Assembly (NCBI RefSeq): GCF_900182935.1
Contig: NZ_FXUE01000001.1
Coordinates: forward strand, 682,001-746,000
Origin: Fibrobacter sp. UWB10
Lineage (GTDB): Bacteria > Fibrobacterota > Fibrobacteria > Fibrobacterales > Fibrobacteraceae
Length of the DNA: 64,000 nucleotides
Direction: 5' to 3'
Shown: positions 1 to 64,000 of the stretch, piece after piece
How positions within the stretch are numbered: position 1 is the first letter of the stretch
Layout: each line of letters opens with the position of its first letter
Position numbers and translations under genes: made by a program
Notes under the pieces: generated by a model
The model's input: only the letters and a program-made list of their open reading frames with translations
Told to the model about the DNA's origin: nothing
The model's database searches: none

Positions 1-449
1 AACGGATAGCAGTGTTCAAAGCCCTGGCCATTACCCATCATGAGAACGTTCATGCCACCCCAGAGACCCACATAAAGCGGAGCTGCGAGTTGCATTACGA
101 GCCACGGGAACAAGTGGTCAATTTCAACCTTGGCGTAAGCGACACCAATGTAGATTGCAAAAATCAAAAGGAATGTCATGCCCACCACATACGGTACGGC
201 AGGCATACCAAAATAGCCACCCTTCGAAAGAGCCCAAGCCAAAGTCAGGGCCAAAGAAGAGGCAAAAGAAAGATAACGAGTATCGGGGCCCTTGTACATT
301 TTGCTAGCCATGCCAGCCCATTCCCAAGCACCGACACCAGCCATGAAGCACATCAGGCCAATACGGCTATAATCGCTGAACCACAGCAAAAAGAAAACAA
401 TAGGAATCGCGATAAAGGCCGTGATCAAACGCTGTGCGAGATTACTCAT
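1..449 (-). CDS. cdsA: Phosphatidate cytidylyltransferase, N-terminal part (cut by window edge)
   Basis: The product would make CDP-diacylglycerol from phosphatidate and CTP in the inner membrane, the branch point of phospholipid synthesis. About 149 residues are visible, starting MSNLAQRLITAFIAIPIVLF. The first segment is a membrane helix, followed by hydrophobic stretches separated by short polar loops, as in the CdsA N-terminal half. The C-terminal signature of the family lies beyond base 1, so the call rests on the hydrophobic pattern, the AQRLITAFIAIP start and the position directly after uppS, a very common pairing. The ATG at 449 overlaps the end of uppS by 8 bases (ATGAGTAA), which suggests translational coupling. 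The gene is truncated only by the window. Confidence 0.85.
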   Translation of the reverse strand, partial: MSNLAQRLITAFIAIPIVFFLLWFSDYSRIGLMCFMAGVGAWEWAGMASKMYKGPDTRYLSFASSLALTLAWALSKGGYFGMPAVPYVVGMTFLLIFAIYIGVAYAKVEIDHLFPWLVMQLAAPLYVGLWGGMNVLMMGNGQGFEHCYP

Positions 450-1152
450 GCAACACCTTTCCAAAACGTCTTTCTCGAGTATTAAAGAACTCGACAGCCT
501 TCATGAATTCTTCCTTGGTAAAGTCGGGCCACAGCGTATCCGTCACGTAGAACTCACTATAGGCAGCCTGCCAAAGCAGATAATTCGAAAGCCTGAACTC
601 GCCCCCGGTACGAATCACGAGATCCGGATCGGGAGCTCCTTTTAAATACAAATTCTTAGCGAAGAGCGTCTCGTCGATATCTTCGACCTTGAGAGCGCCC
701 GATGCGACTTGGGCGGCAATAGAGCGGGTTGCTTCGACAATTTCTTGCCTGCCACCGTAAGAGATGGCAAGGTTCAACTGCATACCCGTGTTGTTCGCAG
801 TCTTGTCGATGGCGGACTGCAAGCTTGCGCGGGGCTTTTCAGGCAAACGGTTCATGTTTCCAATTACCGTAAGCTTTACATTTTTCTCCATAAGGTCAGG
901 GATTTCCTTAACCACCATTTCAATCAGGAGGTTCATCAGGTAATCCACTTCCTTAGAAGGTCTGCCCCAGTTTTCAGAACTGAACACATACAACGTCATG
1001 TGTTCAAGCTTGAGGTTCACGCCCACTTCGACGGCATCAATCGTCGCCTGGGTTCCCTTGCGGTGGCCCAGAAAACGTTCGAGACCGCGGCTACGAGCCC
1101 AACGCCCGTTGCCATCCATAATTATCGCTACATGTCTAAGCTGATTTGCCAC
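442..1152 (-). CDS. uppS: Isoprenyl transferase (undecaprenyl diphosphate synthase)
   Basis: Cis-prenyltransferase of 236 residues that condenses isopentenyl diphosphate units into the C55 carrier used for peptidoglycan and other surface polymers. The start HVAIIMDGNGRWA contains the catalytic Asp (D13) and the diphosphate-binding GNGRW. SSENW near residue 60 and the C-terminal DLVIRTGGEFRLSNYLLWQ with the downstream SEFYVTDTLWPDF are the other family signatures. Length is normal. The start is a GTG codon at 1152; no ATG lies before the conserved HVAIIMDGNG block. It follows frr by 12 bases and overlaps cdsA, so frr-uppS-cdsA is probably one operon, an arrangement found in many bacteria. Confidence 0.97.
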   Translation of the reverse strand: MANQLRHVAIIMDGNGRWARSRGLERFLGHRKGTQATIDAVEVGVNLKLEHMTLYVFSSENWGRPSKEVDYLMNLLIEMVVKEIPDLMEKNVKLTVIGNMNRLPEKPRASLQSAIDKTANNTGMQLNLAISYGGRQEIVEATRSIAAQVASGALKVEDIDETLFAKNLYLKGAPDPDLVIRTGGEFRLSNYLLWQAAYSEFYVTDTLWPDFTKEEFMKAVEFFNTRERRFGKVLHE

Positions 1153-1164
1153 GCAAACCCCGGA

Positions 1165-1698
1165 CTACACCTTGAGGATGTCAGCTTCCTTTTCGGCGAG
1201 AAGACTGTCAATCTTGGCGATAGCCTTGTCGGTAGCCTTCTGGATTTCGTCCTGCTGCTTCTTGACTTCGTCTTCGGGCAGGTCCTTGTTCTTCTTGAGG
1301 GAATCGTTAGCATCGCGACGGATGTTACGGATTGCCACGCGACCTTCTTCGGCGTGCTTGCGAGCAATCTTTGCAAGTTCCTGACGGCGTTCCGTGGTAA
1401 GAATCGGGAGCGACACGCGGATGCAGTTGCCGTCCTTCATCGGGGTAAGGCCGATGTTTGCGGCAAGGATAGCCTTTTCAATCGGGTCGACCATGGTCTT
1501 TTCCCACGGGGACACAAGCAGCATGCGCGGTTCGGGCACAGAAACCTTAGCCACCTGGGAAATCGGAGTCGGCGTACCGTAGTAGTCGATACGCACGTCG
1601 TTCAAGATGGCGGGGCTAGCCTGGCCAGCACGGATCTTGGAAAATTCACGTTCGGTGGCCTCGATGGCCTTGTCCATTTTTTCGGTATATTCTGCCAT
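1165..1698 (-). CDS. frr: Ribosome recycling factor
   Basis: Cytosolic factor that, with EF-G, splits post-termination ribosomes. The 177 residues are slightly shorter than the usual 185 but collinear from end to end. REFSKIRAGQASPAILNDV near the N-terminus, the YYGTPTPISQVA strand, and the C-terminal helical arm with TTERRQELAKIARKHAEEG and VAIRNIRRDAND are diagnostic. It is the first gene of the frr-uppS-cdsA operon. A TATATTTC sequence about 45 bases upstream of the start is a plausible promoter element of the TAnnTTTG type. Confidence 0.97.
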   Translation of the reverse strand: MAEYTEKMDKAIEATEREFSKIRAGQASPAILNDVRIDYYGTPTPISQVAKVSVPEPRMLLVSPWEKTMVDPIEKAILAANIGLTPMKDGNCIRVSLPILTTERRQELAKIARKHAEEGRVAIRNIRRDANDSLKKNKDLPEDEVKKQQDEIQKATDKAIAKIDSLLAEKEADILKV

Positions 1699-1804
1699 AG
1701 TTCTTTGCGTGTTAATAGTTTTTAGTTATCAGTTACTAGCTGCGAAATATAGATAATTGAAATTACAGACGTAAAAAAAAGAGCATTTTTATAAGATAAA
1801 ATTC

Positions 1805-1812
1805 TAAATTTG
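1805..1812 (+). promoter_or_regulatory. TAnnTTTG promoter element of rimO
   Basis: TAAATTTG ends exactly 5 bases before the rimO ATG and there is no Shine-Dalgarno sequence in between. The Bacteroidota -7 element has the consensus TAnnTTTG. The spacing would place the transcription start at or beside the start codon, so the mRNA is likely leaderless. Confidence 0.6.
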
Positions 1813-1817
1813 GCGTT

Positions 1818-3128
1818 ATGCCTACCAAAAAGCCCAAAGTTTTCGTTGTCCATTTAGGATGCGCCAAGAACCAGGTCGATGCAGAAAACCTGGTCGGAGA
1901 AATGTTACACGCCGGTTTTACCACCTGCGACACCGCTGCCAAGGCAGACTACATCCTGGTGAACACCTGCGGTTTTATCGAAGCCGCCAAAGAAGAATCC
2001 ATCAACGCAATTCTCGCACAAATTAACGGCAAGAAGCCCAAGCAGAAACTGATTGTCTCCGGCTGCCTTTCGGGCCGCTACGGCGACGAGTTGGTGAAGG
2101 AACTGCCCGAAGTCGATTACTGGGTAGGCACGTACAAACCGGGCGAACTTTTGAAGAAGATGGGCATTGTTGCCCCGCAAACTTGCGATGCAGAAAACTT
2201 GCCGCGCATGAACTTGGGCGGATTCAAGCACCACGCCTACTTAAAGATTGCCGAAGGCTGCAACCGCCGTTGCGCCTATTGCGCGATTCCCTTGATTCGT
2301 GGCAAACAAGTTTCTCGCAGCATCGAAGACATTGTTGCCGAAGCCAAGGAACTTGAAGCACAGGGCGTCCAGGAAATCACGCTGATCGCCCAGGACACGA
2401 CTTACTTCGGTCGCGAAAAGGGCAAGAAGGGCGGCACGCTCGCCCAGCTTTTGAAGGCGATTCTAGACAACACGAACATTCCGTGGATTCGCACGCTTTA
2501 CTGGTACCCGATGTTTGTAGATGACGAACTTTTGGACCTGATGGCAAACGAGCCGCGCCTTGTGAAATACGTGGACATGCCGATTCAGCACGCCAGCGAC
2601 AATGTGCTTAAGAACATGAAGCGCAACTACCGCAAGAAAGAACTTGTGGACATTTTGCACAAGATTCGCGAGCGCATTCCGGGCGTTACGCTGCGCACCA
2701 CGGTGCTTGTCGGATTCCCCGGCGAAACGCACGAAGACTTTGAAGAACTGATGGAACTCTTGGACGACATTCAGTTCGATCACTTGGGCGGATTCGTGTT
2801 CAGCCCCGAAGAAGGCACGCCCGTAATGGAAATGGACTTGCCCGCTGTCGATGAAAGCGAAGCCCGCGCAAGGCTCGATGCCGTGAACGATTTGCAAGAA
2901 GAACTCGATGCCGAACACGCCGAGGCGATGATTGGAAAGACCGTTCGCATTATCATCGACCAAGTTGCCGAAGAAAGCGAATACCACTTCTACGGACGCA
3001 CCGAAGGCAACTCCATGGAAAACGATGATATCGTGAAAGTGCTCGAAGGCGATGCCGACGTGGGCGAATTCCACGACGCGCTCGTGGTAGACGCCGAGCC
3101 GCATGAATTGATAGTTAAGTTGGTTTAA
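1818..3128 (+). CDS. rimO: Ribosomal protein S12 methylthiotransferase
   Basis: Radical-SAM enzyme that adds a methylthio group to a conserved Asp of ribosomal protein S12. The 436 residues match the family. The N-terminal MTTase domain has cysteines C15 (LGCAKNQVD), C51 (NTCGF) and C83 (SGCLSGRY) for one iron-sulfur cluster. The radical-SAM motif CNRRCAYC gives C148, C152 and C155 for the second cluster. GEIT-like and VLVGFPGET segments follow, and a TRAM domain closes the protein (about 370-436). The LGCAKNQVD start distinguishes RimO from MiaB. The gene is divergent from frr and is followed 21 bases later by tRNA-Arg. Confidence 0.96.
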   Translation: MPTKKPKVFVVHLGCAKNQVDAENLVGEMLHAGFTTCDTAAKADYILVNTCGFIEAAKEESINAILAQINGKKPKQKLIVSGCLSGRYGDELVKELPEVDYWVGTYKPGELLKKMGIVAPQTCDAENLPRMNLGGFKHHAYLKIAEGCNRRCAYCAIPLIRGKQVSRSIEDIVAEAKELEAQGVQEITLIAQDTTYFGREKGKKGGTLAQLLKAILDNTNIPWIRTLYWYPMFVDDELLDLMANEPRLVKYVDMPIQHASDNVLKNMKRNYRKKELVDILHKIRERIPGVTLRTTVLVGFPGETHEDFEELMELLDDIQFDHLGGFVFSPEEGTPVMEMDLPAVDESEARARLDAVNDLQEELDAEHAEAMIGKTVRIIIDQVAEESEYHFYGRTEGNSMENDDIVKVLEGDADVGEFHDALVVDAEPHELIVKLV

Positions 3129-3133
3129 TTTAC

Positions 3134-3141
3134 TATCTTTG
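3134..3141 (+). promoter_or_regulatory. TAnnTTTG promoter element of tRNA-Arg
   Basis: TATCTTTG lies 8 bases before the mature 5' end of the tRNA, just after the rimO stop codon. It fits a dedicated promoter with a very short 5' leader. Confidence 0.55.
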
Positions 3142-3149
3142 ATTCGCTC

Positions 3150-3223
3150 GCCCTTGTAGCTCAGTTGGATAGAGTGTCAGCCTCCGAAGTTGAAGGTCAT
3201 GCGTTCGAATCGCATCAAGGGTA
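3150..3223 (+). tRNA. tRNA-Arg (anticodon CCG)
   Basis: A complete cloverleaf can be folded. The acceptor stem is GCCCTTG with CAAGGGT (one G-T pair) and the D stem GCTC with GAGT. The anticodon stem TCAGC/GTTGA carries the loop CTCCGAA, with the anticodon CCG at 3184-3186. The T arm is ATGCG TTCGAAT CGCAT. The discriminator base is A, and CCA is not encoded. It reads the arginine codon CGG. Confidence 0.96.
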
Positions 3224-3224
3224 T

Positions 3225-3253
3225 AAAAAAAGCTCCCCGCAGGGAGCTTTTTT
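3225..3253. terminator. Bidirectional intrinsic terminator
   Basis: The stem AGCTCCC/GGGAGCT (3231-3237 with 3242-3248, loop CGCA) is flanked by an A-run on the left and a T-run on the right. It can therefore terminate both the tRNA-Arg transcript and the convergent minus-strand gene at 3271-4281. Confidence 0.85.
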
Positions 3254-3270
3254 CAATGCCAATGTAAGTC

Positions 3271-4281
3271 TTAGCGACCGGCAACGCCAGAGCGGGCTCT
3301 AGCCTTTTCACGTTCACGACGGCGCTTTTCGGTGTCATCCGGGAAGAGTTCCGGCAGAGCGTAACCGATAGCGATACCGAACACGATACCCGTCTTGCTC
3401 ATGCCCTTCGGGTCCACAACGCGGGAGCCCCATTCGCCATCACTCCAGTCGTAGTTGACAGAGCCTGCGTTATCCACCACTTCGATTTCAAGCTTGCGGA
3501 AACTCGGGTTGTCGGTAGTTTCATCACCCGTACGGTTCGTTGCATCCCAACGTTCCGGGGTCTTGGCCAGTTTCGGAGCATAGTACATACCGATAGAGAA
3601 TTGCAAGTAGTACCATTCATTGGTCAAGTAAGTGATAAGAGCGTCAAACTGGAAACCGTCCACCTTGATCAAGGCACGAACGCCATCCTTATCCGGAATA
3701 ATATCGTGGTCGAAATAGACTGTACCGTAAGAAACAGACACACCTAAATGGAGCGGGTTCTTGGGGAACAGGTAGTAGTTAACGCCCACCTTGTAGCCAT
3801 AGCCGCCTTCAAGTTTCCATTCATCGAAGTCATTGTCAGTACCACCAGGCAAGAAGCCGAAGGAACCATACAAAGACGCATGGAACGGCAAAATGTATTC
3901 CATACCGGCACCGAAACCCATGCCCATACCGGTTTCACCCATAATCGGGTAACGGGAACCCATACCAATCTGGAAAATCAAGCGGTTGCGCAGCCAGTCA
4001 CGACGACGTTCAGAGTTTGCGTATTCGTCTTGACGCTGTTCTTCTTCAAACTTCTTGCGTTCGGCCATTTCACGGCGCTGGGCAGAGTTAATACCAACGT
4101 CATAGACTTCTTCCTCTTCTTCGTCTTCGGCTGTAGCCATCTTAGCACGCGGAGCAGCATCACCGTCTTCTTGAGCAGAGGCAGGGGCAGTAACGAAGCC
4201 TTCGTCGTCCTCGTCAAAGTCGTCTTGTGCCCAAGACATGAAGGCGGTCAAGCATAAAGACAAAAGTACTTTCTTAAACAT
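3271..4281 (-). CDS. Predicted outer-membrane beta-barrel protein, unknown function
   Basis: I do not recognise a named family. The 336 residues start with a Sec signal peptide (MFKKVLLSLCLTAFMSWAQ) followed by a very acidic stretch (DDFDEDDEGF) and a Glu/Arg-rich, possibly coiled-coil segment to about residue 90. From about residue 100 the sequence alternates hydrophobic and polar residues with many Gly, Tyr and Trp, as in outer-membrane barrels, for example MGMGFGAGMEYILPFHASLY and YYLQFSIGMYYAPK. The C-terminus after the last predicted strand is basic (KRRREREKARARSG), which is unusual for a barrel protein. A TATATTCG sequence about 30 bases upstream is a possible promoter. Function cannot be told from sequence. 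Confidence 0.7.
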   Translation of the reverse strand: MFKKVLLSLCLTAFMSWAQDDFDEDDEGFVTAPASAQEDGDAAPRAKMATAEDEEEEEVYDVGINSAQRREMAERKKFEEEQRQDEYANSERRRDWLRNRLIFQIGMGSRYPIMGETGMGMGFGAGMEYILPFHASLYGSFGFLPGGTDNDFDEWKLEGGYGYKVGVNYYLFPKNPLHLGVSVSYGTVYFDHDIIPDKDGVRALIKVDGFQFDALITYLTNEWYYLQFSIGMYYAPKLAKTPERWDATNRTGDETTDNPSFRKLEIEVVDNAGSVNYDWSDGEWGSRVVDPKGMSKTGIVFGIAIGYALPELFPDDTEKRRREREKARARSGVAGR

Positions 4282-4396
4282 GAAAAAGCCTCAGATTATA
4301 TAATCGCATTTGCGAATATAACTTTTAAGTGCGCAAATCGCACAAAACTTAATGTAAAAAAAGCAAAAAACACGCTTTTCGAAGGTTTTTTGGGCA

Positions 4397-5191
4397 TTAT
4401 TTGGCCTCAAGCAATTTTGCCTTGATTGAGCCAAGCGCAATTTCGCACTCCATAAGCACCGGAATGCGGCGTTCATCATCGGTCAACCAGATGAAAATGC
4501 GGCCTTTGGACACGAAAATGCCATCGCCATCGAGAACGGGTTCCACTTTAATGCAGGGAACTTCGCCAAATATGCTCTTGATCTTTTCGCGACCATGCAC
4601 AATGACCTTAAGTTCGTACCTTTTTTTGCCGCTCACCGCCGAGAAACGAGAAGTTTCGCCCACTTTGAGCGGAAGTGTACGCACCAGGTAAAACGCCGAC
4701 ATAATGCTGTGTTCTGCACCCTGGATAGCGACCGCCGTATCGGCAGAGCGTTTGACCTTGCGAGTGCGCATATCGGTGAACACCGTGTCCGAGAGCCAGG
4801 CCTTTTCGCCCTTGCGGTCAAAGCGAATCACGGAGGTATTGTGGAACGTACCCTCATGCAAACGCTTGCGGAACACTTCGGTCATCAAGCCCTTGTTGCG
4901 CACGCGGGTGTAGACCGTATCGTTTACCGGATAAATCTTGTTGATGGTTTTGTTGCCGGTTGCAAACGTCAAGAATTCAGTCTTGCCGTCTAAAGTCGGT
5001 CGAACTTCGAGCGTCGCAGAACCAGCCGTAATAATGCCCCAACCAAGGCTGAAGGTCAGCCTTTCTCCCTTCATCCAAGGGGCTTGGACTTCCGGCAGGT
5101 TCGGTTCGCCCGCGAAACACACAGCAACAAAGACCGCCACAAGTGCGGCGATCTTGAAGCTGAACTTTGTACTATTCCTAACCACTCTCAA
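4397..5191 (-). CDS. DUF3108 domain protein, exported
   Basis: 264 residues with an N-terminal signal or anchor segment (KIAALVAVFVAVCFAG). The segment GERLTFSLGWGIITAGSATLEV, with later strands VYTRVRNKGLMTEVFRKRLHEG and IFIWLTDDERRIPVLMECEIALGSI, matches the DUF3108 family of periplasmic or cell-envelope beta-rich proteins. The family's role is not established. The reading frame opens with TTG at 5191, immediately after the purE TAA stop (TAATTG), so it is probably coupled to purE. A GTG six bases further in is an alternative start. Co-transcription with purD and purE is likely from position, but no functional link to purine synthesis is implied by the sequence. Confidence 0.8.
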   Translation of the reverse strand: MRVVRNSTKFSFKIAALVAVFVAVCFAGEPNLPEVQAPWMKGERLTFSLGWGIITAGSATLEVRPTLDGKTEFLTFATGNKTINKIYPVNDTVYTRVRNKGLMTEVFRKRLHEGTFHNTSVIRFDRKGEKAWLSDTVFTDMRTRKVKRSADTAVAIQGAEHSIMSAFYLVRTLPLKVGETSRFSAVSGKKRYELKVIVHGREKIKSIFGEVPCIKVEPVLDGDGIFVSKGRIFIWLTDDERRIPVLMECEIALGSIKAKLLEAK

Positions 5192-5671
5192 TTAGCCTTC
5201 GATGTCTCCGAGGCCCTTGCGATAAGCGACGAGCTTTTCGCGAACGCCTGCGTCAGAGAGGGCGACGATGTGGGCGGCGAGGTAACCGGCATTCTTGCCG
5301 TTGCCAATGCCGACCGTTGCCACCGGGATTCCCGGGGGCATCTGCACGATAGAGTGCAGGGCATCGACGCCGTTGAGCGGGCCGCCGGCGCAGGGCAGGC
5401 CAATGACCGGAAGAATCGTGTGCCCTGCGAGCACGCCCGGGAGGGCTGCAGCGAGGCCAGCAACACCGATGAGGACCTGGAGGCCTCGCCCGGCGGCTTC
5501 GCGAGCATACTTCGCGGTGGCGTTCGGGGTGCGGTGTGCAGAGAGGATGTTGTATTCCCACACGATGCCGAAGCTGTCGAGCACGGCGGTGATTTTATCT
5601 ACAGTTTCCTGGTCGGACTTGCTACCCGCAACGATACCGACCTTTGCATTCGGAACTTCATTAATCTGCAT
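5192..5671 (-). CDS. purE: N5-carboxyaminoimidazole ribonucleotide mutase
   Basis: Converts N5-CAIR to CAIR in de novo purine synthesis, in the cytosol. The 159 residues match class I PurE. VGIVAGSKSDQE binds the phosphate, SAHRTPN carries the catalytic His, and GLAAALPGVLAGHTILPVIG and VATVGIGNGKNAGYLAA complete the core. The start lies 11 bases after the purD stop codon, and the stop directly abuts the DUF3108 gene, so purD-purE-DUF3108 form one transcription unit. PurK, which normally makes the substrate, is not in the window. Confidence 0.96.
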   Translation of the reverse strand: MQINEVPNAKVGIVAGSKSDQETVDKITAVLDSFGIVWEYNILSAHRTPNATAKYAREAAGRGLQVLIGVAGLAAALPGVLAGHTILPVIGLPCAGGPLNGVDALHSIVQMPPGIPVATVGIGNGKNAGYLAAHIVALSDAGVREKLVAYRKGLGDIEG

Positions 5672-5682
5672 TTTAAGTTTCC

Positions 5683-6966
5683 TTATTTTGCGAGTCTTGC
5701 AAGGCCCTTCTTACCAATGTCCTTGCGGTAGAACTTGCCTTCAAACTGAACCTTTTCGCAAGCGTCGTAAGCGATGTTCAAAGCTTCCTGGAGCGTTGCA
5801 CCGTGACCGACCACGCCAAACACGCGACCACCATTAGTCACCAGCTTGCCGTCAGCCATCTTGGTACCGGCATGGAGCACCTGGGCGCCGTTCTTTTCGG
5901 CTTCTTCGATACCCGTCACAACCTTGCCCTTTTCGTAGGAGCCCGGATAACCAGCGCTGGCAAGCACGACGATAGCGGAGCTGCCCTTCGGAGCCTTCGG
6001 GGCACCGAGCTTAGCGAGTTCACCCTTTTCGGCGGCGTCGAACAAGGCGAGTACGTCGCCGTCATAAAGCGGCAGCACAATCTGGCATTCGGGGTCACCG
6101 AGGCGGCAGTTGTATTCCACGACCTTCGGGCCCTTCGCAGTCACCATGATGCCCACGTAGAGCACGCCCGTGTAGGGCTTGCCTTCGGCGGCCATGCCCT
6201 TGAGGGTCGGTTCGATAATCGTCTTTTTCACTTCGTCGAGGAGAGCGTCGGTCACCACCGGAGCCGGGCTGTAAGCGCCCATGCCACCCGTGTTCGGGCC
6301 CTTGTCGTCGTCAAAGACGCGCTTGTGGTCCTGGGCAGAAGAGAGAATCACGTAGTCCTTGCCATCGCAAACCACGAAGATGGAGGCTTCTTCGCCGTCC
6401 ATGAATTCTTCAATCACGACCGTCTTGCCAGATTCGCCAAAGACAGCCTTGTCGCCGAGCATTTCTTCGACAGCGTCGTTTGCTTCCTTGTCGGTCATGC
6501 AGACGATAGCGCCCTTGCCTGCCGCGAGGCCCGACGCCTTCACCACGATCGGAGCCGGGTGTTCGGCGAGGAATTTCTTGGCAGAGGCGAGATCGGTGAA
6601 GGTCTCGAAGGCTGCCGTCGGCACGCCGTACTTCTTCATGATATCCTTGCTGAAAGCCTTGGAGCCTTCGAGCGCGGCAGCAGCCGCAGTCGGGCCGAAA
6701 GCGCGCAGCCCGCGACGGCGGAATTCATCCACCACGCCAGCGACGAGCGGGATTTCGGGACCGATAATCGCGAGGTCAATCTTTTCGGCTACGGCGAAAT
6801 CGGCAATAGCCTTCGGGTCGGCCACATCCACCGGCACGCACTTGCCGAGGTTTGCCATGCCCGGGTTGCCCGGAGCGCACACGAGAGTGTCGCACAGCGG
6901 CGACTTCTTGACTGCAAGAGCGATGGCATGTTCGCGACCACCGCTACCAACGACGAGAATATTCAT
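5683..6966 (-). CDS. purD: Phosphoribosylamine-glycine ligase (GARS)
   Basis: ATP-grasp ligase of purine synthesis that joins glycine to phosphoribosylamine. The chosen start gives MNILVVGSGGREHAIA, the invariant N-terminus of PurD, and has AAGGA 8 bases upstream. The frame is open for another 36 codons upstream, but those do not resemble the family. The 427 residues have the usual length. GPEIPLVAGVVDEF, the ATP-grasp segment VVKASGLAAGKGAIV, and the C-terminal PDPEC-like block EYNCRLGDPECQ are all present. It is the first gene of the purD-purE-DUF3108 unit. Confidence 0.96.
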   Translation of the reverse strand: MNILVVGSGGREHAIALAVKKSPLCDTLVCAPGNPGMANLGKCVPVDVADPKAIADFAVAEKIDLAIIGPEIPLVAGVVDEFRRRGLRAFGPTAAAAALEGSKAFSKDIMKKYGVPTAAFETFTDLASAKKFLAEHPAPIVVKASGLAAGKGAIVCMTDKEANDAVEEMLGDKAVFGESGKTVVIEEFMDGEEASIFVVCDGKDYVILSSAQDHKRVFDDDKGPNTGGMGAYSPAPVVTDALLDEVKKTIIEPTLKGMAAEGKPYTGVLYVGIMVTAKGPKVVEYNCRLGDPECQIVLPLYDGDVLALFDAAEKGELAKLGAPKAPKGSSAIVVLASAGYPGSYEKGKVVTGIEEAEKNGAQVLHAGTKMADGKLVTNGGRVFGVVGHGATLQEALNIAYDACEKVQFEGKFYRKDIGKKGLARLAK

Positions 6967-7018
6967 AAGCGAGTCCTTATCTTTGTACGGGGTACAATTT
7001 AGAAAAATAGGAAATCCA

Positions 7019-7783
7019 TTAAAAGCCAAATCGGCTTTCAAAACCCCAATAGAACCCCTTAGGGTCCATACCATTTATAAAATAGTGAATATTCATTGAT
7101 GAACCATTCCTTTCCTTGAAATCAAGAGTCAAGATATTGCGAGCTTTATCAGACCAATACTGATAACCAAATAAAACATTATTATCCCACAGGAAATTCA
7201 ACAAATTCCACACAAAACCTAATGAAGCAGATGACGAAAAACCGACATCAAAACTTGAACTTTTACTTTCGTCGCCACCATAACTTTTGTCGTTTGCATA
7301 TTTAAAGACAGGAGCCCCAATAGCTTGTATATATGGCGAAAAGCTATTTATGGGAACATTTCTGTGTTTTACCCTTGGTTCTGAATAATTCGGCATGACT
7401 AAACGTCCTAAATAGTAACGATAACCCACTCCTAAACTTGTTACGCTTCTGAAGCCTTCCCAATCTTTTTCCCCTTGATTATCTTGAATATCGCAGAAGC
7501 GCATAAAAGTAGTCAGATTGAATATCAATGAACCATTGTAAGAATTTTCTTTTTCAAGAGTAAAATCGAATAAAAAAGCCCCAAAAGCAGGCAATATCAA
7601 AATATCACTTATTGTCAAATTGCTTATATAGAAGTTTGTCCTCGGCGCAATAGTGTCCGTGCTATACACATAACGTTTATAACGTTTCTTTAACGTTTCG
7701 CTCAAATCTGTCGAAGTGGAATCCTTTTGTGCAAAGGACAAGGCAAAACCAAACGTTAGAATTATGAGAATCAACTTCTTCAT
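7019..7783 (-). CDS. Exported protein, probable outer-membrane barrel, unknown
   Basis: 254 residues, starting at the ATG in front of a clear signal peptide (MKKLILIILTFGFALSFAQ). An in-frame ATG 7 codons upstream is less likely because it would lengthen the signal's N-region. The mature part has alternating amphipathic strands rich in Tyr, Phe and Asn (YNGSLIFNLTTFMRFCDI, VTSLGVGYRYYLGRLVMPN, ASLGFVWNLLNFLWDNNVLF) and ends in ESRFGF. A terminal aromatic residue is typical of outer-membrane barrels. No family recognised. It lies 28 bases downstream of the next gene, with the same orientation. Confidence 0.7.
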   Translation of the reverse strand: MKKLILIILTFGFALSFAQKDSTSTDLSETLKKRYKRYVYSTDTIAPRTNFYISNLTISDILILPAFGAFLFDFTLEKENSYNGSLIFNLTTFMRFCDIQDNQGEKDWEGFRSVTSLGVGYRYYLGRLVMPNYSEPRVKHRNVPINSFSPYIQAIGAPVFKYANDKSYGGDESKSSSFDVGFSSSASLGFVWNLLNFLWDNNVLFGYQYWSDKARNILTLDFKERNGSSMNIHYFINGMDPKGFYWGFESRFGF

Positions 7784-7811
7784 ACTAAGAACATTACTTT
7801 GCACATTTTCA

Positions 7812-8147
7812 TCAAAATGCCCAGTACATGCCCAGGGCCCCTAAAGCAGTTATACCTAAGCCACCACCAAGCATCGCGCCTCCTTTATCACCCCCGTCCT
7901 TGAGTTCCGCAGCCCCCATCACACCCCAAGAAAAACCGAAAACAACAAGCATAGCCGAAATCACGCCTACAACGGGCTTGAACACACTAAGATCAGCCTC
8001 CGATCTCTCGTTATAGTCAAAATCACTGGAGGTCATAGTACCTTCGTATTCCTGCATTGACAAAACCAACGGAGAATTCAGCGACACTGCAAAAGAACTC
8101 GTTGTCACCAGCGAAAGAGTCAAAAGGAACACTGCTAAAAATTTCAT
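7812..8147 (-). CDS. Small membrane protein with signal peptide, unknown
   Basis: 111 residues. The N-terminal signal (MKFLAVFLLTLSLVTTSSFA) is followed by about 35 polar residues. Two hydrophobic helices come next: VVGVISAMLVVFGFSWGVMGAAE and a Gly-rich one, GGAMLGGGLGITALGALGMYWAF. They are separated by the loop LKDGGDKG. The second helix, a GxxxG-like glycine ladder at the extreme C-terminus, is the most distinctive part and could mediate helix packing or oligomerisation. It starts 3 bases after the stop of the methyltransferase gene, so the two are probably co-transcribed. No function can be assigned. Confidence 0.65.
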   Translation of the reverse strand: MKFLAVFLLTLSLVTTSSFAVSLNSPLVLSMQEYEGTMTSSDFDYNERSEADLSVFKPVVGVISAMLVVFGFSWGVMGAAELKDGGDKGGAMLGGGLGITALGALGMYWAF

Positions 8148-8150
8148 TTA

Positions 8151-8630
8151 TTAGAACCTTCGTGAGTGCTTGCAATACTCTTCGTATTCTTCGCCGAAGT
8201 CGCGGCGGAGGCGTTTTTCTTCGCTTAGCACCTGCACCATCATGATGGCAAAGAAGGCGACAAACACGACGCACGATTGCCATGTCCACAACCACACGGC
8301 GACACCCACGAGATAAACGAGGGTTCCTGTAAGCATCGGGTTGCGGTTAATCTTGTACGGACCTTCAATCATCAGATGCTGCGTACGCGGGGCAACCTCA
8401 TGGCCGAAAGCATCCATCGGGTTTCCTTTGCCACGATTGCGCATGTAGACGATAGTCCAGACGCTCAGCACAAGGCCTGCAAGCATCACGATGGGAGCCA
8501 CAATATAACGCCATGTATCAACCGGCCAAAGCGCGGGCATACCGGATGCAAGCCACATAATTGTCGGAATTAGGGCGACAAAAAGAACGCCGCCCAGCAA
8601 GTAACCAAAGAAATCTCTTACACGTTTCAT
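8151..8630 (-). CDS. Isoprenylcysteine carboxyl methyltransferase (ICMT)-like membrane protein
   Basis: 159 residues with about four membrane helices. The C-terminal third carries the ICMT/phospholipid-methyltransferase signature: LMIEGPYKINRNPMLTGTLVYL binds S-adenosylmethionine, and EEKRLRRDFGEEYEEYCKHSRRF is the conserved tail. Bacterial members methylate lipids or are of unknown substrate; prenyl-cysteine substrates are not expected here. The ATG at 8630 is chosen because AGGAGG lies 6 bases upstream. The other in-frame ATG at 8636 directly touches this Shine-Dalgarno sequence and is unlikely. Confidence 0.85.
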   Translation of the reverse strand: MKRVRDFFGYLLGGVLFVALIPTIMWLASGMPALWPVDTWRYIVAPIVMLAGLVLSVWTIVYMRNRGKGNPMDAFGHEVAPRTQHLMIEGPYKINRNPMLTGTLVYLVGVAVWLWTWQSCVVFVAFFAIMMVQVLSEEKRLRRDFGEEYEEYCKHSRRF

Positions 8631-8663
8631 ATTCATCCTCCTTTTTTGATATAACATAATTTA

Positions 8664-8691
8664 AAAAACGCCGGCGATTACCAGCGTTTTT
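8664..8691. terminator. Intrinsic terminator after the 8724-9233 lipoprotein
   Basis: AAAAACGC and GCGTTTTT form the stem, with further G-C pairing inside. Runs of A and T on the two sides make it usable on either strand. On the minus strand it follows the lipoprotein gene. Confidence 0.6.
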
Positions 8692-8723
8692 CTATCGGAA
8701 TAATCTATGCCTTTATCGGGAAT

Positions 8724-9233
8724 CTAGCGCACGATACTGCTACAGTTCATGTTGAATCGCCCATAGATATAGGCAGTGCCATTAGGCGTTACGCAGGTCT
8801 TATCCTGTTCGGCGCATTCTTCCACTTCGGTTATCTTGACATCCGTAAAGCAGCCTTCAACGGTCGCCTGTTCTTCGTAGCATTTTGCAAAGCCCAAGTT
8901 TATTAATGTAGTATCGCAACTGGCAAGAGGCAGGCAGATAGAGGTCACGCCCGTCGTCACGGCCATCGGGTAGTAACCCGTTTTTGTCGTCATGGCAAAA
9001 TGGCAGAACTTTGACGGGGCTGCGGCACTCGACGAACTTTCAGCAACCTCCGATGAAAGCGCATCAGACGATTCCGGATTTACCGCCGAAGAATTTCCAT
9101 CATCGATGGTGGAAGACAAAGGAACATCATCCGGTCGCGGCGATACGGAAGAAGAATCGTCATCACAGCCAAGAACAAAAGCGCAACCCATTACCGAGAC
9201 CGCACAAGCAAAATTTCTAATCCATTTTTTCAT
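8724..9233 (-). CDS. Ser-rich lipoprotein, cysteine-containing domain, unknown
   Basis: 169 residues. The signal peptide ends in the lipobox VLGC (Cys23), so the mature protein should be lipid-anchored. Residues 24-73 form a Ser/Asp/Glu linker (SSTIDDGNSS, SSEVAESSSS) typical of this genome's surface lipoproteins. The remaining 95 residues contain eight cysteines (for example ICLPLASCDTT, KCYEEQ, GCFTD, EECAEQDKTC), suggesting a small disulfide-bonded domain. I do not recognise the family. Confidence 0.75.
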   Translation of the reverse strand: MKKWIRNFACAVSVMGCAFVLGCDDDSSSVSPRPDDVPLSSTIDDGNSSAVNPESSDALSSEVAESSSSAAAPSKFCHFAMTTKTGYYPMAVTTGVTSICLPLASCDTTLINLGFAKCYEEQATVEGCFTDVKITEVEECAEQDKTCVTPNGTAYIYGRFNMNCSSIVR

Positions 9234-9343
9234 AAGAGTTCCTCCTATTTTTCTACAAAATAACCACGATCAAAATAAAATCTATCCAAGAATCCGTCAA
9301 CAATGTATATTTATAGCAGACAGCATTCAACCTAGAGACACTT

Positions 9344-9589
9344 ATGGAAGAGACTTTCAAGACCAAAGGCGTTTGCGCAACAACGATTCAGTTCACACGC
9401 GACGGAGACAAAATCAGAAACATCCGCTTTACGGGCGGATGCAACGGCAACCTGAAAGCGATTGCCAAACTCTGCGAAGGCATGAGAGCTGAAGATATCG
9501 CGGCGAAGCTTCTGGGCAACACCTGCAACGGGAAGCCCACATCGTGCGCAGACCAGCTCGCCCGCGCTGTTCTTGGGAAAGAAGCTTAA
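9344..9589 (+). CDS. TSCPD domain protein (TIGR03905 family)
   Basis: 81 residues with GVCATTIQF, IRNIRFTGGCNGNLKAI and NTCNGKPTSCADQLARA. These match the small free-standing TSCPD proteins of the TIGR03905 family; the TSCPD motif (here TSCAD) is also found at the C-terminus of some vitamin B12-dependent ribonucleotide reductases. The four or five conserved cysteines suggest metal binding. The family's biochemical role is not known. It stands alone on the plus strand, with TATATTTA about 30 bases upstream as a possible promoter. Confidence 0.9.
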   Translation: MEETFKTKGVCATTIQFTRDGDKIRNIRFTGGCNGNLKAIAKLCEGMRAEDIAAKLLGNTCNGKPTSCADQLARAVLGKEA

Positions 9590-9604
9590 TACAATTCTTA
9601 TCCG

Positions 9605-10192
9605 TTATCGTTTCTTGAATACGACGATTTCGGCATCAGCACCGTTCTTGCCGTATTCGCTCACGAGAATATAGCGTTCGTCGCAGGCGATTCCGTAGCA
9701 GCGGCCTTCGGCACCTTTCTTTTCGACTTGATTGCCCCAGTAGCTTGCGTTATCGTCCAATAGCTTGACGCTGTTGCCGTTAATTTTGTATTCCTGATTG
9801 ATGAACGAGCCCTGCAGAACAAAGAGGTTGTCGATTTTCGGCATGTCCTTGATGCCCAGCGCGTTGACTTCTTCAATCAGCTTTTGCTTGATCGGCGAAT
9901 TGGCGTGCGGGAGTTCGGCGTCGCTTGATTTCCAGCGTTTGAGTGTCGGGAAATACTTGCGGAGTTCCACCTTGTACTCTTCGCGGGAGAGGTTCTTGCC
10001 CGTATTCTTGTTGAATTCTTCGACGAACTGCGAGCAGAATTCGACCATCTGTTCCATGTTGAAGTCGCCGGTGAATGCGCCATCCTTGTAGCAGTAGATG
10101 CAGTATTCTTCGTTCTTGCTGCCGTCGGCGTTTGTGCCCAAGATTTCCGGTGTGAGCGGCATTCCGCAACTTTGACAAAATTTCATTTCCAT
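9605..10192 (-). CDS. Zinc-ribbon domain protein
   Basis: 195 residues. The N-terminus FCQSCGMPLTPE, with a later EEYCIYCYKDG, is a two-knuckle zinc ribbon of the 'putative zinc ribbon' family (CxxC-x(n)-CxxC). A helical segment follows (FNMEQMVEFCSQFVEEFNKNTG), then a C-terminal part ending ISEYGKNG/VVFKKR that may be beta-rich. The start at 10192 (MEMKF) has GGAG 5 bases upstream; the next ATG two codons in would be 11 bases away. Function unknown; a nucleic-acid or protein-binding role is only a guess. Confidence 0.8.
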   Translation of the reverse strand: MEMKFCQSCGMPLTPEILGTNADGSKNEEYCIYCYKDGAFTGDFNMEQMVEFCSQFVEEFNKNTGKNLSREEYKVELRKYFPTLKRWKSSDAELPHANSPIKQKLIEEVNALGIKDMPKIDNLFVLQGSFINQEYKINGNSVKLLDDNASYWGNQVEKKGAEGRCYGIACDERYILVSEYGKNGADAEIVVFKKR

Positions 10193-10282
10193 AAGTTCTC
10201 CTTTATTAGTTGCACATGCACAAATGTACACTATTTAAGAAACTTTGTCAAGGCCTTTTTGCACTATTTTCGTCAATTAACC

Positions 10283-11020
10283 TTACTGAAGGCCGAAAAC
10301 TTGGTCTTCAAATTTGAAATACGTGAAATTTCGTAATGTGTCTGGAATATCGATTTGGTGCAGGCTAAAACAGTCGCATTCCTCCGCCGAACGAACTTCG
10401 GCAAGAGTCGCTGACAACGTGTCACCAGAAAATTCATACGACAAATCGGCATCAATGGAACAATAATCAATTTTCCAGAATTCAATCGTGAGAATTTTGC
10501 CACCATAATCCATCAGCTTGGCATTTTTAACACCATCCGAAAAACCCATTTTCAGTAAATCTAGTAACGACAGACATTCTTCAGTCCGAATGGACGAGAC
10601 CTTCTGATTTGCCTCGGCCGCTTTGATAGAATCCCTGTTGACTCGAACGGGCGGCACGCAGGTGATGGTGATGATGCTTGGCGGAGGGCACACGCCTTCC
10701 GCGGACTTATGAACTCTCTCCTTGCCGTCTTCTATGTAGATCGTATCCGGACAACAGGCTCCGGGATTATAGTCGTTGCCATCATACCAGGAACTACTTG
10801 AAGGCAAGAAGACTTTCGACGAAGATGATTCCAGAAATTCACTTGACTGCGGATTAGCATCTTCACTTGACGCAGGAACGGCGCTTGACGTGGGCTCAGA
10901 GCCTTCACTTGAAGTGGGAAAGGCAACCGAAGGAGCGCTGGAGTTGTCGTCAGAGCAAGCCGAAAAGAGAATTGCAAGGCTGAATAAAGCCCCGATTGCC
11001 GTCAATATTTTCTTCTTCAT
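10283..11020 (-). CDS. Ser-rich lipoprotein, unknown
   Basis: 245 residues. The signal peptide ends with the lipobox FSAC (Cys22). Residues 23-78 are a low-complexity Ser/Glu/Pro linker with repeated SSE blocks. The folded part begins around YDGNDYNPGACCPDTIYI and contains paired cysteines (ACC, VCPPPS, TCVPP, ECDCFS). It resembles the lipoprotein at 8724-9233 in layout but not clearly in sequence. No family recognised. Confidence 0.75.
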   Translation of the reverse strand: MKKKILTAIGALFSLAILFSACSDDNSSAPSVAFPTSSEGSEPTSSAVPASSEDANPQSSEFLESSSSKVFLPSSSSWYDGNDYNPGACCPDTIYIEDGKERVHKSAEGVCPPPSIITITCVPPVRVNRDSIKAAEANQKVSSIRTEECLSLLDLLKMGFSDGVKNAKLMDYGGKILTIEFWKIDYCSIDADLSYEFSGDTLSATLAEVRSAEECDCFSLHQIDIPDTLRNFTYFKFEDQVFGLQ

Positions 11021-11093
11021 GTCCCCCTTCCTCCTTAATGGGCATGCTCCTAATATATATTTTTTTACTATGAGTCGTAATCTTTTTATTGCT

Positions 11094-12315
11094 TTAATAC
11101 GGCTTACTGTCTAGCGGTTCTGTGCAGCCCCATTCCTGTGCGATTCGCTCAAAGTTCTTTTTGACGATGCGCTTGAAAATGAGGTTAAATAGTAGCAGGC
11201 CAATCCAGGGATTCTTTTCGGGACCTGTGAATTTCTTTGCTTCGGGCGTCATAAAATTGCCGTTTTGCGCAAAAGACAGCCCCATGGTCATGTAAGAGGC
11301 GAGCATCTTGTCGGTCATCTTTTTAATGTAGCTGTTTTCGCGGTTGCGGAGCAAGAAACTGCCGCCTTTCACTAGAACGCCGCCACAAGAGCAGCCGAAC
11401 TGTGCCGGGAGCAACTGCAAGAACTTTTCGCCGAGGCGCAGCTGATGGCCTTCGTCAAATCCGCCGTGAAGGATGAACGAGATTTGTGCGGACTGTTTTC
11501 GTTCTGTAGGGAGCGTGTTCAAAAATTCGAGCAATAGGCTCGGCAAGCATTCTACAAAGAGCGGCATGGCAATAATGATATTGTCGCTTGTCATAAACGC
11601 TTCGCGGGCAGCGTCCCATTCAGAACGGTTTGACAAGGAGTAAACATCGTAGCAAGTTCCCTCCCGCCTGTCGCAGCCCTTCGCCAAAGGCATCGATAAT
11701 CTTATTCGTGTTACTGTTCTTTTTGACGCGCGGACTTCCATTGAGAATCAGAACATGCTTCACGGGAGCAGCGGCTTCCATAGCAGAATTTTCGACCGGA
11801 GCCGTGACAGTTTCCGAAGCAGCACTTTCGTGAACCTTGTTTTTGTCTAGCGCGATGACGCCGAGCGAACGCCCTGCCAAATTTCTCGCGACTCGCATAC
11901 TCCATTCTTCAAGTAATTCCTGATTACCATCACCTTTGTAAATGACGCCGAAATTCAGAGGATGGTAGCGCAGTTGATGGCGTTCCCAACCATCGCGAAA
12001 TTCGATATACATATTCAGCATGGGCACAACACGGTCCAAGACTCGCTTGCCGCGGTAGTCGACAAATCCAAATTTTGTATCTGTCACTATCCAGAAGTTT
12101 TCGGCAGCGACCAATTTTTTGAGAATGATTTCGTAGTCATCCCTGATAGCGCAAACGCCCGGAGTCTTGAGCCAACACATATTGCAGCCCATGCAATGTA
12201 CAACTTTCATGTCGGATGTGTTAACGATTTCAATATTTTCGTCTTTGCCTGCAAGTAGCGCTTTTATCTGTTCCGAGCAATCGCCCATTTCCAATGTATT
12301 CAACACTAAAGTCAC
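11094..12315 (-). pseudogene. Two-domain flavodoxin-like NAD(P)H oxidoreductase, frameshifted
   Basis: Two overlapping frames together read as one protein. The first (12315 down to 11620) has an FMN-reductase domain with the cysteine motif CMGCNMCWLKTPGVCAIRDD (about residues 41-60) and then starts a second flavodoxin domain, HVLILNGSPRVKKNSNTNKI. After GLRQAGG it runs into an unrelated tail and stops. The second frame continues naturally from about CYDVYSLSNRSEWDAAREAF to the end at 11094 (SDNIIIAMPLFVECLPSLLLEFL and so on). The combined span of 1222 bases is one base more than a multiple of three, consistent with a one-base insertion in the G-rich stretch near 11655-11670. Alternatives are a sequencing error or, less likely, programmed frameshifting. 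Confidence 0.8.
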
Positions 12316-12368
12316 TTTTCACACTCCTTTTCGCAATATAACACCCAAAGGTTTAAAAAGTGTCACTT

Positions 12369-12878
12369 CTAGTGCGAAAATTTCTTTCCAATCCAATGTG
12401 CGAATCTCAGGTTTATCATCATTGCGACGACGCCCAACACACTCAATTGAATCAGCTTAACACCACTAACATCTTCGCAAATTCGACTTATCCCGAAGTA
12501 CGCATAAGGCAGCATCAAAATAGAAGTCACTAGCCCAGGAACATAACCCCTTACCAAAACACCCTGCACAATATGAATGACGAAGTGTACCGAGAACGCC
12601 ATAAACAAGGCAATCCATAATTCCATTGCGTACACGCCACCGATAAGAATGTACGCAGCCGTAAAAAGCAAAAGAATTAATTCCTCCAGTACAGCCATTG
12701 CGAAAGCTTTTGTTGAAAGACAGGACAAGTGAGTGACAATTCGCTTTGCTCTCGGATACTTTTGGATTAAAAAATCTTTATGTGTCAGCATCCATTTGTG
12801 CTGAACGATAATCTCTTCGCCATCGTGAATAACGAACGCAAGAGGGAACGATATAATCCAAAATAAATCCACAATCAT
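12369..12878 (-). CDS. HXXEE domain membrane protein
   Basis: 169 residues with about four or five membrane helices. The family-naming motif appears as HDGEE (about residues 18-22). Conserved histidines recur in HFVIHIVQ, followed by RGYVPGLVTSILMLPYAYF. These polar residues placed in membrane helices look like an active or metal site, but the family has no established function. A perfect 14-base palindrome sits 3 bases upstream of the start codon. Confidence 0.85.
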   Translation of the reverse strand: MIVDLFWIISFPLAFVIHDGEEIIVQHKWMLTHKDFLIQKYPRAKRIVTHLSCLSTKAFAMAVLEELILLLFTAAYILIGGVYAMELWIALFMAFSVHFVIHIVQGVLVRGYVPGLVTSILMLPYAYFGISRICEDVSGVKLIQLSVLGVVAMMINLRFAHWIGKKFSH

Positions 12879-12881
12879 ATT

Positions 12882-12895
12882 GAAACAATTGTTTC
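12882..12895. promoter_or_regulatory. 14-base perfect palindrome upstream of HXXEE gene
   Basis: GAAACAATTGTTTC is its own reverse complement and ends 3 bases before the ATG of the gene at 12369-12878. It could be an operator. No T-run follows, so it is not a terminator. Confidence 0.35.
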
Positions 12896-12908
12896 TTTAT
12901 GGTTTATT

Positions 12909-13436
12909 TTACAGCACCTTCACAATCGGTTCTAGGGTATCGAAATTCACAAAATCGACTTGTTTGCCGTACGTGGCAATGAGGGCACGGACTTCGGCGT
13001 CGCGCTCTGCTTCGGGGATTTTCACGACCTTCGAATACAAGAGTTTCATCATGATTCGATGTTTCAGGCCGAGTTTACTGTAATCGATTGCACCGCGAAG
13101 GTGGAAGATTTTGCCTTCGTCGTAATGCGATGCAGGGACTTGTTTTTTGAGGCCGCCCCTGATGTGGTTGATGTTTCCGATATCGGTAGGGTCTGCGAGG
13201 CCAACTGTCGCGACAATCAACTCTTGACTTGTAGACAAATGGGCGACAGTTTTCTTAAGGCCCATGACACCGCCCGCGCAGAGGGCACCTAAATAGACAA
13301 TGCGATCATAGTCCGCAACGCACTTCACATCCTTGAAGAATACAGCCTGAATCCCCGTAATTTCAGCGAGGCGTTCAGCGTAGCGCTTTGTCGAGCCGTA
13401 GCAGCTTCCGTAGATGATGATAGAGTTTACGTCCAT
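12909..13436 (-). CDS. Flavodoxin-domain protein
   Basis: 175 residues. IIIYGSCYGSTKRYAERLAEITG is the FMN phosphate-binding loop (GSxxGSTxxxA) of the flavodoxin_5 type. RIVYLGALCAGGVMGLKKTV and ELIVATVGLADPTD follow at the second and third flavin-contact positions. HemG-type protoporphyrinogen oxidases belong to the same family, but this protein lacks decisive features for that activity. It sits 30 bases upstream of the HXXEE gene and near the broken flavodoxin-like gene, which suggests a small flavoprotein neighbourhood. Confidence 0.82.
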   Translation of the reverse strand: MDVNSIIIYGSCYGSTKRYAERLAEITGIQAVFFKDVKCVADYDRIVYLGALCAGGVMGLKKTVAHLSTSQELIVATVGLADPTDIGNINHIRGGLKKQVPASHYDEGKIFHLRGAIDYSKLGLKHRIMMKLLYSKVVKIPEAERDAEVRALIATYGKQVDFVNFDTLEPIVKVL

Positions 13437-13442
13437 AGAATT

Positions 13443-13481
13443 TGATCCTTCGACTTCGCTCAGGATGACACATTCGTGTCA
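13443..13481. repeat. Possible dispersed intergenic repeat with inverted repeats
   Basis: GATCCTTCGACTTCGCTCAG followed by GATGACA is of a type seen in multiple copies in many bacterial genomes, usually between genes. Directly next to it TGACAC-attc-GTGTCA forms a perfect inverted repeat that overlaps the rseP stop codon. Only one copy is visible here, so the repeat status is inferred from general knowledge. Confidence 0.35.
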
Positions 13482-14858
13482 CTTCAAAAAGAGCGAGAGC
13501 TTGCTAAAATCAAGAATCGTGATAAACACGAAGAAGCTGATGAAGAACGCGGCAGCCACATTCTGAATGACCGTCTGCGTCTTGGTTGAAAGCGGTTTGC
13601 CACGCAGCTTTTCAATGCCGAGGAACATGAGCAGGCCACCGTCCGTAATCGCGAGCGGAAGCAAGTTCATAACGCCCAAGTTAATGCTGATGAGGGCGAG
13701 CAACATTAAAAAATCCTGGAAACCGCTCATCCACACGTTACCCATGACGGCGACAATCGAGACCGGGCCCGAGAAGGCATCAACCTTGACATGGCCTTGG
13801 AACATGCGCTTGAAATAGCGGAAGATGCTCGTGGTCATTTTCCAGCTGGTCGCACAAGTTTTCGTAAAGGCTTCGACAGGGCCGCGGCGCACAATCTTGG
13901 TTTCGCGGAAGAGCACGTAGCCCATCTGGATGCCGACCATATAACGCTTGTAATCTTCGTTGTAAACAGGCGTGAGCGAATTAGTGAGTGTATCGCCGTT
14001 ACGGATAACGGTAATGTTCACGGGTTCACCCTTGCTACCGTCGATAATGCGCACAACTTCTTCGTAGCGGGAAATATGTTCGCCGTTAATTTCAAAGATG
14101 GTATCGCCCACGGCAAGGCCCGCCTTTTCGGCTGCAGAGCCCGCCATCGGCGGCAAGCGCACAATCACGCGGTTGCGCGGGTAAATACCGATATCACCGA
14201 TACCCATTGCAATTTCGGAGCCGGTAGAATCTTGTGCCGGAATAATGAGTTCTTCGGGGACAACTGTAATCGTTAACGGTTCGCCGCCGCGGTGTACTGT
14301 AAGCGGCACGCTTGCACCGAGGCTCACGCCAATCTGTTCGCGGAAATCATCCCACCCCTGAGTGGGTTTGCCGTTGATTTCGGTGATGGTGTCGCCCGGC
14401 TGAATGCCAGCGGTTACGGCCGGAGAATCTTTGGCAACAAAGCCCACGATCAAGTCGTTCGTTGCCGGTTCTTCGACGCCCACCATATAAAGAATCATCA
14501 ACAGGATAAAGGCAAATACAATATTGATGAACGGGCCCGCAAAAGCAATGGCTGCGCGAGCGCCCACCGACTTTGCCACAAAATCACGTTCACCTGGGAC
14601 TTGGCCTTCTTTGAGCGTGTCCGGATTTTCGCCCGCCATGGCCACGTAACCACCGAACGGAATTGCCGAAATGCAGTACTCCGTTTCGCCGTGACGGTAG
14701 CGAATCAATTTTTTGCCAAAACCGATACTGAATGTATTGACCTTGACGTTATTCCATTTAGCCACCAAGAAGTGGCCCAGTTCGTGAATGGTCACCAAGA
14801 AACTCAAGCCCAACAGGCCGAGTACAAACATCAAGACATTACTGAAAATCGATTCCAT
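13479..14858 (-). CDS. rseP: Site-2 protease, RseP family
   Basis: Inner-membrane zinc metalloprotease of 459 residues that cleaves membrane-bound regulators such as anti-sigma factors and possibly signal-peptide remnants. The zinc motif HELGH is at residues 25-29 in the first helix. FGKKLIRYRHGETEYCISAIPFGGYV is the conserved membrane-reentrant region. Two PDZ domains follow (about 125-200 and 220-300; GIQPGDTITEINGKPT, GLAVGDTIFEINGEHI). The third zinc ligand lies in LLPLAITDGG, where the usual LDGG is TDGG. TATATTGA lies 6 bases before the ATG, so a very short leader is possible. In many genomes rseP neighbours dxr, uppS, cdsA and frr; here these are scattered through the window. Confidence 0.95.
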   Translation of the reverse strand: MESIFSNVLMFVLGLLGLSFLVTIHELGHFLVAKWNNVKVNTFSIGFGKKLIRYRHGETEYCISAIPFGGYVAMAGENPDTLKEGQVPGERDFVAKSVGARAAIAFAGPFINIVFAFILLMILYMVGVEEPATNDLIVGFVAKDSPAVTAGIQPGDTITEINGKPTQGWDDFREQIGVSLGASVPLTVHRGGEPLTITVVPEELIIPAQDSTGSEIAMGIGDIGIYPRNRVIVRLPPMAGSAAEKAGLAVGDTIFEINGEHISRYEEVVRIIDGSKGEPVNITVIRNGDTLTNSLTPVYNEDYKRYMVGIQMGYVLFRETKIVRRGPVEAFTKTCATSWKMTTSIFRYFKRMFQGHVKVDAFSGPVSIVAVMGNVWMSGFQDFLMLLALISINLGVMNLLPLAITDGGLLMFLGIEKLRGKPLSTKTQTVIQNVAAAFFISFFVFITILDFSKLSLFLK

Positions 14859-14877
14859 TGTCGCTCAATATAGAAAA

Positions 14878-14909
14878 ATGCCAATGCAGACCAAGGTCTG
14901 CATGGCATT
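14878..14909 (-). terminator. Intrinsic terminator of the GH9 gene at 14939
   Basis: ATGCCAATGCAGACC pairs with the complementary right arm GGTCTGCATGGCAT (one bulge). On the minus strand it is followed by TTTTTC. It directly abuts the rseP promoter region. Confidence 0.75.
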
Positions 14910-14938
14910 TAGGAGTACGAGTGTTACAAAAACGCCGA

Positions 14939-16924
14939 TTAACGGACGCTGTTGCCAAGAAGGTCGAAGCGTTTGCCGTTCTTTTCGACATAGAGCTTAT
15001 GACCATTCTGGCGAATGCGCGGGGCAGCATTGTTCTGCATGCGGGCGGGCAAAGTTTCGTGAATTGCCGTGGTCGCAGAACTGCTAGAGACCCACGGATT
15101 CCACTGCGAAGAACTCGAAGCGAGCGACTGCGAAGAGCTGGATGCCGGAGCGACAGAAGAGCTTGAAACCACCTGAGAACTAGACGATGCAATCGAAGAA
15201 CTCGACGAGACAACAGTAGACTTTCTGGCAACGCCATTTGCCGCAAACGAGGGGGCGTAACCAGCGTTCAGAGCTTCAAGGGCACCAGCGAGGTAAGCAA
15301 AAGGAGCGTTCCAGTTGATAGCCACTTCGTTCGTTGCGTAGCTACAACGTTGGTCGGTATAAGCGGTCGCCGCATTGCCCGTTCTGTAATCGCTGCACTT
15401 CCATTCGGCAGCAGAGCCAACGTCTTCGCCACCGGGCTGCGGGCCACCCACAAGCATACCCGGAATCGGATCTTCTATGTTATCCGAAGTACTCGGGCGG
15501 TGATGAGGCAATTTCGGAGACTTGGTGCCGTAACCCGTTACAAACGACATATCGAGTGGGTTTTTGCCGAGCAAGTAGTCAAGCACCTTGAGTGCTGCGG
15601 TATAATACTTTTCGTCGCCGGTGAGGTAATAGGCATGCAAAAGCCATACGCCCTGATTGGAGGCCACGGCGTTGGAGCCCCACACAAAGTCATCTTTCGC
15701 CATCACCACGCCAAAGCCCGACTTGGTACGGTTCACGAAACCATCTGCAGTGCCCAAGATTTTCTGTTTGGCTTCGTTTGCATCGCCAAACACAGATGCA
15801 TGCGTCGCCTTGCCATAAGTGGCAACGCCCGAAAGGTCGCCCCAGTACGACACATATTCCGAAGAACCATTCTGCTTGTAAGAATTATCGCCCGTGGTAA
15901 TGGCAAGTTCCGTGCCGGCAAAAAGTTTTTCGTCGGCCGCGTTGTTGCCTTCGTACGCACCCGTCGCCACATCGGAGGGGTTTGCGGTAAAGTGGTAGCT
16001 CATATTCGAAGAGCCCCAGCTATAAGCCTTCTTGGCTGCATCAAGGCACTTGGCGGCGTAATTGGAATCAAACGGTTTGTACACGCGCGCAGCAACTGCC
16101 ATCACACCGGCAAAGTCAAGTGCGGCTTCGGCACTCTTACCGATAACATAAAGTTTTGCATTGTCTTGCGCAGGCATCACATCGCCCGGGAAAGCAAGAG
16201 AGGTAAGCTTGTGATAAACGCTACCGTCATTGGCCTGCATAGTAAGCATCCAGTCCAAATTGTACTTGATTTCGGCGAGCAAATCCGGCAAAGTTCCATC
16301 GGCAGGAATATTCCACTTGGCCGTCTTGAAAAATTCCGGGAAATGTTCGTAAAGAGAAAGGAGCGTGTAGGTGGTAATGCCCGAATTCACGATATAGCGT
16401 CCGTAGTCGCCGGCATCGTACCAGCCCTTGCTCGAATTGATAGTGCCCGAAGCGCCCGTAGAATTATGAAGTTCGACAGTCGCATTCGTATGGCCTGCAG
16501 CACGAGCCCACTTGCCCGCGTATGCACTTTCGAGAGCCATAGAGGCGCGCTGGTAATAGAACCACTTGATAGCAGCCTTGTAAACGTCGGCAAAGGTATT
16601 GTTCTTGACCACCAAATCTTGGCGAAGTGTCTGGCCGCCCACCTTAATGCTGTACTTGCCCTCGGCGGTCAATTTGGAAATATCGACCAGCTGTACATTC
16701 TGGCCGCTTGCATCCCAGAACGAGGCGGCGCCAGGCGTTACCGTAAGCACAGTCTTGCCAGAGGCATCCTGGATTTCAACATTGCCAGAGGCTCCGACAA
16801 GCGAAAATTCCTTGGGATCGGAAGGGCGGAAACCCACCTGGTTAATGTAAGCGTTAGCGGCAAAGGCCGAAGACGCCAAAACAGACGCAGAAACTGCGAC
16901 TAAAGCAAAAAATTTGTATTCCAC
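14939..16924 (-). CDS. Glycoside hydrolase family 9 endoglucanase
   Basis: Secreted cellulase of 661 residues. The order is: signal peptide (to about 23, SSAFAAN); N-terminal Ig-like CelD_N domain (about 24-105, AYINQVGFRPSDPKEFSLVG); GH9 (alpha/alpha)6 catalytic domain (about 110-575); Ser-rich linker; short basic tail. Catalytic signatures are GWYDAGDYGRYIVN (D170 and D173), the HHRPSTSD block, and NEVAINWNAPFAYLAG with the general-acid Glu. The tail KLYVEKNGKRFDLLGNSVR recurs in the second GH9 protein and resembles the 'basic terminal domain' described for Fibrobacter cellulases. The start is GTG at 16924 with GAGGG 5 bases upstream. Both GH9 genes are strongly similar, as in the known celD/celE pair, but I cannot assign the name. 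Confidence 0.93.
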   Translation of the reverse strand: MEYKFFALVAVSASVLASSAFAANAYINQVGFRPSDPKEFSLVGASGNVEIQDASGKTVLTVTPGAASFWDASGQNVQLVDISKLTAEGKYSIKVGGQTLRQDLVVKNNTFADVYKAAIKWFYYQRASMALESAYAGKWARAAGHTNATVELHNSTGASGTINSSKGWYDAGDYGRYIVNSGITTYTLLSLYEHFPEFFKTAKWNIPADGTLPDLLAEIKYNLDWMLTMQANDGSVYHKLTSLAFPGDVMPAQDNAKLYVIGKSAEAALDFAGVMAVAARVYKPFDSNYAAKCLDAAKKAYSWGSSNMSYHFTANPSDVATGAYEGNNAADEKLFAGTELAITTGDNSYKQNGSSEYVSYWGDLSGVATYGKATHASVFGDANEAKQKILGTADGFVNRTKSGFGVVMAKDDFVWGSNAVASNQGVWLLHAYYLTGDEKYYTAALKVLDYLLGKNPLDMSFVTGYGTKSPKLPHHRPSTSDNIEDPIPGMLVGGPQPGGEDVGSAAEWKCSDYRTGNAATAYTDQRCSYATNEVAINWNAPFAYLAGALEALNAGYAPSFAANGVARKSTVVSSSSSIASSSSQVVSSSSVAPASSSSQSLASSSSQWNPWVSSSSATTAIHETLPARMQNNAAPRIRQNGHKLYVEKNGKRFDLLGNSVR

Positions 16925-16980
16925 AACATCCCTCTCTTTCGAGAAAACGCGTCACCAACGCGCGTGCGAGAGTAATATAA

Positions 16981-17026
16981 AGAAAAAAGCCTGCAAACGG
17001 TCCTACAAAAGCGCGTTTACAGGCAA
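16981..17026 (-). terminator. Intrinsic terminator of the gene at 17073
   Basis: GCCTGCAAACG and CGTTTACAGGC form an 11-base stem with one mismatch around a loop of about 15 bases. On the minus strand it is followed by TTTTTTC. Confidence 0.7.
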
Positions 17027-17072
17027 CAATGTATCAATTGTATCGAGCGGTATTCCCAACCCGAGGATTCAA

Positions 17073-20021
17073 TTATCTCAACCGGCGGAGGCCGCGGGGC
17101 ATCGGGACTTCGGTACCGTCTTCCTGCAACAGGTAAATGTTGTCGAGGCTAATGTAACCCGTGCCGCTGTGGCGAGCGCGCCAAGAGAAGTTCTTGATTT
17201 GCTTCGGGTCGAGCTGCGGGATAGTCTTGCCCCAACCTTCCTGCTTCATGTTTTCCCATATGAGCGTATCGCGCATCCAGGAGCCGCGAGTATTCTTGAG
17301 GCGCACCATGAATTCATCGTAATCCTGGACCTGGTTGCTTGCGATTTGCACTTCAAAATAGCCATCGGGATTGCTGTGGTTCGTGGCGTAGTCAAACACG
17401 ATACCCACGGAGTTGTGGACTTCTTCGGGAATCACGTAGTAGGCGCCAGCAAAGTTCGGCCAACCCTGCGTAGGCGGCTGTTCAATCATAAAATCGTGAC
17501 GGATAAAGCCACCATGCGGAGGAGCTCCGTTAAAGACCTTCGCGCCAATGGTCGTAGCGTTGTCGCCATTTGCCACCGGGAACCAATCGACGGCATCGAG
17601 GCCGTTATCAAAATTCTGCATCACATGCGTGGTACGGTAGGCGCCACGAATGCGGAACGGAATTTCAAGCACCGTCACTTTACCGCCAAGGCCCTGAACC
17701 ACTACATGGATCGTGCGTGCTGCAGGGTACATGTCATCGGGAATCGGAATCTGCACATGGAAACTTTCAATAGAAGCATTCCACTTGCCGTCATCGGGAG
17801 TCACCGACTGCATCAACAGACCGCGCTTGCCCCAGTTGCCGATATTCACGGAACCGTTTGTCAGCTGGCCATTCGGCTGGGTTGCCGTCACGAACAAGTC
17901 AATGGTATCGCCCGCCATGAGCACCTTCTTTTCGAGCGCTGCCGCAAGAATCACAGGCTTTGCAGCCTTGTCCTTAGTCGCTTCGCTCAAGCCCACCACC
18001 TTCGGGTTGATTTGCACGACAGCGAGACCAAACGGCGGCACCGTAATGTCTTTGTTCTTGCTCGGGTTAATGCGGCGACCGCTCGGGCCCATTTTCGGAT
18101 ACGGGAAAGCATTCTGCGAAGTGCCCACCCACTTAAACTGATCTTCGCCAAAGATTTCGACCTGCGTGCGTACCAAATCGCCCTTACCGACTTCTTTAGA
18201 ATTACCCTTGACGCTTGCGCGATCAATCTGCACCACCTGCGGGGCCTCCGACAAGTTCACAATCATCACTCGAGCAGAATCACCCTTGCCGATTGCATAA
18301 GCTTCCACATCCGGCGAAGTTGCCTCTACCGGAAGCACGGCATAACCGTCTTCCAAGAAATCCTTGAAAGTCATATAAAGGCCGTAGTATTCCGCCGTCG
18401 GTTCCAGAGACTTCCAATGATTCCAGGAACCTTCTTTTGCAAGAGCAGTCATACTGATCGTGCCCCAAGTGTCATCGGGGCCCTTAAACACGTTGCCAAA
18501 GGCATCCCACGGGAGCACCTGCAAACGGTTACCAAAGCGCATAGCATGCTGAGCGAAAATGCTTGCCACGGCGGCGGCCTGCGGGTAATCCATCAGCAGG
18601 CTAAAGCCCTGCACGCAAGTGCTAAATTCAGAGAGGAACACGCGGCGTTCGCCTTCGAGGTGGCGTTTCATCCACACATTCAGCGTATCCATATTCGGGC
18701 CCACGTCGAGCATGGCCTTGAGCATTTCAGCGGGCTTCGGTTCGTTCGGAGTCCAGTACGGATAATTGTGCAAGTCAACCACATCGAGGTAACGCTTGCC
18801 ATCTTTCTTTTCAGCCTCGCCCACGATGCGCAAGAATTCTTCCATCCAGTACTTGCCATCCAGAATGCCGGCGCCCTTCTGCATCATCTTATGCGTACTC
18901 AGGAGCGGTCCGTGCAGAATGATGGTAGAATCCACCGCCTTCATGGCGCGGGCGTATTCCAAGAAGCGGGCGGCGTAATGCCTTGCCGAAATCGGGCCGG
19001 ATTCTTCCCATTCGCCATCGAGTTCGTTACCAATTTCCCACTGTTTGATATTGTAACCCTTGACCTTGTTGGCGTAGCGCACCCAAGCAGCCGCTTCCTT
19101 TGCAGTACCCGTGCCTGCATTCACGCAAATCACGGCCTTTGCATTCGGGAGCGTCTTGATGAACTTCATGAATTCTTCAAAATCCCACTTGATGTCGGTC
19201 CAATCGGTACGAGCCTTGTCGCCATTGCGGGTCGACATAGCGTAGAACTTGTAGTTGTTACCGCCGAGCAAGTCGGTTTCGCCGCTGTAAAGTTTCATCT
19301 CGCGAATCTGCACGCCCTTCGCCGGCAAATCGGAAGCCTTGAAGCGGATCGCCACGTAGCGGGTGCGGAACTTAGACTTGTACTTTGTCGTCGCCCCACT
19401 CACCTTGACGATCTTCTCGGTTTTCAGCTTATTTTCAAGAGCCTGGTGCACACCCGGATATTCAGCATAGTCTTCAGTCCAGTAGGCTATTTCAAAAGAT
19501 TTCGGACGCAGAGTTCCCCAATCGATTTGCAAGGAATCAACATTGATCTTTTCGGGGAATTCCACCACGACCCAAGGCGGGTCCACGGGGTCCAAGATTT
19601 CACCCCACCACATGGTTTCCATATTGCCGTCGGCCAAGTGGCTGCGGCGAACAAATCCGTAGTTGTCCTTGGTAGTACCGCGGTAAATCGTTTCGCCCAA
19701 GAAACCACGCGCCCACTTATTTTCGTCGGCAGTCCAAAGGCCAGTGCTATCGTAGCTACCGATACCATTCCAGTGGTAATCATTCGAAAGGCTGCCATTC
19801 GGGAAACGGAACAGCGTGTAACCGCCATCGACCAAAGCAGAAGTCATGTCATAATAGCGGCTGGGCGGATTCCAAATAGCAAGGTCCGCAGACATCATGT
19901 TGTCCTTGTTAATAACAATACCCGGGTGCAAGTCATCGACCTTGATGACATTCTGGGCGGCAAAGGCGGCGGAACCCAGAGAAAGCCCCGCCAAGGCTGC
20001 AATAGCAAAACGATTTTTCAT
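17073..20021 (-). CDS. Multidomain clan GH-A-like glycoside hydrolase (cellulase candidate)
   Basis: Secreted protein of 982 residues, starting MKNRFAIAALAGLSLGSAAFA. FRFPNGSLSNDYHWNG (71-86) looks like the first barrel strands. Residues about 120-247 form an F5/8-type C (discoidin-like) module that seems inserted into the barrel. The barrel resumes with QWEIGNELDGEW, giving Asn332 and Glu333 as putative acid/base, and VFLSEFST, giving Glu465 as putative nucleophile. Beta-rich domains follow. The last about 190 residues (MQNFDNGLDAVDWFP to GTGYISLDNIYLL) resemble a CBM11-type module, and the protein ends in a basic tail (PRGLRRLR). The Asn-Glu and Glu pair fits clan GH-A. GH51 or GH44 are possible families, and an endoglucanase like the GH51 enzyme EG2/CelF of F. 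succinogenes is plausible but unproven. It lies between two GH9 genes. Confidence 0.75.
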   Translation of the reverse strand: MKNRFAIAALAGLSLGSAAFAAQNVIKVDDLHPGIVINKDNMMSADLAIWNPPSRYYDMTSALVDGGYTLFRFPNGSLSNDYHWNGIGSYDSTGLWTADENKWARGFLGETIYRGTTKDNYGFVRRSHLADGNMETMWWGEILDPVDPPWVVVEFPEKINVDSLQIDWGTLRPKSFEIAYWTEDYAEYPGVHQALENKLKTEKIVKVSGATTKYKSKFRTRYVAIRFKASDLPAKGVQIREMKLYSGETDLLGGNNYKFYAMSTRNGDKARTDWTDIKWDFEEFMKFIKTLPNAKAVICVNAGTGTAKEAAAWVRYANKVKGYNIKQWEIGNELDGEWEESGPISARHYAARFLEYARAMKAVDSTIILHGPLLSTHKMMQKGAGILDGKYWMEEFLRIVGEAEKKDGKRYLDVVDLHNYPYWTPNEPKPAEMLKAMLDVGPNMDTLNVWMKRHLEGERRVFLSEFSTCVQGFSLLMDYPQAAAVASIFAQHAMRFGNRLQVLPWDAFGNVFKGPDDTWGTISMTALAKEGSWNHWKSLEPTAEYYGLYMTFKDFLEDGYAVLPVEATSPDVEAYAIGKGDSARVMIVNLSEAPQVVQIDRASVKGNSKEVGKGDLVRTQVEIFGEDQFKWVGTSQNAFPYPKMGPSGRRINPSKNKDITVPPFGLAVVQINPKVVGLSEATKDKAAKPVILAAALEKKVLMAGDTIDLFVTATQPNGQLTNGSVNIGNWGKRGLLMQSVTPDDGKWNASIESFHVQIPIPDDMYPAARTIHVVVQGLGGKVTVLEIPFRIRGAYRTTHVMQNFDNGLDAVDWFPVANGDNATTIGAKVFNGAPPHGGFIRHDFMIEQPPTQGWPNFAGAYYVIPEEVHNSVGIVFDYATNHSNPDGYFEVQIASNQVQDYDEFMVRLKNTRGSWMRDTLIWENMKQEGWGKTIPQLDPKQIKNFSWRARHSGTGYISLDNIYLLQEDGTEVPMPRGLRRLR

Positions 20022-20034
20022 AAAAACCTCAAAA

Positions 20035-20042
20035 CAAATATA
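20035..20042 (-). promoter_or_regulatory. TATATTTG promoter element
   Basis: On the minus strand TATATTTG ends 13 bases before the ATG at 20021, with GAGG in between as the ribosome-binding site. It matches the TAnnTTTG consensus exactly. Confidence 0.6.
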
Positions 20043-20082
20043 GTAGGAAGTTAGAAGTAGGAAGTAGGAAGAAAAAGGAAAT

Positions 20083-20103
20083 GCCCCTGAACAAGTCAGG
20101 GGC
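20083..20103 (-). terminator. Intrinsic terminator of the GH9 gene at 20154
   Basis: GCCCCTGA-acaag-TCAGGGGC is a perfect 8-base stem. On the minus strand ATTTCCTTTTTC follows, giving a broken T-run. Confidence 0.7.
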
Positions 20104-20153
20104 AAACCATTCAAATTCGGCGCGGAATCTGTCTACCGCCTACCGTCTACTGT

Positions 20154-21986
20154 CTACTTAATCTGATGACCCTTCAGGTTGAAGCGCTTGCCGTTCATTT
20201 CGACATAGAGCTTCTGGTCAACAAAGCGGAGCTGCGGACCCTGCTTGGCGTGAGCCCTGCGAGCAACAGCGGGCTTGATGGCATCGGTACGAGCAACGCC
20301 TGCGGCAGCAAAGCTCGGAGCGTAACCATGGTTGATGGCTTCGATAGCGCCAGCGAGGTATGCAAACGGAGCATTCCAGTTAATCGCCACTTCGTTCGAA
20401 GCATAGCTGCAGTTGTTGTCGACATAAGAGGTTGCCGGGAAACCAGTTCTATAGTCCTTGCATTCCCAAGTTTCAGAACCAATGTCTTCGCCACCGGGCT
20501 GCGGGCCACCCACAATCATACCCGGAATAGGATCGCTCACCTTGTCAGAGGTACTCGGACGATGGTGCGGCTTCTTAGCAGACTTGGTGCCAAAGCCAGT
20601 CAAGAAAGACATATCCAGCGGGTTCTTACCGAGCAAGTAGTCCAGCACCTTAACGGCGGCCTGATAATACTTGGCTTCGCCAGTCAGGTAGTAAGCGTGC
20701 AACAGCCAAACGCCCTGGTTGCCAGCAACAGCGTTAGAGCCCCACACAAAGTCGTTCTTAGCCATCACGACACCGAAACCACTCTTGGTGCGGTTTACAA
20801 AATCATCAGCCACCTTGAGCAAGCTGTCTTTTGCAGCCTGGGCAGCACCACCAAATTCCGTAGCATGCGTAGCCATGCCGTAGGTAGCAAGACCACCGAC
20901 ATCGGCCCAGCTCGGGATATTTCCAGAAGCATTGTTCGGCTTGTAAGAGGCATCGCCGGTAGACACGAAAAGTTCCGTAGAAGCAAATTCCTTTTCGTCA
21001 CCGAGCCACTTGTCACCGTATTCACCCGTCTGCACACCATTCGGGTTGCTGTAAGCCTTATTCGGATTCTGGGCACCCCAAGCATAAGCCTTCTTGGCAG
21101 CTTCCAAGCACTTGCTTGCATAAGTTGCATCGAACGGCTTGTACACACGGGCAGCCACAGCCATCACACCTGCAAAGTCAAACGTTGCAGCAGTACCCTT
21201 GCCGATTACATAAATCGGGTCGGTATCGTCTGCCGGCATGACATCGCCCGGGAATCCGAGAGAAGTCAGCTTGTGGTAAACGCCACCATCAGAAGCCTGC
21301 ATCGTGAGCATCCAGTCCAGGTTGTACTTGATTTCGGCGAGCAAGTCCGGGAGCGTTCCATCAGCCGGGATGTTCCACTTGAGCGTCTTGAAATATTCCG
21401 GGAAATGTTCGTACAACGAAAGGAGCGTATAAGTGGTAATACCGGAGTTCACAATGTAGCGACCATAGTCGCCAGCATCGTACCAACCCTTGGTCGAGTT
21501 GATCGAACCGGATTCACCGGTAGAGCTATGGAGCTGCACGCTTGCATTGGTATGACCAGCAGCACGCTTCCACTGACCGGCGTAAGTTTCTTCGAGAGCC
21601 ATAGAGGCACGCTGGTAATAGTACCACTTCAGCGAGGCCTTGACCACATCTTCATACGTAGAGCCCGAAATCTTGAGATCCTGGCGAACCACCTGGCCAC
21701 CAACCTTAATGGAATAAGTACCCGGAGTGTTCAATTCCGAGATATCGACCAACTGCACGTTCTGACCACTGGGCTGCCAATTCGATGCAGCCGAAGGCGT
21801 TGCCGTCAAAACGGTCGTTCCACTCGCGTTTGCAATTTCCACATTGCCGTTACCGTCAACCAAGGCGAATTCTTTGGTATCACCCACACGGTAACCAATT
21901 TGGTTGATATAGGCTGTAGCAGCAAAAGTTACCGATGTAAGAGAAAGTATTACACCGACATACTGTTTTAGGCCAAATTTCAGCAT
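20154..21986 (-). CDS. Glycoside hydrolase family 9 endoglucanase, second copy
   Basis: Secreted cellulase of 610 residues and a close paralogue of the GH9 protein at 14939-16924. It has the same signal peptide, CelD_N Ig-like domain (AYINQIGYRVGDTKEFALVD) and GH9 domain. GWYDAGDYGRYIVNSG holds the catalytic aspartates, HHRPSTSD the conserved His block, and NEVAINWNAPFAYLAGA the general-acid Glu. It lacks the long Ser-rich linker of its paralogue but keeps the basic tail KLYVEMNGKRFNLKGHQIK. The start is supported by AAGGAG 6 bases upstream. Its own promoter (22017-22024) and terminator indicate a single-gene unit, so the cluster probably shares regulation in trans, not by co-transcription. 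Confidence 0.93.
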   Translation of the reverse strand: MLKFGLKQYVGVILSLTSVTFAATAYINQIGYRVGDTKEFALVDGNGNVEIANASGTTVLTATPSAASNWQPSGQNVQLVDISELNTPGTYSIKVGGQVVRQDLKISGSTYEDVVKASLKWYYYQRASMALEETYAGQWKRAAGHTNASVQLHSSTGESGSINSTKGWYDAGDYGRYIVNSGITTYTLLSLYEHFPEYFKTLKWNIPADGTLPDLLAEIKYNLDWMLTMQASDGGVYHKLTSLGFPGDVMPADDTDPIYVIGKGTAATFDFAGVMAVAARVYKPFDATYASKCLEAAKKAYAWGAQNPNKAYSNPNGVQTGEYGDKWLGDEKEFASTELFVSTGDASYKPNNASGNIPSWADVGGLATYGMATHATEFGGAAQAAKDSLLKVADDFVNRTKSGFGVVMAKNDFVWGSNAVAGNQGVWLLHAYYLTGEAKYYQAAVKVLDYLLGKNPLDMSFLTGFGTKSAKKPHHRPSTSDKVSDPIPGMIVGGPQPGGEDIGSETWECKDYRTGFPATSYVDNNCSYASNEVAINWNAPFAYLAGAIEAINHGYAPSFAAAGVARTDAIKPAVARRAHAKQGPQLRFVDQKLYVEMNGKRFNLKGHQIK

Positions 21987-22016
21987 CTCAGACTCCTTAA
22001 TAATTATTAGTAGCTA

Positions 22017-22024
22017 CAAATATA
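22017..22024 (-). promoter_or_regulatory. TATATTTG promoter element of GH9 gene
   Basis: On the minus strand TATATTTG lies 30 bases before the start codon of the GH9 gene at 20154-21986. It matches TAnnTTTG exactly and is only 4 bases from the A-run that serves as the T-tract of the next terminator. Confidence 0.6.
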
Positions 22025-22028
22025 CCCC

Positions 22029-22058
22029 AAAAAAAGCGTAAGAGTGGTCTCTTACGCT
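22029..22058 (-). terminator. Intrinsic terminator of the esterase gene
   Basis: AGCGTAAGAG-tggt-CTCTTACGCT is a perfect 10-base stem followed on the minus strand by seven T. It lies 30 bases after the stop codon of the gene at 22088. Confidence 0.9.
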
Positions 22059-22087
22059 AGAAATTGGACACAAGTGTACCCATTGTG

Positions 22088-23305
22088 TTATTTTTTCACG
22101 AATTTTAAGCTTTTTTGTATTCCAGACGGGAATGTCACGACCACGGCATAAGCTCCGGAGGGGAGCGAAGACAGGTCATGGAAACCATAGAAAGAACCTC
22201 GACGGGCAACAGAGCCGTTCATAGAGACAACGGCAAAACGGAACTCGTCCTTACTTCCATAGGCGACCAGTTTGTTGCCCATCAGGCCGACCTGGGCAAA
22301 TTGCTTCATGCTTGCAAGCACCCGCGCCGGAGGATCTGTAACCATCGAATCATTGGTGGAAGAATCCGCAGCCTTTGCTTCGCGGGCCTTGTCAAAAAAA
22401 CTTACCATTTTGTCCAAATTCTCGGAAACATACATTTCGTTGCCGCCATGGGTTCCTCCCGACACCGAAACAAGTTCCGTCACGACATTATGCTTTTTCA
22501 GAGAATCATAAAGTTCCTGGCTTTGTTCCTTGTTTACAATTTGGTCCGATGTTCCATGGAACAAGATAATAGGCGGGTCGTCTTCGCTGGCATAGTACGG
22601 CGAACTCGCCACCATCCATTTATCCTTGTTGCCTTCGCGCTCGGCACCGATGAAGGCGCCTTCGTAAGTTCCGCTGCCCATGAAATTATTGATAGGATTC
22701 ATGGTGTAAATATCGGTCGGAGGAGACCAAAGCGACGCCGCATCGATACAGCTACTGAACTTGGTGAACTCCCCTAGGGAGCCCACCAAGTCCACCGTTA
22801 CAGAACCGGACTTGCCTTCTTTCAAGCCACAGGTTGTAGCGACCAAACTGGAGAGATGTCCGCCCGACGAAAATCCGGACATAGCGATAAACGATGTATC
22901 GATTTTGTATTTCGCTGCATTACCACGAATAAAGCGCACTACGGCCTTAAGATCATGCAACTGCGCCGGATAAATGGCATCGCTTGCAGAACGGTGATTC
23001 GGGGTAACGACCGCATAGCCCGCCTTGGTAAGGGCCGCACAAATCGTATTCAAGTCGGCAGAACCCTTTTGATTGTTCATGCTCCAGGCGCTACCGTAAG
23101 TGTGAATCACGACCGGATAAGCATCCTTCGTTTCTTTGGGCAAATAGATGTCCAGTGTATGGTAGACTTTTCCGTCGCCTGCATAATTCAAGTCGGCAAA
23201 TTTTTCGGAATACTCCATTTTGCCTTGGCCTTGCTGGCCGCCAAAACCCTGGGCATAAGCGGCTACCGATGCTAAAAAGCACGATAATACGATTAATTTT
23301 TTCAT
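22088..23305 (-). CDS. Secreted alpha/beta-hydrolase, probable carbohydrate esterase
   Basis: 405 residues. The start is set at MKKLIVLSCFLASVAAYAQ, a signal peptide; the frame is open further upstream without a better start. LDIYLPKETKDAYPVVIHTYG is the oxyanion-hole region of esterase/lipase-type hydrolases (HTYG in place of HGGG). GFSSGGHLS carries the nucleophile Ser. A charge-relay Asp is expected in ILFHGTSDQIV, and the His in SGGTHGGNEMY. Acetyl-xylan and feruloyl esterases share this fold, and the neighbouring cellulases support a hemicellulose esterase, but substrate is inferred. The last about 80 residues (FRFAVVSMNGSVARRGSFYG to SLKFVKK) resemble a T9SS type A sorting domain. TAAATTTG lies about 45 bases upstream. 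Confidence 0.82.
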   Translation of the reverse strand: MKKLIVLSCFLASVAAYAQGFGGQQGQGKMEYSEKFADLNYAGDGKVYHTLDIYLPKETKDAYPVVIHTYGSAWSMNNQKGSADLNTICAALTKAGYAVVTPNHRSASDAIYPAQLHDLKAVVRFIRGNAAKYKIDTSFIAMSGFSSGGHLSSLVATTCGLKEGKSGSVTVDLVGSLGEFTKFSSCIDAASLWSPPTDIYTMNPINNFMGSGTYEGAFIGAEREGNKDKWMVASSPYYASEDDPPIILFHGTSDQIVNKEQSQELYDSLKKHNVVTELVSVSGGTHGGNEMYVSENLDKMVSFFDKAREAKAADSSTNDSMVTDPPARVLASMKQFAQVGLMGNKLVAYGSKDEFRFAVVSMNGSVARRGSFYGFHDLSSLPSGAYAVVVTFPSGIQKSLKFVKK

Positions 23306-23349
23306 ACTAACTCCATAACAACCCTCCCAGACATTGGAAGCGTCATTAG

Positions 23350-23357
23350 CAAATTTA
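23350..23357 (-). promoter_or_regulatory. TAAATTTG promoter element of esterase gene
   Basis: Minus-strand TAAATTTG, 44 bases before the ATG at 23305, matches TAnnTTTG. It sits directly after the T-run of the upstream gene's terminator. Confidence 0.5.
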
Positions 23358-23359
23358 TA

Positions 23360-23393
23360 CAAAAAAAATCTGCCCTGTATATAACAGGGCAGA
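23360..23393 (-). terminator. Intrinsic terminator of the FISUMP lipoprotein gene
   Basis: TCTGCCCTGT and ACAGGGCAGA form a perfect 10-base stem with loop ATATA, followed on the minus strand by eight or nine T. Confidence 0.9.
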
Positions 23394-23433
23394 ACTTTCG
23401 TTGTTCCGTTTTACAACCCCAACGGGCAAAACA

Positions 23434-24090
23434 CTAATTTTTTACGCAGCGGACCGAATAGCCAATTTCTTTATCAGAATAATTGATTCGTGCCCTAGTG
23501 GAATTGTGAATCAAAATCATATAGTACGCATTGGTTTCGCATTCACCGAAATAGTACACGCCGTTGTCACAAATATTTCCCGAAGAACTCATGAAATTGG
23601 CCTCTTCACGCTCGAAATAGTAAGCACCATCTAAAGCCCTGTCGCCACCGGGGAGAGCCGCAAAGCCGTAATCGTCCGAGCCCATAGCCGATTTCCAGCC
23701 AGACCTCGATTTGAGATATTGGCCCGCTTTCGATTCACCGCCCACAAATTCAATCAGGGTCTCGAATTCTTCGCGCGACGGCAAATGCCAACCTGCGGGG
23801 CAAGCATTCATCGCGGCAGACCATACATAAATGCGACCGTAAGTATCGCAATTCACCGGATTGTCATCATAGCAGTAGCTTCCGGATATTTCGTAGTTGA
23901 GGTTCTCGGCCATCCAAACCTGGGTACCAATTTCGACCGTCTTGTAAACATGCCCATCGCGGGAGTCCGTCATCGATTCCTTGACATAGTTCACCTCGGG
24001 TTCAGGGGCTTCGAGATAATACTTGGATTCCTCGCCACAAGCGGCAAGAATTGCGGCAACCGACAAAACAAAAGCAGAATAGTATTTCAT
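23434..24090 (-). CDS. FISUMP-domain lipoprotein (TIGR02145)
   Basis: 218 residues. The lipobox LAAC gives Cys18 as the lipidated residue. From DSRDGHVYKTVEIGTQVWMAENL (about 43-65) onward the protein is a Fibrobacter succinogenes major paralogous domain: YGRIYVWSAAMNACPAGWHLPSREEFETLI in the middle and IGYSVRCVKN at the end. The family is widespread on surface proteins of Fibrobacter and some Bacteroidota; its function is unknown, though the fold is related to C-type-lectin-like or formylglycine-type domains. TACATTAT lies 5 bases before the ATG, a weaker version of the short-leader pattern seen at rimO. Confidence 0.92.
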   Translation of the reverse strand: MKYYSAFVLSVAAILAACGEESKYYLEAPEPEVNYVKESMTDSRDGHVYKTVEIGTQVWMAENLNYEISGSYCYDDNPVNCDTYGRIYVWSAAMNACPAGWHLPSREEFETLIEFVGGESKAGQYLKSRSGWKSAMGSDDYGFAALPGGDRALDGAYYFEREEANFMSSSGNICDNGVYYFGECETNAYYMILIHNSTRARINYSDKEIGYSVRCVKN

Positions 24091-24119
24091 AGCCTATAAT
24101 GTAACAAACAATTTTGTAC

Positions 24120-24147
24120 AAAAAAAAATCCCCGAACCAGTCGGGGA
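24120..24147 (-). terminator. Intrinsic terminator of dxr
   Basis: TCCCCGA-accag-TCGGGGA stem followed on the minus strand by a run of about nine T, 22 bases after the dxr stop codon. Confidence 0.9.
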
Positions 24148-24168
24148 CAATGTTTAAGCTTTAAAGCG

Positions 24169-25317
24169 TTACTTTATAAGAGCAGCGGTAAGCTTGCGGG
24201 CTTCGGCATCGGCTTCGAGAACTTGGTCAAGCGTCAAGTGACCGGTCACGTTCGGGGCACCGGCCATAATGGTTTCCACATGGCGCGGGATGTCGGTGAA
24301 CTTGAGGTTGCCCTTGAGGAAGGTATCCACGAGCACTTCGTTTGCGGCATTCATCATTGCCGGCACAATACCGCCACGGCGGCCCGCCTCGAACGCAAGG
24401 GCGAGGCAGCGGAACTTATTGAAGTCCGGTTCGAAAAATGTCAGTTTCGCGAGTGTCGGCAGGTCGATACGCTTAGTATCGAGCTTGAGACGGTCGGGCC
24501 AAGTGAGCGCCACCTGAATCGGGATGCGCATGTCGGGAGCACCAAGCTGCGCCATCAAAGAGCCGTCGCGGAACTGCACCAGCGAATGCACCATGGACTG
24601 CGGGTGAACCACCACCTTAATCTGGTCGTATGGAATGTGGAACAAGAAGTGAGCTTCGAGAACTTCGAGGCCCTTGTTCATCATGGAGGCAGAGTCGATG
24701 GTAATCTTCTTGCCCATGCTCCACACCGGATGATTCAAGGCGTCGGCCACGGTGATGTTTTCAAACTTTTCAATCGGCCATTCGCGGAACGGGCCACCCG
24801 ATGCTGTAATTTCGAGGAATTCCACTTCGGATTCGCGCTTGCCGCCTTCGAGGCACTGGAAGATGGCACTGTGTTCAGAGTCAATCGGCGTAATAAAGGA
24901 CTTCGGGTTTTCAGCAAGCTTGTCCCAAATCACCGGGCCAGCCATGACCATGGTTTCTTTGTTGGCAAGAGCCACATGTTTGCCGTGTTCGATAGCGGTA
25001 ATGGTCGGGAGGCAACCCACAGCACCCATCAGCGAGTTGATGATGATGTCAGCCTTCGGGTCGGCAGCGAGTTCGCAAAGGCCTTCCATGCCAGCGAGCA
25101 CCTTCATGCCGAGTTCTTTTTCAAGTTCCTTGGCAGCAGCTTCGTTGAACATGCACACGCGTTCCACCTTGTACTTGCGCACAATTTCGGCAACCTTTGC
25201 CACGCTGCTGTTTGCTGCGACAGCGTAAAGATTGAAAATGTCGGAATGCTGGTGAATGACATCAACGCTAGAAGTACCGATAGAACCGGTTGCACCGAGA
25301 AGAACTACGTTTTTCAT
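24169..25317 (-). CDS. dxr: 1-deoxy-D-xylulose 5-phosphate reductoisomerase
   Basis: Second enzyme of the non-mevalonate isoprenoid pathway; makes 2-C-methylerythritol 4-phosphate with NADPH. The 382 residues are full length. VVLLGATGSIGTSSVDVIHQ is the NADPH-binding Rossmann motif. ALANKETMVMAG and TPIDSEHSAIFQ provide metal and substrate contacts, and TASGGPFREWP is the flexible loop over the active site. HPVWSMGKKITIDSASMMNKGLE is the second signature. GAGG lies 7 bases before the ATG. The isoprenoid product feeds uppS, encoded 23 kb away. Confidence 0.97.
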   Translation of the reverse strand: MKNVVLLGATGSIGTSSVDVIHQHSDIFNLYAVAANSSVAKVAEIVRKYKVERVCMFNEAAAKELEKELGMKVLAGMEGLCELAADPKADIIINSLMGAVGCLPTITAIEHGKHVALANKETMVMAGPVIWDKLAENPKSFITPIDSEHSAIFQCLEGGKRESEVEFLEITASGGPFREWPIEKFENITVADALNHPVWSMGKKITIDSASMMNKGLEVLEAHFLFHIPYDQIKVVVHPQSMVHSLVQFRDGSLMAQLGAPDMRIPIQVALTWPDRLKLDTKRIDLPTLAKLTFFEPDFNKFRCLALAFEAGRRGGIVPAMMNAANEVLVDTFLKGNLKFTDIPRHVETIMAGAPNVTGHLTLDQVLEADAEARKLTAALIK

Positions 25318-25372
25318 TTTGAAGCCTCTTTTTTATTCAGGTAAAAAGATAAAAAATATCTATTATTTAAAC

Positions 25373-25831
25373 ATGCTCGCAAACGAAGTTAATGCCTTGA
25401 TTAAAAAACTCTCCCCGTTTATGGAAGAGGATTCGGAAATATTCCGCGAGCTCATGACGTTTTTTGGGCAAGGTTCCAAAATTGACGTTCACCACGGCGA
25501 CCTTTCTAAATTCCTGGGCCACAAGCGACTTTACCGTGTGATTCGCCTGAAGGGCGAAAGCTACAAGGATTGCGTTTACCAACTGGTAGACAATTATCCT
25601 GAATCGATGGAAGCTCTCGGAATGCTGCGCTACTACAAGGCGCCCGCAGGCCCCGTGCGCTGGGAAGAAGTAGAAGCCGCCGAAATTGCCATTGGCAAGG
25701 AACTCACGATGGCAGCCTACGGCTGGATGCCGGACGCATGGACTTTGTTCGAGAAAAGTCAGAATGCAGAAGGCAATGAAGGCGGCGAGCATGAACTCGT
25801 CGCAATTCTGGCATTCGATCTTGGGGAATAA
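25373..25831 (+). CDS. Conserved-looking cytoplasmic protein, unknown
   Basis: 152 residues starting MLANEVNALIKKLSPFMEED; upstream in-frame codons overlap the dxr promoter region and are excluded. The sequence is soluble, mixed alpha/beta and acidic at the C-terminus (QNAEGNEGGEHELV), without signal or membrane segment. KRLYRVIRLKGESYKDCVYQLVDNYPESMEALG is the best-structured part. Codon use matches the neighbours, and the compact spacing (dxr diverges from it; the next gene converges 3 bases away) supports a real gene. No family recognised. Confidence 0.7.
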   Translation: MLANEVNALIKKLSPFMEEDSEIFRELMTFFGQGSKIDVHHGDLSKFLGHKRLYRVIRLKGESYKDCVYQLVDNYPESMEALGMLRYYKAPAGPVRWEEVEAAEIAIGKELTMAAYGWMPDAWTLFEKSQNAEGNEGGEHELVAILAFDLGE

Positions 25832-25834
25832 ATC

Positions 25835-27973
25835 CTATTGCTTCAGGAATTCGAACAGCGTGATTCCCGGAAGCTTATTCTTATTACGGCTAATCAAGTA
25901 ATCCTTGAGCGACAGCTCGACCACATGTTTTTTGAAGGCGGCGTGGCGCAGTTTCGGAAGTTCGCCGTTACGGAAAATCACGAAGCCCGTATGCGTAGCA
26001 TCCAAGTTATCCACGTTCGCAACAAAGGCAACGCCTGTCACCATAAGCGGGCCTTCGTAGGGCTTAGACGCAAGTTCTAGCGCGCGATTGTACGGCAAGT
26101 AGCGCAAATCCATCGGAGAATCCGGCGTATCGTACTTAATCTTTTTCGCCTTGAAGAAATCTTGTCTAGCCAAGGTGCGCTTAACAATGGTATCGCCCGG
26201 GACCTGCATGGGGCGGGCATACTTGCCTTCGCCAACCCAGTCAGCAATCAGGTAATGCTTGCGATTCACAAAACTGATTTTTCCGCCCTTGTAGCGAATC
26301 TTTTGGAGCGTGTTTGCAATTTCATTTTCGTTAGGCGCAAGCGCCATCGCAAGCACATGTTCCAGATACGTAACGCAGTCGACCGAATCCATATAGACAA
26401 TCGGTTTATTTTCGATAGAATCCAGATAGCTTTCGCCCATAGGACCAAGCTTATAAGGCGTTCCCTTCATGAGGCGAGAGAAATATTCAAGCCTTGCGGT
26501 TAAACCAGCCACATTCTGAGCGCCGAGCCACATCTGTTTCATTTTCATGAACGAAGCATAGTTGTCGTTTGCACGATACACAAGGCGGCTCCACAAAGTA
26601 TCCAAAACATCTTTCAACTGAGCATCCGGATTACGCCCCGTTTCGTTAAGGTACATAGCCACCGCAAGGGTGTCACCATCGAGCGTATAAATGTAACCGA
26701 CCAAGCCGTGCACTTCGCCGATAAAGCCTGTCTTGAATCGAGTGAGCCAGGGGTACGGCAAATCAAGCATGCGCTTACCGCCCGTTCCAACCCCCGGGCC
26801 CGCAAAGCTATTGATGTAGAAGCTACCCTTGGGGTGGCGAGCCATCTTAGCAAGGAGTTTTGTTTCAGTAGAAGGCTTCACCTTGTTCTTAGGCGAAAGT
26901 CCGCAGCCGTCCCAAATTTCAAAATCGGTAGAGTCAATTCCCATCTCAGCGAGGAATTTCATTTCCGTGGCGCGGCCGCTTTCAACGCTACCCACGCCCG
27001 TCTTTTGGGCGCCCAGATTGCGGAAGATTGTTTCGGCATGCAAGTTCTGACTGCGCTGATTGATTTCATCGAGAATACTCAGGAAAGGCGCCGCCGAATA
27101 AGTGTAAGAGGCAATCTGAATTCCGGCAGGAACATCTTGCTTTTCAGTAAAGGCAACGCCACGTTCCTTGAGGGCATAAATAAGGGCTGCCTTAAAGTAG
27201 GCGATCGGATTGCGCACCGGAAGCACGAGCTGGCTAGAATCTACGCCGATGCCGATGGCGCCACCAATCGTAATTTCGGGCTTTGCAGAATCGAGGGCCC
27301 AAGTCCATTTGCGCTTTTTGCCCGGCACCGTCACCATTTCATTCTTCAGCACGACATAGCCCACATCGGGCAAAATTTCAGCACGAGCAGGGTCGCCCAC
27401 TTTTAAGCCCGGCTTAAAGCGAATCATGGTGCAGTTATCGTTGAATCCAAGCGGTGCAATTTCGGCGCCGTACCAAGCGTCATAAAAATTCTTGCGCCAG
27501 TGTTCGGCACGCCACGGGCCCTTGTAATAGCTGGAATCCAGGCTGATTTTGCCGGCAACGGAATCCACACCCAAGGCACGAATAGAATCGGCCATTGCAT
27601 TCAAAATATGGAACGGGTCTGCATAGTAGCGGCCCGAAAAATTCGGATCGCCTGCACCACGAACGTTAATGGTTCCGACAAAAGTCTTTTTACGCACGCT
27701 ACCGTTGAGCGAAACTTCGGTCTTGGGCTCATAATCGAGCGGCAAGTAATGAACGGCAGCAGCCGTCGTCAAAGTCTTGAGAGTACTGGCAGGCGTAAAC
27801 TTTTCAGAACCGCGAATATTACCTAGTTCAACTCCGGTTTTAACGGAACGAATCGAAAGGCCATAGCGGGCGCCAGGCACTTCCGAATCCACGTACACCT
27901 GAAATGAATCCAATTTAAAATTGGCAAGAGCAATAGTCGAGAATAAACAAATTAAAGCAAAAATCTTTCGCAT
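25835..27973 (-). CDS. D-alanyl-D-alanine carboxypeptidase/endopeptidase (PBP4, S13) fused to DUF1460
   Basis: Periplasmic cell-wall enzyme of 712 residues. The start is MRKIFALICLFSTIALA (signal peptide). Residues about 20-480 are a PBP4/DacB domain with SxxK at S63-T-L-K66 (FTPASTLKTL), SxN as SQN and KTG as FKTG. From about 490 a second hydrolase domain follows: RLEYFSRLMKGTPYKLGPMG, VDCVTYLEHVLAMAL with the candidate catalytic Cys, RKHYLIADWV with His, and TGFVIFRNGELPKLRHAA. This matches DUF1460, a member of the NlpC/P60-like cysteine-peptidase or amidase superfamily that also acts on peptidoglycan. The two activities in one chain are unusual. It starts 4 bases after the stop of the solute-binding protein gene. 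Confidence 0.88.
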   Translation of the reverse strand: MRKIFALICLFSTIALANFKLDSFQVYVDSEVPGARYGLSIRSVKTGVELGNIRGSEKFTPASTLKTLTTAAAVHYLPLDYEPKTEVSLNGSVRKKTFVGTINVRGAGDPNFSGRYYADPFHILNAMADSIRALGVDSVAGKISLDSSYYKGPWRAEHWRKNFYDAWYGAEIAPLGFNDNCTMIRFKPGLKVGDPARAEILPDVGYVVLKNEMVTVPGKKRKWTWALDSAKPEITIGGAIGIGVDSSQLVLPVRNPIAYFKAALIYALKERGVAFTEKQDVPAGIQIASYTYSAAPFLSILDEINQRSQNLHAETIFRNLGAQKTGVGSVESGRATEMKFLAEMGIDSTDFEIWDGCGLSPKNKVKPSTETKLLAKMARHPKGSFYINSFAGPGVGTGGKRMLDLPYPWLTRFKTGFIGEVHGLVGYIYTLDGDTLAVAMYLNETGRNPDAQLKDVLDTLWSRLVYRANDNYASFMKMKQMWLGAQNVAGLTARLEYFSRLMKGTPYKLGPMGESYLDSIENKPIVYMDSVDCVTYLEHVLAMALAPNENEIANTLQKIRYKGGKISFVNRKHYLIADWVGEGKYARPMQVPGDTIVKRTLARQDFFKAKKIKYDTPDSPMDLRYLPYNRALELASKPYEGPLMVTGVAFVANVDNLDATHTGFVIFRNGELPKLRHAAFKKHVVELSLKDYLISRNKNKLPGITLFEFLKQ

Positions 27974-27977
27974 AAAT

Positions 27978-29555
27978 TTAGCGCTTGCGGAACCGGCGAA
28001 TCGAGAATACCAACAAAAGGACAATCGCGACACCGCCAAGAGAACATACCACAATCAATCGCAAGCTAAATCCAGATTCTTTCTTGAACGAACCGAAACC
28101 CTTTTCGTACTTGGCTTCGTCGATAGGCTGCGTCAAGGCGTTGCGGATACGTTCTTTTACCGCCGATGCATTTTCGCTATTTTCGTAACCCAGAATGCGG
28201 TCTATTTTTTGATGCGTTTCAAACACCAAGCGGGTAATTTCGTCGTCTACATCAGGCCCGTTCTTGAGCAGGCATTCTGCAATTGCAGACACCATGCGGT
28301 TCACCGCCATTTCAATTTCACTCCATTCCGGAATATTCTGGCAGCTACGGCCATGATTTTCAAGGCCTTCAATCAAGTGATTATAGCGCTGATCCTGCAT
28401 CCAAATTCGAATCAAGCTCTTGTCGGGCGGAATAAAGCCACACTGTCTGGAATAGAAATCAATATTGTCGGCGCGAAGCATGAACAGGAACAAATCTTGC
28501 GCATAATGGCGCTTGATAGGATTACTGTTCTTGGGAAGAGTCAAATGGCTTCCGCCTACAAACGAGAAGTTTCCAGAAGGGCCAGACGGACCTTTTATCG
28601 TCATAATTCCGTCTTTGGCAAGCGGGCTATCCATCAGGCCGCCCAAGTCGGTATCGAATTCAATCTTACGAATCAGTTCTGACGTTCCAAAAATCATCAA
28701 CTGTTCAGCACGCACAAAACGGTCTGCACTTTGAGCCGAATTTTCTTTCAAATTATTCGGAGAAAGTTCCTGGTCACGCAGCAGCTTTAAGTAATGGTGA
28801 AGTCCCTTAAGCGTCAACGGATCGGCCAAAGCGCTGCGGTAACCGCTATCGACCTCGGCCACGAAGTCGCCACCGAAATTCCAAAGGAACGGAGACATCT
28901 GCTGGTAGCCGGTCCAGTCTTCCTTGACACCAAATTCAAGCGGAACAACTTCAACTCCTAAGCCATTAACGACCTTGGCTTCAGAAACGGCACGAAGCAC
29001 ACCATAAAACTTCGGGTACGTTTCGATTTCAGTATCGTGGAGTCCTAGTTCAAGCCAAATGCGTTCATTCGCAAAGAATCCACGGATATCCAAAAACCAC
29101 GGAACCGCATATACCACGGAATCGCGCCCGATATGGGTAGACTTCATTGCTTCCGGATAAAAGCGACTTGTATCGACAGCGTCTAACAATTCGGTGACAG
29201 GCTTAATCAAACCCGCCTTGGCAAAGTAGGGCACCCAGGTCGAGCCCAACTGCAATACATCTGGGTAGTCGGTGCCTTCGCCCGCTTCGTTTACAAGCGT
29301 CTTGTTGAGTTCGTCAAAAGCAGCCCCCCAGTCTACAAATCGAATCTTGACTGGAATTCCGCTTTGGCGCGTATACTTTTTCATGAGTTTCTGGAGCGCA
29401 GACCCGGCGTTAATATCCTGGTCCATCACCCACAGCACTAGCGTATCCGGAGGTGTCGGCATGGCTCGCAGTTCCGGAATTGCATACGCCTGCATGGCCC
29501 CGCACAAAGCGATTCCCAAAAACAAAGCTATGCTATAAATACGCTTAAACATCAT
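27978..29555 (-). CDS. Extracellular solute-binding protein with C-terminal membrane anchor
   Basis: 525 residues. A signal peptide (IALFLGIALCGAMQAYA) precedes a family-1 solute-binding fold: LVLWVMDQDINAGSALQKLMKKYTRQSGI, YPDVLQLGSTWVPYFAKAGLIKPV and VVYAVPWFLDIRGFFAN are typical of sugar-binding ABC components. Unlike normal binding proteins, it ends with a transmembrane helix (FSLRLIVVCSLGGVAIVLLLVFSI) and a basic anchor RRFRKR, so it should be tethered to the inner membrane and face the periplasm. No permease or ATPase gene is nearby. It lies between aroA (22 bases upstream) and the PBP4-DUF1460 gene. It may be a sensor or a transporter component whose partners are elsewhere. Confidence 0.82.
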   Translation of the reverse strand: MMFKRIYSIALFLGIALCGAMQAYAIPELRAMPTPPDTLVLWVMDQDINAGSALQKLMKKYTRQSGIPVKIRFVDWGAAFDELNKTLVNEAGEGTDYPDVLQLGSTWVPYFAKAGLIKPVTELLDAVDTSRFYPEAMKSTHIGRDSVVYAVPWFLDIRGFFANERIWLELGLHDTEIETYPKFYGVLRAVSEAKVVNGLGVEVVPLEFGVKEDWTGYQQMSPFLWNFGGDFVAEVDSGYRSALADPLTLKGLHHYLKLLRDQELSPNNLKENSAQSADRFVRAEQLMIFGTSELIRKIEFDTDLGGLMDSPLAKDGIMTIKGPSGPSGNFSFVGGSHLTLPKNSNPIKRHYAQDLFLFMLRADNIDFYSRQCGFIPPDKSLIRIWMQDQRYNHLIEGLENHGRSCQNIPEWSEIEMAVNRMVSAIAECLLKNGPDVDDEITRLVFETHQKIDRILGYENSENASAVKERIRNALTQPIDEAKYEKGFGSFKKESGFSLRLIVVCSLGGVAIVLLLVFSIRRFRKR

Positions 29556-29577
29556 CCATCTCTAAGATAAAAATTGA

Positions 29578-30909
29578 CTATTGAGCAATTCTCAAAAAAT
29601 CTTCAAAGTAGCGCGGATAAGTCTTATTAATGCAAGCCGGGTCCATAATCTTGATTGGCACACCACCCAAGGCGACCAGGCTAAAGCACATAGCCATGCG
29701 GTGGTCGTTATAGGTTTCAATGGTTGCAGGCTGCAAGTGTTCCGGCGGCGTAATCGTAATGGAATCGTTCGATTCGCGGACTTCGGCGCCCACTTTGCGG
29801 AGTTCTGCCGCCATGGCCGCAATACGGTCGGTTTCCTTGACACGCCAGCTGGCAATGCCGCTAATGGTCATCGGGGCGTCGGCAAACAGGGCAAGAACCG
29901 CAACCGTCATTGCAGCATCGGGAATATCGATGGCGTTGAATTCACCGAGGCTCTTGAGCTTGCCACCCGTGCCGGTGCATTCTGTCCAGTCGGGGCCCAT
30001 GGTAATATTTGCGCCCATTTTCTTGAGCACTTCGACAAAGGCGATATCGCCCTGACGGCAATCGCTACCCACGCCAAGCACACGCACCTTGCCGCCTGCA
30101 ATGGCAGCGGCAGCCAGCGGATAACTTGCAGAGCTGGCATCGCCTTCGACCATGTAGTCGCCCGGAGTCTTGTACACGCCCTTCGGTACGTAAAATTCCT
30201 TAAGATCGGCATGCTTGACTTCGATGCCGAAATGCTTCATGACATCGAGTGTCAGCAAAATGTACGGAGCCGAAATCAGTTCGCCTTCCACGTGAATATG
30301 GAGCGGAGATTCTGCATACGGAGCACAAATCAAAAGTGCCGTAAGATACTGGCTCGAAATGTTTCCGCGGACAGAGACCGAACCACCCTTCAAACCGTGA
30401 GCATTAATGCATACCGGCGGGAAGCCTTCCGTTTCCATGTAGTCAATGTCAGCGCCAAGCGTTCTAAGAGCATCGACCAGATCGCGAATCGGGCGTTCCT
30501 TCATGCGTTCTTCGCCACTCAGGTGAAATACGCCGCGGCCAAGAGCAAGTGCCGCACACAAGGATCGCATGGCCGTACCTGCGTTGCCCAAGTAAAGACC
30601 CGCCACATAATTGTCGTTTTCCACCAAAACCGATGGTGCATCGATTGGGCCTGCCGCACCTTCAATTACCGCTTCGGTAAAATCGTCGGTCATGTCGGCC
30701 TTAACACCCAGAGCCTTCAAAGCTTCGCCCATATAGCGGGTATCGTCGCTTTTCAACAAGTTGTGCAAACGGGTGGTTCCTTCGGCAAGGGCAGAAATCA
30801 AAAGCACACGGTTGGTAATACTTTTGGAACCCGGCACACGAAGTTCACCATTATAAGACTTCAAAGCAGGAATCTGAATATGACTGGGGCGAATAAAGGG
30901 TGTATCCAT
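29578..30909 (-). CDS. aroA: 3-phosphoshikimate 1-carboxyvinyltransferase (EPSP synthase)
   Basis: Shikimate-pathway enzyme joining phosphoenolpyruvate to shikimate 3-phosphate. The start MDTPFIRPSHIQIP gives 443 residues; an ATG two codons earlier (30915) is also possible. LRVPGSKSITNRVLLISAL is the N-terminal signature, LGNAGTAMRSLCAALAL the PEP-contact loop, and WRVKETDRIAAMAAELRK the second signature with Lys, Glu and Arg. The element TAAATTTA lies exactly 5 bases before the 30909 ATG and overlaps the 30915 ATG, so I prefer the inner start with a nearly leaderless mRNA. It faces the thioesterase gene divergently. Confidence 0.95.
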   Translation of the reverse strand: MDTPFIRPSHIQIPALKSYNGELRVPGSKSITNRVLLISALAEGTTRLHNLLKSDDTRYMGEALKALGVKADMTDDFTEAVIEGAAGPIDAPSVLVENDNYVAGLYLGNAGTAMRSLCAALALGRGVFHLSGEERMKERPIRDLVDALRTLGADIDYMETEGFPPVCINAHGLKGGSVSVRGNISSQYLTALLICAPYAESPLHIHVEGELISAPYILLTLDVMKHFGIEVKHADLKEFYVPKGVYKTPGDYMVEGDASSASYPLAAAAIAGGKVRVLGVGSDCRQGDIAFVEVLKKMGANITMGPDWTECTGTGGKLKSLGEFNAIDIPDAAMTVAVLALFADAPMTISGIASWRVKETDRIAAMAAELRKVGAEVRESNDSITITPPEHLQPATIETYNDHRMAMCFSLVALGGVPIKIMDPACINKTYPRYFEDFLRIAQ

Positions 30910-30959
30910 GGTCATAAATTTATAAATTAAATAAGCTATTAGACTAAACGGAGCTTTAA

Positions 30960-31721
30960 ATGATGAGCGAAATCACAGACCTCAAATTCACCGTCCGCTT
31001 TTCGGACTGCGACGAATACGGCAGACTCAAGCTTTCGCGCCTGTTCCAGTTCATGGAAGAGGCCGCCATTGCCGACGCCGAGCGGGGCGGATTTGGCCTG
31101 TGGCGCATGATCAAGGCCGGCTATACCTCGGCCATTACACGTATGAAGGTCCGCATCAATCACACGCCGCTCATGGGTGAAGACCTTCACGTTTCCACCT
31201 GGATCAAGGAAATCTACAAAGACAAGGTCGTCTTGAAGGACTACGCCGTTGTTGATAGCCAGGGCCACGCTTTGGCCGAAGGCACGTCTTCTTGGATTCT
31301 CGTGAACTTGAAGACTGGCTTTGCAGAGCCGCCATCAAACAGCCCTTACCCCTTCCCCATTCAGCTTGAAAAGAGCGCCATGCCCGAGATGCTCTCGGTT
31401 TTGCCTATGGGCGAAGATCCACAATTAGTTTATACGGAACGTGCTCGCAATAGCGACCTTGATTTGAACCACCATGTGAACCATTGCCGCTATGTAGAAT
31501 GGATTCTCGACTGTCTGAGCAAAGAAGAAATCAAGGAACGCGGCATCCGCTCGCTACAGTTGAATTTCGTGAACCAGGTTCCGCTCGGCGCGAACGTAAA
31601 CATTATCCGCTTTAAGGATACGAACCATCACGCCGTATTCTTCGGAATGAACGCCGACATGGAAAAGAGCCCGACCACGAACCGCTGCCATTTTCAGGCC
31701 CGCGTAGGCTTCAGGGAATAA
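30960..31721 (+). CDS. Acyl-ACP thioesterase
   Basis: 253 residues made of two hot-dog folds, as in plant FatA/FatB and bacterial homologues that release fatty acids from acyl carrier protein. FTVRFSDCDEYGRLKLSRLFQFMEE is the first hot-dog helix and HALAEGTSSWILVNLKTG the following strand. YTERARNSDLDLNHHVNHCRYVEWILD contains the catalytic Asn and His of the second fold. Location is cytosolic. GGAG lies 6 bases before the ATG at 30960. The next gene converges 2 bases after the stop codon. Confidence 0.88.
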   Translation: MMSEITDLKFTVRFSDCDEYGRLKLSRLFQFMEEAAIADAERGGFGLWRMIKAGYTSAITRMKVRINHTPLMGEDLHVSTWIKEIYKDKVVLKDYAVVDSQGHALAEGTSSWILVNLKTGFAEPPSNSPYPFPIQLEKSAMPEMLSVLPMGEDPQLVYTERARNSDLDLNHHVNHCRYVEWILDCLSKEEIKERGIRSLQLNFVNQVPLGANVNIIRFKDTNHHAVFFGMNADMEKSPTTNRCHFQARVGFRE

Positions 31722-31723
31722 TT

Positions 31724-32635
31724 TCAGGGAACAATAAGCCCGACTCCGGGCCACATTTCAAAACTGAAACTCCCGTGCAAGTCGGTGCGGTACACCGCCG
31801 ACGAATCGCCCGTGACAATCCGGAGCTTGTTTACCACCTCGTCTTTGGGGTGGCCGTAACGGTTATTTTTACCGACCCCGATAGCCGCATACCTGGGGGC
31901 CACCCGCGCGAGAAACTGGAGCCCGCTACTGCCCGCGGAACCATGATGCCCGACTTGGAGCAAGTCTGCCGACAAATCACGCGAGAGTTCCATCAGGCGG
32001 TTTTCGCCCGCGGTATCCAGGTCGCCTGTAAGCAAGAATGCGCTTTCACGCCCCGCCTGCGGACCGACCATAGAGCCCATGAGGACCACACTCGCCCGAT
32101 TTTCGCCAAAGCGCCCGTAGCTGACTGGCCACAGGCATTCAAGCCTTAGCCCCTCGGCAAAGTACACCGTGTCGCCGCGTTCAAGCGTATCTACCGGAAT
32201 CTTGTACCGCCGCGCCACCGTGTAAACGCTATCGCTCACGAAGCCCACCGCGGTGTCCAGCCCCACCAAGAGGCGCCCGACCTTGAGCCGCCCCGACTCG
32301 ATTGCCGCGCCCATTTCCATAAACCCACCGCCGTGGTCCCGGTGAAAATGGCTCACCAGCACCCAGTCGAGCGACTTGACGCCCCTCGACGCAAGCGTAT
32401 CGGTGAGTCCCGCCGAATCGGGCCCGGAATCGTACAGGGCGTATCGCCCCTCATGCTCCAGGAGCACCGCAAGTCCCTGCCCCACATCCAAAAACGTGAT
32501 TCGCACCGGCACGGGCTCTGCACCCCAGCCACTGTCGTAAGAGCACCCCGACAGCAAAACGCCCCAAAAAACGCCGAGAAGCGCGCTCCAGAGCACGGCG
32601 CAAAGCAGCTCCCACATGTAAATCCAACGGTTCAT
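31724..32635 (-). CDS. ComEC/Rec2-like metallo-beta-lactamase-fold lipoprotein
   Basis: 303 residues. The N-terminal hydrophobic segment ends in LLSGC (Cys31), a lipobox, so the protein is probably an envelope lipoprotein. The rest is a metallo-beta-lactamase fold of the ComEC C-terminal type. ITFLDVGQGLAVLLEHEGRYALYDSG is followed by the metal motif SHFHRDHGGG and then LLTGDLD, with LQVGHHGSAGSSG and VGKNNRYGHPKDEVV. In ComEC this domain is thought to degrade one DNA strand during uptake; here it lacks the channel domain. A free-standing lipid-anchored version could be a nuclease or phosphodiesterase at the membrane. This is inference. Confidence 0.85.
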   Translation of the reverse strand: MNRWIYMWELLCAVLWSALLGVFWGVLLSGCSYDSGWGAEPVPVRITFLDVGQGLAVLLEHEGRYALYDSGPDSAGLTDTLASRGVKSLDWVLVSHFHRDHGGGFMEMGAAIESGRLKVGRLLVGLDTAVGFVSDSVYTVARRYKIPVDTLERGDTVYFAEGLRLECLWPVSYGRFGENRASVVLMGSMVGPQAGRESAFLLTGDLDTAGENRLMELSRDLSADLLQVGHHGSAGSSGLQFLARVAPRYAAIGVGKNNRYGHPKDEVVNKLRIVTGDSSAVYRTDLHGSFSFEMWPGVGLIVP

Positions 32636-32733
32636 AGCAGTCTCCGATTTTGAAAGGTCCTCTTATATACACGCCAAAAACCGCAAAACCGTCTGATTTT
32701 GTCCCCAAAAATGAAAAAAGGACTGATTTTTAC

Positions 32734-32741
32734 TATATTTA
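32734..32741 (+). promoter_or_regulatory. TATATTTA promoter element
   Basis: Plus-strand TATATTTA lies 20 bases before the ATG at 32762, with GAGG as ribosome-binding site. It matches TAnnTTT with A in place of the last G. Confidence 0.45.
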
Positions 32742-32761
32742 ACCCTAAACCGAGGTTTTTT

Positions 32762-33127
32762 ATGCAATTACCCAAGTACAAAAAGAAAAAGCGTATCAAG
32801 CTGAAAGTCTGTCAGGAACCCGGCTGCGGCCGTGAATTCTGGGGCCACCCGATCGCCAAGTACTGCGAATTGCACCGCGACATCAAGCAGCGCCAGAAGC
32901 AGAAGAAGGACGTGGACAACATCGAGTCCAAGAACATCATCTTCCGCCACAACTACACGGAATCCATGGACCTCACCTTCAAGTGCTGTCTCGAAGGCTG
33001 CAACGAAATGTTCACCATTCGCGTGTTCCCGAAGCAATACATTTACCCCCGTTTCTGCGAAGAACACCGCAACGATTTCAAGCGCGCAAACTACCTGCGC
33101 ATCATCTCCAAGATGAAAAACGACTAA
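32762..33127 (+). CDS. Small basic protein with two repeated zinc-like motifs
   Basis: 121 residues, very basic (PKYKKKKRIKLK at the start). Two related segments can be seen. CQEPGCGREFWG...KYCELHR (about 18-42) and CCLEGCNEMFTI...RFCEEHR (about 77-103) share the pattern C-x4-C-x(11 to 16)-C-x2-H, suggesting two copies of a treble-clef-like zinc-binding unit from internal duplication. The connecting region is Lys/Gln-rich and probably helical. Nucleic-acid binding is likely from the charge but not shown. The start at 32762 has GAGG upstream. I do not recognise the family. Confidence 0.75.
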   Translation: MQLPKYKKKKRIKLKVCQEPGCGREFWGHPIAKYCELHRDIKQRQKQKKDVDNIESKNIIFRHNYTESMDLTFKCCLEGCNEMFTIRVFPKQYIYPRFCEEHRNDFKRANYLRIISKMKND

Positions 33128-33186
33128 AAAAGGCGCATTTTACAAAAAAAATGTGGAGCCACCCTTGAAATTTGGGGCGGCTTTTT

Positions 33187-33194
33187 TATATTTG
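33187..33194 (+). promoter_or_regulatory. TATATTTG promoter element of tRNA-His
   Basis: TATATTTG, 13 bases before the tRNA. TTGAAA lies 16 bases further upstream as a possible -33/-35 box. Confidence 0.6.
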
Positions 33195-33207
33195 GCTCAC
33201 ACTCATG

Positions 33208-33281
33208 GTGGGTGTAGCTCAATTGGTTAGAGTCCCAGATTGTGATTCTGGATGTTGTCGGTTCGAGTCCGGTCACCCACC
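33208..33281 (+). tRNA. tRNA-His (anticodon GTG)
   Basis: The acceptor stem is GTGGGTG with CACCCAC. The D arm is GCTC...GAGT. The anticodon stem CCAGA/TCTGG carries the loop TTGTGAT with anticodon GTG, and the T arm is GTCGG TTCGAGT CCGGT. Discriminator C73 at 33281 pairs with the extra G-1 at 33207, the histidine-specific feature. CCA is not encoded. Confidence 0.96.
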
Positions 33282-33290
33282 CTTAGAAAA

Positions 33291-33325
33291 AACCTCGCTA
33301 GTTTCCTAGCGGGGTTCTTTTTTTT
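33291..33325 (+). terminator. Intrinsic terminator after tRNA-His
   Basis: AACCTCGCTAG-tttc-CTAGCGGGGTT stem followed by C and eight T. A similar CCTCGCTAG...CTAGCGAGG hairpin is reused at 44478-44499. Confidence 0.9.
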
Positions 33326-33352
33326 GTTCTTATGGAGGAAACAAAAGCGTTT

Positions 33353-34915
33353 TTAATCGTCTTCTTTTTTCACCGGGTTATAGGGCTTATCAAGCGAATT
33401 GAGCTTGACATGGATTTCTACAATAGCAGTATGTTCTTCAACATCCGGAGCCACCCCAATGGTATATCGAATCATATATCCCGCAATAGCACGAATCTTA
33501 TCCGAATCAAACTCATACGCCTCCCCAACAAACATGGTATCAAGCCAGACCACATAATGAACGTTCGAATATCGAGGATCGTCCCACTCATCGCCATCCC
33601 ACAATCCAGCATCATGTATCAATACGCTTCGTGCTTCATATAAATCATCCAAATTAAACTCAACCTTAAAGGCATCCTCGTCCATCAAATATTCTTCTGA
33701 ATTCGTTTTTTCATCTCCTCGAACAATCACCCCTTGGCAACATTTATCCAAGGTTTCCGGAGTCTTTTCTTCTAGAACATAATGGTAAATAATGTCATGA
33801 AGTTCCTGCCATTCCTTCGTATGGCCGGGCGTTTTCGAAGACAATTCATCCTTTTCAGGATCATAGAACGCCTCGGCATAGGCTTCTACATATTTTTCAA
33901 ATTCGGGAACCGATTCCGTGTATTCCCATCCGGCAATATTTTTGCGAATTGTTTCCAATTGGCCGTTTTCTTTGGCTGAATGAGCCCAATTGGCAATTTT
34001 TGTTTTCATTTCAGCATTCCACTCGCCCGTTTTGACATAAGATTTACTTAACGAGTCTACACTATAAGTAAGATGCGCATTCTTTTCGGATTCCGTCTGC
34101 GCCGTCAGGAGCACACTCGCCGCCAAAAGGGCTGCGTTGCCTTCCCCAGGTTTAAGGATATCCAGGTCTGCAAAATCACCGACATCTTCTTTAATGTCGA
34201 ACAGTGCAAGGATTTCCTTTTTCGCAAGAGCCCTTGCTTCCGCTACAGGCATTTTCTTTTCATCCACAAGATACCTTACGCGATCATATTCGAGCTGCGT
34301 AAACACGTTGATATTCACGGTACTGCGATTTTCCAAATTAACAAAGGCGTGCAGCAATACTTCTTTCTTCGACTTTACCCCAGTATGTTCATCTAGATAA
34401 TAACCCTTCACATCGATTTCAGCACACGGAGAAGCCATGTTAAGATTTTCAACATTGTACACTCCGTTTTCCATCTCAATACGAGCATACCCAGACTCTT
34501 CGGCATCGCTCTTTCTTCTTAATGTTTCGCAATCGAGTTCAACCAAAAATGCGTAAGAATCAATAAACGGTCCCTTCTGTGCTACACCAGTCAACGTCTT
34601 ATTCTTGATGGCATAATTTTCAGAACTCGAAGATTCTACCCTTGTTGTATCAGAAGATCCATTTTTTTCCGAGCTTGAAGATACGACCTTTTCAGAACTC
34701 GAGGACTTAGCCTTCTTGTCCTTGTGGGCAACCGAAGACGAAGAAACACCTTCGTCGCCGCCGGATTCCACGTCCTCGATATATTCTTCCGAATCTCCCC
34801 CAGCGACACTGCTGTTGTCGCTAGAACAACCCGTCGTCATCAGGGCCACACCAATGCACATTGCCGACGCAGACAGCAAGCCGGCACTAAAAAATTTTTG
34901 GAGTTTGTTTTTCAT
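33353..34915 (-). CDS. QKGPF-family lipoprotein, last gene of a four-lipoprotein operon
   Basis: 520 residues. The lipobox MTTGC gives Cys30. Residues about 31-100 are a Ser/Glu/Lys linker with SSSSE blocks. LTGVAQKGPF (about 105) opens a beta-rich domain shared by six proteins in this window, ending around VNINVFTQLEYDRVRYLV. A helical domain follows (KKEILALFDIKEDVGDFADL, GNAALLAASVLLTAQ, ETIRKNIAG, PEFEKYVEAYAEAF). The C-terminal about 145 residues (KEWQELHDIIYHYVLEE, LWDGDEWDDPRYSNVHYVVWLDTM) recur in the next two genes. The ATG at 34915 keeps GAAGG 6 bases upstream; the ATG two codons earlier touches it. Probably surface-exposed; function unknown. Confidence 0.8.
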   Translation of the reverse strand: MKNKLQKFFSAGLLSASAMCIGVALMTTGCSSDNSSVAGGDSEEYIEDVESGGDEGVSSSSVAHKDKKAKSSSSEKVVSSSSEKNGSSDTTRVESSSSENYAIKNKTLTGVAQKGPFIDSYAFLVELDCETLRRKSDAEESGYARIEMENGVYNVENLNMASPCAEIDVKGYYLDEHTGVKSKKEVLLHAFVNLENRSTVNINVFTQLEYDRVRYLVDEKKMPVAEARALAKKEILALFDIKEDVGDFADLDILKPGEGNAALLAASVLLTAQTESEKNAHLTYSVDSLSKSYVKTGEWNAEMKTKIANWAHSAKENGQLETIRKNIAGWEYTESVPEFEKYVEAYAEAFYDPEKDELSSKTPGHTKEWQELHDIIYHYVLEEKTPETLDKCCQGVIVRGDEKTNSEEYLMDEDAFKVEFNLDDLYEARSVLIHDAGLWDGDEWDDPRYSNVHYVVWLDTMFVGEAYEFDSDKIRAIAGYMIRYTIGVAPDVEEHTAIVEIHVKLNSLDKPYNPVKKEDD

Positions 34916-34988
34916 TTTCATCCCTTCTTTGTTTGAATGTTTGTATCAACGGCCATCAGTTCAGCTTCAAACCAATAGCGGATTGTCC

Positions 34989-36524
34989 TTACTCTTCTTT
35001 TTTCGGGGGAATGTAAGGCTTACCATCCCTATTGGTTTTAACCGCCACTATTAAATAAATCTCCTGTCCTACTGCATCCGCCCCCTCTCCCAAAGTGAAA
35101 CGGACTTTGTACCCCAAATGCATATCACCATTTCCAAAGAGTAGGGTATCCATCCAAACCTCATAATGAACACCGGGGTAACGTTCGTCGTCCCATTCAT
35201 CGCCATCCCATACAAGGCCATCTTCAATCAGCCGACGTTGCAACGCTTCCTCGCCTTCGTGATCGTACATTTCGTGATACAATTTTTTGTCCATCAAATA
35301 TTCGCCAGCATTCGTTTCTTCATCATCCCGATACACCCGAGAATCTTCCTTTAAGGTTTCCGGAGTATTTTCTTCTAGAACAAAATGGTAAATCACGTCA
35401 TGAAGTTCCTGCCATTCCTTCGTATGGGCGGGCGTTTCCGAAGACGATTTATCCTTTTCAGGATCATAGAACGCTTCGGCATAAGTTTCTACATATTTTT
35501 CAAAATCCGGAACTTCATCCGTATATTTTGCGACATTCTTGCGAACCTTTTCCAACAGGTCCTTTTCTTTGGCGGAATGAGCCCAATTGGCAATATCGGT
35601 TTTGATTTCGTCATCCCATACGCCAGTCTCCACAAAACTTTCTTTCATATCGTCCACACGATAAATCAAATGCGCATTCTTTTCAAGATCCGTCTGTGCC
35701 GTCAGGAGCACACTCGCCGCCAAAAGTGCTGCGTTGCCATCACCAGGTTTAAGGATATTCAGGTCTACGAAATCACTGACTCCGTCTTTGACGCCAAACG
35801 CAGCCAGAACTTCTTTTTTCGCCTGTTCTTTTGCCTTTACCACAGTCATTCCCTTTTGACTTACAAGATATTTCATGCGTTTGTATTCAAGTTCCGTGAA
35901 TACGTTGATGTTCACGGCATCATGTTCGGTCAGATTCACAAACGCTTCAAGTTCAACCTCCTTCTTTGATTTTTCGCCAGCATGCTCATCCAGGTAATGG
36001 CCTCTAACCCAAATTATAGCACAAGGAGTAGAAAAGCTGATATCTTCGATTTTGTATTCGCCATTGTCGCTTTGTATATCTACACTTCGAGTGAATTCGT
36101 CTACCCATTTCAGAGTATTACAATCAACTTCTGCCATCCAAACCGAACCATCAACGAACGGGCCTTTCTGCGCCACGCCAGTCAAAGTCTTATTCTTGAT
36201 TGCGTATTGTTTTTCTTCGACACTAGAAGAATCTGCTTTTTCGGAGCTTGAAGATTCCACCCTTGTTGTATCAGATGATCCATTATTTTCCGAGCTTGAA
36301 GATTCGATTTTCTCGTTCTTTTCAGAGCTCGAGGACTTCGCCTTTTTATCTTTGCTTGCAACCGAAGACGAAGAAGCACCCTCGTCGCCACCGGATTCCA
36401 CGTCCTCGATATATTCTTCCGAGTCATCCCCGGCAACACTGCTGCTTTCGCTGGAGCAGCCCGTTACCACCAGAGCCATACTGACGGCTGCCAACGCCGT
36501 GATTTTTCCAAGTTTATTTTTCAT
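34989..36524 (-). CDS. QKGPF-family lipoprotein
   Basis: 511 residues, paralogous along its whole length to the gene at 33353. It has lipobox VVTGC, an SSSSE-rich linker with blocks almost identical at DNA level to its neighbour, LTGVAQKGPFVDGSVWMAEVD, VNINVFTELEYKRMKYLV, the helical domain (GNAALLAASVLLTAQ, PDFEKYVETYAEAF), and the C-terminal domain KEWQELHDVIYHFVLEE ... LVWDGDEWDDERYPGVHYEVWMDT. The C-terminal halves have diverged more than the N-terminal ones. GAAGG lies 6 bases before the ATG. It sits 26 bases after the stop of the preceding gene. Confidence 0.8.
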   Translation of the reverse strand: MKNKLGKITALAAVSMALVVTGCSSESSSVAGDDSEEYIEDVESGGDEGASSSSVASKDKKAKSSSSEKNEKIESSSSENNGSSDTTRVESSSSEKADSSSVEEKQYAIKNKTLTGVAQKGPFVDGSVWMAEVDCNTLKWVDEFTRSVDIQSDNGEYKIEDISFSTPCAIIWVRGHYLDEHAGEKSKKEVELEAFVNLTEHDAVNINVFTELEYKRMKYLVSQKGMTVVKAKEQAKKEVLAAFGVKDGVSDFVDLNILKPGDGNAALLAASVLLTAQTDLEKNAHLIYRVDDMKESFVETGVWDDEIKTDIANWAHSAKEKDLLEKVRKNVAKYTDEVPDFEKYVETYAEAFYDPEKDKSSSETPAHTKEWQELHDVIYHFVLEENTPETLKEDSRVYRDDEETNAGEYLMDKKLYHEMYDHEGEEALQRRLIEDGLVWDGDEWDDERYPGVHYEVWMDTLLFGNGDMHLGYKVRFTLGEGADAVGQEIYLIVAVKTNRDGKPYIPPKKEE

Positions 36525-36550
36525 TTTCTACCTTCTTTTAGTGTTTAAGG

Positions 36551-37438
36551 TTAATCCTGTTTTGCCCTATACCTTACCGGGATCCATATTGAAACATTTC
36601 CTTCAAGACCCAGAGATTGACAAAAATATCTAACATTGTATGTTGCTTCAATTTCGGCGAAACTCACTGGCCAACTCCAATGCACAAGTATGGAGTCCAA
36701 TTCCGCTTTAAAACGGCATTCCGGTTTATTGAGATTAGTCCAATTAAAGCCTTCCCATAGAATACCATCTTCATAAAGCCTATCCGTCAAATGCTGATCA
36801 TATCCATCATATTGATATTCGGCAACGAATTCGTCTTCAGGCATTCTATATTCATCAAGCCTCGAACTTTTATCGGAACGTTCCACTTTCAAAAATCGAG
36901 ATTCATGCAAATCTTGAATTGAATTATTCTCCACTACGGACGTAACAGAATCTCTGATGATTTCCCATTCCTTTGCATTGTTCAGTTCAACCGGTTCGGG
37001 CTCAGCAGATTCAATCGGTTCGATTTTTTCTTCAGAGTTTGAAGGTTCAGCTTGTTCAGTTTTTTCTTCTGAGGGTTCTGTGGTTTCAGCCGGATCTGTC
37101 TTTTCTTCAGGTTCAGCTTTGTTCGGTTCAGTAGGTTCTTCAGGTGCGGCAACATCGCCAGATTCAGCCGGTTCTTCGGATTCAGCAGGCTTTTCAGATT
37201 CAACGGTTTCTTCGGGACTCGAAGGTTCTTCAGCCTTCGAGGCTTCTTCGGTGTCAGCAGTCTCAACAACTTCTTTTTTCGACGTTTCTTCGGACTTTGA
37301 GGATTCCTCCGTATCGCCCCCGGCAACACTGCTGCTGTCGCTACTAGAACAGCCTGTCACCATTAGAGAGGTGCAGAAGAACATCGTTGAAACAGACAGC
37401 AGACCCGCCCCAAGAACTTCATACCATTTGTTTTTCAT
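36551..37438 (-). CDS. Short lipoprotein paralogue lacking the QKGPF and helical domains
   Basis: 295 residues. The lipobox MVTGC is followed by an unusually long acidic Glu/Pro/Ser/Thr linker (about 35-155, with SEEPAESGD and EPEEKTDPAETTEP type repeats). The remaining about 140 residues (AKEWEIIRDSVTSVVENNS to WEGFNWTNLNKPECRFKAELDSILVHW) correspond to the C-terminal domain of the two downstream paralogues. So the middle modules were lost here or never present. The frame also allows TTG at 37444, but the ATG at 37438 has AAGGAAGG upstream and matches the paralogues' MKNK start. Confidence 0.75.
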   Translation of the reverse strand: MKNKWYEVLGAGLLSVSTMFFCTSLMVTGCSSSDSSSVAGGDTEESSKSEETSKKEVVETADTEEASKAEEPSSPEETVESEKPAESEEPAESGDVAAPEEPTEPNKAEPEEKTDPAETTEPSEEKTEQAEPSNSEEKIEPIESAEPEPVELNNAKEWEIIRDSVTSVVENNSIQDLHESRFLKVERSDKSSRLDEYRMPEDEFVAEYQYDGYDQHLTDRLYEDGILWEGFNWTNLNKPECRFKAELDSILVHWSWPVSFAEIEATYNVRYFCQSLGLEGNVSIWIPVRYRAKQD

Positions 37439-37440
37439 TT

Positions 37441-38421
37441 TCAACCTTCCTTATTGGAGTCTTTATTCAAATGTTTTTCACGATCCTCAGCCCAGTAGTA
37501 GGCTTCCAATTCCATCGTGAACCCGTAACGGATAGTGCGGTTTCCATTTTCGTCCACAAGAACTTCTGTTAACGGATAAGCGATTATTATATAATAAACA
37601 TCATCTGTTTTCGATCTAAATGTATACGTCCTTTTTTTCGCCCCTTCCAATTCCGACGCATCACAATTGACATTTTGATAATCTTCATCCATCACGTCTT
37701 CATAAACGTACTCTGAATTAAAAGTCCTCTTATCAAGATAATCGCGTTTAAACATTTCCAAGCTATCGGCGCCCCAATCATATTCTTCACGCGAAAGAGC
37801 GTAGACTTCAGAAGCCGGAGCGATATCCGTTTGCGATGTATGATGAATTGTCCAACGGACAATAGAACTGTCGTTACTGCATTTCACAAATTTGTGCTTA
37901 TCATTTTCTCCACAGCCTTCCAGGTATTCGAACTCTTCAGGGAAAGGCTTTTCAGAGCAATCGGCAAACCTTTTTTCTGTGTTCGTTTCGGAACTGGAAG
38001 ATTCCACCCTTGTCGTATCAGGGAATCCGTTGTTTTCAGAGCTCGAAGACTCAAAGACTTCAGAGTTGGAAGATTCGGCCGGTTCGGAACTCGTAGGTTC
38101 CACCTTTTCGGAGCTTGAAGATTCCTCGGTTTTCGAGACCTCTTCCGAACTCGAAGAAACCTTCTTTTCAGAACTCGATGACTCGACCTTTTCGCTCTTT
38201 TTAGAGCCAGATTTTTCCGAGCCGGACTTTTCGGAACTGGAAGACACGTCGATTTTCTCGTCGCTATTGGATTCCACGACTTCGGAATATTCTTCCGTAT
38301 CGCCCCCCATTACGCTGCTGTTGTCGCTAGAACAGCCCGTTGCCATCAACGCGACGCTGATATAGGCCGTCGACATCATGAACAGGCCTGCGCTAAAGAT
38401 TTTTCCAAGTTTGTCTTTCAT
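37441..38421 (-). CDS. Lipoprotein with long SSSSE linker, first gene of the operon
   Basis: 326 residues. The lipobox MATGC is followed by about 120 residues of Ser/Glu/Lys repeats (SEKSGSEKSGSKKSEK, SSSSEKVEPTSSEPAESS). The folded part, about 150 residues, starts at FPEEFEYLEGCGEND and ends TIRYGFTMELEAYYWAEDRE. It is the same C-terminal domain as in the lipoproteins at 38669 and 41471. The gene lacks the QKGPF and helical domains. AAGGAAAAA precedes the ATG, and TATATTTG lies 43 bases upstream. The stop codon is 2 bases from the ATG of the next gene, so the four lipoproteins from 38421 to 33353 are probably co-transcribed. Confidence 0.75.
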   Translation of the reverse strand: MKDKLGKIFSAGLFMMSTAYISVALMATGCSSDNSSVMGGDTEEYSEVVESNSDEKIDVSSSSEKSGSEKSGSKKSEKVESSSSEKKVSSSSEEVSKTEESSSSEKVEPTSSEPAESSNSEVFESSSSENNGFPDTTRVESSSSETNTEKRFADCSEKPFPEEFEYLEGCGENDKHKFVKCSNDSSIVRWTIHHTSQTDIAPASEVYALSREEYDWGADSLEMFKRDYLDKRTFNSEYVYEDVMDEDYQNVNCDASELEGAKKRTYTFRSKTDDVYYIIIAYPLTEVLVDENGNRTIRYGFTMELEAYYWAEDREKHLNKDSNKEG

Positions 38422-38464
38422 TTTTTCCTTCTTTGTTGGAGTGTTTTCGCATCCCTCACATCTA

Positions 38465-38472
38465 CAAATATA
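38465..38472 (-). promoter_or_regulatory. TATATTTG promoter element of the four-lipoprotein operon
   Basis: Minus-strand TATATTTG, 43 bases upstream of the ATG at 38421. A proximal GGAACACA (38491-38498) and the conserved string AAAATTAGCGTTTTT follow 18-25 bases further upstream. Confidence 0.6.
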
Positions 38473-38560
38473 GCCTTATTCAACAGATTTGGAACACAAA
38501 ATTAGCGTTTTTCTTTAAATTTTACGCTTTTTAAAGATTTTACTAAAATTTAAGCAAATT

Positions 38561-38589
38561 GGAATACAAGTTGTGTATTCCTAGAACAC
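38561..38589. promoter_or_regulatory. Operator-like inverted repeat GGAATACA-N5-TGTATTCC
   Basis: A perfect 8-base inverted repeat (38561-38568 and 38574-38581) is followed by a degenerate third half-site (GAACACA). It lies 88 bases upstream of the TATATTTG element. The half-site is identical to the one in front of the regulator gene at 40425-41288. Confidence 0.6.
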
Positions 38590-38605
38590 AGCGAAAATCA
38601 CGCCG

Positions 38606-38643
38606 TAAAAAAAGAAAAGGCCTCGCAAAATTGCGAGACCTTT
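38606..38643 (-). terminator. Intrinsic terminator of the lipoprotein gene at 38669
   Basis: AAGGCCTCGCA and TGCGAGACCTT form the stem around AAAT, with a T-rich run on the minus strand. Confidence 0.85.
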
Positions 38644-38668
38644 CTGCTTTTGTTAGGGTAGAAGTCCT

Positions 38669-40435
38669 TTACTTTGTCACATAAACAGCCGACAGCTCTA
38701 CAACAAACCCATAACGGATTGTCCGTGATCCACTTGGACGCACCAACAATTGCGGCACGGAGAATACGTAGACAAGATACGAAGCGTTCTTCAGATCCAT
38801 GCGGTAAGAATACACAGGTGTCGTTTCGCCAATCTCGCTCAAATCTTCTTCATCGTACGGGTAGTCATACAATTCGTTTCCTAAATCCACTATACTTTCA
38901 TCGTGTTCTTTACCAAATTCGAATCCAGAGCCTCTACCTAGCCACTCCGACCTGAAATGATCCAAGCTATCCGTCGAGTATTGTTCAAACTCCGCCGCAA
39001 AAGTATATGTCCTCGGAACAGAGAATTCCGTTTCGTAAACATCGTGACGCGTTCTCCAAGTCACGACTACGGAATCACCAGGGCAACGCGCTTCTGTAAT
39101 TTCATAGTCATTTCCAAGCAAGTAACTCAGTTCATGGGGGAATTCCGTGTTAGGACATCCCGAGGTATCTTTTTTTGTAACAGAGGAATCTTTCGCCGTA
39201 GTCGAAGTATCCGGCTTTACGGAACTCGTATCACGAACGGAAGAATCTCGTACAGAGGTATCGCGAACGGATGTGTCGCGAACGGACGAATCACGCGGCA
39301 TCACAGAACTCGAAGAGCGCAAGCTATCCTGCAACAGCGAATCACGGATAGAAGAGGAACTAGAAAGCAGGGAATCGCGTACAGAGGAACTCGAAGAAGT
39401 CGAATCAGCCTTTACTTCGCTGCTGCTAGAGGCCGCCGTGCTATCGCGCGAATCTTTGTTCGAAGAAGAGGAATCCACTTTTTCAACCGAGTCCTGCTCG
39501 ACAGAAGAAGAGGAGACTGTTTCTTCAAGCGAATCCCGCTCAGCGGACGAAGAGCTTTCTTCGATGGAGTCAGCGGGTTCTACAACAGGAATGTACTTTT
39601 CGAATGCGGGAATTTCGTCAACGTAATCCAGGCCTTCGATATTCTTGCGGATTGTTTCAAGTTCACCGTTTGCCGAAGCTTCGGTTACCCATTCTGCAAT
39701 AGCCTTTTTCGTTTCAGAGTCTTTCCACTTACCGGTTTCGGCAAAGGAATCGTCAAACTTATCAAGGCGCTTGGCAAGTGCGGCCGCATCAGCGTCGCCC
39801 TGCATCATCACGCTTACAGCCAAGAGCGCGGCATTACCGTCACCCGATTCAAATACATTCAGGTTTTCGAATTCGTCAAATTCGCCCTTGATATCGAAGG
39901 CGGCAAGGACTTCCTTTTCGGCCTGCGTTTTAGCCTTGGCCAGAGCCTTGCTCTTTTCCTTCACAAGGAACATCACGCGTTCGTATTCCAAACTGGTGAG
40001 CACGTTGACGTTCACGTTTTCGCGATCCTTGAGGTTGGTCAGCGCACGGAGAGTCACTTCATCCTTCGTCTTTTTGCCCGTGACTTCGTTCAGGTACTTA
40101 CCCGTGACTTCGATGACCGCGCAAGACGCATCGAGAGCAACGCTATCGAGAGCAAAGTCGCCCTTATCGCTCTTGATTGTTCCTTCAAAAACCTGATCCG
40201 TGAATTCCAGCGTCTTACAATCGACACCGCGAACCGTTACCGCAGAGCCCTTCACGAACGGGCCCTTCTGGGCAACGCCCGCCACATCGGCTACAAAGCC
40301 GGCATCTTCCGAAACGCCGCCTGCGACGCCTTTTTCTTCTTCAGTAGAGCATGCGGCAAGCAACACCGACATACCCATAATTGCAGAAACAACGGCCAAG
40401 CCTTTCTTGGTCGTTCTACGCAAGTTATTCTTCAT
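38669..40435 (-). CDS. QKGPF-family lipoprotein paired with a TIGR02147 regulator
   Basis: 588 residues. The lipobox LLAAC gives Cys29. The QKGPF domain starts early (VAGVAQKGPFVKGSAVTVRG, about 52) and runs to VNVNVLTSLEYERVMFLV. The helical domain (EKEVLAAFDIKGEF, GDGNAALLAVSVMMQ, ETIRKNIEGL, PAFEKYIP) follows. In this protein the Ser-rich linker comes after these domains (about 290-420) and includes tandem SVRDT repeats. The C-terminal domain FPHELSYLLGNDYE to TIRYGFVVELSAVYV matches that of 37441-38421. The ATG lies inside the end of the regulator gene (11-base overlap), with AAGGAG in the regulator's last codons, so translation is coupled. Confidence 0.82.
   Translation of the reverse strand: MKNNLRRTTKKGLAVVSAIMGMSVLLAACSTEEEKGVAGGVSEDAGFVADVAGVAQKGPFVKGSAVTVRGVDCKTLEFTDQVFEGTIKSDKGDFALDSVALDASCAVIEVTGKYLNEVTGKKTKDEVTLRALTNLKDRENVNVNVLTSLEYERVMFLVKEKSKALAKAKTQAEKEVLAAFDIKGEFDEFENLNVFESGDGNAALLAVSVMMQGDADAAALAKRLDKFDDSFAETGKWKDSETKKAIAEWVTEASANGELETIRKNIEGLDYVDEIPAFEKYIPVVEPADSIEESSSSAERDSLEETVSSSSVEQDSVEKVDSSSSNKDSRDSTAASSSSEVKADSTSSSSSVRDSLLSSSSSIRDSLLQDSLRSSSSVMPRDSSVRDTSVRDTSVRDSSVRDTSSVKPDTSTTAKDSSVTKKDTSGCPNTEFPHELSYLLGNDYEITEARCPGDSVVVTWRTRHDVYETEFSVPRTYTFAAEFEQYSTDSLDHFRSEWLGRGSGFEFGKEHDESIVDLGNELYDYPYDEEDLSEIGETTPVYSYRMDLKNASYLVYVFSVPQLLVRPSGSRTIRYGFVVELSAVYVTK
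39231..39290 (-). repeat. Four 15-base tandem repeats encoding SVRDT/S
   Basis: On the plus strand the units begin tcacgaacgg, tctcgtacag, tcgcgaacgg and tcgcgaacgg, each 15 bases long. They encode the pentapeptide repeats in the linker of the lipoprotein at 38669-40435. Their multiple of three would change linker length without a frameshift. Confidence 0.7.
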
Positions 40436-41288
40436 GATCTCCTTCCTTTTCGGGCGTACCCTTGTCGTCTTTCTTTAAACATTCACTCATCGGGAACAGT
40501 TGCAAGTTCAAACGGTACACTTGTTCCGTATCGTCGTCTTCAGTGACAATGGCCATAATGCGGCGACGGCAATCAGCAAGTTCTTTTCTAATGCGTTCGT
40601 AGGCGCGGCGCGTAATTCCCATGGTAAGGCCCGACATGTCGCGTTCCGAAAGCGGCAAGCTCAGCGCCTTGACGGCGAATTCGGCCATCTGGCGTTGCAA
40701 ATCGCGAGCAGCCACCGGCACGGCATCGACAGAGCCCATCGAAATCGCCTTATCCGTCTGGTGGTAATTCCCGTCTTTGTCCTTTTTCAGGAGCTTGGCG
40801 CGCACCAAGAAGTCGAGCGTCTGGGAGACCTCGGCTGCGGTAATCGGTTGCTTGCAGGCTTTGGCCATTTCAAGCGGCTTTGCGCCCGGCATATGCGGTG
40901 CCAATTCACGCAGCACCACATTTTTCCATGATTTAAAATACTTGAACTCTTCATCCCCCAGCACACGTACCTTGTGAGCATTCGCAAGCGCACAGCGTTC
41001 TTCGAACGCGGCTCGTTTTGCCGCATCGCCCTTCGCATGTGCGTATGAAACCATCAGCACAAAGTACGTGTGTTCAAACCCGACCAACCCCATAGCACTC
41101 GCTACGGAACCTGCAGCCCCTACGCTCAGGTTTTTCTTCCCCTCGCAGACATACTTCAGATAAACCGCCGACGAAAACCCTGCGTCGCGCGCAAAATCTC
41201 GCCAGGTAAACGCAGAAGTACGCTTACGTTCATCGTAGTAGTCCTGGATGAACTTGCGGTAATCTGTGTATTCTACTATCTCCTTCAT
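40425..41288 (-). CDS. TIGR02147 / DUF4423 family transcriptional regulator
   Basis: 287 residues. The N-terminus MKEIVEYTDYRKFIQDYYDERK is the family hallmark. TWRDFARDAGFSSAVYLKYVCEGKKNLSVGAAGSVASAMGL (about 24-66) looks like a helix-turn-helix. The remaining DUF4423 region (YFKSWKNVVLRELAPHMPGAKPLEMAKAC, LDFLVRAKLLKKDKDGNYHQTD) resembles a winged-helix plus sensor part. The family was defined on paralogues in Fibrobacter succinogenes and is predicted to regulate transcription. TATATTTG ends 5 bases before the ATG and there is no Shine-Dalgarno sequence. The 3' end overlaps the lipoprotein gene. The inverted repeat upstream suggests autoregulation. Confidence 0.9.
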   Translation of the reverse strand: MKEIVEYTDYRKFIQDYYDERKRTSAFTWRDFARDAGFSSAVYLKYVCEGKKNLSVGAAGSVASAMGLVGFEHTYFVLMVSYAHAKGDAAKRAAFEERCALANAHKVRVLGDEEFKYFKSWKNVVLRELAPHMPGAKPLEMAKACKQPITAAEVSQTLDFLVRAKLLKKDKDGNYHQTDKAISMGSVDAVPVAARDLQRQMAEFAVKALSLPLSERDMSGLTMGITRRAYERIRKELADCRRRIMAIVTEDDDTEQVYRLNLQLFPMSECLKKDDKGTPEKEGDHEE

Positions 41289-41293
41289 GAGTA

Positions 41294-41301
41294 CAAATAT
41301 A
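41294..41301 (-). promoter_or_regulatory. TATATTTG promoter element of the regulator at 40425
   Basis: Minus-strand TATATTTG followed by TACTC and the ATG; a leaderless or nearly leaderless mRNA is implied. Confidence 0.6.
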
Positions 41302-41390
41302 GACTAATTTCATTGTTTTGGGATACAAATATGTCATTTTCGCAAAAATTTTACTATTTCCTCGAATTTTTCAAAATTTCAGCATTTTTG

Positions 41391-41418
41391 GGAATACAAC
41401 CTGTATTCCAGGAATACA
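41391..41418. promoter_or_regulatory. Operator-like triple site GGAATACA / TGTATTCC / GGAATACA
   Basis: GGAATACA (41391-41398) and TGTATTCC (41402-41409) form a perfect inverted repeat with a 3-base spacer. A further exact GGAATACA follows after 1 base (41411-41418). The group lies 89 bases upstream of the TATATTTG element. A half-site GGATACA is also found close to the promoter at 41321-41327. Confidence 0.65.
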
Positions 41419-41443
41419 AAAAGAACCCGCCATTACTGGCGGG
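41416..41443 (-). terminator. Intrinsic terminator of the lipoprotein gene at 41471
   Basis: CCCGCCA-ttac-TGGCGGG stem followed on the minus strand by TTCTTTTTG. It touches the operator-like site of the next unit. Confidence 0.85.
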
Positions 41444-41470
41444 CCCCTTCTCTCTCCTCCTAGCGATAAT

Positions 41471-43432
41471 TTATTCGGTTTTTCCTTTGCTTTCCGGCTT
41501 CTGCTTATAGTAAACATTGACATCTACGGTATAGCCATACTTAAACGTATACGTCACTCCAAAAAACGGATAACCGATAGTCCCTACCTCGGCTTCAAGC
41601 ACAAACTTCGCCGCAGGCGTTTCCATTTCGTAAAAATAGCGAACAACAACCGGATTGCTCATATTGGAATTCTTCCCCAACGAATCCGACTTCACAAACG
41701 TGAAACCGTTATCGGGCAAGGCTTCCAGAAACGGTTCAAACGCCTCCTCGGCAGCCTTTTCTTTTGCCAGTTCAGGAAGGAACTGGTACTGCTGCGATTT
41801 TGTCGAATCGACGTTCCGACGGAACTGCCACCTAATCATAAGAGAATCGTCATCATAATCTGCACGGACCTTCGTCGAGGAATATTCTTCCATAAAGGCA
41901 AGTTCTTCCGGGAAATCCTTAAAGAAGCGTATCGAGCTATAATCGGTCGTCGGCATTTCCTCGAAGCCATCTTTCAGTACCACGACCTTCACCTTGAAGA
42001 AATAGCTGGAGCCATACATAATGCCCATACCTAATTCTTTCGTAATGGAAATCTTGTAGACAACGTTTCCTTTTTTCAACGAATAGACATACGACAGCGT
42101 ATCGCACCTCACGTCATCTAAGGAATCATTATTTATGGTGCCTTCAAAAGCGAATCCACGCGTCCCCATCAGATTTACCAACGCACTCGCGATGGAATCT
42201 CGTCTTTCACGGTCGTTAACCAGTCGTCCCGGGGAGGTGAGGAACCACACTTCCTGCTTGCCTTCGCCAAAACTTCTATAACCGTCGAACGAATATGTCG
42301 AATCGAAGAAGTCTAGTTCCGCAGGAAGAGGCGGAATCGCATCTTCGGGTTCACTCGAAGAAGAACTGACAAACGGATCATAAATAGAACTCAACGGCAT
42401 TTCCGACGAAGAGCTTTCCGAATCATCTTCAACCGACGAGCTGGACAGCGGTTCCACACCCGGAATATGCCAGCGGCCCTTTTCGCACACGAAGTATTCG
42501 TTGTACAGATTGCTGAGCTTGTTTATGTTGCGTTTGGTTTCGTTTTCACGTTTGTCGTTACAGACGCCGAGGCCATAATTATTCCACCAGAAGTTCGTGA
42601 CGTACTTTTCGAACGCAGGCACGGTATCGGCGTATTTCCAATCTTCCACATTCTTGCGCACCGTCGAAAGCGAGCCCTTTAAATCTACATCGCAAGCCCA
42701 GTCCGCAATCGCGGTCTTGGTGTCGGCATCGTCCCAGCTGCCGCCTTCAGCAAGCGAAATGCTGAATTCGCCGATGCGTTCGGTAAGGCCGGCCACATCG
42801 GCATCGCCTTGCATCAACACGCTTACCGCAAGGAGCGCCGCATTGCCATCGCCCGACTCAAAGATGTTCAAGTCTTCGGATTCGCCAAAATCGCCCTCGA
42901 TTGCAAACGAAGCAAGCACTTCTTCTTCGGCTTGAGCCTTCGCATCAGCAATCGACATTTTCTTCTTGTTGACCAAGTACATCACGCGTTCGTATTCCAG
43001 ATGCGTGAGCAAGTTGATGTTTACCGTCTTGCGGTTAGAAAGGTCGGTTAGCGCTCGGAGCGTCACCATGCCCGAAGACTTCTTGCCAGAAATTTCGTCG
43101 CGGTAGTAGCCTGATGCTTCAAGGATTGCATACTGCGATCCCAAATTAATATCCTTGATGGCAAAGTCGCCCTTATCGCTCTTGATAGAGCCCTTGAAGC
43201 TCTTGCCCGTCTGCTTGAGCGTAACGCCGTCTAGTTCCTGCACGGTCACTGCAGAACCCGTCACGAACGGGCCCTTCTGCGAAACGCCAGCTACTTCCCA
43301 GTCTACGACAGCGGTAACGCCAGCATCGCCCGAAGCGCCGCCACCGAGATCCATACTATCGGAATCGCCACCGGAACAGGCCCAGAACACGGCCCCCAGC
43401 GCGAGACACCCTATAATTTGTTTTCTCCTCAT
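41471..43432 (-). CDS. QKGPF-family lipoprotein with duplicated C-terminal domain
   Basis: 653 residues. The start MRRKQIIGCLALGAVFWAC (lipobox FWAC, Cys19) has AAGGA 7 bases upstream; two in-frame ATGs further upstream lack this. The QKGPF domain (GVSQKGPFVTGSAVTVQELDG to VNINLLTHLEYERVMYLV) and helical domain (AEEEVLASFAIEGDF, GDGNAALLAVSVLMQ, PAFEKYVTNFW) are followed by a short cysteine-containing segment and an SSSS linker. Two copies of the C-terminal domain then appear: PPLPAELDFFDSTYSFDGY and DFPEELAFMEEYSSTKVRA each start one. The regulator gene ends 26 bases upstream. Probably an envelope lipoprotein of unknown role. Confidence 0.8.
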   Translation of the reverse strand: MRRKQIIGCLALGAVFWACSGGDSDSMDLGGGASGDAGVTAVVDWEVAGVSQKGPFVTGSAVTVQELDGVTLKQTGKSFKGSIKSDKGDFAIKDINLGSQYAILEASGYYRDEISGKKSSGMVTLRALTDLSNRKTVNINLLTHLEYERVMYLVNKKKMSIADAKAQAEEEVLASFAIEGDFGESEDLNIFESGDGNAALLAVSVLMQGDADVAGLTERIGEFSISLAEGGSWDDADTKTAIADWACDVDLKGSLSTVRKNVEDWKYADTVPAFEKYVTNFWWNNYGLGVCNDKRENETKRNINKLSNLYNEYFVCEKGRWHIPGVEPLSSSSVEDDSESSSSEMPLSSIYDPFVSSSSSEPEDAIPPLPAELDFFDSTYSFDGYRSFGEGKQEVWFLTSPGRLVNDRERRDSIASALVNLMGTRGFAFEGTINNDSLDDVRCDTLSYVYSLKKGNVVYKISITKELGMGIMYGSSYFFKVKVVVLKDGFEEMPTTDYSSIRFFKDFPEELAFMEEYSSTKVRADYDDDSLMIRWQFRRNVDSTKSQQYQFLPELAKEKAAEEAFEPFLEALPDNGFTFVKSDSLGKNSNMSNPVVVRYFYEMETPAAKFVLEAEVGTIGYPFFGVTYTFKYGYTVDVNVYYKQKPESKGKTE

Positions 43433-43458
43433 AATCCATTCCTTGTTCATTAATTTTC

Positions 43459-44316
43459 TCATTTTCTCTGCCCCTTTTTTAAAACTGTTTCCTTTTCGGT
43501 TTTCAAATGTTCACTCAACGGGAACAACTGCACGTTCAGGCGGTAGACCTGTTCCGTTTCGTCTTCCTCCGTCGCAATCGCCACCACGCGGCGGTAATAA
43601 TCTTCTGTCTCTTTTTTGATGCGTTCGTACGCACGACGCGTTAGTCCAAGCGTATAACCCGACATGACGCGTTCTGAAATCGGCAAGTCAATTGCCTTGA
43701 TGGCAAATTCACCCATCTGGCGCTGCAAATCGCGAGCGGCCAACGGCACAGCCTCCACCGGCGCCATTTTAATCGTCTTGTCCGTCTGTCGGTAATTTCC
43801 GTTCTTATCCTTTTTCAAAAGGTTCGCCTTCACCAAAAAATCGAGCGTTTCAGAAACTTCTGCAGCCGAAATCTTTTGTTTGCAGGCATGAGCAATCTCA
43901 AGCGGTTTTGCACCAGGCATGTGCGGCGCCAATTCGCGGATTACGGAATTTTTCCACGACTTAAAATACTTGAATTCTTCGTCCCCCAGCACACGCACCT
44001 TGTGAGCATTCGCCAGCGCGCAACGTTCTTCGAACGCAGCCTTTTTAGCTTCGTTGCTCTTTGCATGCGCATAAGAAACCATCAAGACAAAATAGTCATA
44101 CTCAAAGCCGACAAGGCCCATGGCATTCGCCACCGAGCCCGCCGACCCGACACTCAGATTCTTTTTCCCTTCGCAGACGTACTTCAAGTAGACATCTGAC
44201 GAAAAGCCCGCCTTCTGGGCGAAAGCGTGCCACGAAAAAGCGGAGCAGCGTTTGCGCTCATCGTAGTAGTCCTGAATGAACTTACGATAATCCGTGTATT
44301 CTATGATCTCCTTCAT
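43459..44316 (-). CDS. TIGR02147 / DUF4423 family transcriptional regulator
   Basis: 285 residues and a close paralogue of the regulator at 40425, with the same MKEIIEYTDYRKFIQDYYDERK start, helix-turn-helix-like region (FAQKAGFSSDVYLKYVCEGKKNLS) and KSWKNSVIRELAPHMPGAKPLEIA block. Most differences lie in the HTH region and in the C-terminal third, as expected if paralogues recognise different operators and signals. TATATTTG, TAGTC and ATG follow each other directly, again without a Shine-Dalgarno sequence. The lipoprotein gene starts 26 bases after the stop. Confidence 0.9.
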   Translation of the reverse strand: MKEIIEYTDYRKFIQDYYDERKRCSAFSWHAFAQKAGFSSDVYLKYVCEGKKNLSVGSAGSVANAMGLVGFEYDYFVLMVSYAHAKSNEAKKAAFEERCALANAHKVRVLGDEEFKYFKSWKNSVIRELAPHMPGAKPLEIAHACKQKISAAEVSETLDFLVKANLLKKDKNGNYRQTDKTIKMAPVEAVPLAARDLQRQMGEFAIKAIDLPISERVMSGYTLGLTRRAYERIKKETEDYYRRVVAIATEEDETEQVYRLNVQLFPLSEHLKTEKETVLKKGQRK

Positions 44317-44321
44317 GACTA

Positions 44322-44329
44322 CAAATATA
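44322..44329 (-). promoter_or_regulatory. TATATTTG promoter element of the regulator at 43459
   Basis: Minus-strand TATATTTG ends 5 bases before the ATG. The string GAACATAAAATTAGCGTTTTT starts 19 bases further upstream. Confidence 0.6.
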
Positions 44330-44419
44330 GATTCATTTGGTTTAAATAGAACATAAAATTAGCGTTTTTAGCCAAATTTTACCAATTTCTATTAAATTCA
44401 CAAAAATTAAGTGTTTTTA

Positions 44420-44448
44420 GAACATGATTTCATATTCTAGGAACATGA
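44420..44448. promoter_or_regulatory. Operator-like repeat GAACATGA-tt-TCATATTC plus GAACATGA
   Basis: An inverted repeat with one mismatch (44420-44427 and 44430-44437) is followed by an exact third copy GAACATGA (44441-44448). It lies 90 bases upstream of the TATATTTG element, the same layout as at 41391 but with a different half-site word. Confidence 0.55.
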
Positions 44449-44470
44449 TTACGATAAAGCCAAACGGTCA

Positions 44471-44499
44471 GAAAAGGCCTCGCTAGCATCCTAGCGAGG
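44471..44499 (-). terminator. Intrinsic terminator of the lipoprotein gene at 44581
   Basis: CCTCGCTAG-catc-CTAGCGAGG perfect 9-base stem followed on the minus strand by CCTTTTC. Confidence 0.75.
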
Positions 44500-44515
44500 T
44501 CTCCTTTCCTAACCA

Positions 44516-44554
44516 TCCCCCAGCCCGAATCCTTCGGGTCCAAATTTTGGGGGA
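44516..44554. other. Nested hairpin between terminator and lipoprotein gene
   Basis: TCCCCCA pairs with TGGGGGA at the ends and CCCGAA-tcc-TTCGGG pairs inside. It lies in the 3' untranslated region of the lipoprotein at 44581 and could stabilise the mRNA or assist termination. Confidence 0.4.
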
Positions 44555-44580
44555 TTCAAATGTATTTTACTTTGTCTGTC

Positions 44581-46320
44581 TTAGTTCTTGACGCAACGCA
44601 CGCGGGCTTCTTTTAGCGGTTCGTATTCAACGCTATAACCACGAACAGATACTTGCACGTAAAAGTCACCAGCCAACTTCGGAAGAAGATAACTTTCAAT
44701 TTCTTCACGTTCTTCTTCATCATCAGTTAGTTCAAGAACAAGTTGCAAGAAAGCAATTTCGTCTTCATCCGGCACACTTATATGGTAAGAACCCGGTTTG
44801 TAAGAATGGTATTGGGCATGCAAATATACCGTATCCATCGGCATAAGGTTAAAATCAAACCTGTTGTAGAACACGCCGATCAAATCCTTTCCATAGGCCG
44901 CATCCAAATTAGAAGTTCTCCAATTTTCATTAAGCAGGTTTTTAACATCACCAACATAATCCACCAAGATATTCCATTCCCCGGGACTCGAGACATGCCA
45001 GCCATCGGGACAGATTCCCTGGTGTGTTTCACCAATCAAACTATCTTCAGCAGCTTCCGTCATGTACTTGTCATCGATTTGCATGGCTTCCGTCCAAGTA
45101 TAGAGTCCTTCGGAATCATACTTGAGATCTTCAGCCATCCATTCATACTTTTTCCCTTCGTATTCAAAGCTGATTGTCTGGTACTTATGTCCATCGCGCG
45201 GGTCAGTCATATTTCCCGTTTTGTGGTCAATTGGTATCTTGAGAGAATCGATATGTTCTTTTGTCGTCAAGTCCCAATAATACCCATTGCAAAGGAAGTA
45301 ACCCGATTCAATCAGTTCGCCTTCAAGTACCATGGCCTTATCGAACTTTCTGTATTCGCCCCAAAGGTCGGCAGTACAGAGTTCAAGATCCATATAATTC
45401 AAAAACAACAGGATGCCGAAATCGTATTCACTTTTCGAAAAACGCATACTAATCGCATCTGGATTAGCCTCGTCCTTTTTCTTGATATCGTCTTCACCAA
45501 CACCCTGCATTTTGCTCAATTTCCTTGCAGAGCTATAGCCCTCTCCGGCGAGATCCTGCATAATCGAATCAGCGAGAACACCATCATCGGCAAAATCATT
45601 GGCAAACCCATCGATGTAATCTTGCAATTTGGAGCAATCAATATCGTCATCAGCATTATACCAATCGCGCCAAGAATTCCATTCAGGCTGTTCATCGATA
45701 ATTCGGCTGATATTGTACAGAGTTCTGTCACCATCCGAAGAATTGTAGATATTCAAGTCTTCAGCAGAAGAAACATCGATCTTGACGCCGAACGCACCAA
45801 AAACTTCCTTTGCAGCTTGTTTTTTGGCTTCGGCAAAGGTCTTGCCCTCCTTGACCAAATTCAGCACACGCTTGAATTCAAAATGAGTCAAGAGGTTAAT
45901 GTTTACGGTTTCGCGTTTTTCCAAATTGGAAACAGCATCAAGGCGCATCGGGCAGCTAGAAACTTCACCCGTGTATTCTCGCTCGTAGTATCCTTCTGCG
46001 GAAAGAAGCGCATATTGGCTTTCCAAATCGATACCGTCAAACTTGAAATCGCCATCATCATTGGTTGTCTTGGTTGTAAATTCTCTGCCTGTGGGCTCAA
46101 GGCTTCCATCTGCCGACGTTTCTCTAAGGACAACATCCGAACCCTTCACGAAAGGCCCCTTCTGCACAGAACCACCAACTTTCTTACTAGCGAGCGCGAC
46201 AATGCCTTCGCTCTCTTCGCTGGTGCCTGCCGTTTCTGTGGAGCAGGCCGTCATCATCGCACCGAGCGCAAATGCCGTCCCAAGCCATTTTTTCACATTC
46301 AAATTACATTGTTCAAACAT
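44581..46320 (-). CDS. QKGPF-family lipoprotein with C-terminal FISUMP domain
   Basis: 579 residues. The lipobox MTAC gives Cys26. The QKGPF domain is VGGSVQKGPFVKGSDVVLRE to VNINLLTHFEFKRVLNLV. The helical domain is present at its start (AAKEVFGAFGVKIDVSSAEDLNIY) but has diverged further on. From MTDPRDGHKYQTISFEYEGKKYEWMAEDL to EARVRCVKN it is a FISUMP (TIGR02145) domain, replacing the C-terminal domain of its paralogues. It starts 2 bases after the stop of the regulator gene, with GGAG 7 bases before the ATG located in the regulator's last codons, so translation is probably coupled. Confidence 0.85.
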   Translation of the reverse strand: MFEQCNLNVKKWLGTAFALGAMMTACSTETAGTSEESEGIVALASKKVGGSVQKGPFVKGSDVVLRETSADGSLEPTGREFTTKTTNDDGDFKFDGIDLESQYALLSAEGYYEREYTGEVSSCPMRLDAVSNLEKRETVNINLLTHFEFKRVLNLVKEGKTFAEAKKQAAKEVFGAFGVKIDVSSAEDLNIYNSSDGDRTLYNISRIIDEQPEWNSWRDWYNADDDIDCSKLQDYIDGFANDFADDGVLADSIMQDLAGEGYSSARKLSKMQGVGEDDIKKKDEANPDAISMRFSKSEYDFGILLFLNYMDLELCTADLWGEYRKFDKAMVLEGELIESGYFLCNGYYWDLTTKEHIDSLKIPIDHKTGNMTDPRDGHKYQTISFEYEGKKYEWMAEDLKYDSEGLYTWTEAMQIDDKYMTEAAEDSLIGETHQGICPDGWHVSSPGEWNILVDYVGDVKNLLNENWRTSNLDAAYGKDLIGVFYNRFDFNLMPMDTVYLHAQYHSYKPGSYHISVPDEDEIAFLQLVLELTDDEEEREEIESYLLPKLAGDFYVQVSVRGYSVEYEPLKEARVRCVKN

Positions 46321-46322
46321 CT

Positions 46323-47174
46323 TTAAACTCCTTTACCCGATGTGGACTTGCCACGATTAATATTATCTGTCAGAGGGAAAAACTGGAAATTAAGTCTGCA
46401 CACTTTATCCGGGCGGCGTTCTTCAGCCACCATCGAAATAATGTGCTTGCGGAATTCCGCAATTTCGTCGACAACCTTTTGGTAAGTTTCCTGCGTTACA
46501 CCCATGGTGATACCGCTAAAGTGGCGTTCTGAGATTGGCAACTTATCAAGCGCTTCAAGCGCAAATTCGCCCATCTGGCGCAACAGCGAATGTACCGCAA
46601 CAGCAACCACATTCAGGCGCCCCGTACTAAGCGAATGGTTTGTCTGCTGGTAATTGCCTTTCACGTCACGAGAAAGCAGTCCTGATTTCAAGAGGAAACT
46701 CAGACTCGCGCTCACATCGGCCGCCGAAATCGGGAACTTGCAAGCCTTAGCGATTTCAAGCGGTTTTGCACCCGGCATCGCGACAGCTAATTCACGCACC
46801 ACGGAATGCTTCCATGTTTCGTAGAATGTGTACAGGTCACTCCCGAGAATCTTTACATGGTGCGCGGTACTTAGCGCCTGCATTTCTTCGAAACATTTCT
46901 TTTTCTGAATGTCCGATTTCGCATTTTCATAGCGGACCATCAAAATAAAATAGTCGTATTCAAAGCCGAGCATGCCCATGGCAAGTGCAGCTTTCTTGGC
47001 ACCTTCTTCTACCAAGCGGGTTTTGCCATCGCAAACCAACTTTAAATACGACCCCGAAGCAAAGCCAGCAAGCCTTGCAAATTCGCGCCACGTAAATGCA
47101 GAACAACGTTTCCGTTCGGTGTAGTAGTCCTGAATGTACTGGCGATAGTCTTTGTATTCAATAATCGACTTCAT
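46323..47174 (-). CDS. TIGR02147 / DUF4423 family transcriptional regulator
   Basis: 283 residues, the most divergent of the three paralogues: MKSIIEYKDYRQYIQDYYTERK, then the HTH-like FARLAGFASGSYLKLVCDGKTRL, then ETWKHSVVRELAVAMPGAKPLEIAKAC. The start at 47174 aligns with the other regulators. An ATG three codons upstream (47183) overlaps the presumed promoter element TATTTTAT. The lipoprotein gene begins 2 bases after the stop. Confidence 0.9.
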   Translation of the reverse strand: MKSIIEYKDYRQYIQDYYTERKRCSAFTWREFARLAGFASGSYLKLVCDGKTRLVEEGAKKAALAMGMLGFEYDYFILMVRYENAKSDIQKKKCFEEMQALSTAHHVKILGSDLYTFYETWKHSVVRELAVAMPGAKPLEIAKACKFPISAADVSASLSFLLKSGLLSRDVKGNYQQTNHSLSTGRLNVVAVAVHSLLRQMGEFALEALDKLPISERHFSGITMGVTQETYQKVVDEIAEFRKHIISMVAEERRPDKVCRLNFQFFPLTDNINRGKSTSGKGV

Positions 47175-47181
47175 AACAATC

Positions 47182-47189
47182 ATAAAATA
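47182..47189 (-). promoter_or_regulatory. TATTTTAT promoter element of the regulator at 46323
   Basis: Minus-strand TATTTTAT lies 7 bases before the ATG at 47174. It is a weaker match to TAnnTTTG than in the two paralogous units. Confidence 0.4.
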
Positions 47190-47279
47190 GATTATTACTT
47201 CGGCTCATGCAATATTTTATAAAAAACAAAATTGCCGTTTTTAATCAAATTTAAGCACTTTTTATTTCACAGCAAAGAA

Positions 47280-47302
47280 ATTTTGATTTCATAAAACAAA
47301 AT
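47280..47302. promoter_or_regulatory. Inverted repeat ATTTTG-N11-CAAAAT upstream of third regulator
   Basis: It lies 90 bases upstream of the TATTTTAT element, the same distance as the operator-like repeats of the paralogous units. The low complexity makes this the least secure of the four sites. A proximal AACAAAATTGCCGTTTTT resembles the AAAATTAGCGTTTTT string of the others. Confidence 0.35.
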
Positions 47303-47322
47303 AGACCAACATATAAAACAAA

Positions 47323-47350
47323 AAGGCTCCCGCATTTAGCAGAGAGCCTT
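47323..47350 (-). terminator. Intrinsic terminator of the GLUG protein gene
   Basis: AAGGCTC and GAGCCTT form the stem, and on the minus strand it is followed by TTTTTGTTTT. Confidence 0.75.
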
Positions 47351-47374
47351 TCATACACTTTTAGAGGATGTATT

Positions 47375-50300
47375 TTATTTCTTGAGCAACAGGGCCCTGT
47401 CTGTCACGCGGCCGTTCACCTGCAGCACGCCGATATAGCGCCCGTGAGCGATTCCCTCGGCAGCGACCGTTTCGGAATATTCACCTGCAGCGCGCTTGCC
47501 AAGATCAAAGGCCTTCACGATACGGCCCTGCATATCCATAAGCGAGAACTTCACCGCCCCCGCATCAGGAATCACGAAACGGAGAGCCACATGACCATCG
47601 CGGAACGCGGCGCCGAGAGAATGCGTCACTACGATTTCGCGAGCGCGAACACCCGTTGTTTTATTAATATTGACTTCGGCCTTGGCAAATTTGCTCCAGA
47701 GGGTATCTCCCTCGACAGCGACACCAACGCGGAAATCGACAACATACTCACCACCAGCATTCTTGCCCAGTCTTTCAAGTGAATCAAGCAGAGCCTTGCT
47801 AGCGGATTCAACTTCAATCACCAAAGCATACGAAGTGTCCGCCACAATCGCCTTGTCGAGCAACTGTCCAACAACATGTTCTGCAGTGGCACCACCCTTA
47901 CCATAATTCAGACTAACTTTCCCCACATTCGGAACATTGGGCATTCCCCGCAGCAACGGATAGCTCTCGCCATCCTTGATATACCAGACAGAATCGAAGT
48001 CGAAACCCTTGAAGGTAGCCTTTTTGCGCAAGTCCGCACTGCTCACGTCGTTACCCACCCACGCGGATTCCGTGACGGCGCAGGAATCGCTATTGTAGTA
48101 GAAGGCAACCCCGCCACCATCGCTTTTTCGAGTCGAGCAATGGCGAGATCCGTCATACTCCTCAAAATATCCCGTGGCATAGTCATAATCCACCTTGCCT
48201 TCGTTATACCCGACAAAGGAGCCTATCTCCAGCATATTCGAAGCCGTTGCAGACGAATCTCCAAGGTATTTGACGCGGCGCTTCAAATTACCCGTAGAAT
48301 AGGAATTGTTTATGGCACCCTTGTTGTTCCCGGCAAATGCGCCTGCATGGTTAAAGCGGCCCTTGATATCGCCCGTAGCAAAGCACATATCGATGATTCC
48401 ATGCGTGTTGTTGACCGAAGCGAAACCACCGACATAGAACAGGCTGATGTTGTTGAGCTTTCCTGCCCAATCGATATTTTCATTTTCAGTCTCCTCGAAT
48501 ATATCGCCTGTAGCAAAACTCCGCCTAATGGTACCGTCGTTCCTGAAGACGAATCCGCCGGCGCCATCCCTGGAAACGCGAATGGAGCCCGTCGCATAGC
48601 AACGTTCAATCACACCGGGAAGTTCGTTGTTATTTACAAAGCCCGCATCCCCATTTTCAATATCAATCGTAGTGTAACTGTCCGTAATGGTGCCACCGTT
48701 GCTTACCGCAAACCCAGCAACATACCAACCAGAAGAAGACTTTAGTGAACCCGTTGCATAGCATTTGCTTATAGTGCCCGTATTGTAATTGACAAATCCC
48801 GCTCCTTCTGTTTTCGATTCTATAACAACAGACGAGTGGCAATTCTCTATAACCGCATTGTTGTTGTTCACACGGACAAATCCCTCCCCGTCTTCAATGT
48901 GGACTGTTGTGTAGCAATCGCGGATTACGCCACTATTGTCACCGACCAGCCCCGCACCGTTAACAATCTTTCCCGATGCATTGCTATTGGTGATTGTGCC
49001 CCTGTTCACGCCGATCAGCCCGGCGCCATATTCGACAGAGGCTGTCGAATAGCAGCTGTCTACATCTGCGCTAGTCAAGCCAACAAGCCCACCGACAGCA
49101 GCCCCACTGTAAGCATCTATGCTCTCGCCAGTTCCCTTGACATTCCCGGTCGCATACGACTTGGAAATATTCCTGCTGGTCATGCCGAAAAGTCCGCCCA
49201 CATAACGTCTGCCGGTTACATCCATCGCTGTATGGAGCGAGGCAAAGTCCTTTTTGCCATCGGCTTCGCCAATAAATCCACCGACATAGTCGAGGCCCTT
49301 CACGGTTCCCGACACTTCAAATTTTTCGGCAATTCCGTCGTCCTTTCCGATAAGGCCACCCACATAAGATCCTGAAGTTTCAATGCCCGTCGTAACAGAG
49401 CAGGCCGATACGGTGCCGCGGTTAAAGCCAGCGATGCCGCCTACATAAGATCCCGTAGATTCAATATTCACCGAAACGGTACATGCCGATACAACACCTT
49501 CGTTTTTCGCCACAATGCCGCCAGCATAGTCTGCGCCCAAATGAAGGTCTCCATTTAACCTTGAGCTTTCGATTGTTCCTTTGTTTTCATACGCAATTCC
49601 AGCTCCGCCATGAAGTGCGCCCCTAAGAGTCAAATTGCCCTGAGCGCCCTTTATGGTGCCGTTATTTTCCCTTACAAAGCCCGCTAAAATACACGTGTAG
49701 ATATCCTTCTTGCTGCCTGAATAGACCAATCCCGTATACGATGCATTTTCAATAACGCCGTTATTAATTTCTACGAGACCAGCCCCATAGTCAGACGCCT
49801 CGACACTGCCGAAGACCGACACATTCTTGATGGTTCCCTCATTTGTAGAAGCGATAGCAGCTGCATGAGACGTCCCATGAGATTCAAATTCCTTAAAAGT
49901 CAAACTATCGATAACGCCGGTACTGCCAATCGAATCAATAAAGCTAGTTACCTCACTCGTTCGCGTATAAATATACAAGCCCGTAATCGTGTGACCAGCG
50001 CCATGAATTTTACCTGTAAATACATTGCTTGTATCTTGGATATCAAGTCCTTTGACATAGTAACGAATAAGTCCGATGGGCTTAAATCCACTCCTGTAAT
50101 AATCAACCTTTTCGTCTTTAGAGGCAGAGGCGTCAATGTCATTTCCTAACCGGTAAACCGATGAAAGTTTATACTTACCCAAGCCAATCGATTTCAGGTC
50201 ACTATAGGTCTTGATGATGAACGGGTCGCTCTCGGTACCAGAACCGGCAAGGTGCATCATCGTCGAATCCCTGTATTTATCAGGAGTAAACTTTTGATTG

Positions 50301-53300
50301 ATTGTACTACCGATATAGTAAGCCTTTGTTATCCAAGTCAGATAAGGGTATGTGGTATCAGCGGCAATTTTCCAGGTATTCTTGAAATCCCAATCCTTGT
50401 ATGTTTCCTGTTTAACCATCTGCTGCGTATTGCGAAGTTCGCCCATCGCCGTCATGGTGACAAGCCATATTGTACTATCGTAATAAACCGACGTATAAAC
50501 CGACTTGATATCTTTACCAGTGATTCCACCAAATTCAGAGGTTCCCACGACATTGCCCGCGCCAAAGGAATTTTCCACCCAGACCGTATTCGAGTAGCCA
50601 ATCAATCCGCCAACATCCTTCTCACCCAAAACCGTTGCAAGGGAATAGCAATCGGAAACGCGATTTTCATGAGAACTCACCAAGCCGCCCACAAGGCCGC
50701 CCACATAATTTACACCAGAAACGGTATCCCTCGATGCACTTAACGAAATGGAGCCCTCCGTCTTCTTTCCGACAATTCCGCCTACATAGTTTCCACCGAG
50801 AACTTTATTTTTCACATAGATTCTTTCAATATCCGCACCATTATCGACACCCGCAAGAACACCGACATAGTTTTTGCCACGTACCACGCCCTTTTCACGG
50901 TTGTAACCGTATGAATAGCTTTCTCCAAAATACGAAGCTGTATCAAAGACAATGCCGCTTACTTTAGCACCCTTCGCCAAAGTCCGGAAAAGCCCAACAG
51001 AATCTTCGTCGGGGCGATTGATATTCAAGCCTGCTATAATCTTATTGTTCCCGATAAACACACCGCCGAATTCGCCAATCGGTTCAAAGCCCTTGCAAAC
51101 GGAGCTGTCAGCATTGCAATTTTCCTTAAACGAAATCGTAGCATCAATGTTGCCCATCAGCTTGTAATGCTTATCAAGCCCGTATTCGTACTTGCCGATA
51201 TACTTGAGATCATCGTAATCGTAAATCTTGTAAGGGTCTATTTCTGAGCCAGCACCGGCGAGCACGTTTACCGTACCGTCATCTACAAGCGTACCCGGCA
51301 ATATCGGGTCCATGCCCTTGAAGTACGGGTAAGAAACGCCTTCCTGGATTTCCCATACCGATTCAAAGTCATAATCCTTATACGTCGACTTTAACAGCAT
51401 CTCCTCAGTCGTCTTGCCCTTTCGGCTAATTCCAGCAACAGTGCTGTCAAAGAAACATGTACTGTCATCCACCACTTTGCTACTACCGTCCCCAAGAATT
51501 CCTTCGGCAGCGTATTCGGGAGCCTTGAACATGCTTGCTGAATAAACGCGATAGACATCACGCATTCCATCACCAAAGCTGTAGTCATAATCGTTGCCAA
51601 TAACGCCACCGACATTTTCATGGCCCTTGATAACGTTAACAGAGAACGCATCGGTCAACGTAACGTGGCTCCTTGTGTAGGCAATAATGCCGCCAACATT
51701 TTCCGTACCCTTGATCTTTCCGGTCGTTCCGACATAAACAACACTATCTGCGACACTGTAGCCAATCAAACCACCTACAGACCATTCGCCCCGAACATCG
51801 CCATTTAAAGAAACGACATGGCTCACGACAGCATTGCGTGATTCGCCAATCAAGGCGCCCACAACCCAGGAGCCAACGACCTTCGTGTTTTCAAGCGTCA
51901 AGTTTTGGATTACGCCACTTTCAACATATCCAAACATTCCTGTAAAGTCGCGGGTGGGCTCGTCAATTGCCAAATTCTTGATGGTATGATTCTTGCCGTC
52001 AAACGTTCCGTAGAAAATATGCACGCTATCGCCTATGGGTTCGAACTTCAAACCTTTAGCATCGATATCGGCAGTCAGTTCGTAATTTCCAAACAGCGGG
52101 TACGCAAGGTCGCGCCCAATTTTTTGGAGTTCTGCAAAAGTCGAAATTTCAATCTTATTCGGGATAGCCACATGACTCGATGTTCCCCACACCGTATCCG
52201 TACCGACAACCGCACCAATTCTGTAGCCATAGTACAAAGAATCTCTGCAAAGGGAATCATTTACAAACACCGGCTGCACAGAGCCTGTCCACTTTCCAAC
52301 AAGTTCGCCATCCACCTCAATGAGTGAGGCTACCACCGGAATTTCTTGCCACTTAGACACTACCGTCGGAATAGCAATTGGAATAAGAGCCTTTTCCGAG
52401 AAACGATTTTCTTTCAGATAGGGAAACGACTTGCCTTCGTCAATATCCCAAATTTTAATAAAGTTTCCCGTAGGGCTACTGCAATAACCCGCATATTCGT
52501 AATAAAAGCAGGTGTCCGTACCATCGATAGCATACTCGTCATAACCCACGGTATCCCAACCCGCATAAGATTCCCATTTTAACATCTGGGCTGTCGTAAG
52601 GCCAACACCACCCGCACTCGAATCGAGGCCCGAAATTTCGGCATTCCAATAGGAACTAAAAATCGAATCGGGAGAATACCCGACAAGTCCGCCCACATCA
52701 CCATTCCCTTGAACTGAAGCTGCTGCATAAGAATGAATAATCTTCCCACCGGAACCAGCAATGCCACCGACATACCGTTTCCCTTTCACCGAACCCATGG
52801 CGAACGAAGCGTACACATAACCACCGTTTCCGACAGCACCGCCGACATGCGATTCGCCTTCAATGTTACCAAGGGAATACGAATACATAATTCCGCCCTT
52901 CTCGTTGTCGCCAACGATGCCGCCGATATCATCATCGAAATCGTATCCGTAAGAATTCAAGTTCATCAAGGAAACACTTGAATAAACCATTCCCTTGGAA
53001 TAGCCAGCGATGCCACCCACATCATCAATCTCCGACGTTCCCGGAACAATCGAACCATTAGAACGAGAATTATTCACATAACCCGTCAAATAGCCGGCAA
53101 TACCGCCCACATCTTTTTTCAAGGCTATGATATCTGCATCAACATAGGCAGTATCAAGATTCATGTCCAACTGGCCGACAATACCGCCCACCCGCTGCGA
53201 GCCTTTGACAGTCCCCTGGAAAGAGACATCCGCGATAGTCGCTTTATCGTTATAATCCTTCGTGGCATGGCCGGTAATACCGCCCACATAGTTTTGTCCC

Positions 53301-53815
53301 TGAACAAAACCGTTTGTCACCTTAACGTTCTTGATGGTTCCCATCAACTTTGCAGCCACCGTCGCGACATAGTTCGATTCGGACACCCTGCCCGTCACAT
53401 GGCTATGATCAAAATTCAGATTGGAAACGGACCCCCCCAAGTAAGAAATAAACGCCACATCCCTTTCGCACGGGAGCCAAATATTCAAGTTGCTGATGGT
53501 GTGGTTTTGTCCATCGATATTCCCCCAGAAAATAATGCTGTCAGCAGCATCCTTATTCTTACCGATAGAGATAAAACCATTGCAGCCATCCGCATTGCAC
53601 ATTTCGTTTTTTGAAGCAGAGGCATCGATATCTTTTGTCAATACGTAATCCGAAGAATACAGATAGGCGCCCTTGCCTATCGCCTTCAAGTCTTCGTAGT
53701 CTTCAATCTGGAAAGGCTTTTCAGCAGAGCCATCCCCCTTCATGGTGCCATTTGCGGCAAAAGACTGAATCGCAAATAATGACAAAACGGCCGAAAAAAC
53801 AAACCCGATTTTCAT
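47375..53815 (-). CDS. Giant secreted GLUG-repeat protein with T9SS-like C-terminus
   Basis: 2146 residues. A signal peptide (MKIGFVFSAVLSLFAIQSFA) is followed by four large beta-helix modules. Each starts with a variant of GSGTESDPFIIKTYSDLKSIG ... YxLxxDIDA and a 'GxxHTIxxLxI' strand, and continues with many GLUG-like rungs such as VGGIVGQL, VGGIAGYS, VGGLVGYS and YVGGLFGMT. From about residue 1980 an Ig-like or linker region leads to a C-terminal block (VKFSLMDMQGRIVKAFDLGK, GRYIGVLQVNGR, LLLKK) that resembles a T9SS type A sorting domain. Such proteins are surface or secreted adhesins, though binding target is unknown. GAGGAG precedes the ATG and TATATTTT lies about 25 bases upstream. Confidence 0.88.
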   Translation of the reverse strand: MKIGFVFSAVLSLFAIQSFAANGTMKGDGSAEKPFQIEDYEDLKAIGKGAYLYSSDYVLTKDIDASASKNEMCNADGCNGFISIGKNKDAADSIIFWGNIDGQNHTISNLNIWLPCERDVAFISYLGGSVSNLNFDHSHVTGRVSESNYVATVAAKLMGTIKNVKVTNGFVQGQNYVGGITGHATKDYNDKATIADVSFQGTVKGSQRVGGIVGQLDMNLDTAYVDADIIALKKDVGGIAGYLTGYVNNSRSNGSIVPGTSEIDDVGGIAGYSKGMVYSSVSLMNLNSYGYDFDDDIGGIVGDNEKGGIMYSYSLGNIEGESHVGGAVGNGGYVYASFAMGSVKGKRYVGGIAGSGGKIIHSYAAASVQGNGDVGGLVGYSPDSIFSSYWNAEISGLDSSAGGVGLTTAQMLKWESYAGWDTVGYDEYAIDGTDTCFYYEYAGYCSSPTGNFIKIWDIDEGKSFPYLKENRFSEKALIPIAIPTVVSKWQEIPVVASLIEVDGELVGKWTGSVQPVFVNDSLCRDSLYYGYRIGAVVGTDTVWGTSSHVAIPNKIEISTFAELQKIGRDLAYPLFGNYELTADIDAKGLKFEPIGDSVHIFYGTFDGKNHTIKNLAIDEPTRDFTGMFGYVESGVIQNLTLENTKVVGSWVVGALIGESRNAVVSHVVSLNGDVRGEWSVGGLIGYSVADSVVYVGTTGKIKGTENVGGIIAYTRSHVTLTDAFSVNVIKGHENVGGVIGNDYDYSFGDGMRDVYRVYSASMFKAPEYAAEGILGDGSSKVVDDSTCFFDSTVAGISRKGKTTEEMLLKSTYKDYDFESVWEIQEGVSYPYFKGMDPILPGTLVDDGTVNVLAGAGSEIDPYKIYDYDDLKYIGKYEYGLDKHYKLMGNIDATISFKENCNADSSVCKGFEPIGEFGGVFIGNNKIIAGLNINRPDEDSVGLFRTLAKGAKVSGIVFDTASYFGESYSYGYNREKGVVRGKNYVGVLAGVDNGADIERIYVKNKVLGGNYVGGIVGKKTEGSISLSASRDTVSGVNYVGGLVGGLVSSHENRVSDCYSLATVLGEKDVGGLIGYSNTVWVENSFGAGNVVGTSEFGGITGKDIKSVYTSVYYDSTIWLVTMTAMGELRNTQQMVKQETYKDWDFKNTWKIAADTTYPYLTWITKAYYIGSTINQKFTPDKYRDSTMMHLAGSGTESDPFIIKTYSDLKSIGLGKYKLSSVYRLGNDIDASASKDEKVDYYRSGFKPIGLIRYYVKGLDIQDTSNVFTGKIHGAGHTITGLYIYTRTSEVTSFIDSIGSTGVIDSLTFKEFESHGTSHAAAIASTNEGTIKNVSVFGSVEASDYGAGLVEINNGVIENASYTGLVYSGSKKDIYTCILAGFVRENNGTIKGAQGNLTLRGALHGGAGIAYENKGTIESSRLNGDLHLGADYAGGIVAKNEGVVSACTVSVNIESTGSYVGGIAGFNRGTVSACSVTTGIETSGSYVGGLIGKDDGIAEKFEVSGTVKGLDYVGGFIGEADGKKDFASLHTAMDVTGRRYVGGLFGMTSRNISKSYATGNVKGTGESIDAYSGAAVGGLVGLTSADVDSCYSTASVEYGAGLIGVNRGTITNSNASGKIVNGAGLVGDNSGVIRDCYTTVHIEDGEGFVRVNNNNAVIENCHSSVVIESKTEGAGFVNYNTGTISKCYATGSLKSSSGWYVAGFAVSNGGTITDSYTTIDIENGDAGFVNNNELPGVIERCYATGSIRVSRDGAGGFVFRNDGTIRRSFATGDIFEETENENIDWAGKLNNISLFYVGGFASVNNTHGIIDMCFATGDIKGRFNHAGAFAGNNKGAINNSYSTGNLKRRVKYLGDSSATASNMLEIGSFVGYNEGKVDYDYATGYFEEYDGSRHCSTRKSDGGGVAFYYNSDSCAVTESAWVGNDVSSADLRKKATFKGFDFDSVWYIKDGESYPLLRGMPNVPNVGKVSLNYGKGGATAEHVVGQLLDKAIVADTSYALVIEVESASKALLDSLERLGKNAGGEYVVDFRVGVAVEGDTLWSKFAKAEVNINKTTGVRAREIVVTHSLGAAFRDGHVALRFVIPDAGAVKFSLMDMQGRIVKAFDLGKRAAGEYSETVAAEGIAHGRYIGVLQVNGRVTDRALLLKK

Positions 53816-53877
53816 AATTCTCCTCGCTTATTTTATCAAAAATATACATTAATTCAGCACGTATTACAATGCCCCTA

Positions 53878-53915
53878 CAAAAAAGGACCCCCCGGCATTT
53901 GCCGAGGGATTCCTC
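53878..53915 (-). terminator. Intrinsic terminator of the InlB-repeat protein gene
   Basis: CCCCCGGCA and TGCCGAGGG pair around ATT. On the minus strand the stem is followed by TCCTTTTTTG. Confidence 0.8.
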
Positions 53916-53932
53916 AAATGATGTCGCAAAAA

Positions 53933-56900
53933 CTACTTCACCGACACGCGCTGCACCTGGGAACCAATACGCACCAAGTAATTGCCAGCGGCATTCACCG
54001 GAATTGCGAAGTTCTTGCTATGGACAGGTCCCTTGCGAAGGACATGGCCCTGCATATCGAATACGGTGTAAGAGCGAGCCATTTCAGAGATGCCCGACAC
54101 CTGAATGTCGCGACCGACAGCCATCAGCATAAACTGCGGAACCTGTGCAACGGTCATCAAGCCTTCCTTATTTTTGCTAGAGCTACTAGACGACTTCGGT
54201 ACAGAAGATGAAGAACTGCGCGGAATTCTCTCGAAGTGAGCAACAATTGTTGTATCGCTCACCGCTTTGAACGCAAGGAGCGGATCCTTATTATTCACGT
54301 CATCAGCCCAGTAAGCGAACTTGAAATTATCAGTGGGCAGCGCTTCAACCGCCACCACTTCTTCGTACTCGTATATTCCATCTTCTTTCAAGCCACCAAT
54401 ACTACCGCGACCAACTACGTCAACCTTCATGACAACTTTATAGCGAAGTTTTTCCCACTTGGCATAGAAATCCAACGAGTCCGTGGCATTTTTCGCGATG
54501 GATTTTACCGCCTCACCACTGAGTGTAGAATCGGCATACCAGCCCAAGAAAGCATAACCTGTACGCTTTGCCGTATCGGGAAGCGCAGTTTCAATTCCTT
54601 GCATATAGCTTGTGAAATACGAAGCCGTATCGCCATCGAAGGTATGGAAACTCACAGCATGTTCAACACCGCTATAATTCTTGACTACGCCAGAGAAGTT
54701 CGGATATTCGTCCACACCAACATTTTGTCCCCAGATAGAGCCGTTCTCGCCACTGTGCAACAAACGCGCCGCAGTTCCATTCTTGAACATTTCCATAGCC
54801 AAAGGTGTACCGCCATATTCTTCATCATTCTTATATTCCTGATAATAAGAATTCTCTATGGTCGTCCTTTCATCGTTCTCGCCAATCAAATCATACGTAA
54901 TTGCACCCGTATATAAATCAAGAACCGGTCCTATATTGTAGCTATTGACAATGGTCAAATAATTCTTTTTCTCATAATAGTGCTTCCAGCCAACAAGGCC
55001 TCCACCGTAAGTACCTCTGTGCTCGATACGCCCGGCATTATAGCTATTTTCGATATAAAGATCAGTCGCCCCGACATCACCCCCCACAAGGCCGCTAGCA
55101 CCGATTTCACCAGACCCCTGTTCATAGCTATGCACGGTAGACGTACTATAACAGTTGAGAACCTGGATGCCGCCCTGCGCCACGTATTCATAATGAATAG
55201 TCCTGCCCATAAGAGCGCCAACAAGATCTCTCGCCGCAAAATAGGATTTTTCGATACCCAGGTTCTTGACAACCACATCTATGTAATTGCCTCTCTTATC
55301 CACACTCGCGAAAAATCCCGTTCCCCTTCGTTTATCGTCCAGAGAATCGTTAAAATACAATCCCGAAACAGAGTGGAATTTGCCATCAAATACGCCTGCG
55401 AATTCCACTATGGGCGTCCATTCCAAGAACTTATGCTTTTCGGCTTCGTTCAGCATGCCGTTCTCATCGATCACATCCTGGTTTACCACGATATCGTTTG
55501 CAAGAGACCCGCAGGCATAATGCTCTCGTTCAACACCGTCCGTACCGCCCACGATGGCGGCAAAACCATACAGTTCCATGGCCGTCTTGATGACATAGCA
55601 GCCATCAGCATCCTTCGACGGAATTTCTTTCTTAATCCACTTAGCATAAAACACTTTGTTTCCTGTTTCAGCGGCAGTAATCTCAGCCACGGGTTCACCG
55701 CTATATTCGCTATCCGTATACCATCCGGCAAACACATAACCGTCGCGTGAGATTTTACGCGTGAGCGTAAGTCCCGTGCCTTCTACATACGATGTCGCCA
55801 CATTGGTATCGACAACACCTCCAACAGCGTTATACGTAATGTTGCAAATCTTGGACAGTTTAGCCCAGAATTCCCTATCCCCTTCGGAATCAGCCAAGAT
55901 ATTTTTCACGGCATCGCCCGTAAGCTCCTCGTTTTCATACCACCCTTGGAAGACATAACTATCTCGATTAACATACGGAAGACTGAATTCGTAACCGGGA
56001 ACGTACTTATCCGGATACACCAAGGTGTCGCCTTCGTAAGTATGCAGAATCAATGCAGCCATAGCACTTGATGTCATCCCCGTAATGGCATCCTTGAAAA
56101 CCGGATACGGATCTGTACCCACGTCTTGTCCCCACACAGTTCCATCGGCATAATTATAGGTGTAGTTGCGCAGCTGATAGGCCGCGGTGCCATCTTTAAA
56201 GAAATTCTCAGGCATCGCGACAGCAAACGAATCAACTGTTCGCGAGGACGTATCCAAGTAAAAAACATTTTCAAAAACAGGGTACCGGCAATCATAGGTA
56301 TTGCGTTTATCATATGTACCGACAAACCCTTGTCGATACCATGTAGAAGCATCCACCGCACCCGTGCTATATGCCCCTTCCACATGGGAACCACACCTAG
56401 GCTTGAAGAAGCCCAATACGCCGCCAGAATAGTGGGCCCCCATAATATTTCCTGTATTGTAGGCATTTTCCACAAAGACCTTGCCATCCAAATGACCGAT
56501 AATTCCACCAGCGGCTTGATACCCACTTATCTCAGCCTCATTGTATGACGTCCTGATATAAACGCCACTGATATAATCGCCTTCTTCGACGGATTCGCCA
56601 ACAATGCCACCAGAATAACTACCATGAACACTTCCAGTATTGCCGCATTTTTCAATGATCGCAACCCCACTAACAGAGCCTACCATGCCACCCGCAGCTT
56701 TAGCAGCTTTTATATACGCACTATTGGTAGAGTTCTCAATACGTGCCCTAGCACCATCGTATATATAGCCAACCATTCCCCCAGAAGCACCACCGCCACT
56801 CGAAGCAAAGAATCCTGAAGCCCTACAATTTTTGACAGACGCGAACCCCCCAGACACGAAACCATACACTTCACCAATCATTCCACCTGCATACTTTAAA

Positions 56901-57475
56901 GCCATCTCCACTTCTATTCGCACATGGCTAAAACAATTTTCTATAGACACAGCCGATCCGGATCCAACAGTCCCGACAATGGCACCAACATCATCGGTTT
57001 CACTGTAAAAATACGAATCCACAATCCCTAGATTCTTGACAACAGTTGTGTCCCCTTTCGAAGAATTTAATTCAGAGAAAAGACCTGCGGGCGTTCGCGC
57101 GGCAAACAATGTGGTATCCCGCATTTTTACATAATACAATCCTGAAACCGTGTGATTCTGACCATCAAAAACTCCAAAAAATTTGGACATCGGAATCCAC
57201 GGGACAAAGTTCGCCGTATCCGCGACATTGAGCGAATCGTCTTCGGTCAAGACATTCTCGTTCACGACGATATCGGCAGTCAGCTTCACACACCCGCCAA
57301 ACGATGGATTAAATGTACCCAGAAGATCGGCAAAACCGTACAGTTCCTCGGCACTAGAAATCTCGTAGCAATCGTCTACAAGTGCAGGAGTTTTAGGCGT
57401 AATCGTCTTTGCCGCATTTGCAAACGGGGCAAGCAGGGCGACGAGGGCAAACAGGATTCCCTTTTTCATAAACAT
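53933..57475 (-). CDS. Large secreted protein with GLUG-like and InlB-type repeats, T9SS-like C-terminus
   Basis: 1180 residues. The start MFMKKGILFALVALLAPFANA (signal peptide) has AAGGAG 7 bases upstream. Two beta-helix regions (about 30-440 and 600-930), each opening with CYEISSAEELYGFA or CYVIKTAMELYGFA, contain GLUG-like rungs (AGGMIGEV, SGGIVGES). Between and after them are Listeria-Bacteroides (InlB) repeats: YVFQGWYENEELTGDAV, YVFAGWYTDSEYSGEPV and YAFLGWYADSTLSGEAV, each ending in FWAKL, FYAKW or the like. A divergent InlB-type unit (GRGSIGGLKEDGIYEYEEVV), an SSSS linker and a C-terminal sorting-like block (YTVFDMQGHVLRKG, GNYLVRIGSQVQRVSVK) follow. Probably a surface adhesin. Both this gene and the 47375 gene have their own terminators. 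Confidence 0.87.
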   Translation of the reverse strand: MFMKKGILFALVALLAPFANAAKTITPKTPALVDDCYEISSAEELYGFADLLGTFNPSFGGCVKLTADIVVNENVLTEDDSLNVADTANFVPWIPMSKFFGVFDGQNHTVSGLYYVKMRDTTLFAARTPAGLFSELNSSKGDTTVVKNLGIVDSYFYSETDDVGAIVGTVGSGSAVSIENCFSHVRIEVEMALKYAGGMIGEVYGFVSGGFASVKNCRASGFFASSGGGASGGMVGYIYDGARARIENSTNSAYIKAAKAAGGMVGSVSGVAIIEKCGNTGSVHGSYSGGIVGESVEEGDYISGVYIRTSYNEAEISGYQAAGGIIGHLDGKVFVENAYNTGNIMGAHYSGGVLGFFKPRCGSHVEGAYSTGAVDASTWYRQGFVGTYDKRNTYDCRYPVFENVFYLDTSSRTVDSFAVAMPENFFKDGTAAYQLRNYTYNYADGTVWGQDVGTDPYPVFKDAITGMTSSAMAALILHTYEGDTLVYPDKYVPGYEFSLPYVNRDSYVFQGWYENEELTGDAVKNILADSEGDREFWAKLSKICNITYNAVGGVVDTNVATSYVEGTGLTLTRKISRDGYVFAGWYTDSEYSGEPVAEITAAETGNKVFYAKWIKKEIPSKDADGCYVIKTAMELYGFAAIVGGTDGVEREHYACGSLANDIVVNQDVIDENGMLNEAEKHKFLEWTPIVEFAGVFDGKFHSVSGLYFNDSLDDKRRGTGFFASVDKRGNYIDVVVKNLGIEKSYFAARDLVGALMGRTIHYEYVAQGGIQVLNCYSTSTVHSYEQGSGEIGASGLVGGDVGATDLYIENSYNAGRIEHRGTYGGGLVGWKHYYEKKNYLTIVNSYNIGPVLDLYTGAITYDLIGENDERTTIENSYYQEYKNDEEYGGTPLAMEMFKNGTAARLLHSGENGSIWGQNVGVDEYPNFSGVVKNYSGVEHAVSFHTFDGDTASYFTSYMQGIETALPDTAKRTGYAFLGWYADSTLSGEAVKSIAKNATDSLDFYAKWEKLRYKVVMKVDVVGRGSIGGLKEDGIYEYEEVVAVEALPTDNFKFAYWADDVNNKDPLLAFKAVSDTTIVAHFERIPRSSSSSVPKSSSSSSKNKEGLMTVAQVPQFMLMAVGRDIQVSGISEMARSYTVFDMQGHVLRKGPVHSKNFAIPVNAAGNYLVRIGSQVQRVSVK

Positions 57476-57525
57476 GATTTCTCTCCTTCTCGGGACTATT
57501 AAAATAAATATAGGTATAAAAAAAG

Positions 57526-57550
57526 GAGATCCCCGGCCAAGCCGGGGATG
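57526..57550. repeat. GATCCCCGGC/GCCGGGGATGAC hairpin, possible dispersed repeat
   Basis: ATCCCCGGC-caa-GCCGGGGAT is a perfect 9-base stem upstream of the InlB-repeat gene. This sequence type is common between genes in many bacteria. With a T-run on the minus side (TCCTTTTTTT) it might also act as a second terminator for the decarboxylase operon. Confidence 0.45.
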
Positions 57551-57555
57551 ACAAG

Positions 57556-57597
57556 TTGAAAAAAAGGAACCCCCGGCGATTGCCGAGGGTTTCCTTT
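57556..57597 (-). terminator. Intrinsic terminator of the decarboxylase operon
   Basis: GGAAACCCTCGGCAA and its partner TTGCCGGGGGTTCC (read on the minus strand: CCCTCGGCAATCGCCGGGGG) form a long stem followed by TTCCTTTTTTTC. Confidence 0.75.
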
Positions 57598-57617
57598 GCA
57601 TAAGAGATTCGTGAGAA

Positions 57618-58778
57618 CTAGCTCAAGCGAGAAATCATGTAACCGGCGCAAACTGCAGTACCGATCACGCCAGCCACGTTCGGGCCCATAGCGTGCATCA
57701 GCAAGAAGTTCTGCGGGTCATACTTGGCACCTTCCACCTGAGAAACACGGGCGGCCATCGGCACGGCGGACACGCCAGCGGAACCGATGAGCGGGTTCAC
57801 AGGATTGTTGGGAGTGCACTTGTTCATGATCTTCGCAAGGAAGAGGCCTGCAGCGGTCGAGAAACCGAAGGCAACCACACCCATAGCGATAATCATGAGG
57901 GTCTGCGGACGGAGGAAGATGTCGGCAGACATCGTGAGGCCCACGGAAGTACCGAGGAAGATCGTCACGATGTTCATGAGTTCGTTGGAGGAGGTCTTCA
58001 CCAAGCGTTCGACAACGCCGGCTTCCTTGAAGATGTTACCAAGCATGAGCATGATAATAAGAGCAGAAGCATCGGGCACCACGAGGATGCACACGATCAT
58101 CACCATCACGGCAAACACGATGCGTTCGGCCTTGGACACCTTGCGCAGAGCCTTCATACGGATCTTGCGTTCCTTGTCGTTGGTCATGAGGCGCATGATA
58201 GGCGGCTGGATCAGCGGAACGAGGGCCATGTAAGTGTAAGCTGCCACGGCGATAGGTCCGATGAGGTGCTTTGCTAATTTGTTTGCAGTAAAGATGGAGG
58301 TCGGACCGTCGGCGCCGCCGATGATACCGATAGAGGCAGCTTCACCGAGAGTAAAGCCACCGAAAGCCACGGCGCAGAACATGGTCGCAAACACGCCGAA
58401 CTGAGCGCCACCGCCGAGGAGCAGTGTACGCGGGTTAGCGATAAGCGGTCCAAAGTCCGTCATGGCACCCACGCCCAAGAAGATGATGGGCGGGAAGAGT
58501 TCCAGGTGGATTCCCTGGCTGATGTAGTAATAGAGGCCTGCCGTCGGGGTAAACATACCTTCGATGCTCCAGCCACCATCGTAGAATCCCGCACTCGGGA
58601 TGTTCACCGCCAGTGCGCCGAGCGAAATCGGCAAGAGCAGCAGCGGCTCATACTTTTTGACAATCGCCAAGTACATCAGGACGAAACTCACGATCCACAT
58701 CACGATCATCGAAGGGGTGACGTATGCGAATCCGGTGTCGCCTGCGAACTCAACGACCGAATTTAAAAGAGAACTCAT
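57618..58778 (-). CDS. Sodium-ion-translocating decarboxylase, beta subunit
   Basis: Integral membrane subunit (386 residues, about ten helices) of the oxaloacetate / methylmalonyl-CoA / glutaconyl-CoA decarboxylase family. It couples loss of CO2 from carboxybiotin to sodium export. [22 protein letters not shown] holds the conserved Asp near the sodium site, [13 protein letters not shown] the second signature, and [11 protein letters not shown] and [14 protein letters not shown] the rest of the core. The C-terminus [19 protein letters not shown] is typical. In a succinate- and propionate-forming Fibrobacter a methylmalonyl-CoA decarboxylase is the likely role, but the alpha subunit that decides substrate is not in the window. 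It is 13 bases downstream of the biotin carrier gene. Confidence 0.95.
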
Positions 58779-58791
58779 TTATCTGTACCTC

Positions 58792-59151
58792 TTAGGCGAT
58801 AGTCATGAGAGTCTGGCCGTCGACGACAGTGTCGGTTTCCTTGACGGCAATGGAGTTCACGGTGCCGGCGCACGGAGCGACGACCGGGTTTTCCATCTTG
58901 AGAGCTTCGATGATAGCCACTTCCTGGTTGGCAGCAACGGTGTCGCCGACCTTGACCTTCAGTTTGAACACGGAGCCAGCGAGCGGACTCTTGACTTCGG
59001 TACCACCGGCAACAGCAGGAGCGGCGGCCGGAGCCGGAGCGGCAGCGGGGGCTGCAGCAGGAGCAGCGGCAACGGCGGCATTGGAATCAAGAACTTCTAC
59101 TTCGACATCGTAGGTCTTGCCTTCGAAACTGATACGGACGGTTTTCTTCAT
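58792..59151 (-). CDS. Biotin carrier subunit of the decarboxylase
   Basis: 119 residues. MKKTVRISFEGKTYDVEVEVLD is an N-terminal beta segment, followed by an Ala/Pro-rich flexible linker (about 28-50). The biotinyl domain (TEVKSPLAGSVFKLKVKVGDTV to VVDGQTLMTIA) closes the protein. The biotinylation site reads EALKMENPV, so the residue before the modified Lys is Leu where most carriers have Met. The carrier moves CO2 between the alpha (carboxyltransferase) and beta subunits. It lies between the gamma and beta genes, with short spacers, as in known sodium-pump operons. Confidence 0.93.
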   Translation of the reverse strand: MKKTVRISFEGKTYDVEVEVLDSNAAVAAAPAAAPAAAPAPAAAPAVAGGTEVKSPLAGSVFKLKVKVGDTVAANQEVAIIEALKMENPVVAPCAGTVNSIAVKETDTVVDGQTLMTIA

Positions 59152-59198
59152 TTTGATATTTCCTGGCTTAAAAGCCTGTTGAGTTTTAAAAGTTTACC

Positions 59199-60047
59199 TT
59201 ACTTGACGATCGTCCAAGCAGGAGAGTTGATGTTTCTGTAAGCAGTCACACGGCAGGGCTGACCGATAGCCTGGGTCGCCGCTGCGGTCACGAGGGCGAG
59301 GAACTGGTCGTTGCTCATGCCCGGGTGTTCTTCGAGGGCTGCCACGGCGGCAATGCCGAGGAAGGCCTGGAGCTGCTTGTTGGTGAAGCCCGGATGAACG
59401 CTCTTTGCGTTCGGATCCCAGTCGCAATGGGCGGGGCCGATAGTCACCGGAGCAGCGGCAGCAGGAGCGGCGGCCGGAGCAGCCTTAACTGCAGGTGCCG
59501 GAGCCTTGTCCTTGTTGAGGCCGAGCTTGGCCATAATGAAGTTCATGAGGTAGCAGAGCACCGTGAGGCCCACGATGACGCACATCACCACAATAAGACC
59601 GGTTGCCTGGAATTCGATCAGGGAGCCGATACCGAAGGTGTCGGAGTCGCCCTTACAACCCTGTTCGGTCGAAAATTCGCCCTTGCAGTAGGTCGAGCCC
59701 AGCTTGGCCTTGGCGATGGGCAACACCTTGTGTCCGCCGGCGTTTTCGATAGAATCGCGAACGTCGCGTGCAAGAACTGCCTGATCGTAGGTCTTATAGA
59801 GAACCGAATGGTTACCAGCGTGGGTTTCCACGATCTTGTAAACCATGTCGTCATTCATACCCGGCATAGAAAGCTGCGCCTGGACCTGGGCTGCATCGGA
59901 GGGGAGCATGAGTCCGAGCTGTTCGTCGAACTTGCCCTTCACCTTTGCTGCAGGCTGCGGAGCAACGAGAGCCGGCTGCTGCACATCCTGGGCCGGAGCG
60001 GCGGGAGCCACCTGAGCTTCGGGTGCATTGGTCTGTGTTTCGTTCAT
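59199..60047 (-). CDS. Sodium-ion-translocating decarboxylase, gamma-like subunit (OadG family)
   Basis: 282 residues, much longer than typical gamma subunits (about 80-120). An N-terminal Pro/Ala/Gln-rich region (to about 38) leads into a soluble domain with KFDEQLGLMLPSDAAQVQ and VLPIAKAKLGSTYCKGEF. A single membrane helix (FQATGLIVVMCVIVGLTVLCYLMNFIM, about 147-172) is the OadG hallmark. A second Ala/Pro linker and a C-terminal domain (FTNKQLQAFLGIAAVAALEEHPG, CRVTAYRNINSPAWTIVK) follow. The gamma subunit holds the complex together at the membrane. It is the first gene of the three-gene operon. TAAATTTT about 50 bases upstream is a possible promoter. Confidence 0.88.
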   Translation of the reverse strand: MNETQTNAPEAQVAPAAPAQDVQQPALVAPQPAAKVKGKFDEQLGLMLPSDAAQVQAQLSMPGMNDDMVYKIVETHAGNHSVLYKTYDQAVLARDVRDSIENAGGHKVLPIAKAKLGSTYCKGEFSTEQGCKGDSDTFGIGSLIEFQATGLIVVMCVIVGLTVLCYLMNFIMAKLGLNKDKAPAPAVKAAPAAAPAAAAPVTIGPAHCDWDPNAKSVHPGFTNKQLQAFLGIAAVAALEEHPGMSNDQFLALVTAAATQAIGQPCRVTAYRNINSPAWTIVK

Positions 60048-60139
60048 ATTGGATTCAATCCATTCTTTTGGGTTTCTGTTTTGTAAAAATCAGCGGTGAA
60101 AATTTAGAAAAAGCGACGCTTGAATAACGCCGCCGAAAG

Positions 60140-61750
60140 CTACATCACCCCGGTTTCGAGACCTTTTACGGGTATATAACGAACCGAACCATCAGGAGAG
60201 ATAATCATGGCCACCCCGGCCATGTAATTCACCCATTTCCATTTTTCGTAAAAGCGCACATTCGCATGCCCATTCGTCGTGTAGGCAAGCAGTGGGACAA
60301 TCAGGTAATCGTGTGAAACCAAGAAGTTCACCCGCTTCATTTTGCCCAAATTCGCCAAAATTTCATTTTGCAAGAGTTCTTCGCTGCGCGTTTCCAAGTC
60401 ATAGAATACATCTGGGTAAGCCCCCAAAAAGGCATACTTGGAACATACCACCCAGCCGCCGCCATCGGAATTCGAATAGCTTTCAAACTTCACGCTGTCT
60501 TTCATGTACCAGTCGCCATCGAGTCCGGCAAGCACTTCTAAATCGTATTTCGACTGACCGTAGCCTTCGGCGATATTTTCGCAGGTTTCTTGAGTGCGAG
60601 TGTAGCCCGAATAGCCGAAATAGAATTTTTCCTGATTCACGGCAGCAAGGCGCTTTCCCAAATCCTGGGCATACTTTTTGCCGTTATCGGTCAAGTGTCC
60701 CTTTGGGCCTGTTTCGCCTGTGCGTTCGCTGTGACGAAGAATGAATACAGCCTTTTCGTCGGCAGCCAAATTCGCATAGACTTCGACCAAGTCGGTAAAG
60801 CCATCGGCTTCTTGTGGGGTAGCAAGGCGCCAGGCGCCCGCATCGTAAATGTAATAGTTATCATGAATCACGCGGCCTTCGCGAATTTCCCGGTCGTATT
60901 CACCCGGGCCAAAGCCCACCGTATCTTTTTCCATGGGTTGCGCAAGGCGCCACTGGAATCCATTTGCATCGCAAATAAAACGCACCGCCGAATGGTCCGA
61001 CGTTTCGTAGTCATTTGCGAAATAAGCACTTTGGCCTTGATTCACATAAGTTACCGTGCCCGCATTCGCATCGGAGCAAGTTTCAAAAGCGTAAGCCAGC
61101 GGAATAAAGCCACGCATGTAGCGCTCAAAATTCGGCACATTTCCGCCATAGGTAGACGTTACGTTGTTTCGAATTTCGCCATAGCGCCAATTGCTATCGA
61201 GCCCTACAATCCAGTCTGCAACCTGAATTTTCCAGTTGGGATCATTCCACACGCCATCGCCCTTCAGGTCTTCGCCCAAAGTGCCGATAAAGTTCTGCGT
61301 TTCTTCTTTGCTTAAGCGATTCTGCATCATCGCCGAAATCGCAAGCAACACCGCGTTAGAATCCATTGCATACTGCAGGGAATCTACCCCGAAGGCCGCA
61401 AGCGTTTCGTACTTGGCGCGTTCTACCGCAGAATCCAACGGGACATGGTTCATCAAGTGCTGATCCACTCGAGGGCGAGCCAACAAATCCAATATACTAT
61501 TCACGCTAACGGAATCAGTAGAATCGGCAGCAGCAATCTGTTCTTCAAGAATTTCAAAAACATAAAGCGGCGCATTGATTGGCTCAATCACTTGAACCGC
61601 CTGAGTATCGGGCTTTACCTCTGTCGAGCCCTCGTTTGAAGAGTCGCCTCCATTTACGACACCACCGCTGTTATCTGAACTACAGCCAACCAAAAACAGG
61701 GTCGCTGCCAAGGCTGCACCCAAACATTCCACACACCATTTTTTTCTCAT
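60140..61750 (-). CDS. Lipoprotein with C-terminal histidine-phosphatase domain
   Basis: 536 residues. The lipobox FLVGC gives Cys23. The region up to about 130 lacks the QKGPF motif but ends in the same helical domain as its paralogues (AKYETLAAFGVDSL, NAVLLAISAMMQ, YGEIRNNV, PNFERYMRGF). A segment with VRFICDANGFQWRLAQPMEKDTVGFGPGEY and a short repeat NYYIYDAGAWRLATPQEADG follows. The last about 200 residues are a histidine-phosphatase (phosphoglycerate-mutase-like) fold: VFILRHSERTGETG has the catalytic RH, TRTQETCENIAEG the second Arg region, and VNFLVSHDYLIVPLLAY the SHD with the second catalytic His. It starts 7 bases after the stop of the next gene's upstream partner, in one operon. 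Substrate unknown. Confidence 0.85.
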   Translation of the reverse strand: MRKKWCVECLGAALAATLFLVGCSSDNSGGVVNGGDSSNEGSTEVKPDTQAVQVIEPINAPLYVFEILEEQIAAADSTDSVSVNSILDLLARPRVDQHLMNHVPLDSAVERAKYETLAAFGVDSLQYAMDSNAVLLAISAMMQNRLSKEETQNFIGTLGEDLKGDGVWNDPNWKIQVADWIVGLDSNWRYGEIRNNVTSTYGGNVPNFERYMRGFIPLAYAFETCSDANAGTVTYVNQGQSAYFANDYETSDHSAVRFICDANGFQWRLAQPMEKDTVGFGPGEYDREIREGRVIHDNYYIYDAGAWRLATPQEADGFTDLVEVYANLAADEKAVFILRHSERTGETGPKGHLTDNGKKYAQDLGKRLAAVNQEKFYFGYSGYTRTQETCENIAEGYGQSKYDLEVLAGLDGDWYMKDSVKFESYSNSDGGGWVVCSKYAFLGAYPDVFYDLETRSEELLQNEILANLGKMKRVNFLVSHDYLIVPLLAYTTNGHANVRFYEKWKWVNYMAGVAMIISPDGSVRYIPVKGLETGVM

Positions 61751-61757
61751 ACGCGAC

Positions 61758-64000
61758 CTACATCGTCATGGTTCCGGAATCTAGTCCCCTCACCGGAACA
61801 TAACGAATGGTTCCGTCTTTCCCCATAATGATGGCAAGCCCCGCCAGGTAATTGATCCATTGCTTGGTATCGAAGTAGCGCAAGTTCACCTTCTTGTCGG
61901 TGAAGTACGCCGTCAGCGGAACGACAAACATGTCATGCGAAATAAACACGCCCACTTTTTTCACATTCGCAAATTCAGGCTTGATTATTTCCTTGATATA
62001 CTTTTCACTGTAATCTTCAAGATCGTAGAAGGCGTCGGTGTACGAGCCCTTGTATGCATACTGCGAAGCCACCACCCAGCCGCCACCATTGCTGCTCTTG
62101 TAGCTTTCAAGCTTGTTGTTATCCTTCACATACCATTCGCCATCAAGGTCTTCAAGCGTATTTTCGGAGTAGCTTGCGCCGGCACCCTTCGCAATATATT
62201 CACAAGTTTCCTTGCTTCTCGTATAGGTCGAATTGGCAAAATAAATATCTTCGCCCTTCAGCTTTTCGCCAACACCCTGCGACTGGCTCTTACCTTCGTC
62301 GGTCAAGTGGCCGTTCTTACCGGTATCATCGCTACGCTTGGCATGGCGCAAGAAGAAGATGACCTTTTCGCCCGACTTCAGATTCTTGTAAACATCTTCG
62401 ATGTCTTCGAATTCCTGAATGTCATCGCTAGTCGCGACTCGCCATTTTTTGTTTTCATCATCGTAAACGTAGTACGTTTCTTTATCAACGCGACCGTTCT
62501 TGATTTGGCCCGGATATTCGCCCTTGCCGTAACCGTAGGTGTCTTTTTCGACAGCAGTTGCAGCACGCCATTCATGCGTATTGGCATCGCAAATAAAGCG
62601 AACTGTCGGACCCGGCTGATCGTAGCCACCACCGCAGAAGTAGGCACTCAAACTGTTCGAAATACACTTGACCGTATCGGCATTCTGCGCATTGCAATCG
62701 CCAAAGTTATAAGCCCTAGACCAGAAACGCTTCAGGTGCTTTTCAAAGTCGGGCACCTTGCCCATATTCCAGCTAGCAATGTTATTGCGAATGGTCGCGT
62801 AAGAACCACTTGTATCAAGCACCATGAGCCAGTCAGCAAGGTCGGCCTTTGCGTTGTTGTCGTCCCAGTTGCCATTGCCCTTAATGCGGTCGGCAATGCC
62901 TGCGGCATAAGAAACCATTTCAGAGCCCGAACCCTTGCGCTGCATCATGATAGAGATTGCAAGCAAGGCGCCACTGTATTCATCGCCATCAAAGAGTCCG
63001 ATATCTTCGGCAAAGCGGCCATCGGTCGTGAGCTGCTGCTGTTGCTGTCCACCAAAGTTCCAGCCACCAAAGCCACCGCCATTTCCGCCACTAGAACTGC
63101 CAGAAGACTTATCCCACTGGATTTCAAAGCTTGAAAGAATTTCACGCAAAGCCTGTGCCTTGACAGCGCGAACCGGTTGGTTGTTGCCACTGTTTTCCAC
63201 AAGCTTGAGCACGCGCGGAGCTTCCATGTGAGTCAAGATATTCACGTTCACCGTATCTTTTTCGGTCACATCAACCACGGCTTCAAGAGTCACCGGCGAT
63301 GAAGAAAGTCCACCCGTCAGTTCATTCCTAAAGTAACCGTTTGCCTTAACGCGCAAATACGGCGACACAAAGTCGACGCTGTCAAAATTGAAATTGCCAT
63401 CGCCATTCAAAATACAAGTCTTGTGCGTACGCTTGGAATCGGCCAAATGCTGCGTACTGTCAAGTTCGATTAGCTTAATCGAAGTACCATAGCGGAACGG
63501 GCCCTTTTCGGCAACACCCACAAGATGCGCCCCCACCATACGCGGCACAGCCGAAGAATCATCGACAGCCGATGTATTTACGGAACTGCCACCACCGCCA
63601 AAGTTACCCCAAGGCGAGCTATATCCACCCGTTGAGCCCTTCTCGTCATCATCACCGGCATCTTCGCCAGTCACCATCACGCCATTGCGACAAGAAATTC
63701 CTGCCGTTTGAGCAACAGCGTCAGAAGGGACCCATTCCTTAGCCAAGCAAAAATACAAGACATTTTCGCTCTTGACCAAGAAGGACTCGCCTTCGTTTTT
63801 AGCAGTACATTCCGGCAGGGCATCTACATCGACCACCACCGTGGTATCTTCAATAACCGGATCTTCAACACCAATAACAGGACCCGTCGAAGAACTGGAA
63901 TTGCCAGACTCGGAGCCCCCTTGACCACCGGAAGAGCCTCCGGCACTAGATGACAAAGGACGTCCTAAAGAATCTTTCTGGACAACGCCGCTGGATTTTT
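61758..64000 (-). CDS. QKGPF-family lipoprotein with histidine-phosphatase domain (5' end beyond window)
   Basis: At least 747 residues; the frame is open to the window end (SSGVVQKDSLGRPLSSS precedes the first visible Ser/Gly linker), so the signal peptide and start are missing. In order: Ser/Gly linker, a cysteine-containing segment (ALPECTAKNEGESFLV), a Gly-rich stretch, the QKGPF-type domain (LVGVAEKGPFRYGTSIKLIE to VNVNILTHMEAPRVLKLV), a Gly/Gln insertion, the helical domain (GALLAISIMMQ, YATIRNNIAS, PDFEKHLKRFW), a VRFICDANTHEWR segment, and a histidine-phosphatase domain (FFLRHAKRSDDTG, TRSKETCEYIAKG, VGVFISHDMFVVPL). It is close to the 60140 protein but keeps the QKGPF domain. Confidence 0.85.
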   Translation of the reverse strand, partial: KSSGVVQKDSLGRPLSSSAGGSSGGQGGSESGNSSSSTGPVIGVEDPVIEDTTVVVDVDALPECTAKNEGESFLVKSENVLYFCLAKEWVPSDAVAQTAGISCRNGVMVTGEDAGDDDEKGSTGGYSSPWGNFGGGGSSVNTSAVDDSSAVPRMVGAHLVGVAEKGPFRYGTSIKLIELDSTQHLADSKRTHKTCILNGDGNFNFDSVDFVSPYLRVKANGYFRNELTGGLSSSPVTLEAVVDVTEKDTVNVNILTHMEAPRVLKLVENSGNNQPVRAVKAQALREILSSFEIQWDKSSGSSSGGNGGGFGGWNFGGQQQQQLTTDGRFAEDIGLFDGDEYSGALLAISIMMQRKGSGSEMVSYAAGIADRIKGNGNWDDNNAKADLADWLMVLDTSGSYATIRNNIASWNMGKVPDFEKHLKRFWSRAYNFGDCNAQNADTVKCISNSLSAYFCGGGYDQPGPTVRFICDANTHEWRAATAVEKDTYGYGKGEYPGQIKNGRVDKETYYVYDDENKKWRVATSDDIQEFEDIEDVYKNLKSGEKVIFFLRHAKRSDDTGKNGHLTDEGKSQSQGVGEKLKGEDIYFANSTYTRSKETCEYIAKGAGASYSENTLEDLDGEWYVKDNNKLESYKSSNGGGWVVASQYAYKGSYTDAFYDLEDYSEKYIKEIIKPEFANVKKVGVFISHDMFVVPLTAYFTDKKVNLRYFDTKQWINYLAGLAIIMGKDGTIRYVPVRGLDSGTMTM

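Follow-up and report, generated by a model that had tools for sequence, protein, structure and literature searches.

The nearest well-understood parallel to the locus described here is the controller protein C.Esp1396I, which works from two sites before its own operon, one distal and one near the promoter, and from a third operator that serves another gene; its high-affinity distal site recruits sigma (PMC4041747). C proteins such as C.Esp1396I and C.AhdI resemble the regulator encoded at 40425–41288 (minus strand) of a 64,000-nucleotide stretch of the Fibrobacter sp. UWB10 genome (the window) in their small XRE fold and, on the reading proposed here, in their autoregulation layout and in having a further operator elsewhere. 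They are single-domain proteins of ~80 aa with adjacent OL and OR sites on 35 bp, whereas the Fibrobacter protein has a second domain, its promoters carry four half-sites with a phased linker of 70 bp, and its putative targets are lipoproteins. Nor does the 40425 protein class as a restriction–modification controller, as it is 287 aa long with a second domain, has a lipoprotein partner, and shares its operon with no restriction–modification genes. The operators of the lambda cI, P22, and 434 repressors are 17-bp palindromes of 8-bp half-sites set in cooperative arrays, and they are contacted by the beginning of helix 2 and by helix 3. The operators of the 40425 system share the palindrome, but the lambda layout has neither their wide gap between the third and fourth half-sites nor their lone half-site at the promoter. 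AraC at araBAD has direct-orientation half-sites, one of which overlaps the −35 box, and it forms a DNA loop upstream. This is similar on paper, but the protein fold is unrelated and no homology is claimed; an H3–H4 distance of 69–74 bp and phased A-tracts would be compatible with a looping mode of action, in which protein joins separated sites on one face of the DNA.

The 40425 protein belongs to TIGR02147, matching the model over residues 1–269 with 331.6 bits (cut-off 50), and scores 99.3 bits against DUF4423 (PF14394; E 2.7e-28). Together with the products at 43459 and 46323, it is a full-length TIGR02147 (Fsuc_second)/DUF4423 member, all three lying far above the cut-off. This is a paralogue family of unassigned function: the literature searched contained no operator, target, or mechanism for TIGR02147 and a single passing mention of DUF4423, in Bdellovibrio. 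The AlphaFold2 model has a pLDDT of 90, rising to 97–98 in the N-terminal helix-turn-helix (HTH) region, with helix 2 predicted at residues 29–36 and the recognition helix at residues 43–48. Foldseek matched this region to the N-terminal HTH of DdrO (6rnz; probability 1.00, TMt 0.73, rmsd 1.7 over 61 columns, E-value 0.45), and the N-terminal fold matches also include C.AhdI and C.Esp1396I; the search of the PDB with the whole model gave no significant E-value. Profile matches to XRE regulators in the PDB reached an E-value of 0.0032 at best. By its fold, the N-terminal domain is predicted to be an XRE-type HTH, and a palindromic 17-bp word, as for a putative dimer operator, is present upstream.

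An earlier note on this DNA had reported a perfect inverted repeat both before the regulator and before a separate operon of four lipoproteins (38421–33353). The repeat is there letter for letter, at 41391–41409 and 38561–38581, and the genome scan that the note proposed for it, a pattern search for GGAATACA-N3/5-TGTATTCC, found exactly these two places in 3.48 Mb; none of 100 dinucleotide shuffles of the window contained it. The distance of 88–89 bases to an TATATTTG promoter element is likewise correct, the element lying at 41294–41301 before the regulator and at 38465–38472 before the lipoprotein operon, both on the minus strand. The repeat is part of a larger array, and the unit is an array of four half-sites. 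Each of the two promoters holds four copies of one 8-bp word, TGTRTTCY, in the order H1>, 1 bp, H2<, 3–5 bp, H3>, and then H4> at 70–71 bp from H3. The reported repeat is H2/H3, and its spacers of 3 and 5 bp are inside the range of relatives. What had been missed is an extra upstream half-site in each promoter (H1, at 41411–41418 and 38583–38590), forming with H2 the 17-bp palindrome TGTRTTCY-N-RGAAYACA, and a fourth half-site (H4, with plus-strand letters GGGATACA at 41320–41327 and GGAACACA at 38491–38498), which in both promoters takes the expected place of a −35 box, 18 bp ahead of TATATTTG.

Read along the minus strand, the regulator promoter has H1 (TGTATTCC), the inverted H2 on the plus strand (41402–41409), H3 (TGTATTCC; 41391–41398) after a 3-bp spacer, and H4 (TGTATCCC) 71 bp from H3. 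In the second promoter, H1 (TGTGTTCT), at 38590, is followed by the inverted H2 (38574–38581, plus strand); H3 (TGTATTCC; 38561–38568) comes 22 bp on from H1 and 5 bp from H2, H4 (TGTGTTCC) another 70 bp on, and TATATTTG 18 bp beyond that. The linker between H3 and H4 carries an element, GTAAAATTT, in both promoters (41346–41354 and 38517–38525, minus strand). Both arrays directly follow a GC-rich hairpin and T-run that end the upstream gene.

The same design recurs in the family with other words. The genome encodes 28 TIGR02147 regulators, and their upstream regions have a recurring word, often partly inverted, that appears again near the promoter. The earlier note's statement that other regulator promoters share the layout with different words holds for many of them, among them the neighboring promoter with its GAACATGA word; several paralogues in the genome gave no clear array in the array scan, so the layout is not shared by every family member. 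For the 40425 regulator and its close relatives it is strict: a forward H1 is separated by 1 bp from an inverted H2, which is separated by 3–5 bp from a forward H3; H3 and the likewise forward H4 are 69–74 bp apart (exactly 70 bp in 18 of 35), and H4 lies 16–19 bp from TATATT (18 bp in 25 of 34 promoters). TATATT stands 13 nt before the ATG in all 34 promoters that have it, including that of the 40425 regulator, and from this distance the regulator mRNA is probably leaderless. Promoters of this subgroup have no −35 consensus, and H4 sits in the −35 region; where paralogues have a good TTGACT box, H4 is 6–7 bp upstream of it. The distant paralogues L014, L024, and L025 lack H1 and retain the H2/H3 pair with a 3-bp spacer, which makes the register first reported a real unit as well.

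The linker element is common to promoters with different words and has the consensus ATGGTAAAATtTg across 35 promoters. The linker itself is AT-rich, with A-tracts ~9.5–10 bp apart in related promoters and in 12 paralogues of the same genome. For the 12 paralogue linkers, phasing at ~9.7 bp gave a signal of 9.7; the highest value among 500 dinucleotide shuffles was 3.7, and other AT-rich stretches of the window reached 3.2. Phased A-tracts and a near-constant 70-bp distance together suggest that the H3–H4 linker is curved DNA, or a loop, joining dimers at H1–H3 to H4.

Within the genome, the array with this word appears to be confined to the two promoters. A search for the H3–H4 pair (TGTRTTCY-N59-67-TGTRTYCY) gave three matches, two of which are these promoters, and its reversed control gave none; the third (C7:101960) reads like coding sequence and has near-identical copies in related genomes. 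With up to two mismatches allowed, the 17-bp palindrome occurs at 18 places, and seven other sites inspected in detail lie in or across coding frames, none within a promoter array. Pattern searches of the genome found no further intergenic TGTRTTC arrays. A search for other words in the same layout picked up three further places besides five regulator promoters. A strict pattern for the leader of the second operon, one that also misses the known site by one base, found no other copy in the window. In a blind scan of the minus strand for four half-sites, the array at 41418 ranked first and that at 44448 second, with the second promoter about eleventh, behind GC-rich noise; nine regulator arrays (L007, L008, L010, L014, L015, L020, L021, L023, and L024) exceeded all 60 dinucleotide shuffles. 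Because the symmetry of the structure makes reversed sequences unsuitable, the array scan was controlled with shuffles and with other AT-rich stretches. A simple repeated-word score separated promoters poorly, and the distance profile alone gave modest peaks at 92, 70–72, and 19–21 bp.

Seven genomes (that of UWB10 and G077, G079, G004, G040, G045, and G017) share the two-promoter arrangement, always in the order regulator promoter, regulator, lipoprotein, second promoter, one to four lipoproteins, and the same next gene. In all seven, neither array has lost any of its four half-sites or its TATATTTG box. When both promoters were aligned over these genomes, the half-sites, GTAAAATTT, and CTATATTT were conserved and the rest was variable. 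A comparison of the two promoters within one genome gives 81%–94% identity for H3 plus H4, 61%–69% for the linker (~52% for shuffles), and 33%–61% for the spacer from H4 to the box. With the pairing kept in seven related genomes, the regulator very probably controls both operons. The HTH (residues 27–56) is 100% identical among the seven, residues 1–85 are 99.4% identical, and the C-terminal part is 92% identical; for 19 orthologues where the arrangement was not found, the corresponding values are 88%, 90%, and 83%. HTH identity of this kind would be expected if a second target added constraint, but the seven genomes are close relatives and the shared identity partly reflects kinship. The relatives are mostly metagenome assemblies.

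The genes behind the two promoters are related. The lipoprotein of the regulator's own operon (38669–40435, minus strand) starts 11 nt inside the end of the regulator gene. In the second operon, also on the minus strand, the first lipoprotein (37441–38421) is 32% identical in its C-terminal half to the C-terminus of that protein and is followed by a second (36551–37444); the central domain of the third (34989–36524) shares 46% identity with the regulator-operon lipoprotein, and the fourth (33353–34921) is 57% identical to the third. Given this relationship, the second promoter may stem from a copy of the entire module that lost its regulator. A lipoprotein gene comes directly after at least 25 of the 28 regulators, within ~17 nt, and L023 looks by eye like a 26th case. 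Among the genus loci sampled, AT-rich arrays that have no regulator behind them all precede lipoprotein genes. At one such array (L104), a regulator-like frame follows the lipoprotein (L166). Across the phylum, 55 of the 61 genomes sampled encode TIGR02147 proteins, often 20–34 per genome.

The word in front of a regulator is correlated with its HTH. Comparing operators with HTH residues across Fibrobacter genomes, as the earlier note had advised, we found that residue 30 tracks the word in all 55 regulators with a clear array: Arg30 accompanies TGTRTTC in 36 of 36 (one of these Arg cases was read directly from its sequence, TWRRF), and His30 or Gln30 accompanies CATGTTC in 19 of 19. The residue lies at the N-terminus of helix 2 in the AlphaFold2 model, a position that in lambda-type repressors makes contact with the operator. 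Distant paralogues, whose words were assigned partly by eye, follow the same rule, with Arg for words beginning in TGT, and Gln, or once Pro, for TATTGTAA, TTATGATA, and ATGTCRTA. CATGTTC regulators frequently have Asp41, but L138 and L063 have Ala41; no weight is placed on position 41. On a tree of the C-terminal domain, word class switched at least four times, residue 30 changing in step each time, which amounts to only four independent pairs (sign test p 0.125). We regard the association of residue and word as strong; as promoter and HTH codons lie within ~250 bp, the correlated switches may reflect the transfer of a single block and not co-evolution. At the second promoter no change of word class is on record, and co-variation in trans is thus not observable there. 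Some other genomes have two regulators of the same word class, and the relation of word to regulator is therefore not always one to one.

We consider it likely that the 40425 regulator controls its own operon and the four-lipoprotein operon through the TGTRTTCY arrays. The earlier note's proposal of control in trans thereby gains strong comparative support, with its single inverted repeat replaced by the four-half-site array as the operator. The proposal is favored by the finding of only two intergenic arrays, by their retention in seven genomes, and by the match of residue 30 to word over 55 regulators; these, like the array and its geometry, are features of sequence and of genome comparison. 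Dimers of the 40425 protein would recognize TGTRTTCY and bind the clustered H1–H3 sites far upstream, and the curved linker, of roughly seven turns, would bring the bound protein to H4 in the −35 region. This would switch the regulator's own operon, that is, the regulator and the lipoprotein at 38669–40435, and the identically built second promoter would allow 38421–33353 to be switched jointly with it. The C-terminal domain presumably senses the signal. As to sign, we lean slightly toward activation: H4 stands at a fixed distance in place of a recognizable −35 box, and the core promoter lies downstream of all sites.

The same regulator–array pair could instead act as an autorepressor, with distal dimers looping to H4 and blocking the −35 region until an inducer frees both operons. 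Repression is common among XRE regulators. At the TATATTTG promoters H4 overlaps the −35 region, and in paralogues that have a good TTGACT box it is placed just upstream of that box. The position of every half-site upstream of the core promoter speaks against repression, and the fixed spacing of H4 to the −10 box, in a subgroup that has no −35 box, suits an activator better. We hold repression as a tentative possibility; it is the preferred explanation with the opposite sign, and the probability given to the preferred explanation already includes it. A different matter is whether the second array functions at all. It is improbable that it is a duplicate relic of the regulator promoter, left functionless when its module lost the regulator, although the lipoproteins of the second operon are homologues of the one in the regulator's operon, other genomes have neighboring arrays of the same word class, and the two linkers are more alike than shuffled sequence. 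Decay of a relic should be even, but all four half-sites persist in seven genomes in which the H4-to-box spacers and gene content have diverged. Duplication is a likely origin for the promoter and leaves its retention unexplained.

We think it equally unlikely that another protein binds the array, whether one of the other TIGR02147 paralogues or a general architectural protein. There are 28 paralogues with a common fold, and the conservation of GTAAAATTT irrespective of word means that another factor, common to these promoters, may be at work on them. Among the 28, however, only the 40425 regulator was found with a TGTRTTC array in its own promoter; the link between residue 30 and word again points to it, and the words of paralogues differ within one genome, which excludes a common architectural reader of the word. 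That the inverted repeats are RNA hairpins or terminator parts of the upstream genes, as their position behind a hairpin and T-run might imply, is very improbable, and we rejected it: several relatives (L046, L047, L048, and others) keep the array with no evident terminator directly ahead, and a half-site 70 bp away and a link to an HTH residue have no place in it.

With control of both operons by the 40425 regulator as the preferred reading, a putative operator, a promoter architecture, and a candidate two-operon regulon are obtained for one member of TIGR02147, a family with no published function in the literature searched, and the correlation of residue and base in this family is directly testable. 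It is conceivable, though we put it forward with reserve, that each Fibrobacter genome holds ~20–30 parallel regulator–lipoprotein cassettes, each with a private word, its own XRE reader, and a common loop-type promoter, so that sets of surface lipoproteins could be switched independently; some cassettes would have gained a second, regulator-free lipoprotein operon, and the word would be predictable from the HTH, from residue 30 first. The finding at this locus suggests that the lipoproteins of Fibrobacter, a plant-fiber-degrading gut bacterium, are under a bank of separate switches.

Lipoprotein genes lie directly 3' of at least 25 of the 28 TIGR02147 regulators of Fibrobacter sp. UWB10 (loci L003-L030), often overlapping them, and regulator plus lipoprotein is thus a genome-wide cassette in this organism. 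The lipoprotein 3' of the regulator at 46323 (window 44581-46320) carries a FISUMP (Fib_succ_major) domain.

Transcripts of the regulators and of the second, four-lipoprotein operon (38421-33353, minus strand) seem to begin differently. The TATATT box of the regulator at 40425-41288 (minus strand) is separated from the ATG by 13 nt (window 41288-41301), as it is in the promoters of L007 and L019 and in all promoters with such a box (34/34), and the regulator mRNAs are therefore probably leaderless. In contrast, the leader of the second operon is ~45 nt long and contains a Shine-Dalgarno-like AAGGA. This leader (window 38422-38464, GTGAGGGATG..AAAACACTCCAACAAAGAAGG) is nearly invariant across seven genomes, a conservation that would exceed the need of a plain leader. 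Within the linker between half-sites H3 and H4 of the arrays, an element, GGTAAAATTTG (window 41346-41354 and 38517-38525), is conserved whatever the array word; it may be the site of a shared factor or contribute to DNA curvature.

Other observations concern loci from relatives. The gene order is reversed at L166:7297-10195, where the array is followed by a lipoprotein and then a regulator-like frame. Lipoproteins with a DVTEVTNV motif are found at L165, L167 and L168. They have TGTRTTC pairs upstream of a TTGACA promoter, and the linker, AAAGTGTGAAATAAATCATATTT, is conserved; a regulator is absent from the stretch examined at each locus. The L164 regulator has only 186 codons, with an apparent deletion within the helix-turn-helix (SWQEFA-AVFLKYV), and its CATGTTC array is intact.

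A further TGTRTTC array lies 4-6 kb 3' of the regulator at L043, L047 and L059, and downstream second arrays of this class likewise occur in related genomes G001, G047 and others. These apparently precede a second regulator, and cross-talk between paralogues is therefore possible.

Follow-up and report, generated by a model that had tools for sequence, protein, structure and literature searches.

Three consecutive gene pairs in the window (the whole 64,000-nt stretch of Fibrobacter sp. UWB10 DNA that was analysed) have a common build according to their ORF coordinates and profile matches, in which a regulator gene belonging to TIGR02147/DUF4423 is followed by a lipoprotein gene. On the sequence evidence described below, each pair is probably a self-contained, autogenously regulated surface-lipoprotein module, and regulator-lipoprotein pairs in general seem to make up a large family of self-regulated modules for surface proteins that has gone undescribed. 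All three pairs lie on the minus strand.

40425–41288, minus: regulator 1 (R06), TIGR02147/DUF4423, 287 aa
38669–40435, minus: lipoprotein 1, partner of R06, QKGPF module, 588 aa, overlapping R06
43459–44316, minus: regulator 2 (R05), TIGR02147/DUF4423, 285 aa
41471–43432, minus: lipoprotein 2, partner of R05, QKGPF module, alternative start 43462
46323–47174, minus: regulator 3 (R19), TIGR02147/DUF4423, start shifted from 47183
44581–46320, minus: lipoprotein 3, partner of R19, QKGPF module and FISUMP

The spacings given in a preliminary description of this DNA have been recovered: an 11-nt overlap in pair 1, a gap of 26 nt in pair 2 if the lipoprotein starts at ATG 43432, and a gap of 2 nt in pair 3, where the regulator ends at 46323 and the lipoprotein begins at 46320. 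When ATG 43462 is taken instead, the genes of pair 2 have an ATGA overlap of 4. The true start of R19 is probably 47174 rather than 47183, because ATG 47183 comes directly after the -10 box. The regulators are paralogues (52–77% identical), and the tandem duplication and divergence of the three pairs proposed in that description are supported, as are the QKGPF-containing N-terminal module common to lipoproteins 1–3, all of which have a lipobox, and the FISUMP domain at the C-terminal end of lipoprotein 3. A domain said to occur twice in lipoprotein 2 could not be confirmed, its BLASTP self-similarity being not significant. The C-terminus of lipoprotein 1 resembles the next lipoprotein (37441–38421), and no match to lipoprotein 1 was found among PDB sequences.

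The window regulators are full-length members of NCBIfam TIGR02147 (Fsuc_second), scoring 284–332 bits against a cut-off of 50 and covering positions 1–271 of the 272 in the profile, and all three also match DUF4423 (Pfam PF14394). These families are catalogued without assigned function, and the lipoprotein pairing, operators and motif reported here were not found described; in the literature searched, TIGR02147 is mentioned nowhere and DUF4423 appears only as the uncharacterised Bdellovibrio protein Bd3700. Weak matches of HTH profiles (HTH_3 in 15 and HTH_31 in 12 of 76 family members, best E 6e-4) hint at an N-terminal HTH of the Xre/Cro-CI kind, with DUF4423 behind it. PDB profile matches of the regulators are also weak (E 0.04–0.6) and include C.BclI and a CI repressor. 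A membrane-tethered regulator was rejected, since a TM-like segment was found in none of the regulators.

The pairing was treated in the preliminary description as a feature of this array, and it is in fact genome-wide and phylum-wide. The check suggested there, whether TIGR02147 genes elsewhere are also associated with such lipoproteins, has been run, and the pairing held both in this genome and in other phyla. The genome has 28 TIGR02147 genes, 27 of which have a lipoprotein gene immediately after them, and the remaining one has a lipoprotein gene divergently upstream. This exceeds chance: in 3.48 Mb, no more than about 142 candidate lipoproteins are picked up by a profile of lipoprotein N-termini. 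Of 167 Fibrobacterota genomes searched, 156 have the system, many of them in tens of copies, and the pairing is kept across this phylum and into Bdellovibrionota and Myxococcota. The contig scan was made with a six-member regulator alignment.

The three window pairs appear to be separate transcription units; terminator-like hairpins lie between them and each has its own predicted promoter, which disfavours a single transcript through all three. Regulator and lipoprotein genes are closely spaced, from -48 to +11 nt in 78 of 85 pairs, and 57 of the 85 overlap, 32 of them by exactly 4 nt. The proposed translational coupling is possible, overlaps being common, yet in PvuII C/R, the analogue studied best, the overlapping genes turned out to be translationally independent (PMC2997769). 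A Shine-Dalgarno sequence is absent from 22 of the 28 regulators, and in many a -10-like box lies 6–7 nt ahead of the regulator ATG.

Each window pair has its own repeated putative operator (TGTATTCC, ATGTTCT and TGTTTTAT), kept in 27–29 orthologues, so that every pair has a conserved footprint that differs from the other two and sits at a fixed position. The boxes are as follows.

41402–41418, strand not applicable: R06 putative O1, perfect dyad TGTATTCCTGGAATACA centred near -122 relative to the ATG, only exact copy in the genome
41391–41399, minus: R06 putative O2 TTGTATTCC
41320–41329, minus: R06 putative O3 TTTGTATCCC, 71 bp from O2 and covering the -35 region
41296–41301, minus: R06 -10 box TATATT, 7 nt ahead of the ATG, near-leaderless transcript predicted
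44431–44447, strand not applicable: R05 putative O1 CATGTTCCTAGAATATG
44418–44426, minus: R05 putative O2 CATGTTCTA
44347–44355, minus: R05 putative O3 TATGTTCTA, 71 bp from O2
44324–44329, minus: R05 -10 box TATATT, 7 nt ahead of the ATG
47291–47300, minus: R19 putative O2 TTTGTTTTAT, within ATTTTGTTTTATGAAATCAAAAT
47219–47231, minus: R19 putative O3 TTTTGTTTTTTAT, 70 bp from O2
47184–47189, minus: R19 -10 box TATTTT, 9 nt ahead of ATG 47174

A second operator copy on the same strand, 69–75 bp (about 71) upstream, was found in 13 of 17 own comparisons versus 1 of 160 cross comparisons; the O3 boxes were chosen by hand, and the second copies were not. Distances between operators correlate with those between HTH regions (Mantel r=0.28, p=0.004; partial Mantel r=0.35, p=0.005), whereas the DUF4423 control gives r=-0.02 (p=0.58). 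In genomes where the best match of R05 is an R06-type gene (L359, L361), the operator is R06-type as well. These specific, conserved putative operators that covary with the HTH argue for the earlier suggestion that each regulator controls its own lipoprotein. Covariation of the dyad inside O1 is only slightly above independence. Generic repeat scores are modest (p<=0.05 in 13 of 28 cases here and 21 of 77 elsewhere), some top repeats being terminator-like, and the operator architecture of the window pairs was not seen for more divergent regulators such as R01, R07 and R27. An R06 regulon beyond the locus was rejected, as the other near-matches examined (four regions) all lie within coding sequence.

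The operator of pair 1 recurs, which the preliminary description had missed, ahead of a trailing lipoprotein operon that lacks a regulator gene and retains a full R06-type promoter.

38574–38590, strand not applicable: R06-type putative O1 TGTGTTCTAGGAATACA
38561–38569, minus: R06-type putative O2 TTGTATTCC
38491–38501, minus: R06-type putative O3 TTTTGTGTTCC, with -10 box TATATT at 38467–38472
37441–38421, minus: gene 1 of the operon, lipoprotein, 326 aa, motif VMGGDTEE
36551–37444, minus: lipoprotein, 297 aa, motif VAGGDTEE
34989–36524, minus: lipoprotein with QKGPF module, 511 aa, motif VAGDDSEE

The partner lipoproteins are divergent, save for a short motif right behind the acylated cysteine, AGG-[TS]-x-T-x-x-N, which in delta-type bacteria is GTEtGNP; this motif was also missed earlier. 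The lipobox Cys is invariant in the partner alignments, as in a type II signal peptide with an acylatable Cys. With a motif profile trained solely on sequences outside the genus, so that the partners of this genome were not in the training set, the best nine lipoproteins of the genome all adjoin TIGR02147 genes, and no strong match is present among those listed in 11 genomes without TIGR02147. The C-termini of the partners resemble surface and polysaccharide-binding domains. A link to the FISUMP proteins of Fibrobacter (TIGR02145/Fib_succ_major) is given by the terminal FISUMP domain of lipoprotein 3 and by matches to Fib_succ_major in 4 of the 30 lipoproteins scanned. FISUMP is nevertheless just one among several interchangeable C-terminal modules, and it is the N-terminal motif that marks the partners.

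In the module that we propose, the cytoplasmic regulator would bind half-sites that are private to it and lie upstream of its promoter, namely an inverted pair about 110–130 bp ahead of the start codon and, about 71 bp further down, a third one at or beside the -35 box. Binding would set how much is transcribed of a bicistronic mRNA, often near-leaderless, that encodes regulator and lipoprotein, the lipoprotein gene having a separate Shine-Dalgarno site. After duplication, HTH and operator would diverge together and so leave tandem copies insulated, and the exported lipoprotein would display a C-terminal module that varies (FISUMP, lectin-like, carbohydrate-binding or lyase), presumably for adhesion or polysaccharide handling.

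By analogy, the best reading is that the modules are wired like the C-proteins of restriction-modification systems. As in PvuII C/R, a regulator gene, here with a putative HTH, lies just upstream of a co-directed effector gene, which it overlaps or abuts, and operator repeats, here recognised from sequence alone, precede the regulator's own promoter; a leaderless regulator transcript and an effector with an obvious ribosome-binding site have been reported for PvuII (PMC2997769). C.BclI, a type II C-protein, is among the best, still weak, PDB profile matches noted above. The present regulators differ from the small stand-alone C-proteins in having about 285 aa with DUF4423, and the effector is an exported lipoprotein, with no methyltransferase or nuclease. 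For the sign of feedback we favour activation that gives way to repression as the level rises, the pattern known from C-proteins and lambda CI.

Signals for lipoprotein sorting elsewhere lie just behind the lipidated Cys. The motif sits at this very place, and it is possible, though we lean against it, that it tags lipoproteins for sorting into a dedicated route of export to the outer membrane or surface, whose substrates TIGR02147 merely regulates; the surface-type C-termini fit this idea. Such a tag predicts motif lipoproteins away from TIGR02147, but there are none among the best nine of this genome, nor among the matches listed in genomes without TIGR02147. The same confinement of strong matches to TIGR02147 partners would suit a regulator that recognises the cytoplasmic precursor, through its signal peptide and post-lipobox motif, and so keeps track of whether its own lipoprotein is being exported or matured, this lipoprotein then being both product and signal. 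What the lipoproteins of different phyla have kept in common is the motif beside the acylated Cys, and the regulator-less lipoproteins under the pair 1-type operator retain a similar one. We consider this feedback sensing unlikely, as nothing was found that ties the motif directly to the regulator and the motif could be a feature of the lipoprotein family or of sorting that was lost along with the module.

Compact two-gene modules with an HTH partner gene and a high, variable copy number also recall toxin-antitoxin-like or anti-phage elements. This identity was rejected as very improbable: a PADLOC search gave one weak HTH match (E 0.007) and nothing else, the partners, large lipoproteins of several domains, have carbohydrate-related folds, and lipoproteins without a regulator gene have been retained. 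Since DUF4423 has no tested function, the regulators might act elsewhere with the lipoprotein as a passenger of an ordinary operonic neighbourhood, lacking regulatory specificity. This is hardly credible in view of the 27/28 pairing kept across phyla, the covariation of promoter operators with the HTH and the location, inside coding sequence, of those further R06-operator near-matches that were examined.

The self-regulated module brings TIGR02147/DUF4423 and an unnamed lipoprotein class, both of unknown function, into one testable system, in which the motif marks the partner lipoproteins and which offers a readable relation between operator and HTH together with a ready-made collection of paralogous regulators that are insulated from one another. 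If feedback sensing were true, each module would sense how much of its surface lipoprotein is passing through export, and the modules would form an unrecognised class of secretion-coupled regulators in Fibrobacterota, Bdellovibrionota and Myxococcota. The self-regulated modules give an entry point to surface-protein control in these cellulose degraders.

The pairing of a TIGR02147/DUF4423 regulator gene with a lipoprotein gene is not peculiar to the array in the window. The preliminary description had made its case dependent on such an association elsewhere, and the association is borne out in the UWB10 genome (G000), where 27 of 28 TIGR02147 genes are followed on the same strand by a lipoprotein gene; for the sole unpaired one, R10 (G000:C6:162779-163594; loci L010 and L038), the gene of a lipoprotein with the motif lies upstream in divergent orientation. 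Another tandem triple of pairs is located at G000:C1:640509-647310 (L037), and its regulators have Shine-Dalgarno sites and different promoters. The family occurs in 156 of 167 Fibrobacterota genomes, many with tens of copies. At loci of other genomes with sufficient downstream sequence, 63 of 79 passed a strict lipoprotein rule, and the remaining 16 mostly have a lipoprotein-like start overlooked by this rule. The 80 named loci of the contig scan cover Bdellovibrionales, Oligoflexia, Myxococcales and Raymondbacteria among others, and nearly all have a lipoprotein directly downstream. Of the 85 pairs for which a lipoprotein was called, 57 overlap, 32 of them by exactly 4 nt; the spacing is between -48 and +11 nt in 78. 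The pairing has exceptions, such as L149, L153, L175, L178 and L212, and at some further loci the lipoprotein lies a few hundred bases off. In several genomes a single TAG parts the regulator from the next frame (e.g., G121:C5:3446-4279 and G127:C36:8159-9004), and its read-through would yield frames of 870-980 aa; this arrangement is probably just in-frame spacing.

The three units described in the window do stand in a row, with the 11-nt overlap of pair 1 and the 2-nt spacing of pair 3 as reported. The regulators (R06, R05 and R19 for pairs 1, 2 and 3) are indeed paralogues with 52-77% identity, and the lipoproteins have the N-terminal QKGPF module in common (34-45% identity) and unlike C-termini. 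The 26-nt spacing given for pair 2 holds if the lipoprotein starts at 43432; a start at 43462 gives a 4-nt overlap, ATGA. The true start of regulator 3 is probably 47174, because the ATG at 47183 abuts the -10 box. Immediately upstream of pair 3, a 2146-aa repetitive secreted protein with GGIVG/GGLVG-type repeats is encoded at 47375-53815 (minus strand).

All 76 regulators scanned contain DUF4423, with weak matches to HTH_3 in 15 and HTH_31 in 12, and the weak matches of a PDB profile search include C.BclI and a CI repressor. A TM-like segment was found in none of the 28 UWB10 regulators. A literature search, with subscription journals mostly outside its reach, returned no paper that mentions TIGR02147 and a single one that mentions DUF4423. 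Putative operator boxes (O1, O2 and O3, O3 being nearest the start codon) and related elements were predicted upstream of the regulator genes.

Predicted operator boxes and associated elements
Regulator 1: TGTATTCCTGGAATACA, then an additional TTGTATTCC; some 71 bp farther downstream, at the -35 region, a third copy
Regulator 2: CATGTTCYNRGAACATG-type boxes, layout as regulator 1
Regulator 3: TGTTTTAT-type boxes, layout as regulator 1
41331-41360, minus strand: AT-rich block (ATGGTAAAATTTGnCTAAAAACGC) between O2 and O3, regulator 1
44361-44390, minus strand: the same block, regulator 2
38574-38590: variant of the R06 operator, ahead of three lipoprotein genes with no accompanying regulator gene
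38459-38472, minus strand: TATATT-TGTAG-ATG-TGA of the regulator-less promoter

The third box of regulator 1 is followed by TATATT and, 7 nt on, by ATG, and its boxes keep their sequence and position in 29 orthologous upstream regions. L359 and L361, the best regulator 2 matches of their genomes, which are really regulator-1-type genes, have operators of the regulator-1 type. The AT-rich block, conserved too, resembles an extended -10 and may be a second promoter or an UP element. In 17 UWB10 paralogues, hand-picked O3 boxes and the HTH segment vary together (Mantel r=0.28, p=0.004; partial r=0.35, p=0.005), and no such covariation with DUF4423 was found in this set (r=-0.02, p=0.58). A same-strand second copy of the box, 69-75 bp upstream, was present in 13 of 17 own versus 1 of 160 cross comparisons. 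Scores for repeats in general were more modest, reaching p<=0.05 at 13 of 28 loci in the UWB10 genome and 21 of 77 elsewhere; a comparable box style is seen at some distant loci, such as L145 and L148 with CTGTATCC dyads, and L153 has TGTATCATTAAA copies 74 bp apart.

A terminator-like hairpin precedes each promoter, and the pairs are probably separate units. The exact R06 operator has one copy genome-wide. Its variant, which may mark a second target, belongs to a complete R06-type promoter with the O1-O2-O3 layout and a -10 box, behind which ATG-TGA is left as the apparent start of a regulator gene since lost. Other near-matches examined fall within coding sequence.

A Shine-Dalgarno sequence is missing in 22 of the 28 UWB10 regulators and many regulators have a -10-like box 6-7 nt ahead of ATG, which suggests that their mRNAs would be near-leaderless; the lipoprotein genes mostly have one (at least four matching bases in 57 of 85). 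In the PvuII C/R system, the C-dependent transcript is leaderless, the R gene overlaps C and has a clear ribosome-binding site, and the two genes are translated independently (PMC2997769). The TIGR02147 pairs resemble it in the predicted near-leaderless regulator and the often overlapping second gene, mostly with its own ribosome-binding site, and since C and R are translated independently despite their overlap, overlap by itself is no proof of the translational coupling proposed earlier.

The partner lipoproteins align poorly overall (mean column identity 12%), and their C-terminal modules include FISUMP, laminin-G/ConA-like, CBM_4_9, pectate lyase and carboxypeptidase-regulatory-like domains. 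Common to them is a short motif within about 3-25 residues of the acylated Cys. In Fibrobacterota it reads AGG-[TS]-x-T-x-x-N, in delta-type bacteria GTEtGNP, and its Asn is >90% conserved in a cross-phylum set. When a motif profile trained exclusively on sequences from outside the genus was searched against the UWB10 genome, the nine lipoproteins ranking first (E<=0.006) were all encoded beside TIGR02147 genes; one of them is the divergently encoded partner of R10, absent from every training set. Several TIGR02147-bearing genomes gave matches of 1e-7 to 1e-14. Eleven genomes that lack TIGR02147 gave weak best matches (8.6e-5 or worse), and the motif was not found in those matches that were readable; weak matches were likewise obtained in genomes with just one or two TIGR02147 genes. 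Neither TIGR02147 nor strong motif lipoproteins were found in G007-G014, G029 and G030, genomes of two Fibrobacterota genera.

Confinement of the motif to regulator partners would allow for a hypothetical feedback in which the regulator senses the lipoprotein precursor; the simpler alternative would be that a dedicated route sorts the motif lipoproteins. Part of the comparison with C-proteins, lambda CI and lipoprotein sorting draws on general background. As for the control of the genes themselves, the predicted features support the view that each pair would be under autogenous control by its own regulator.
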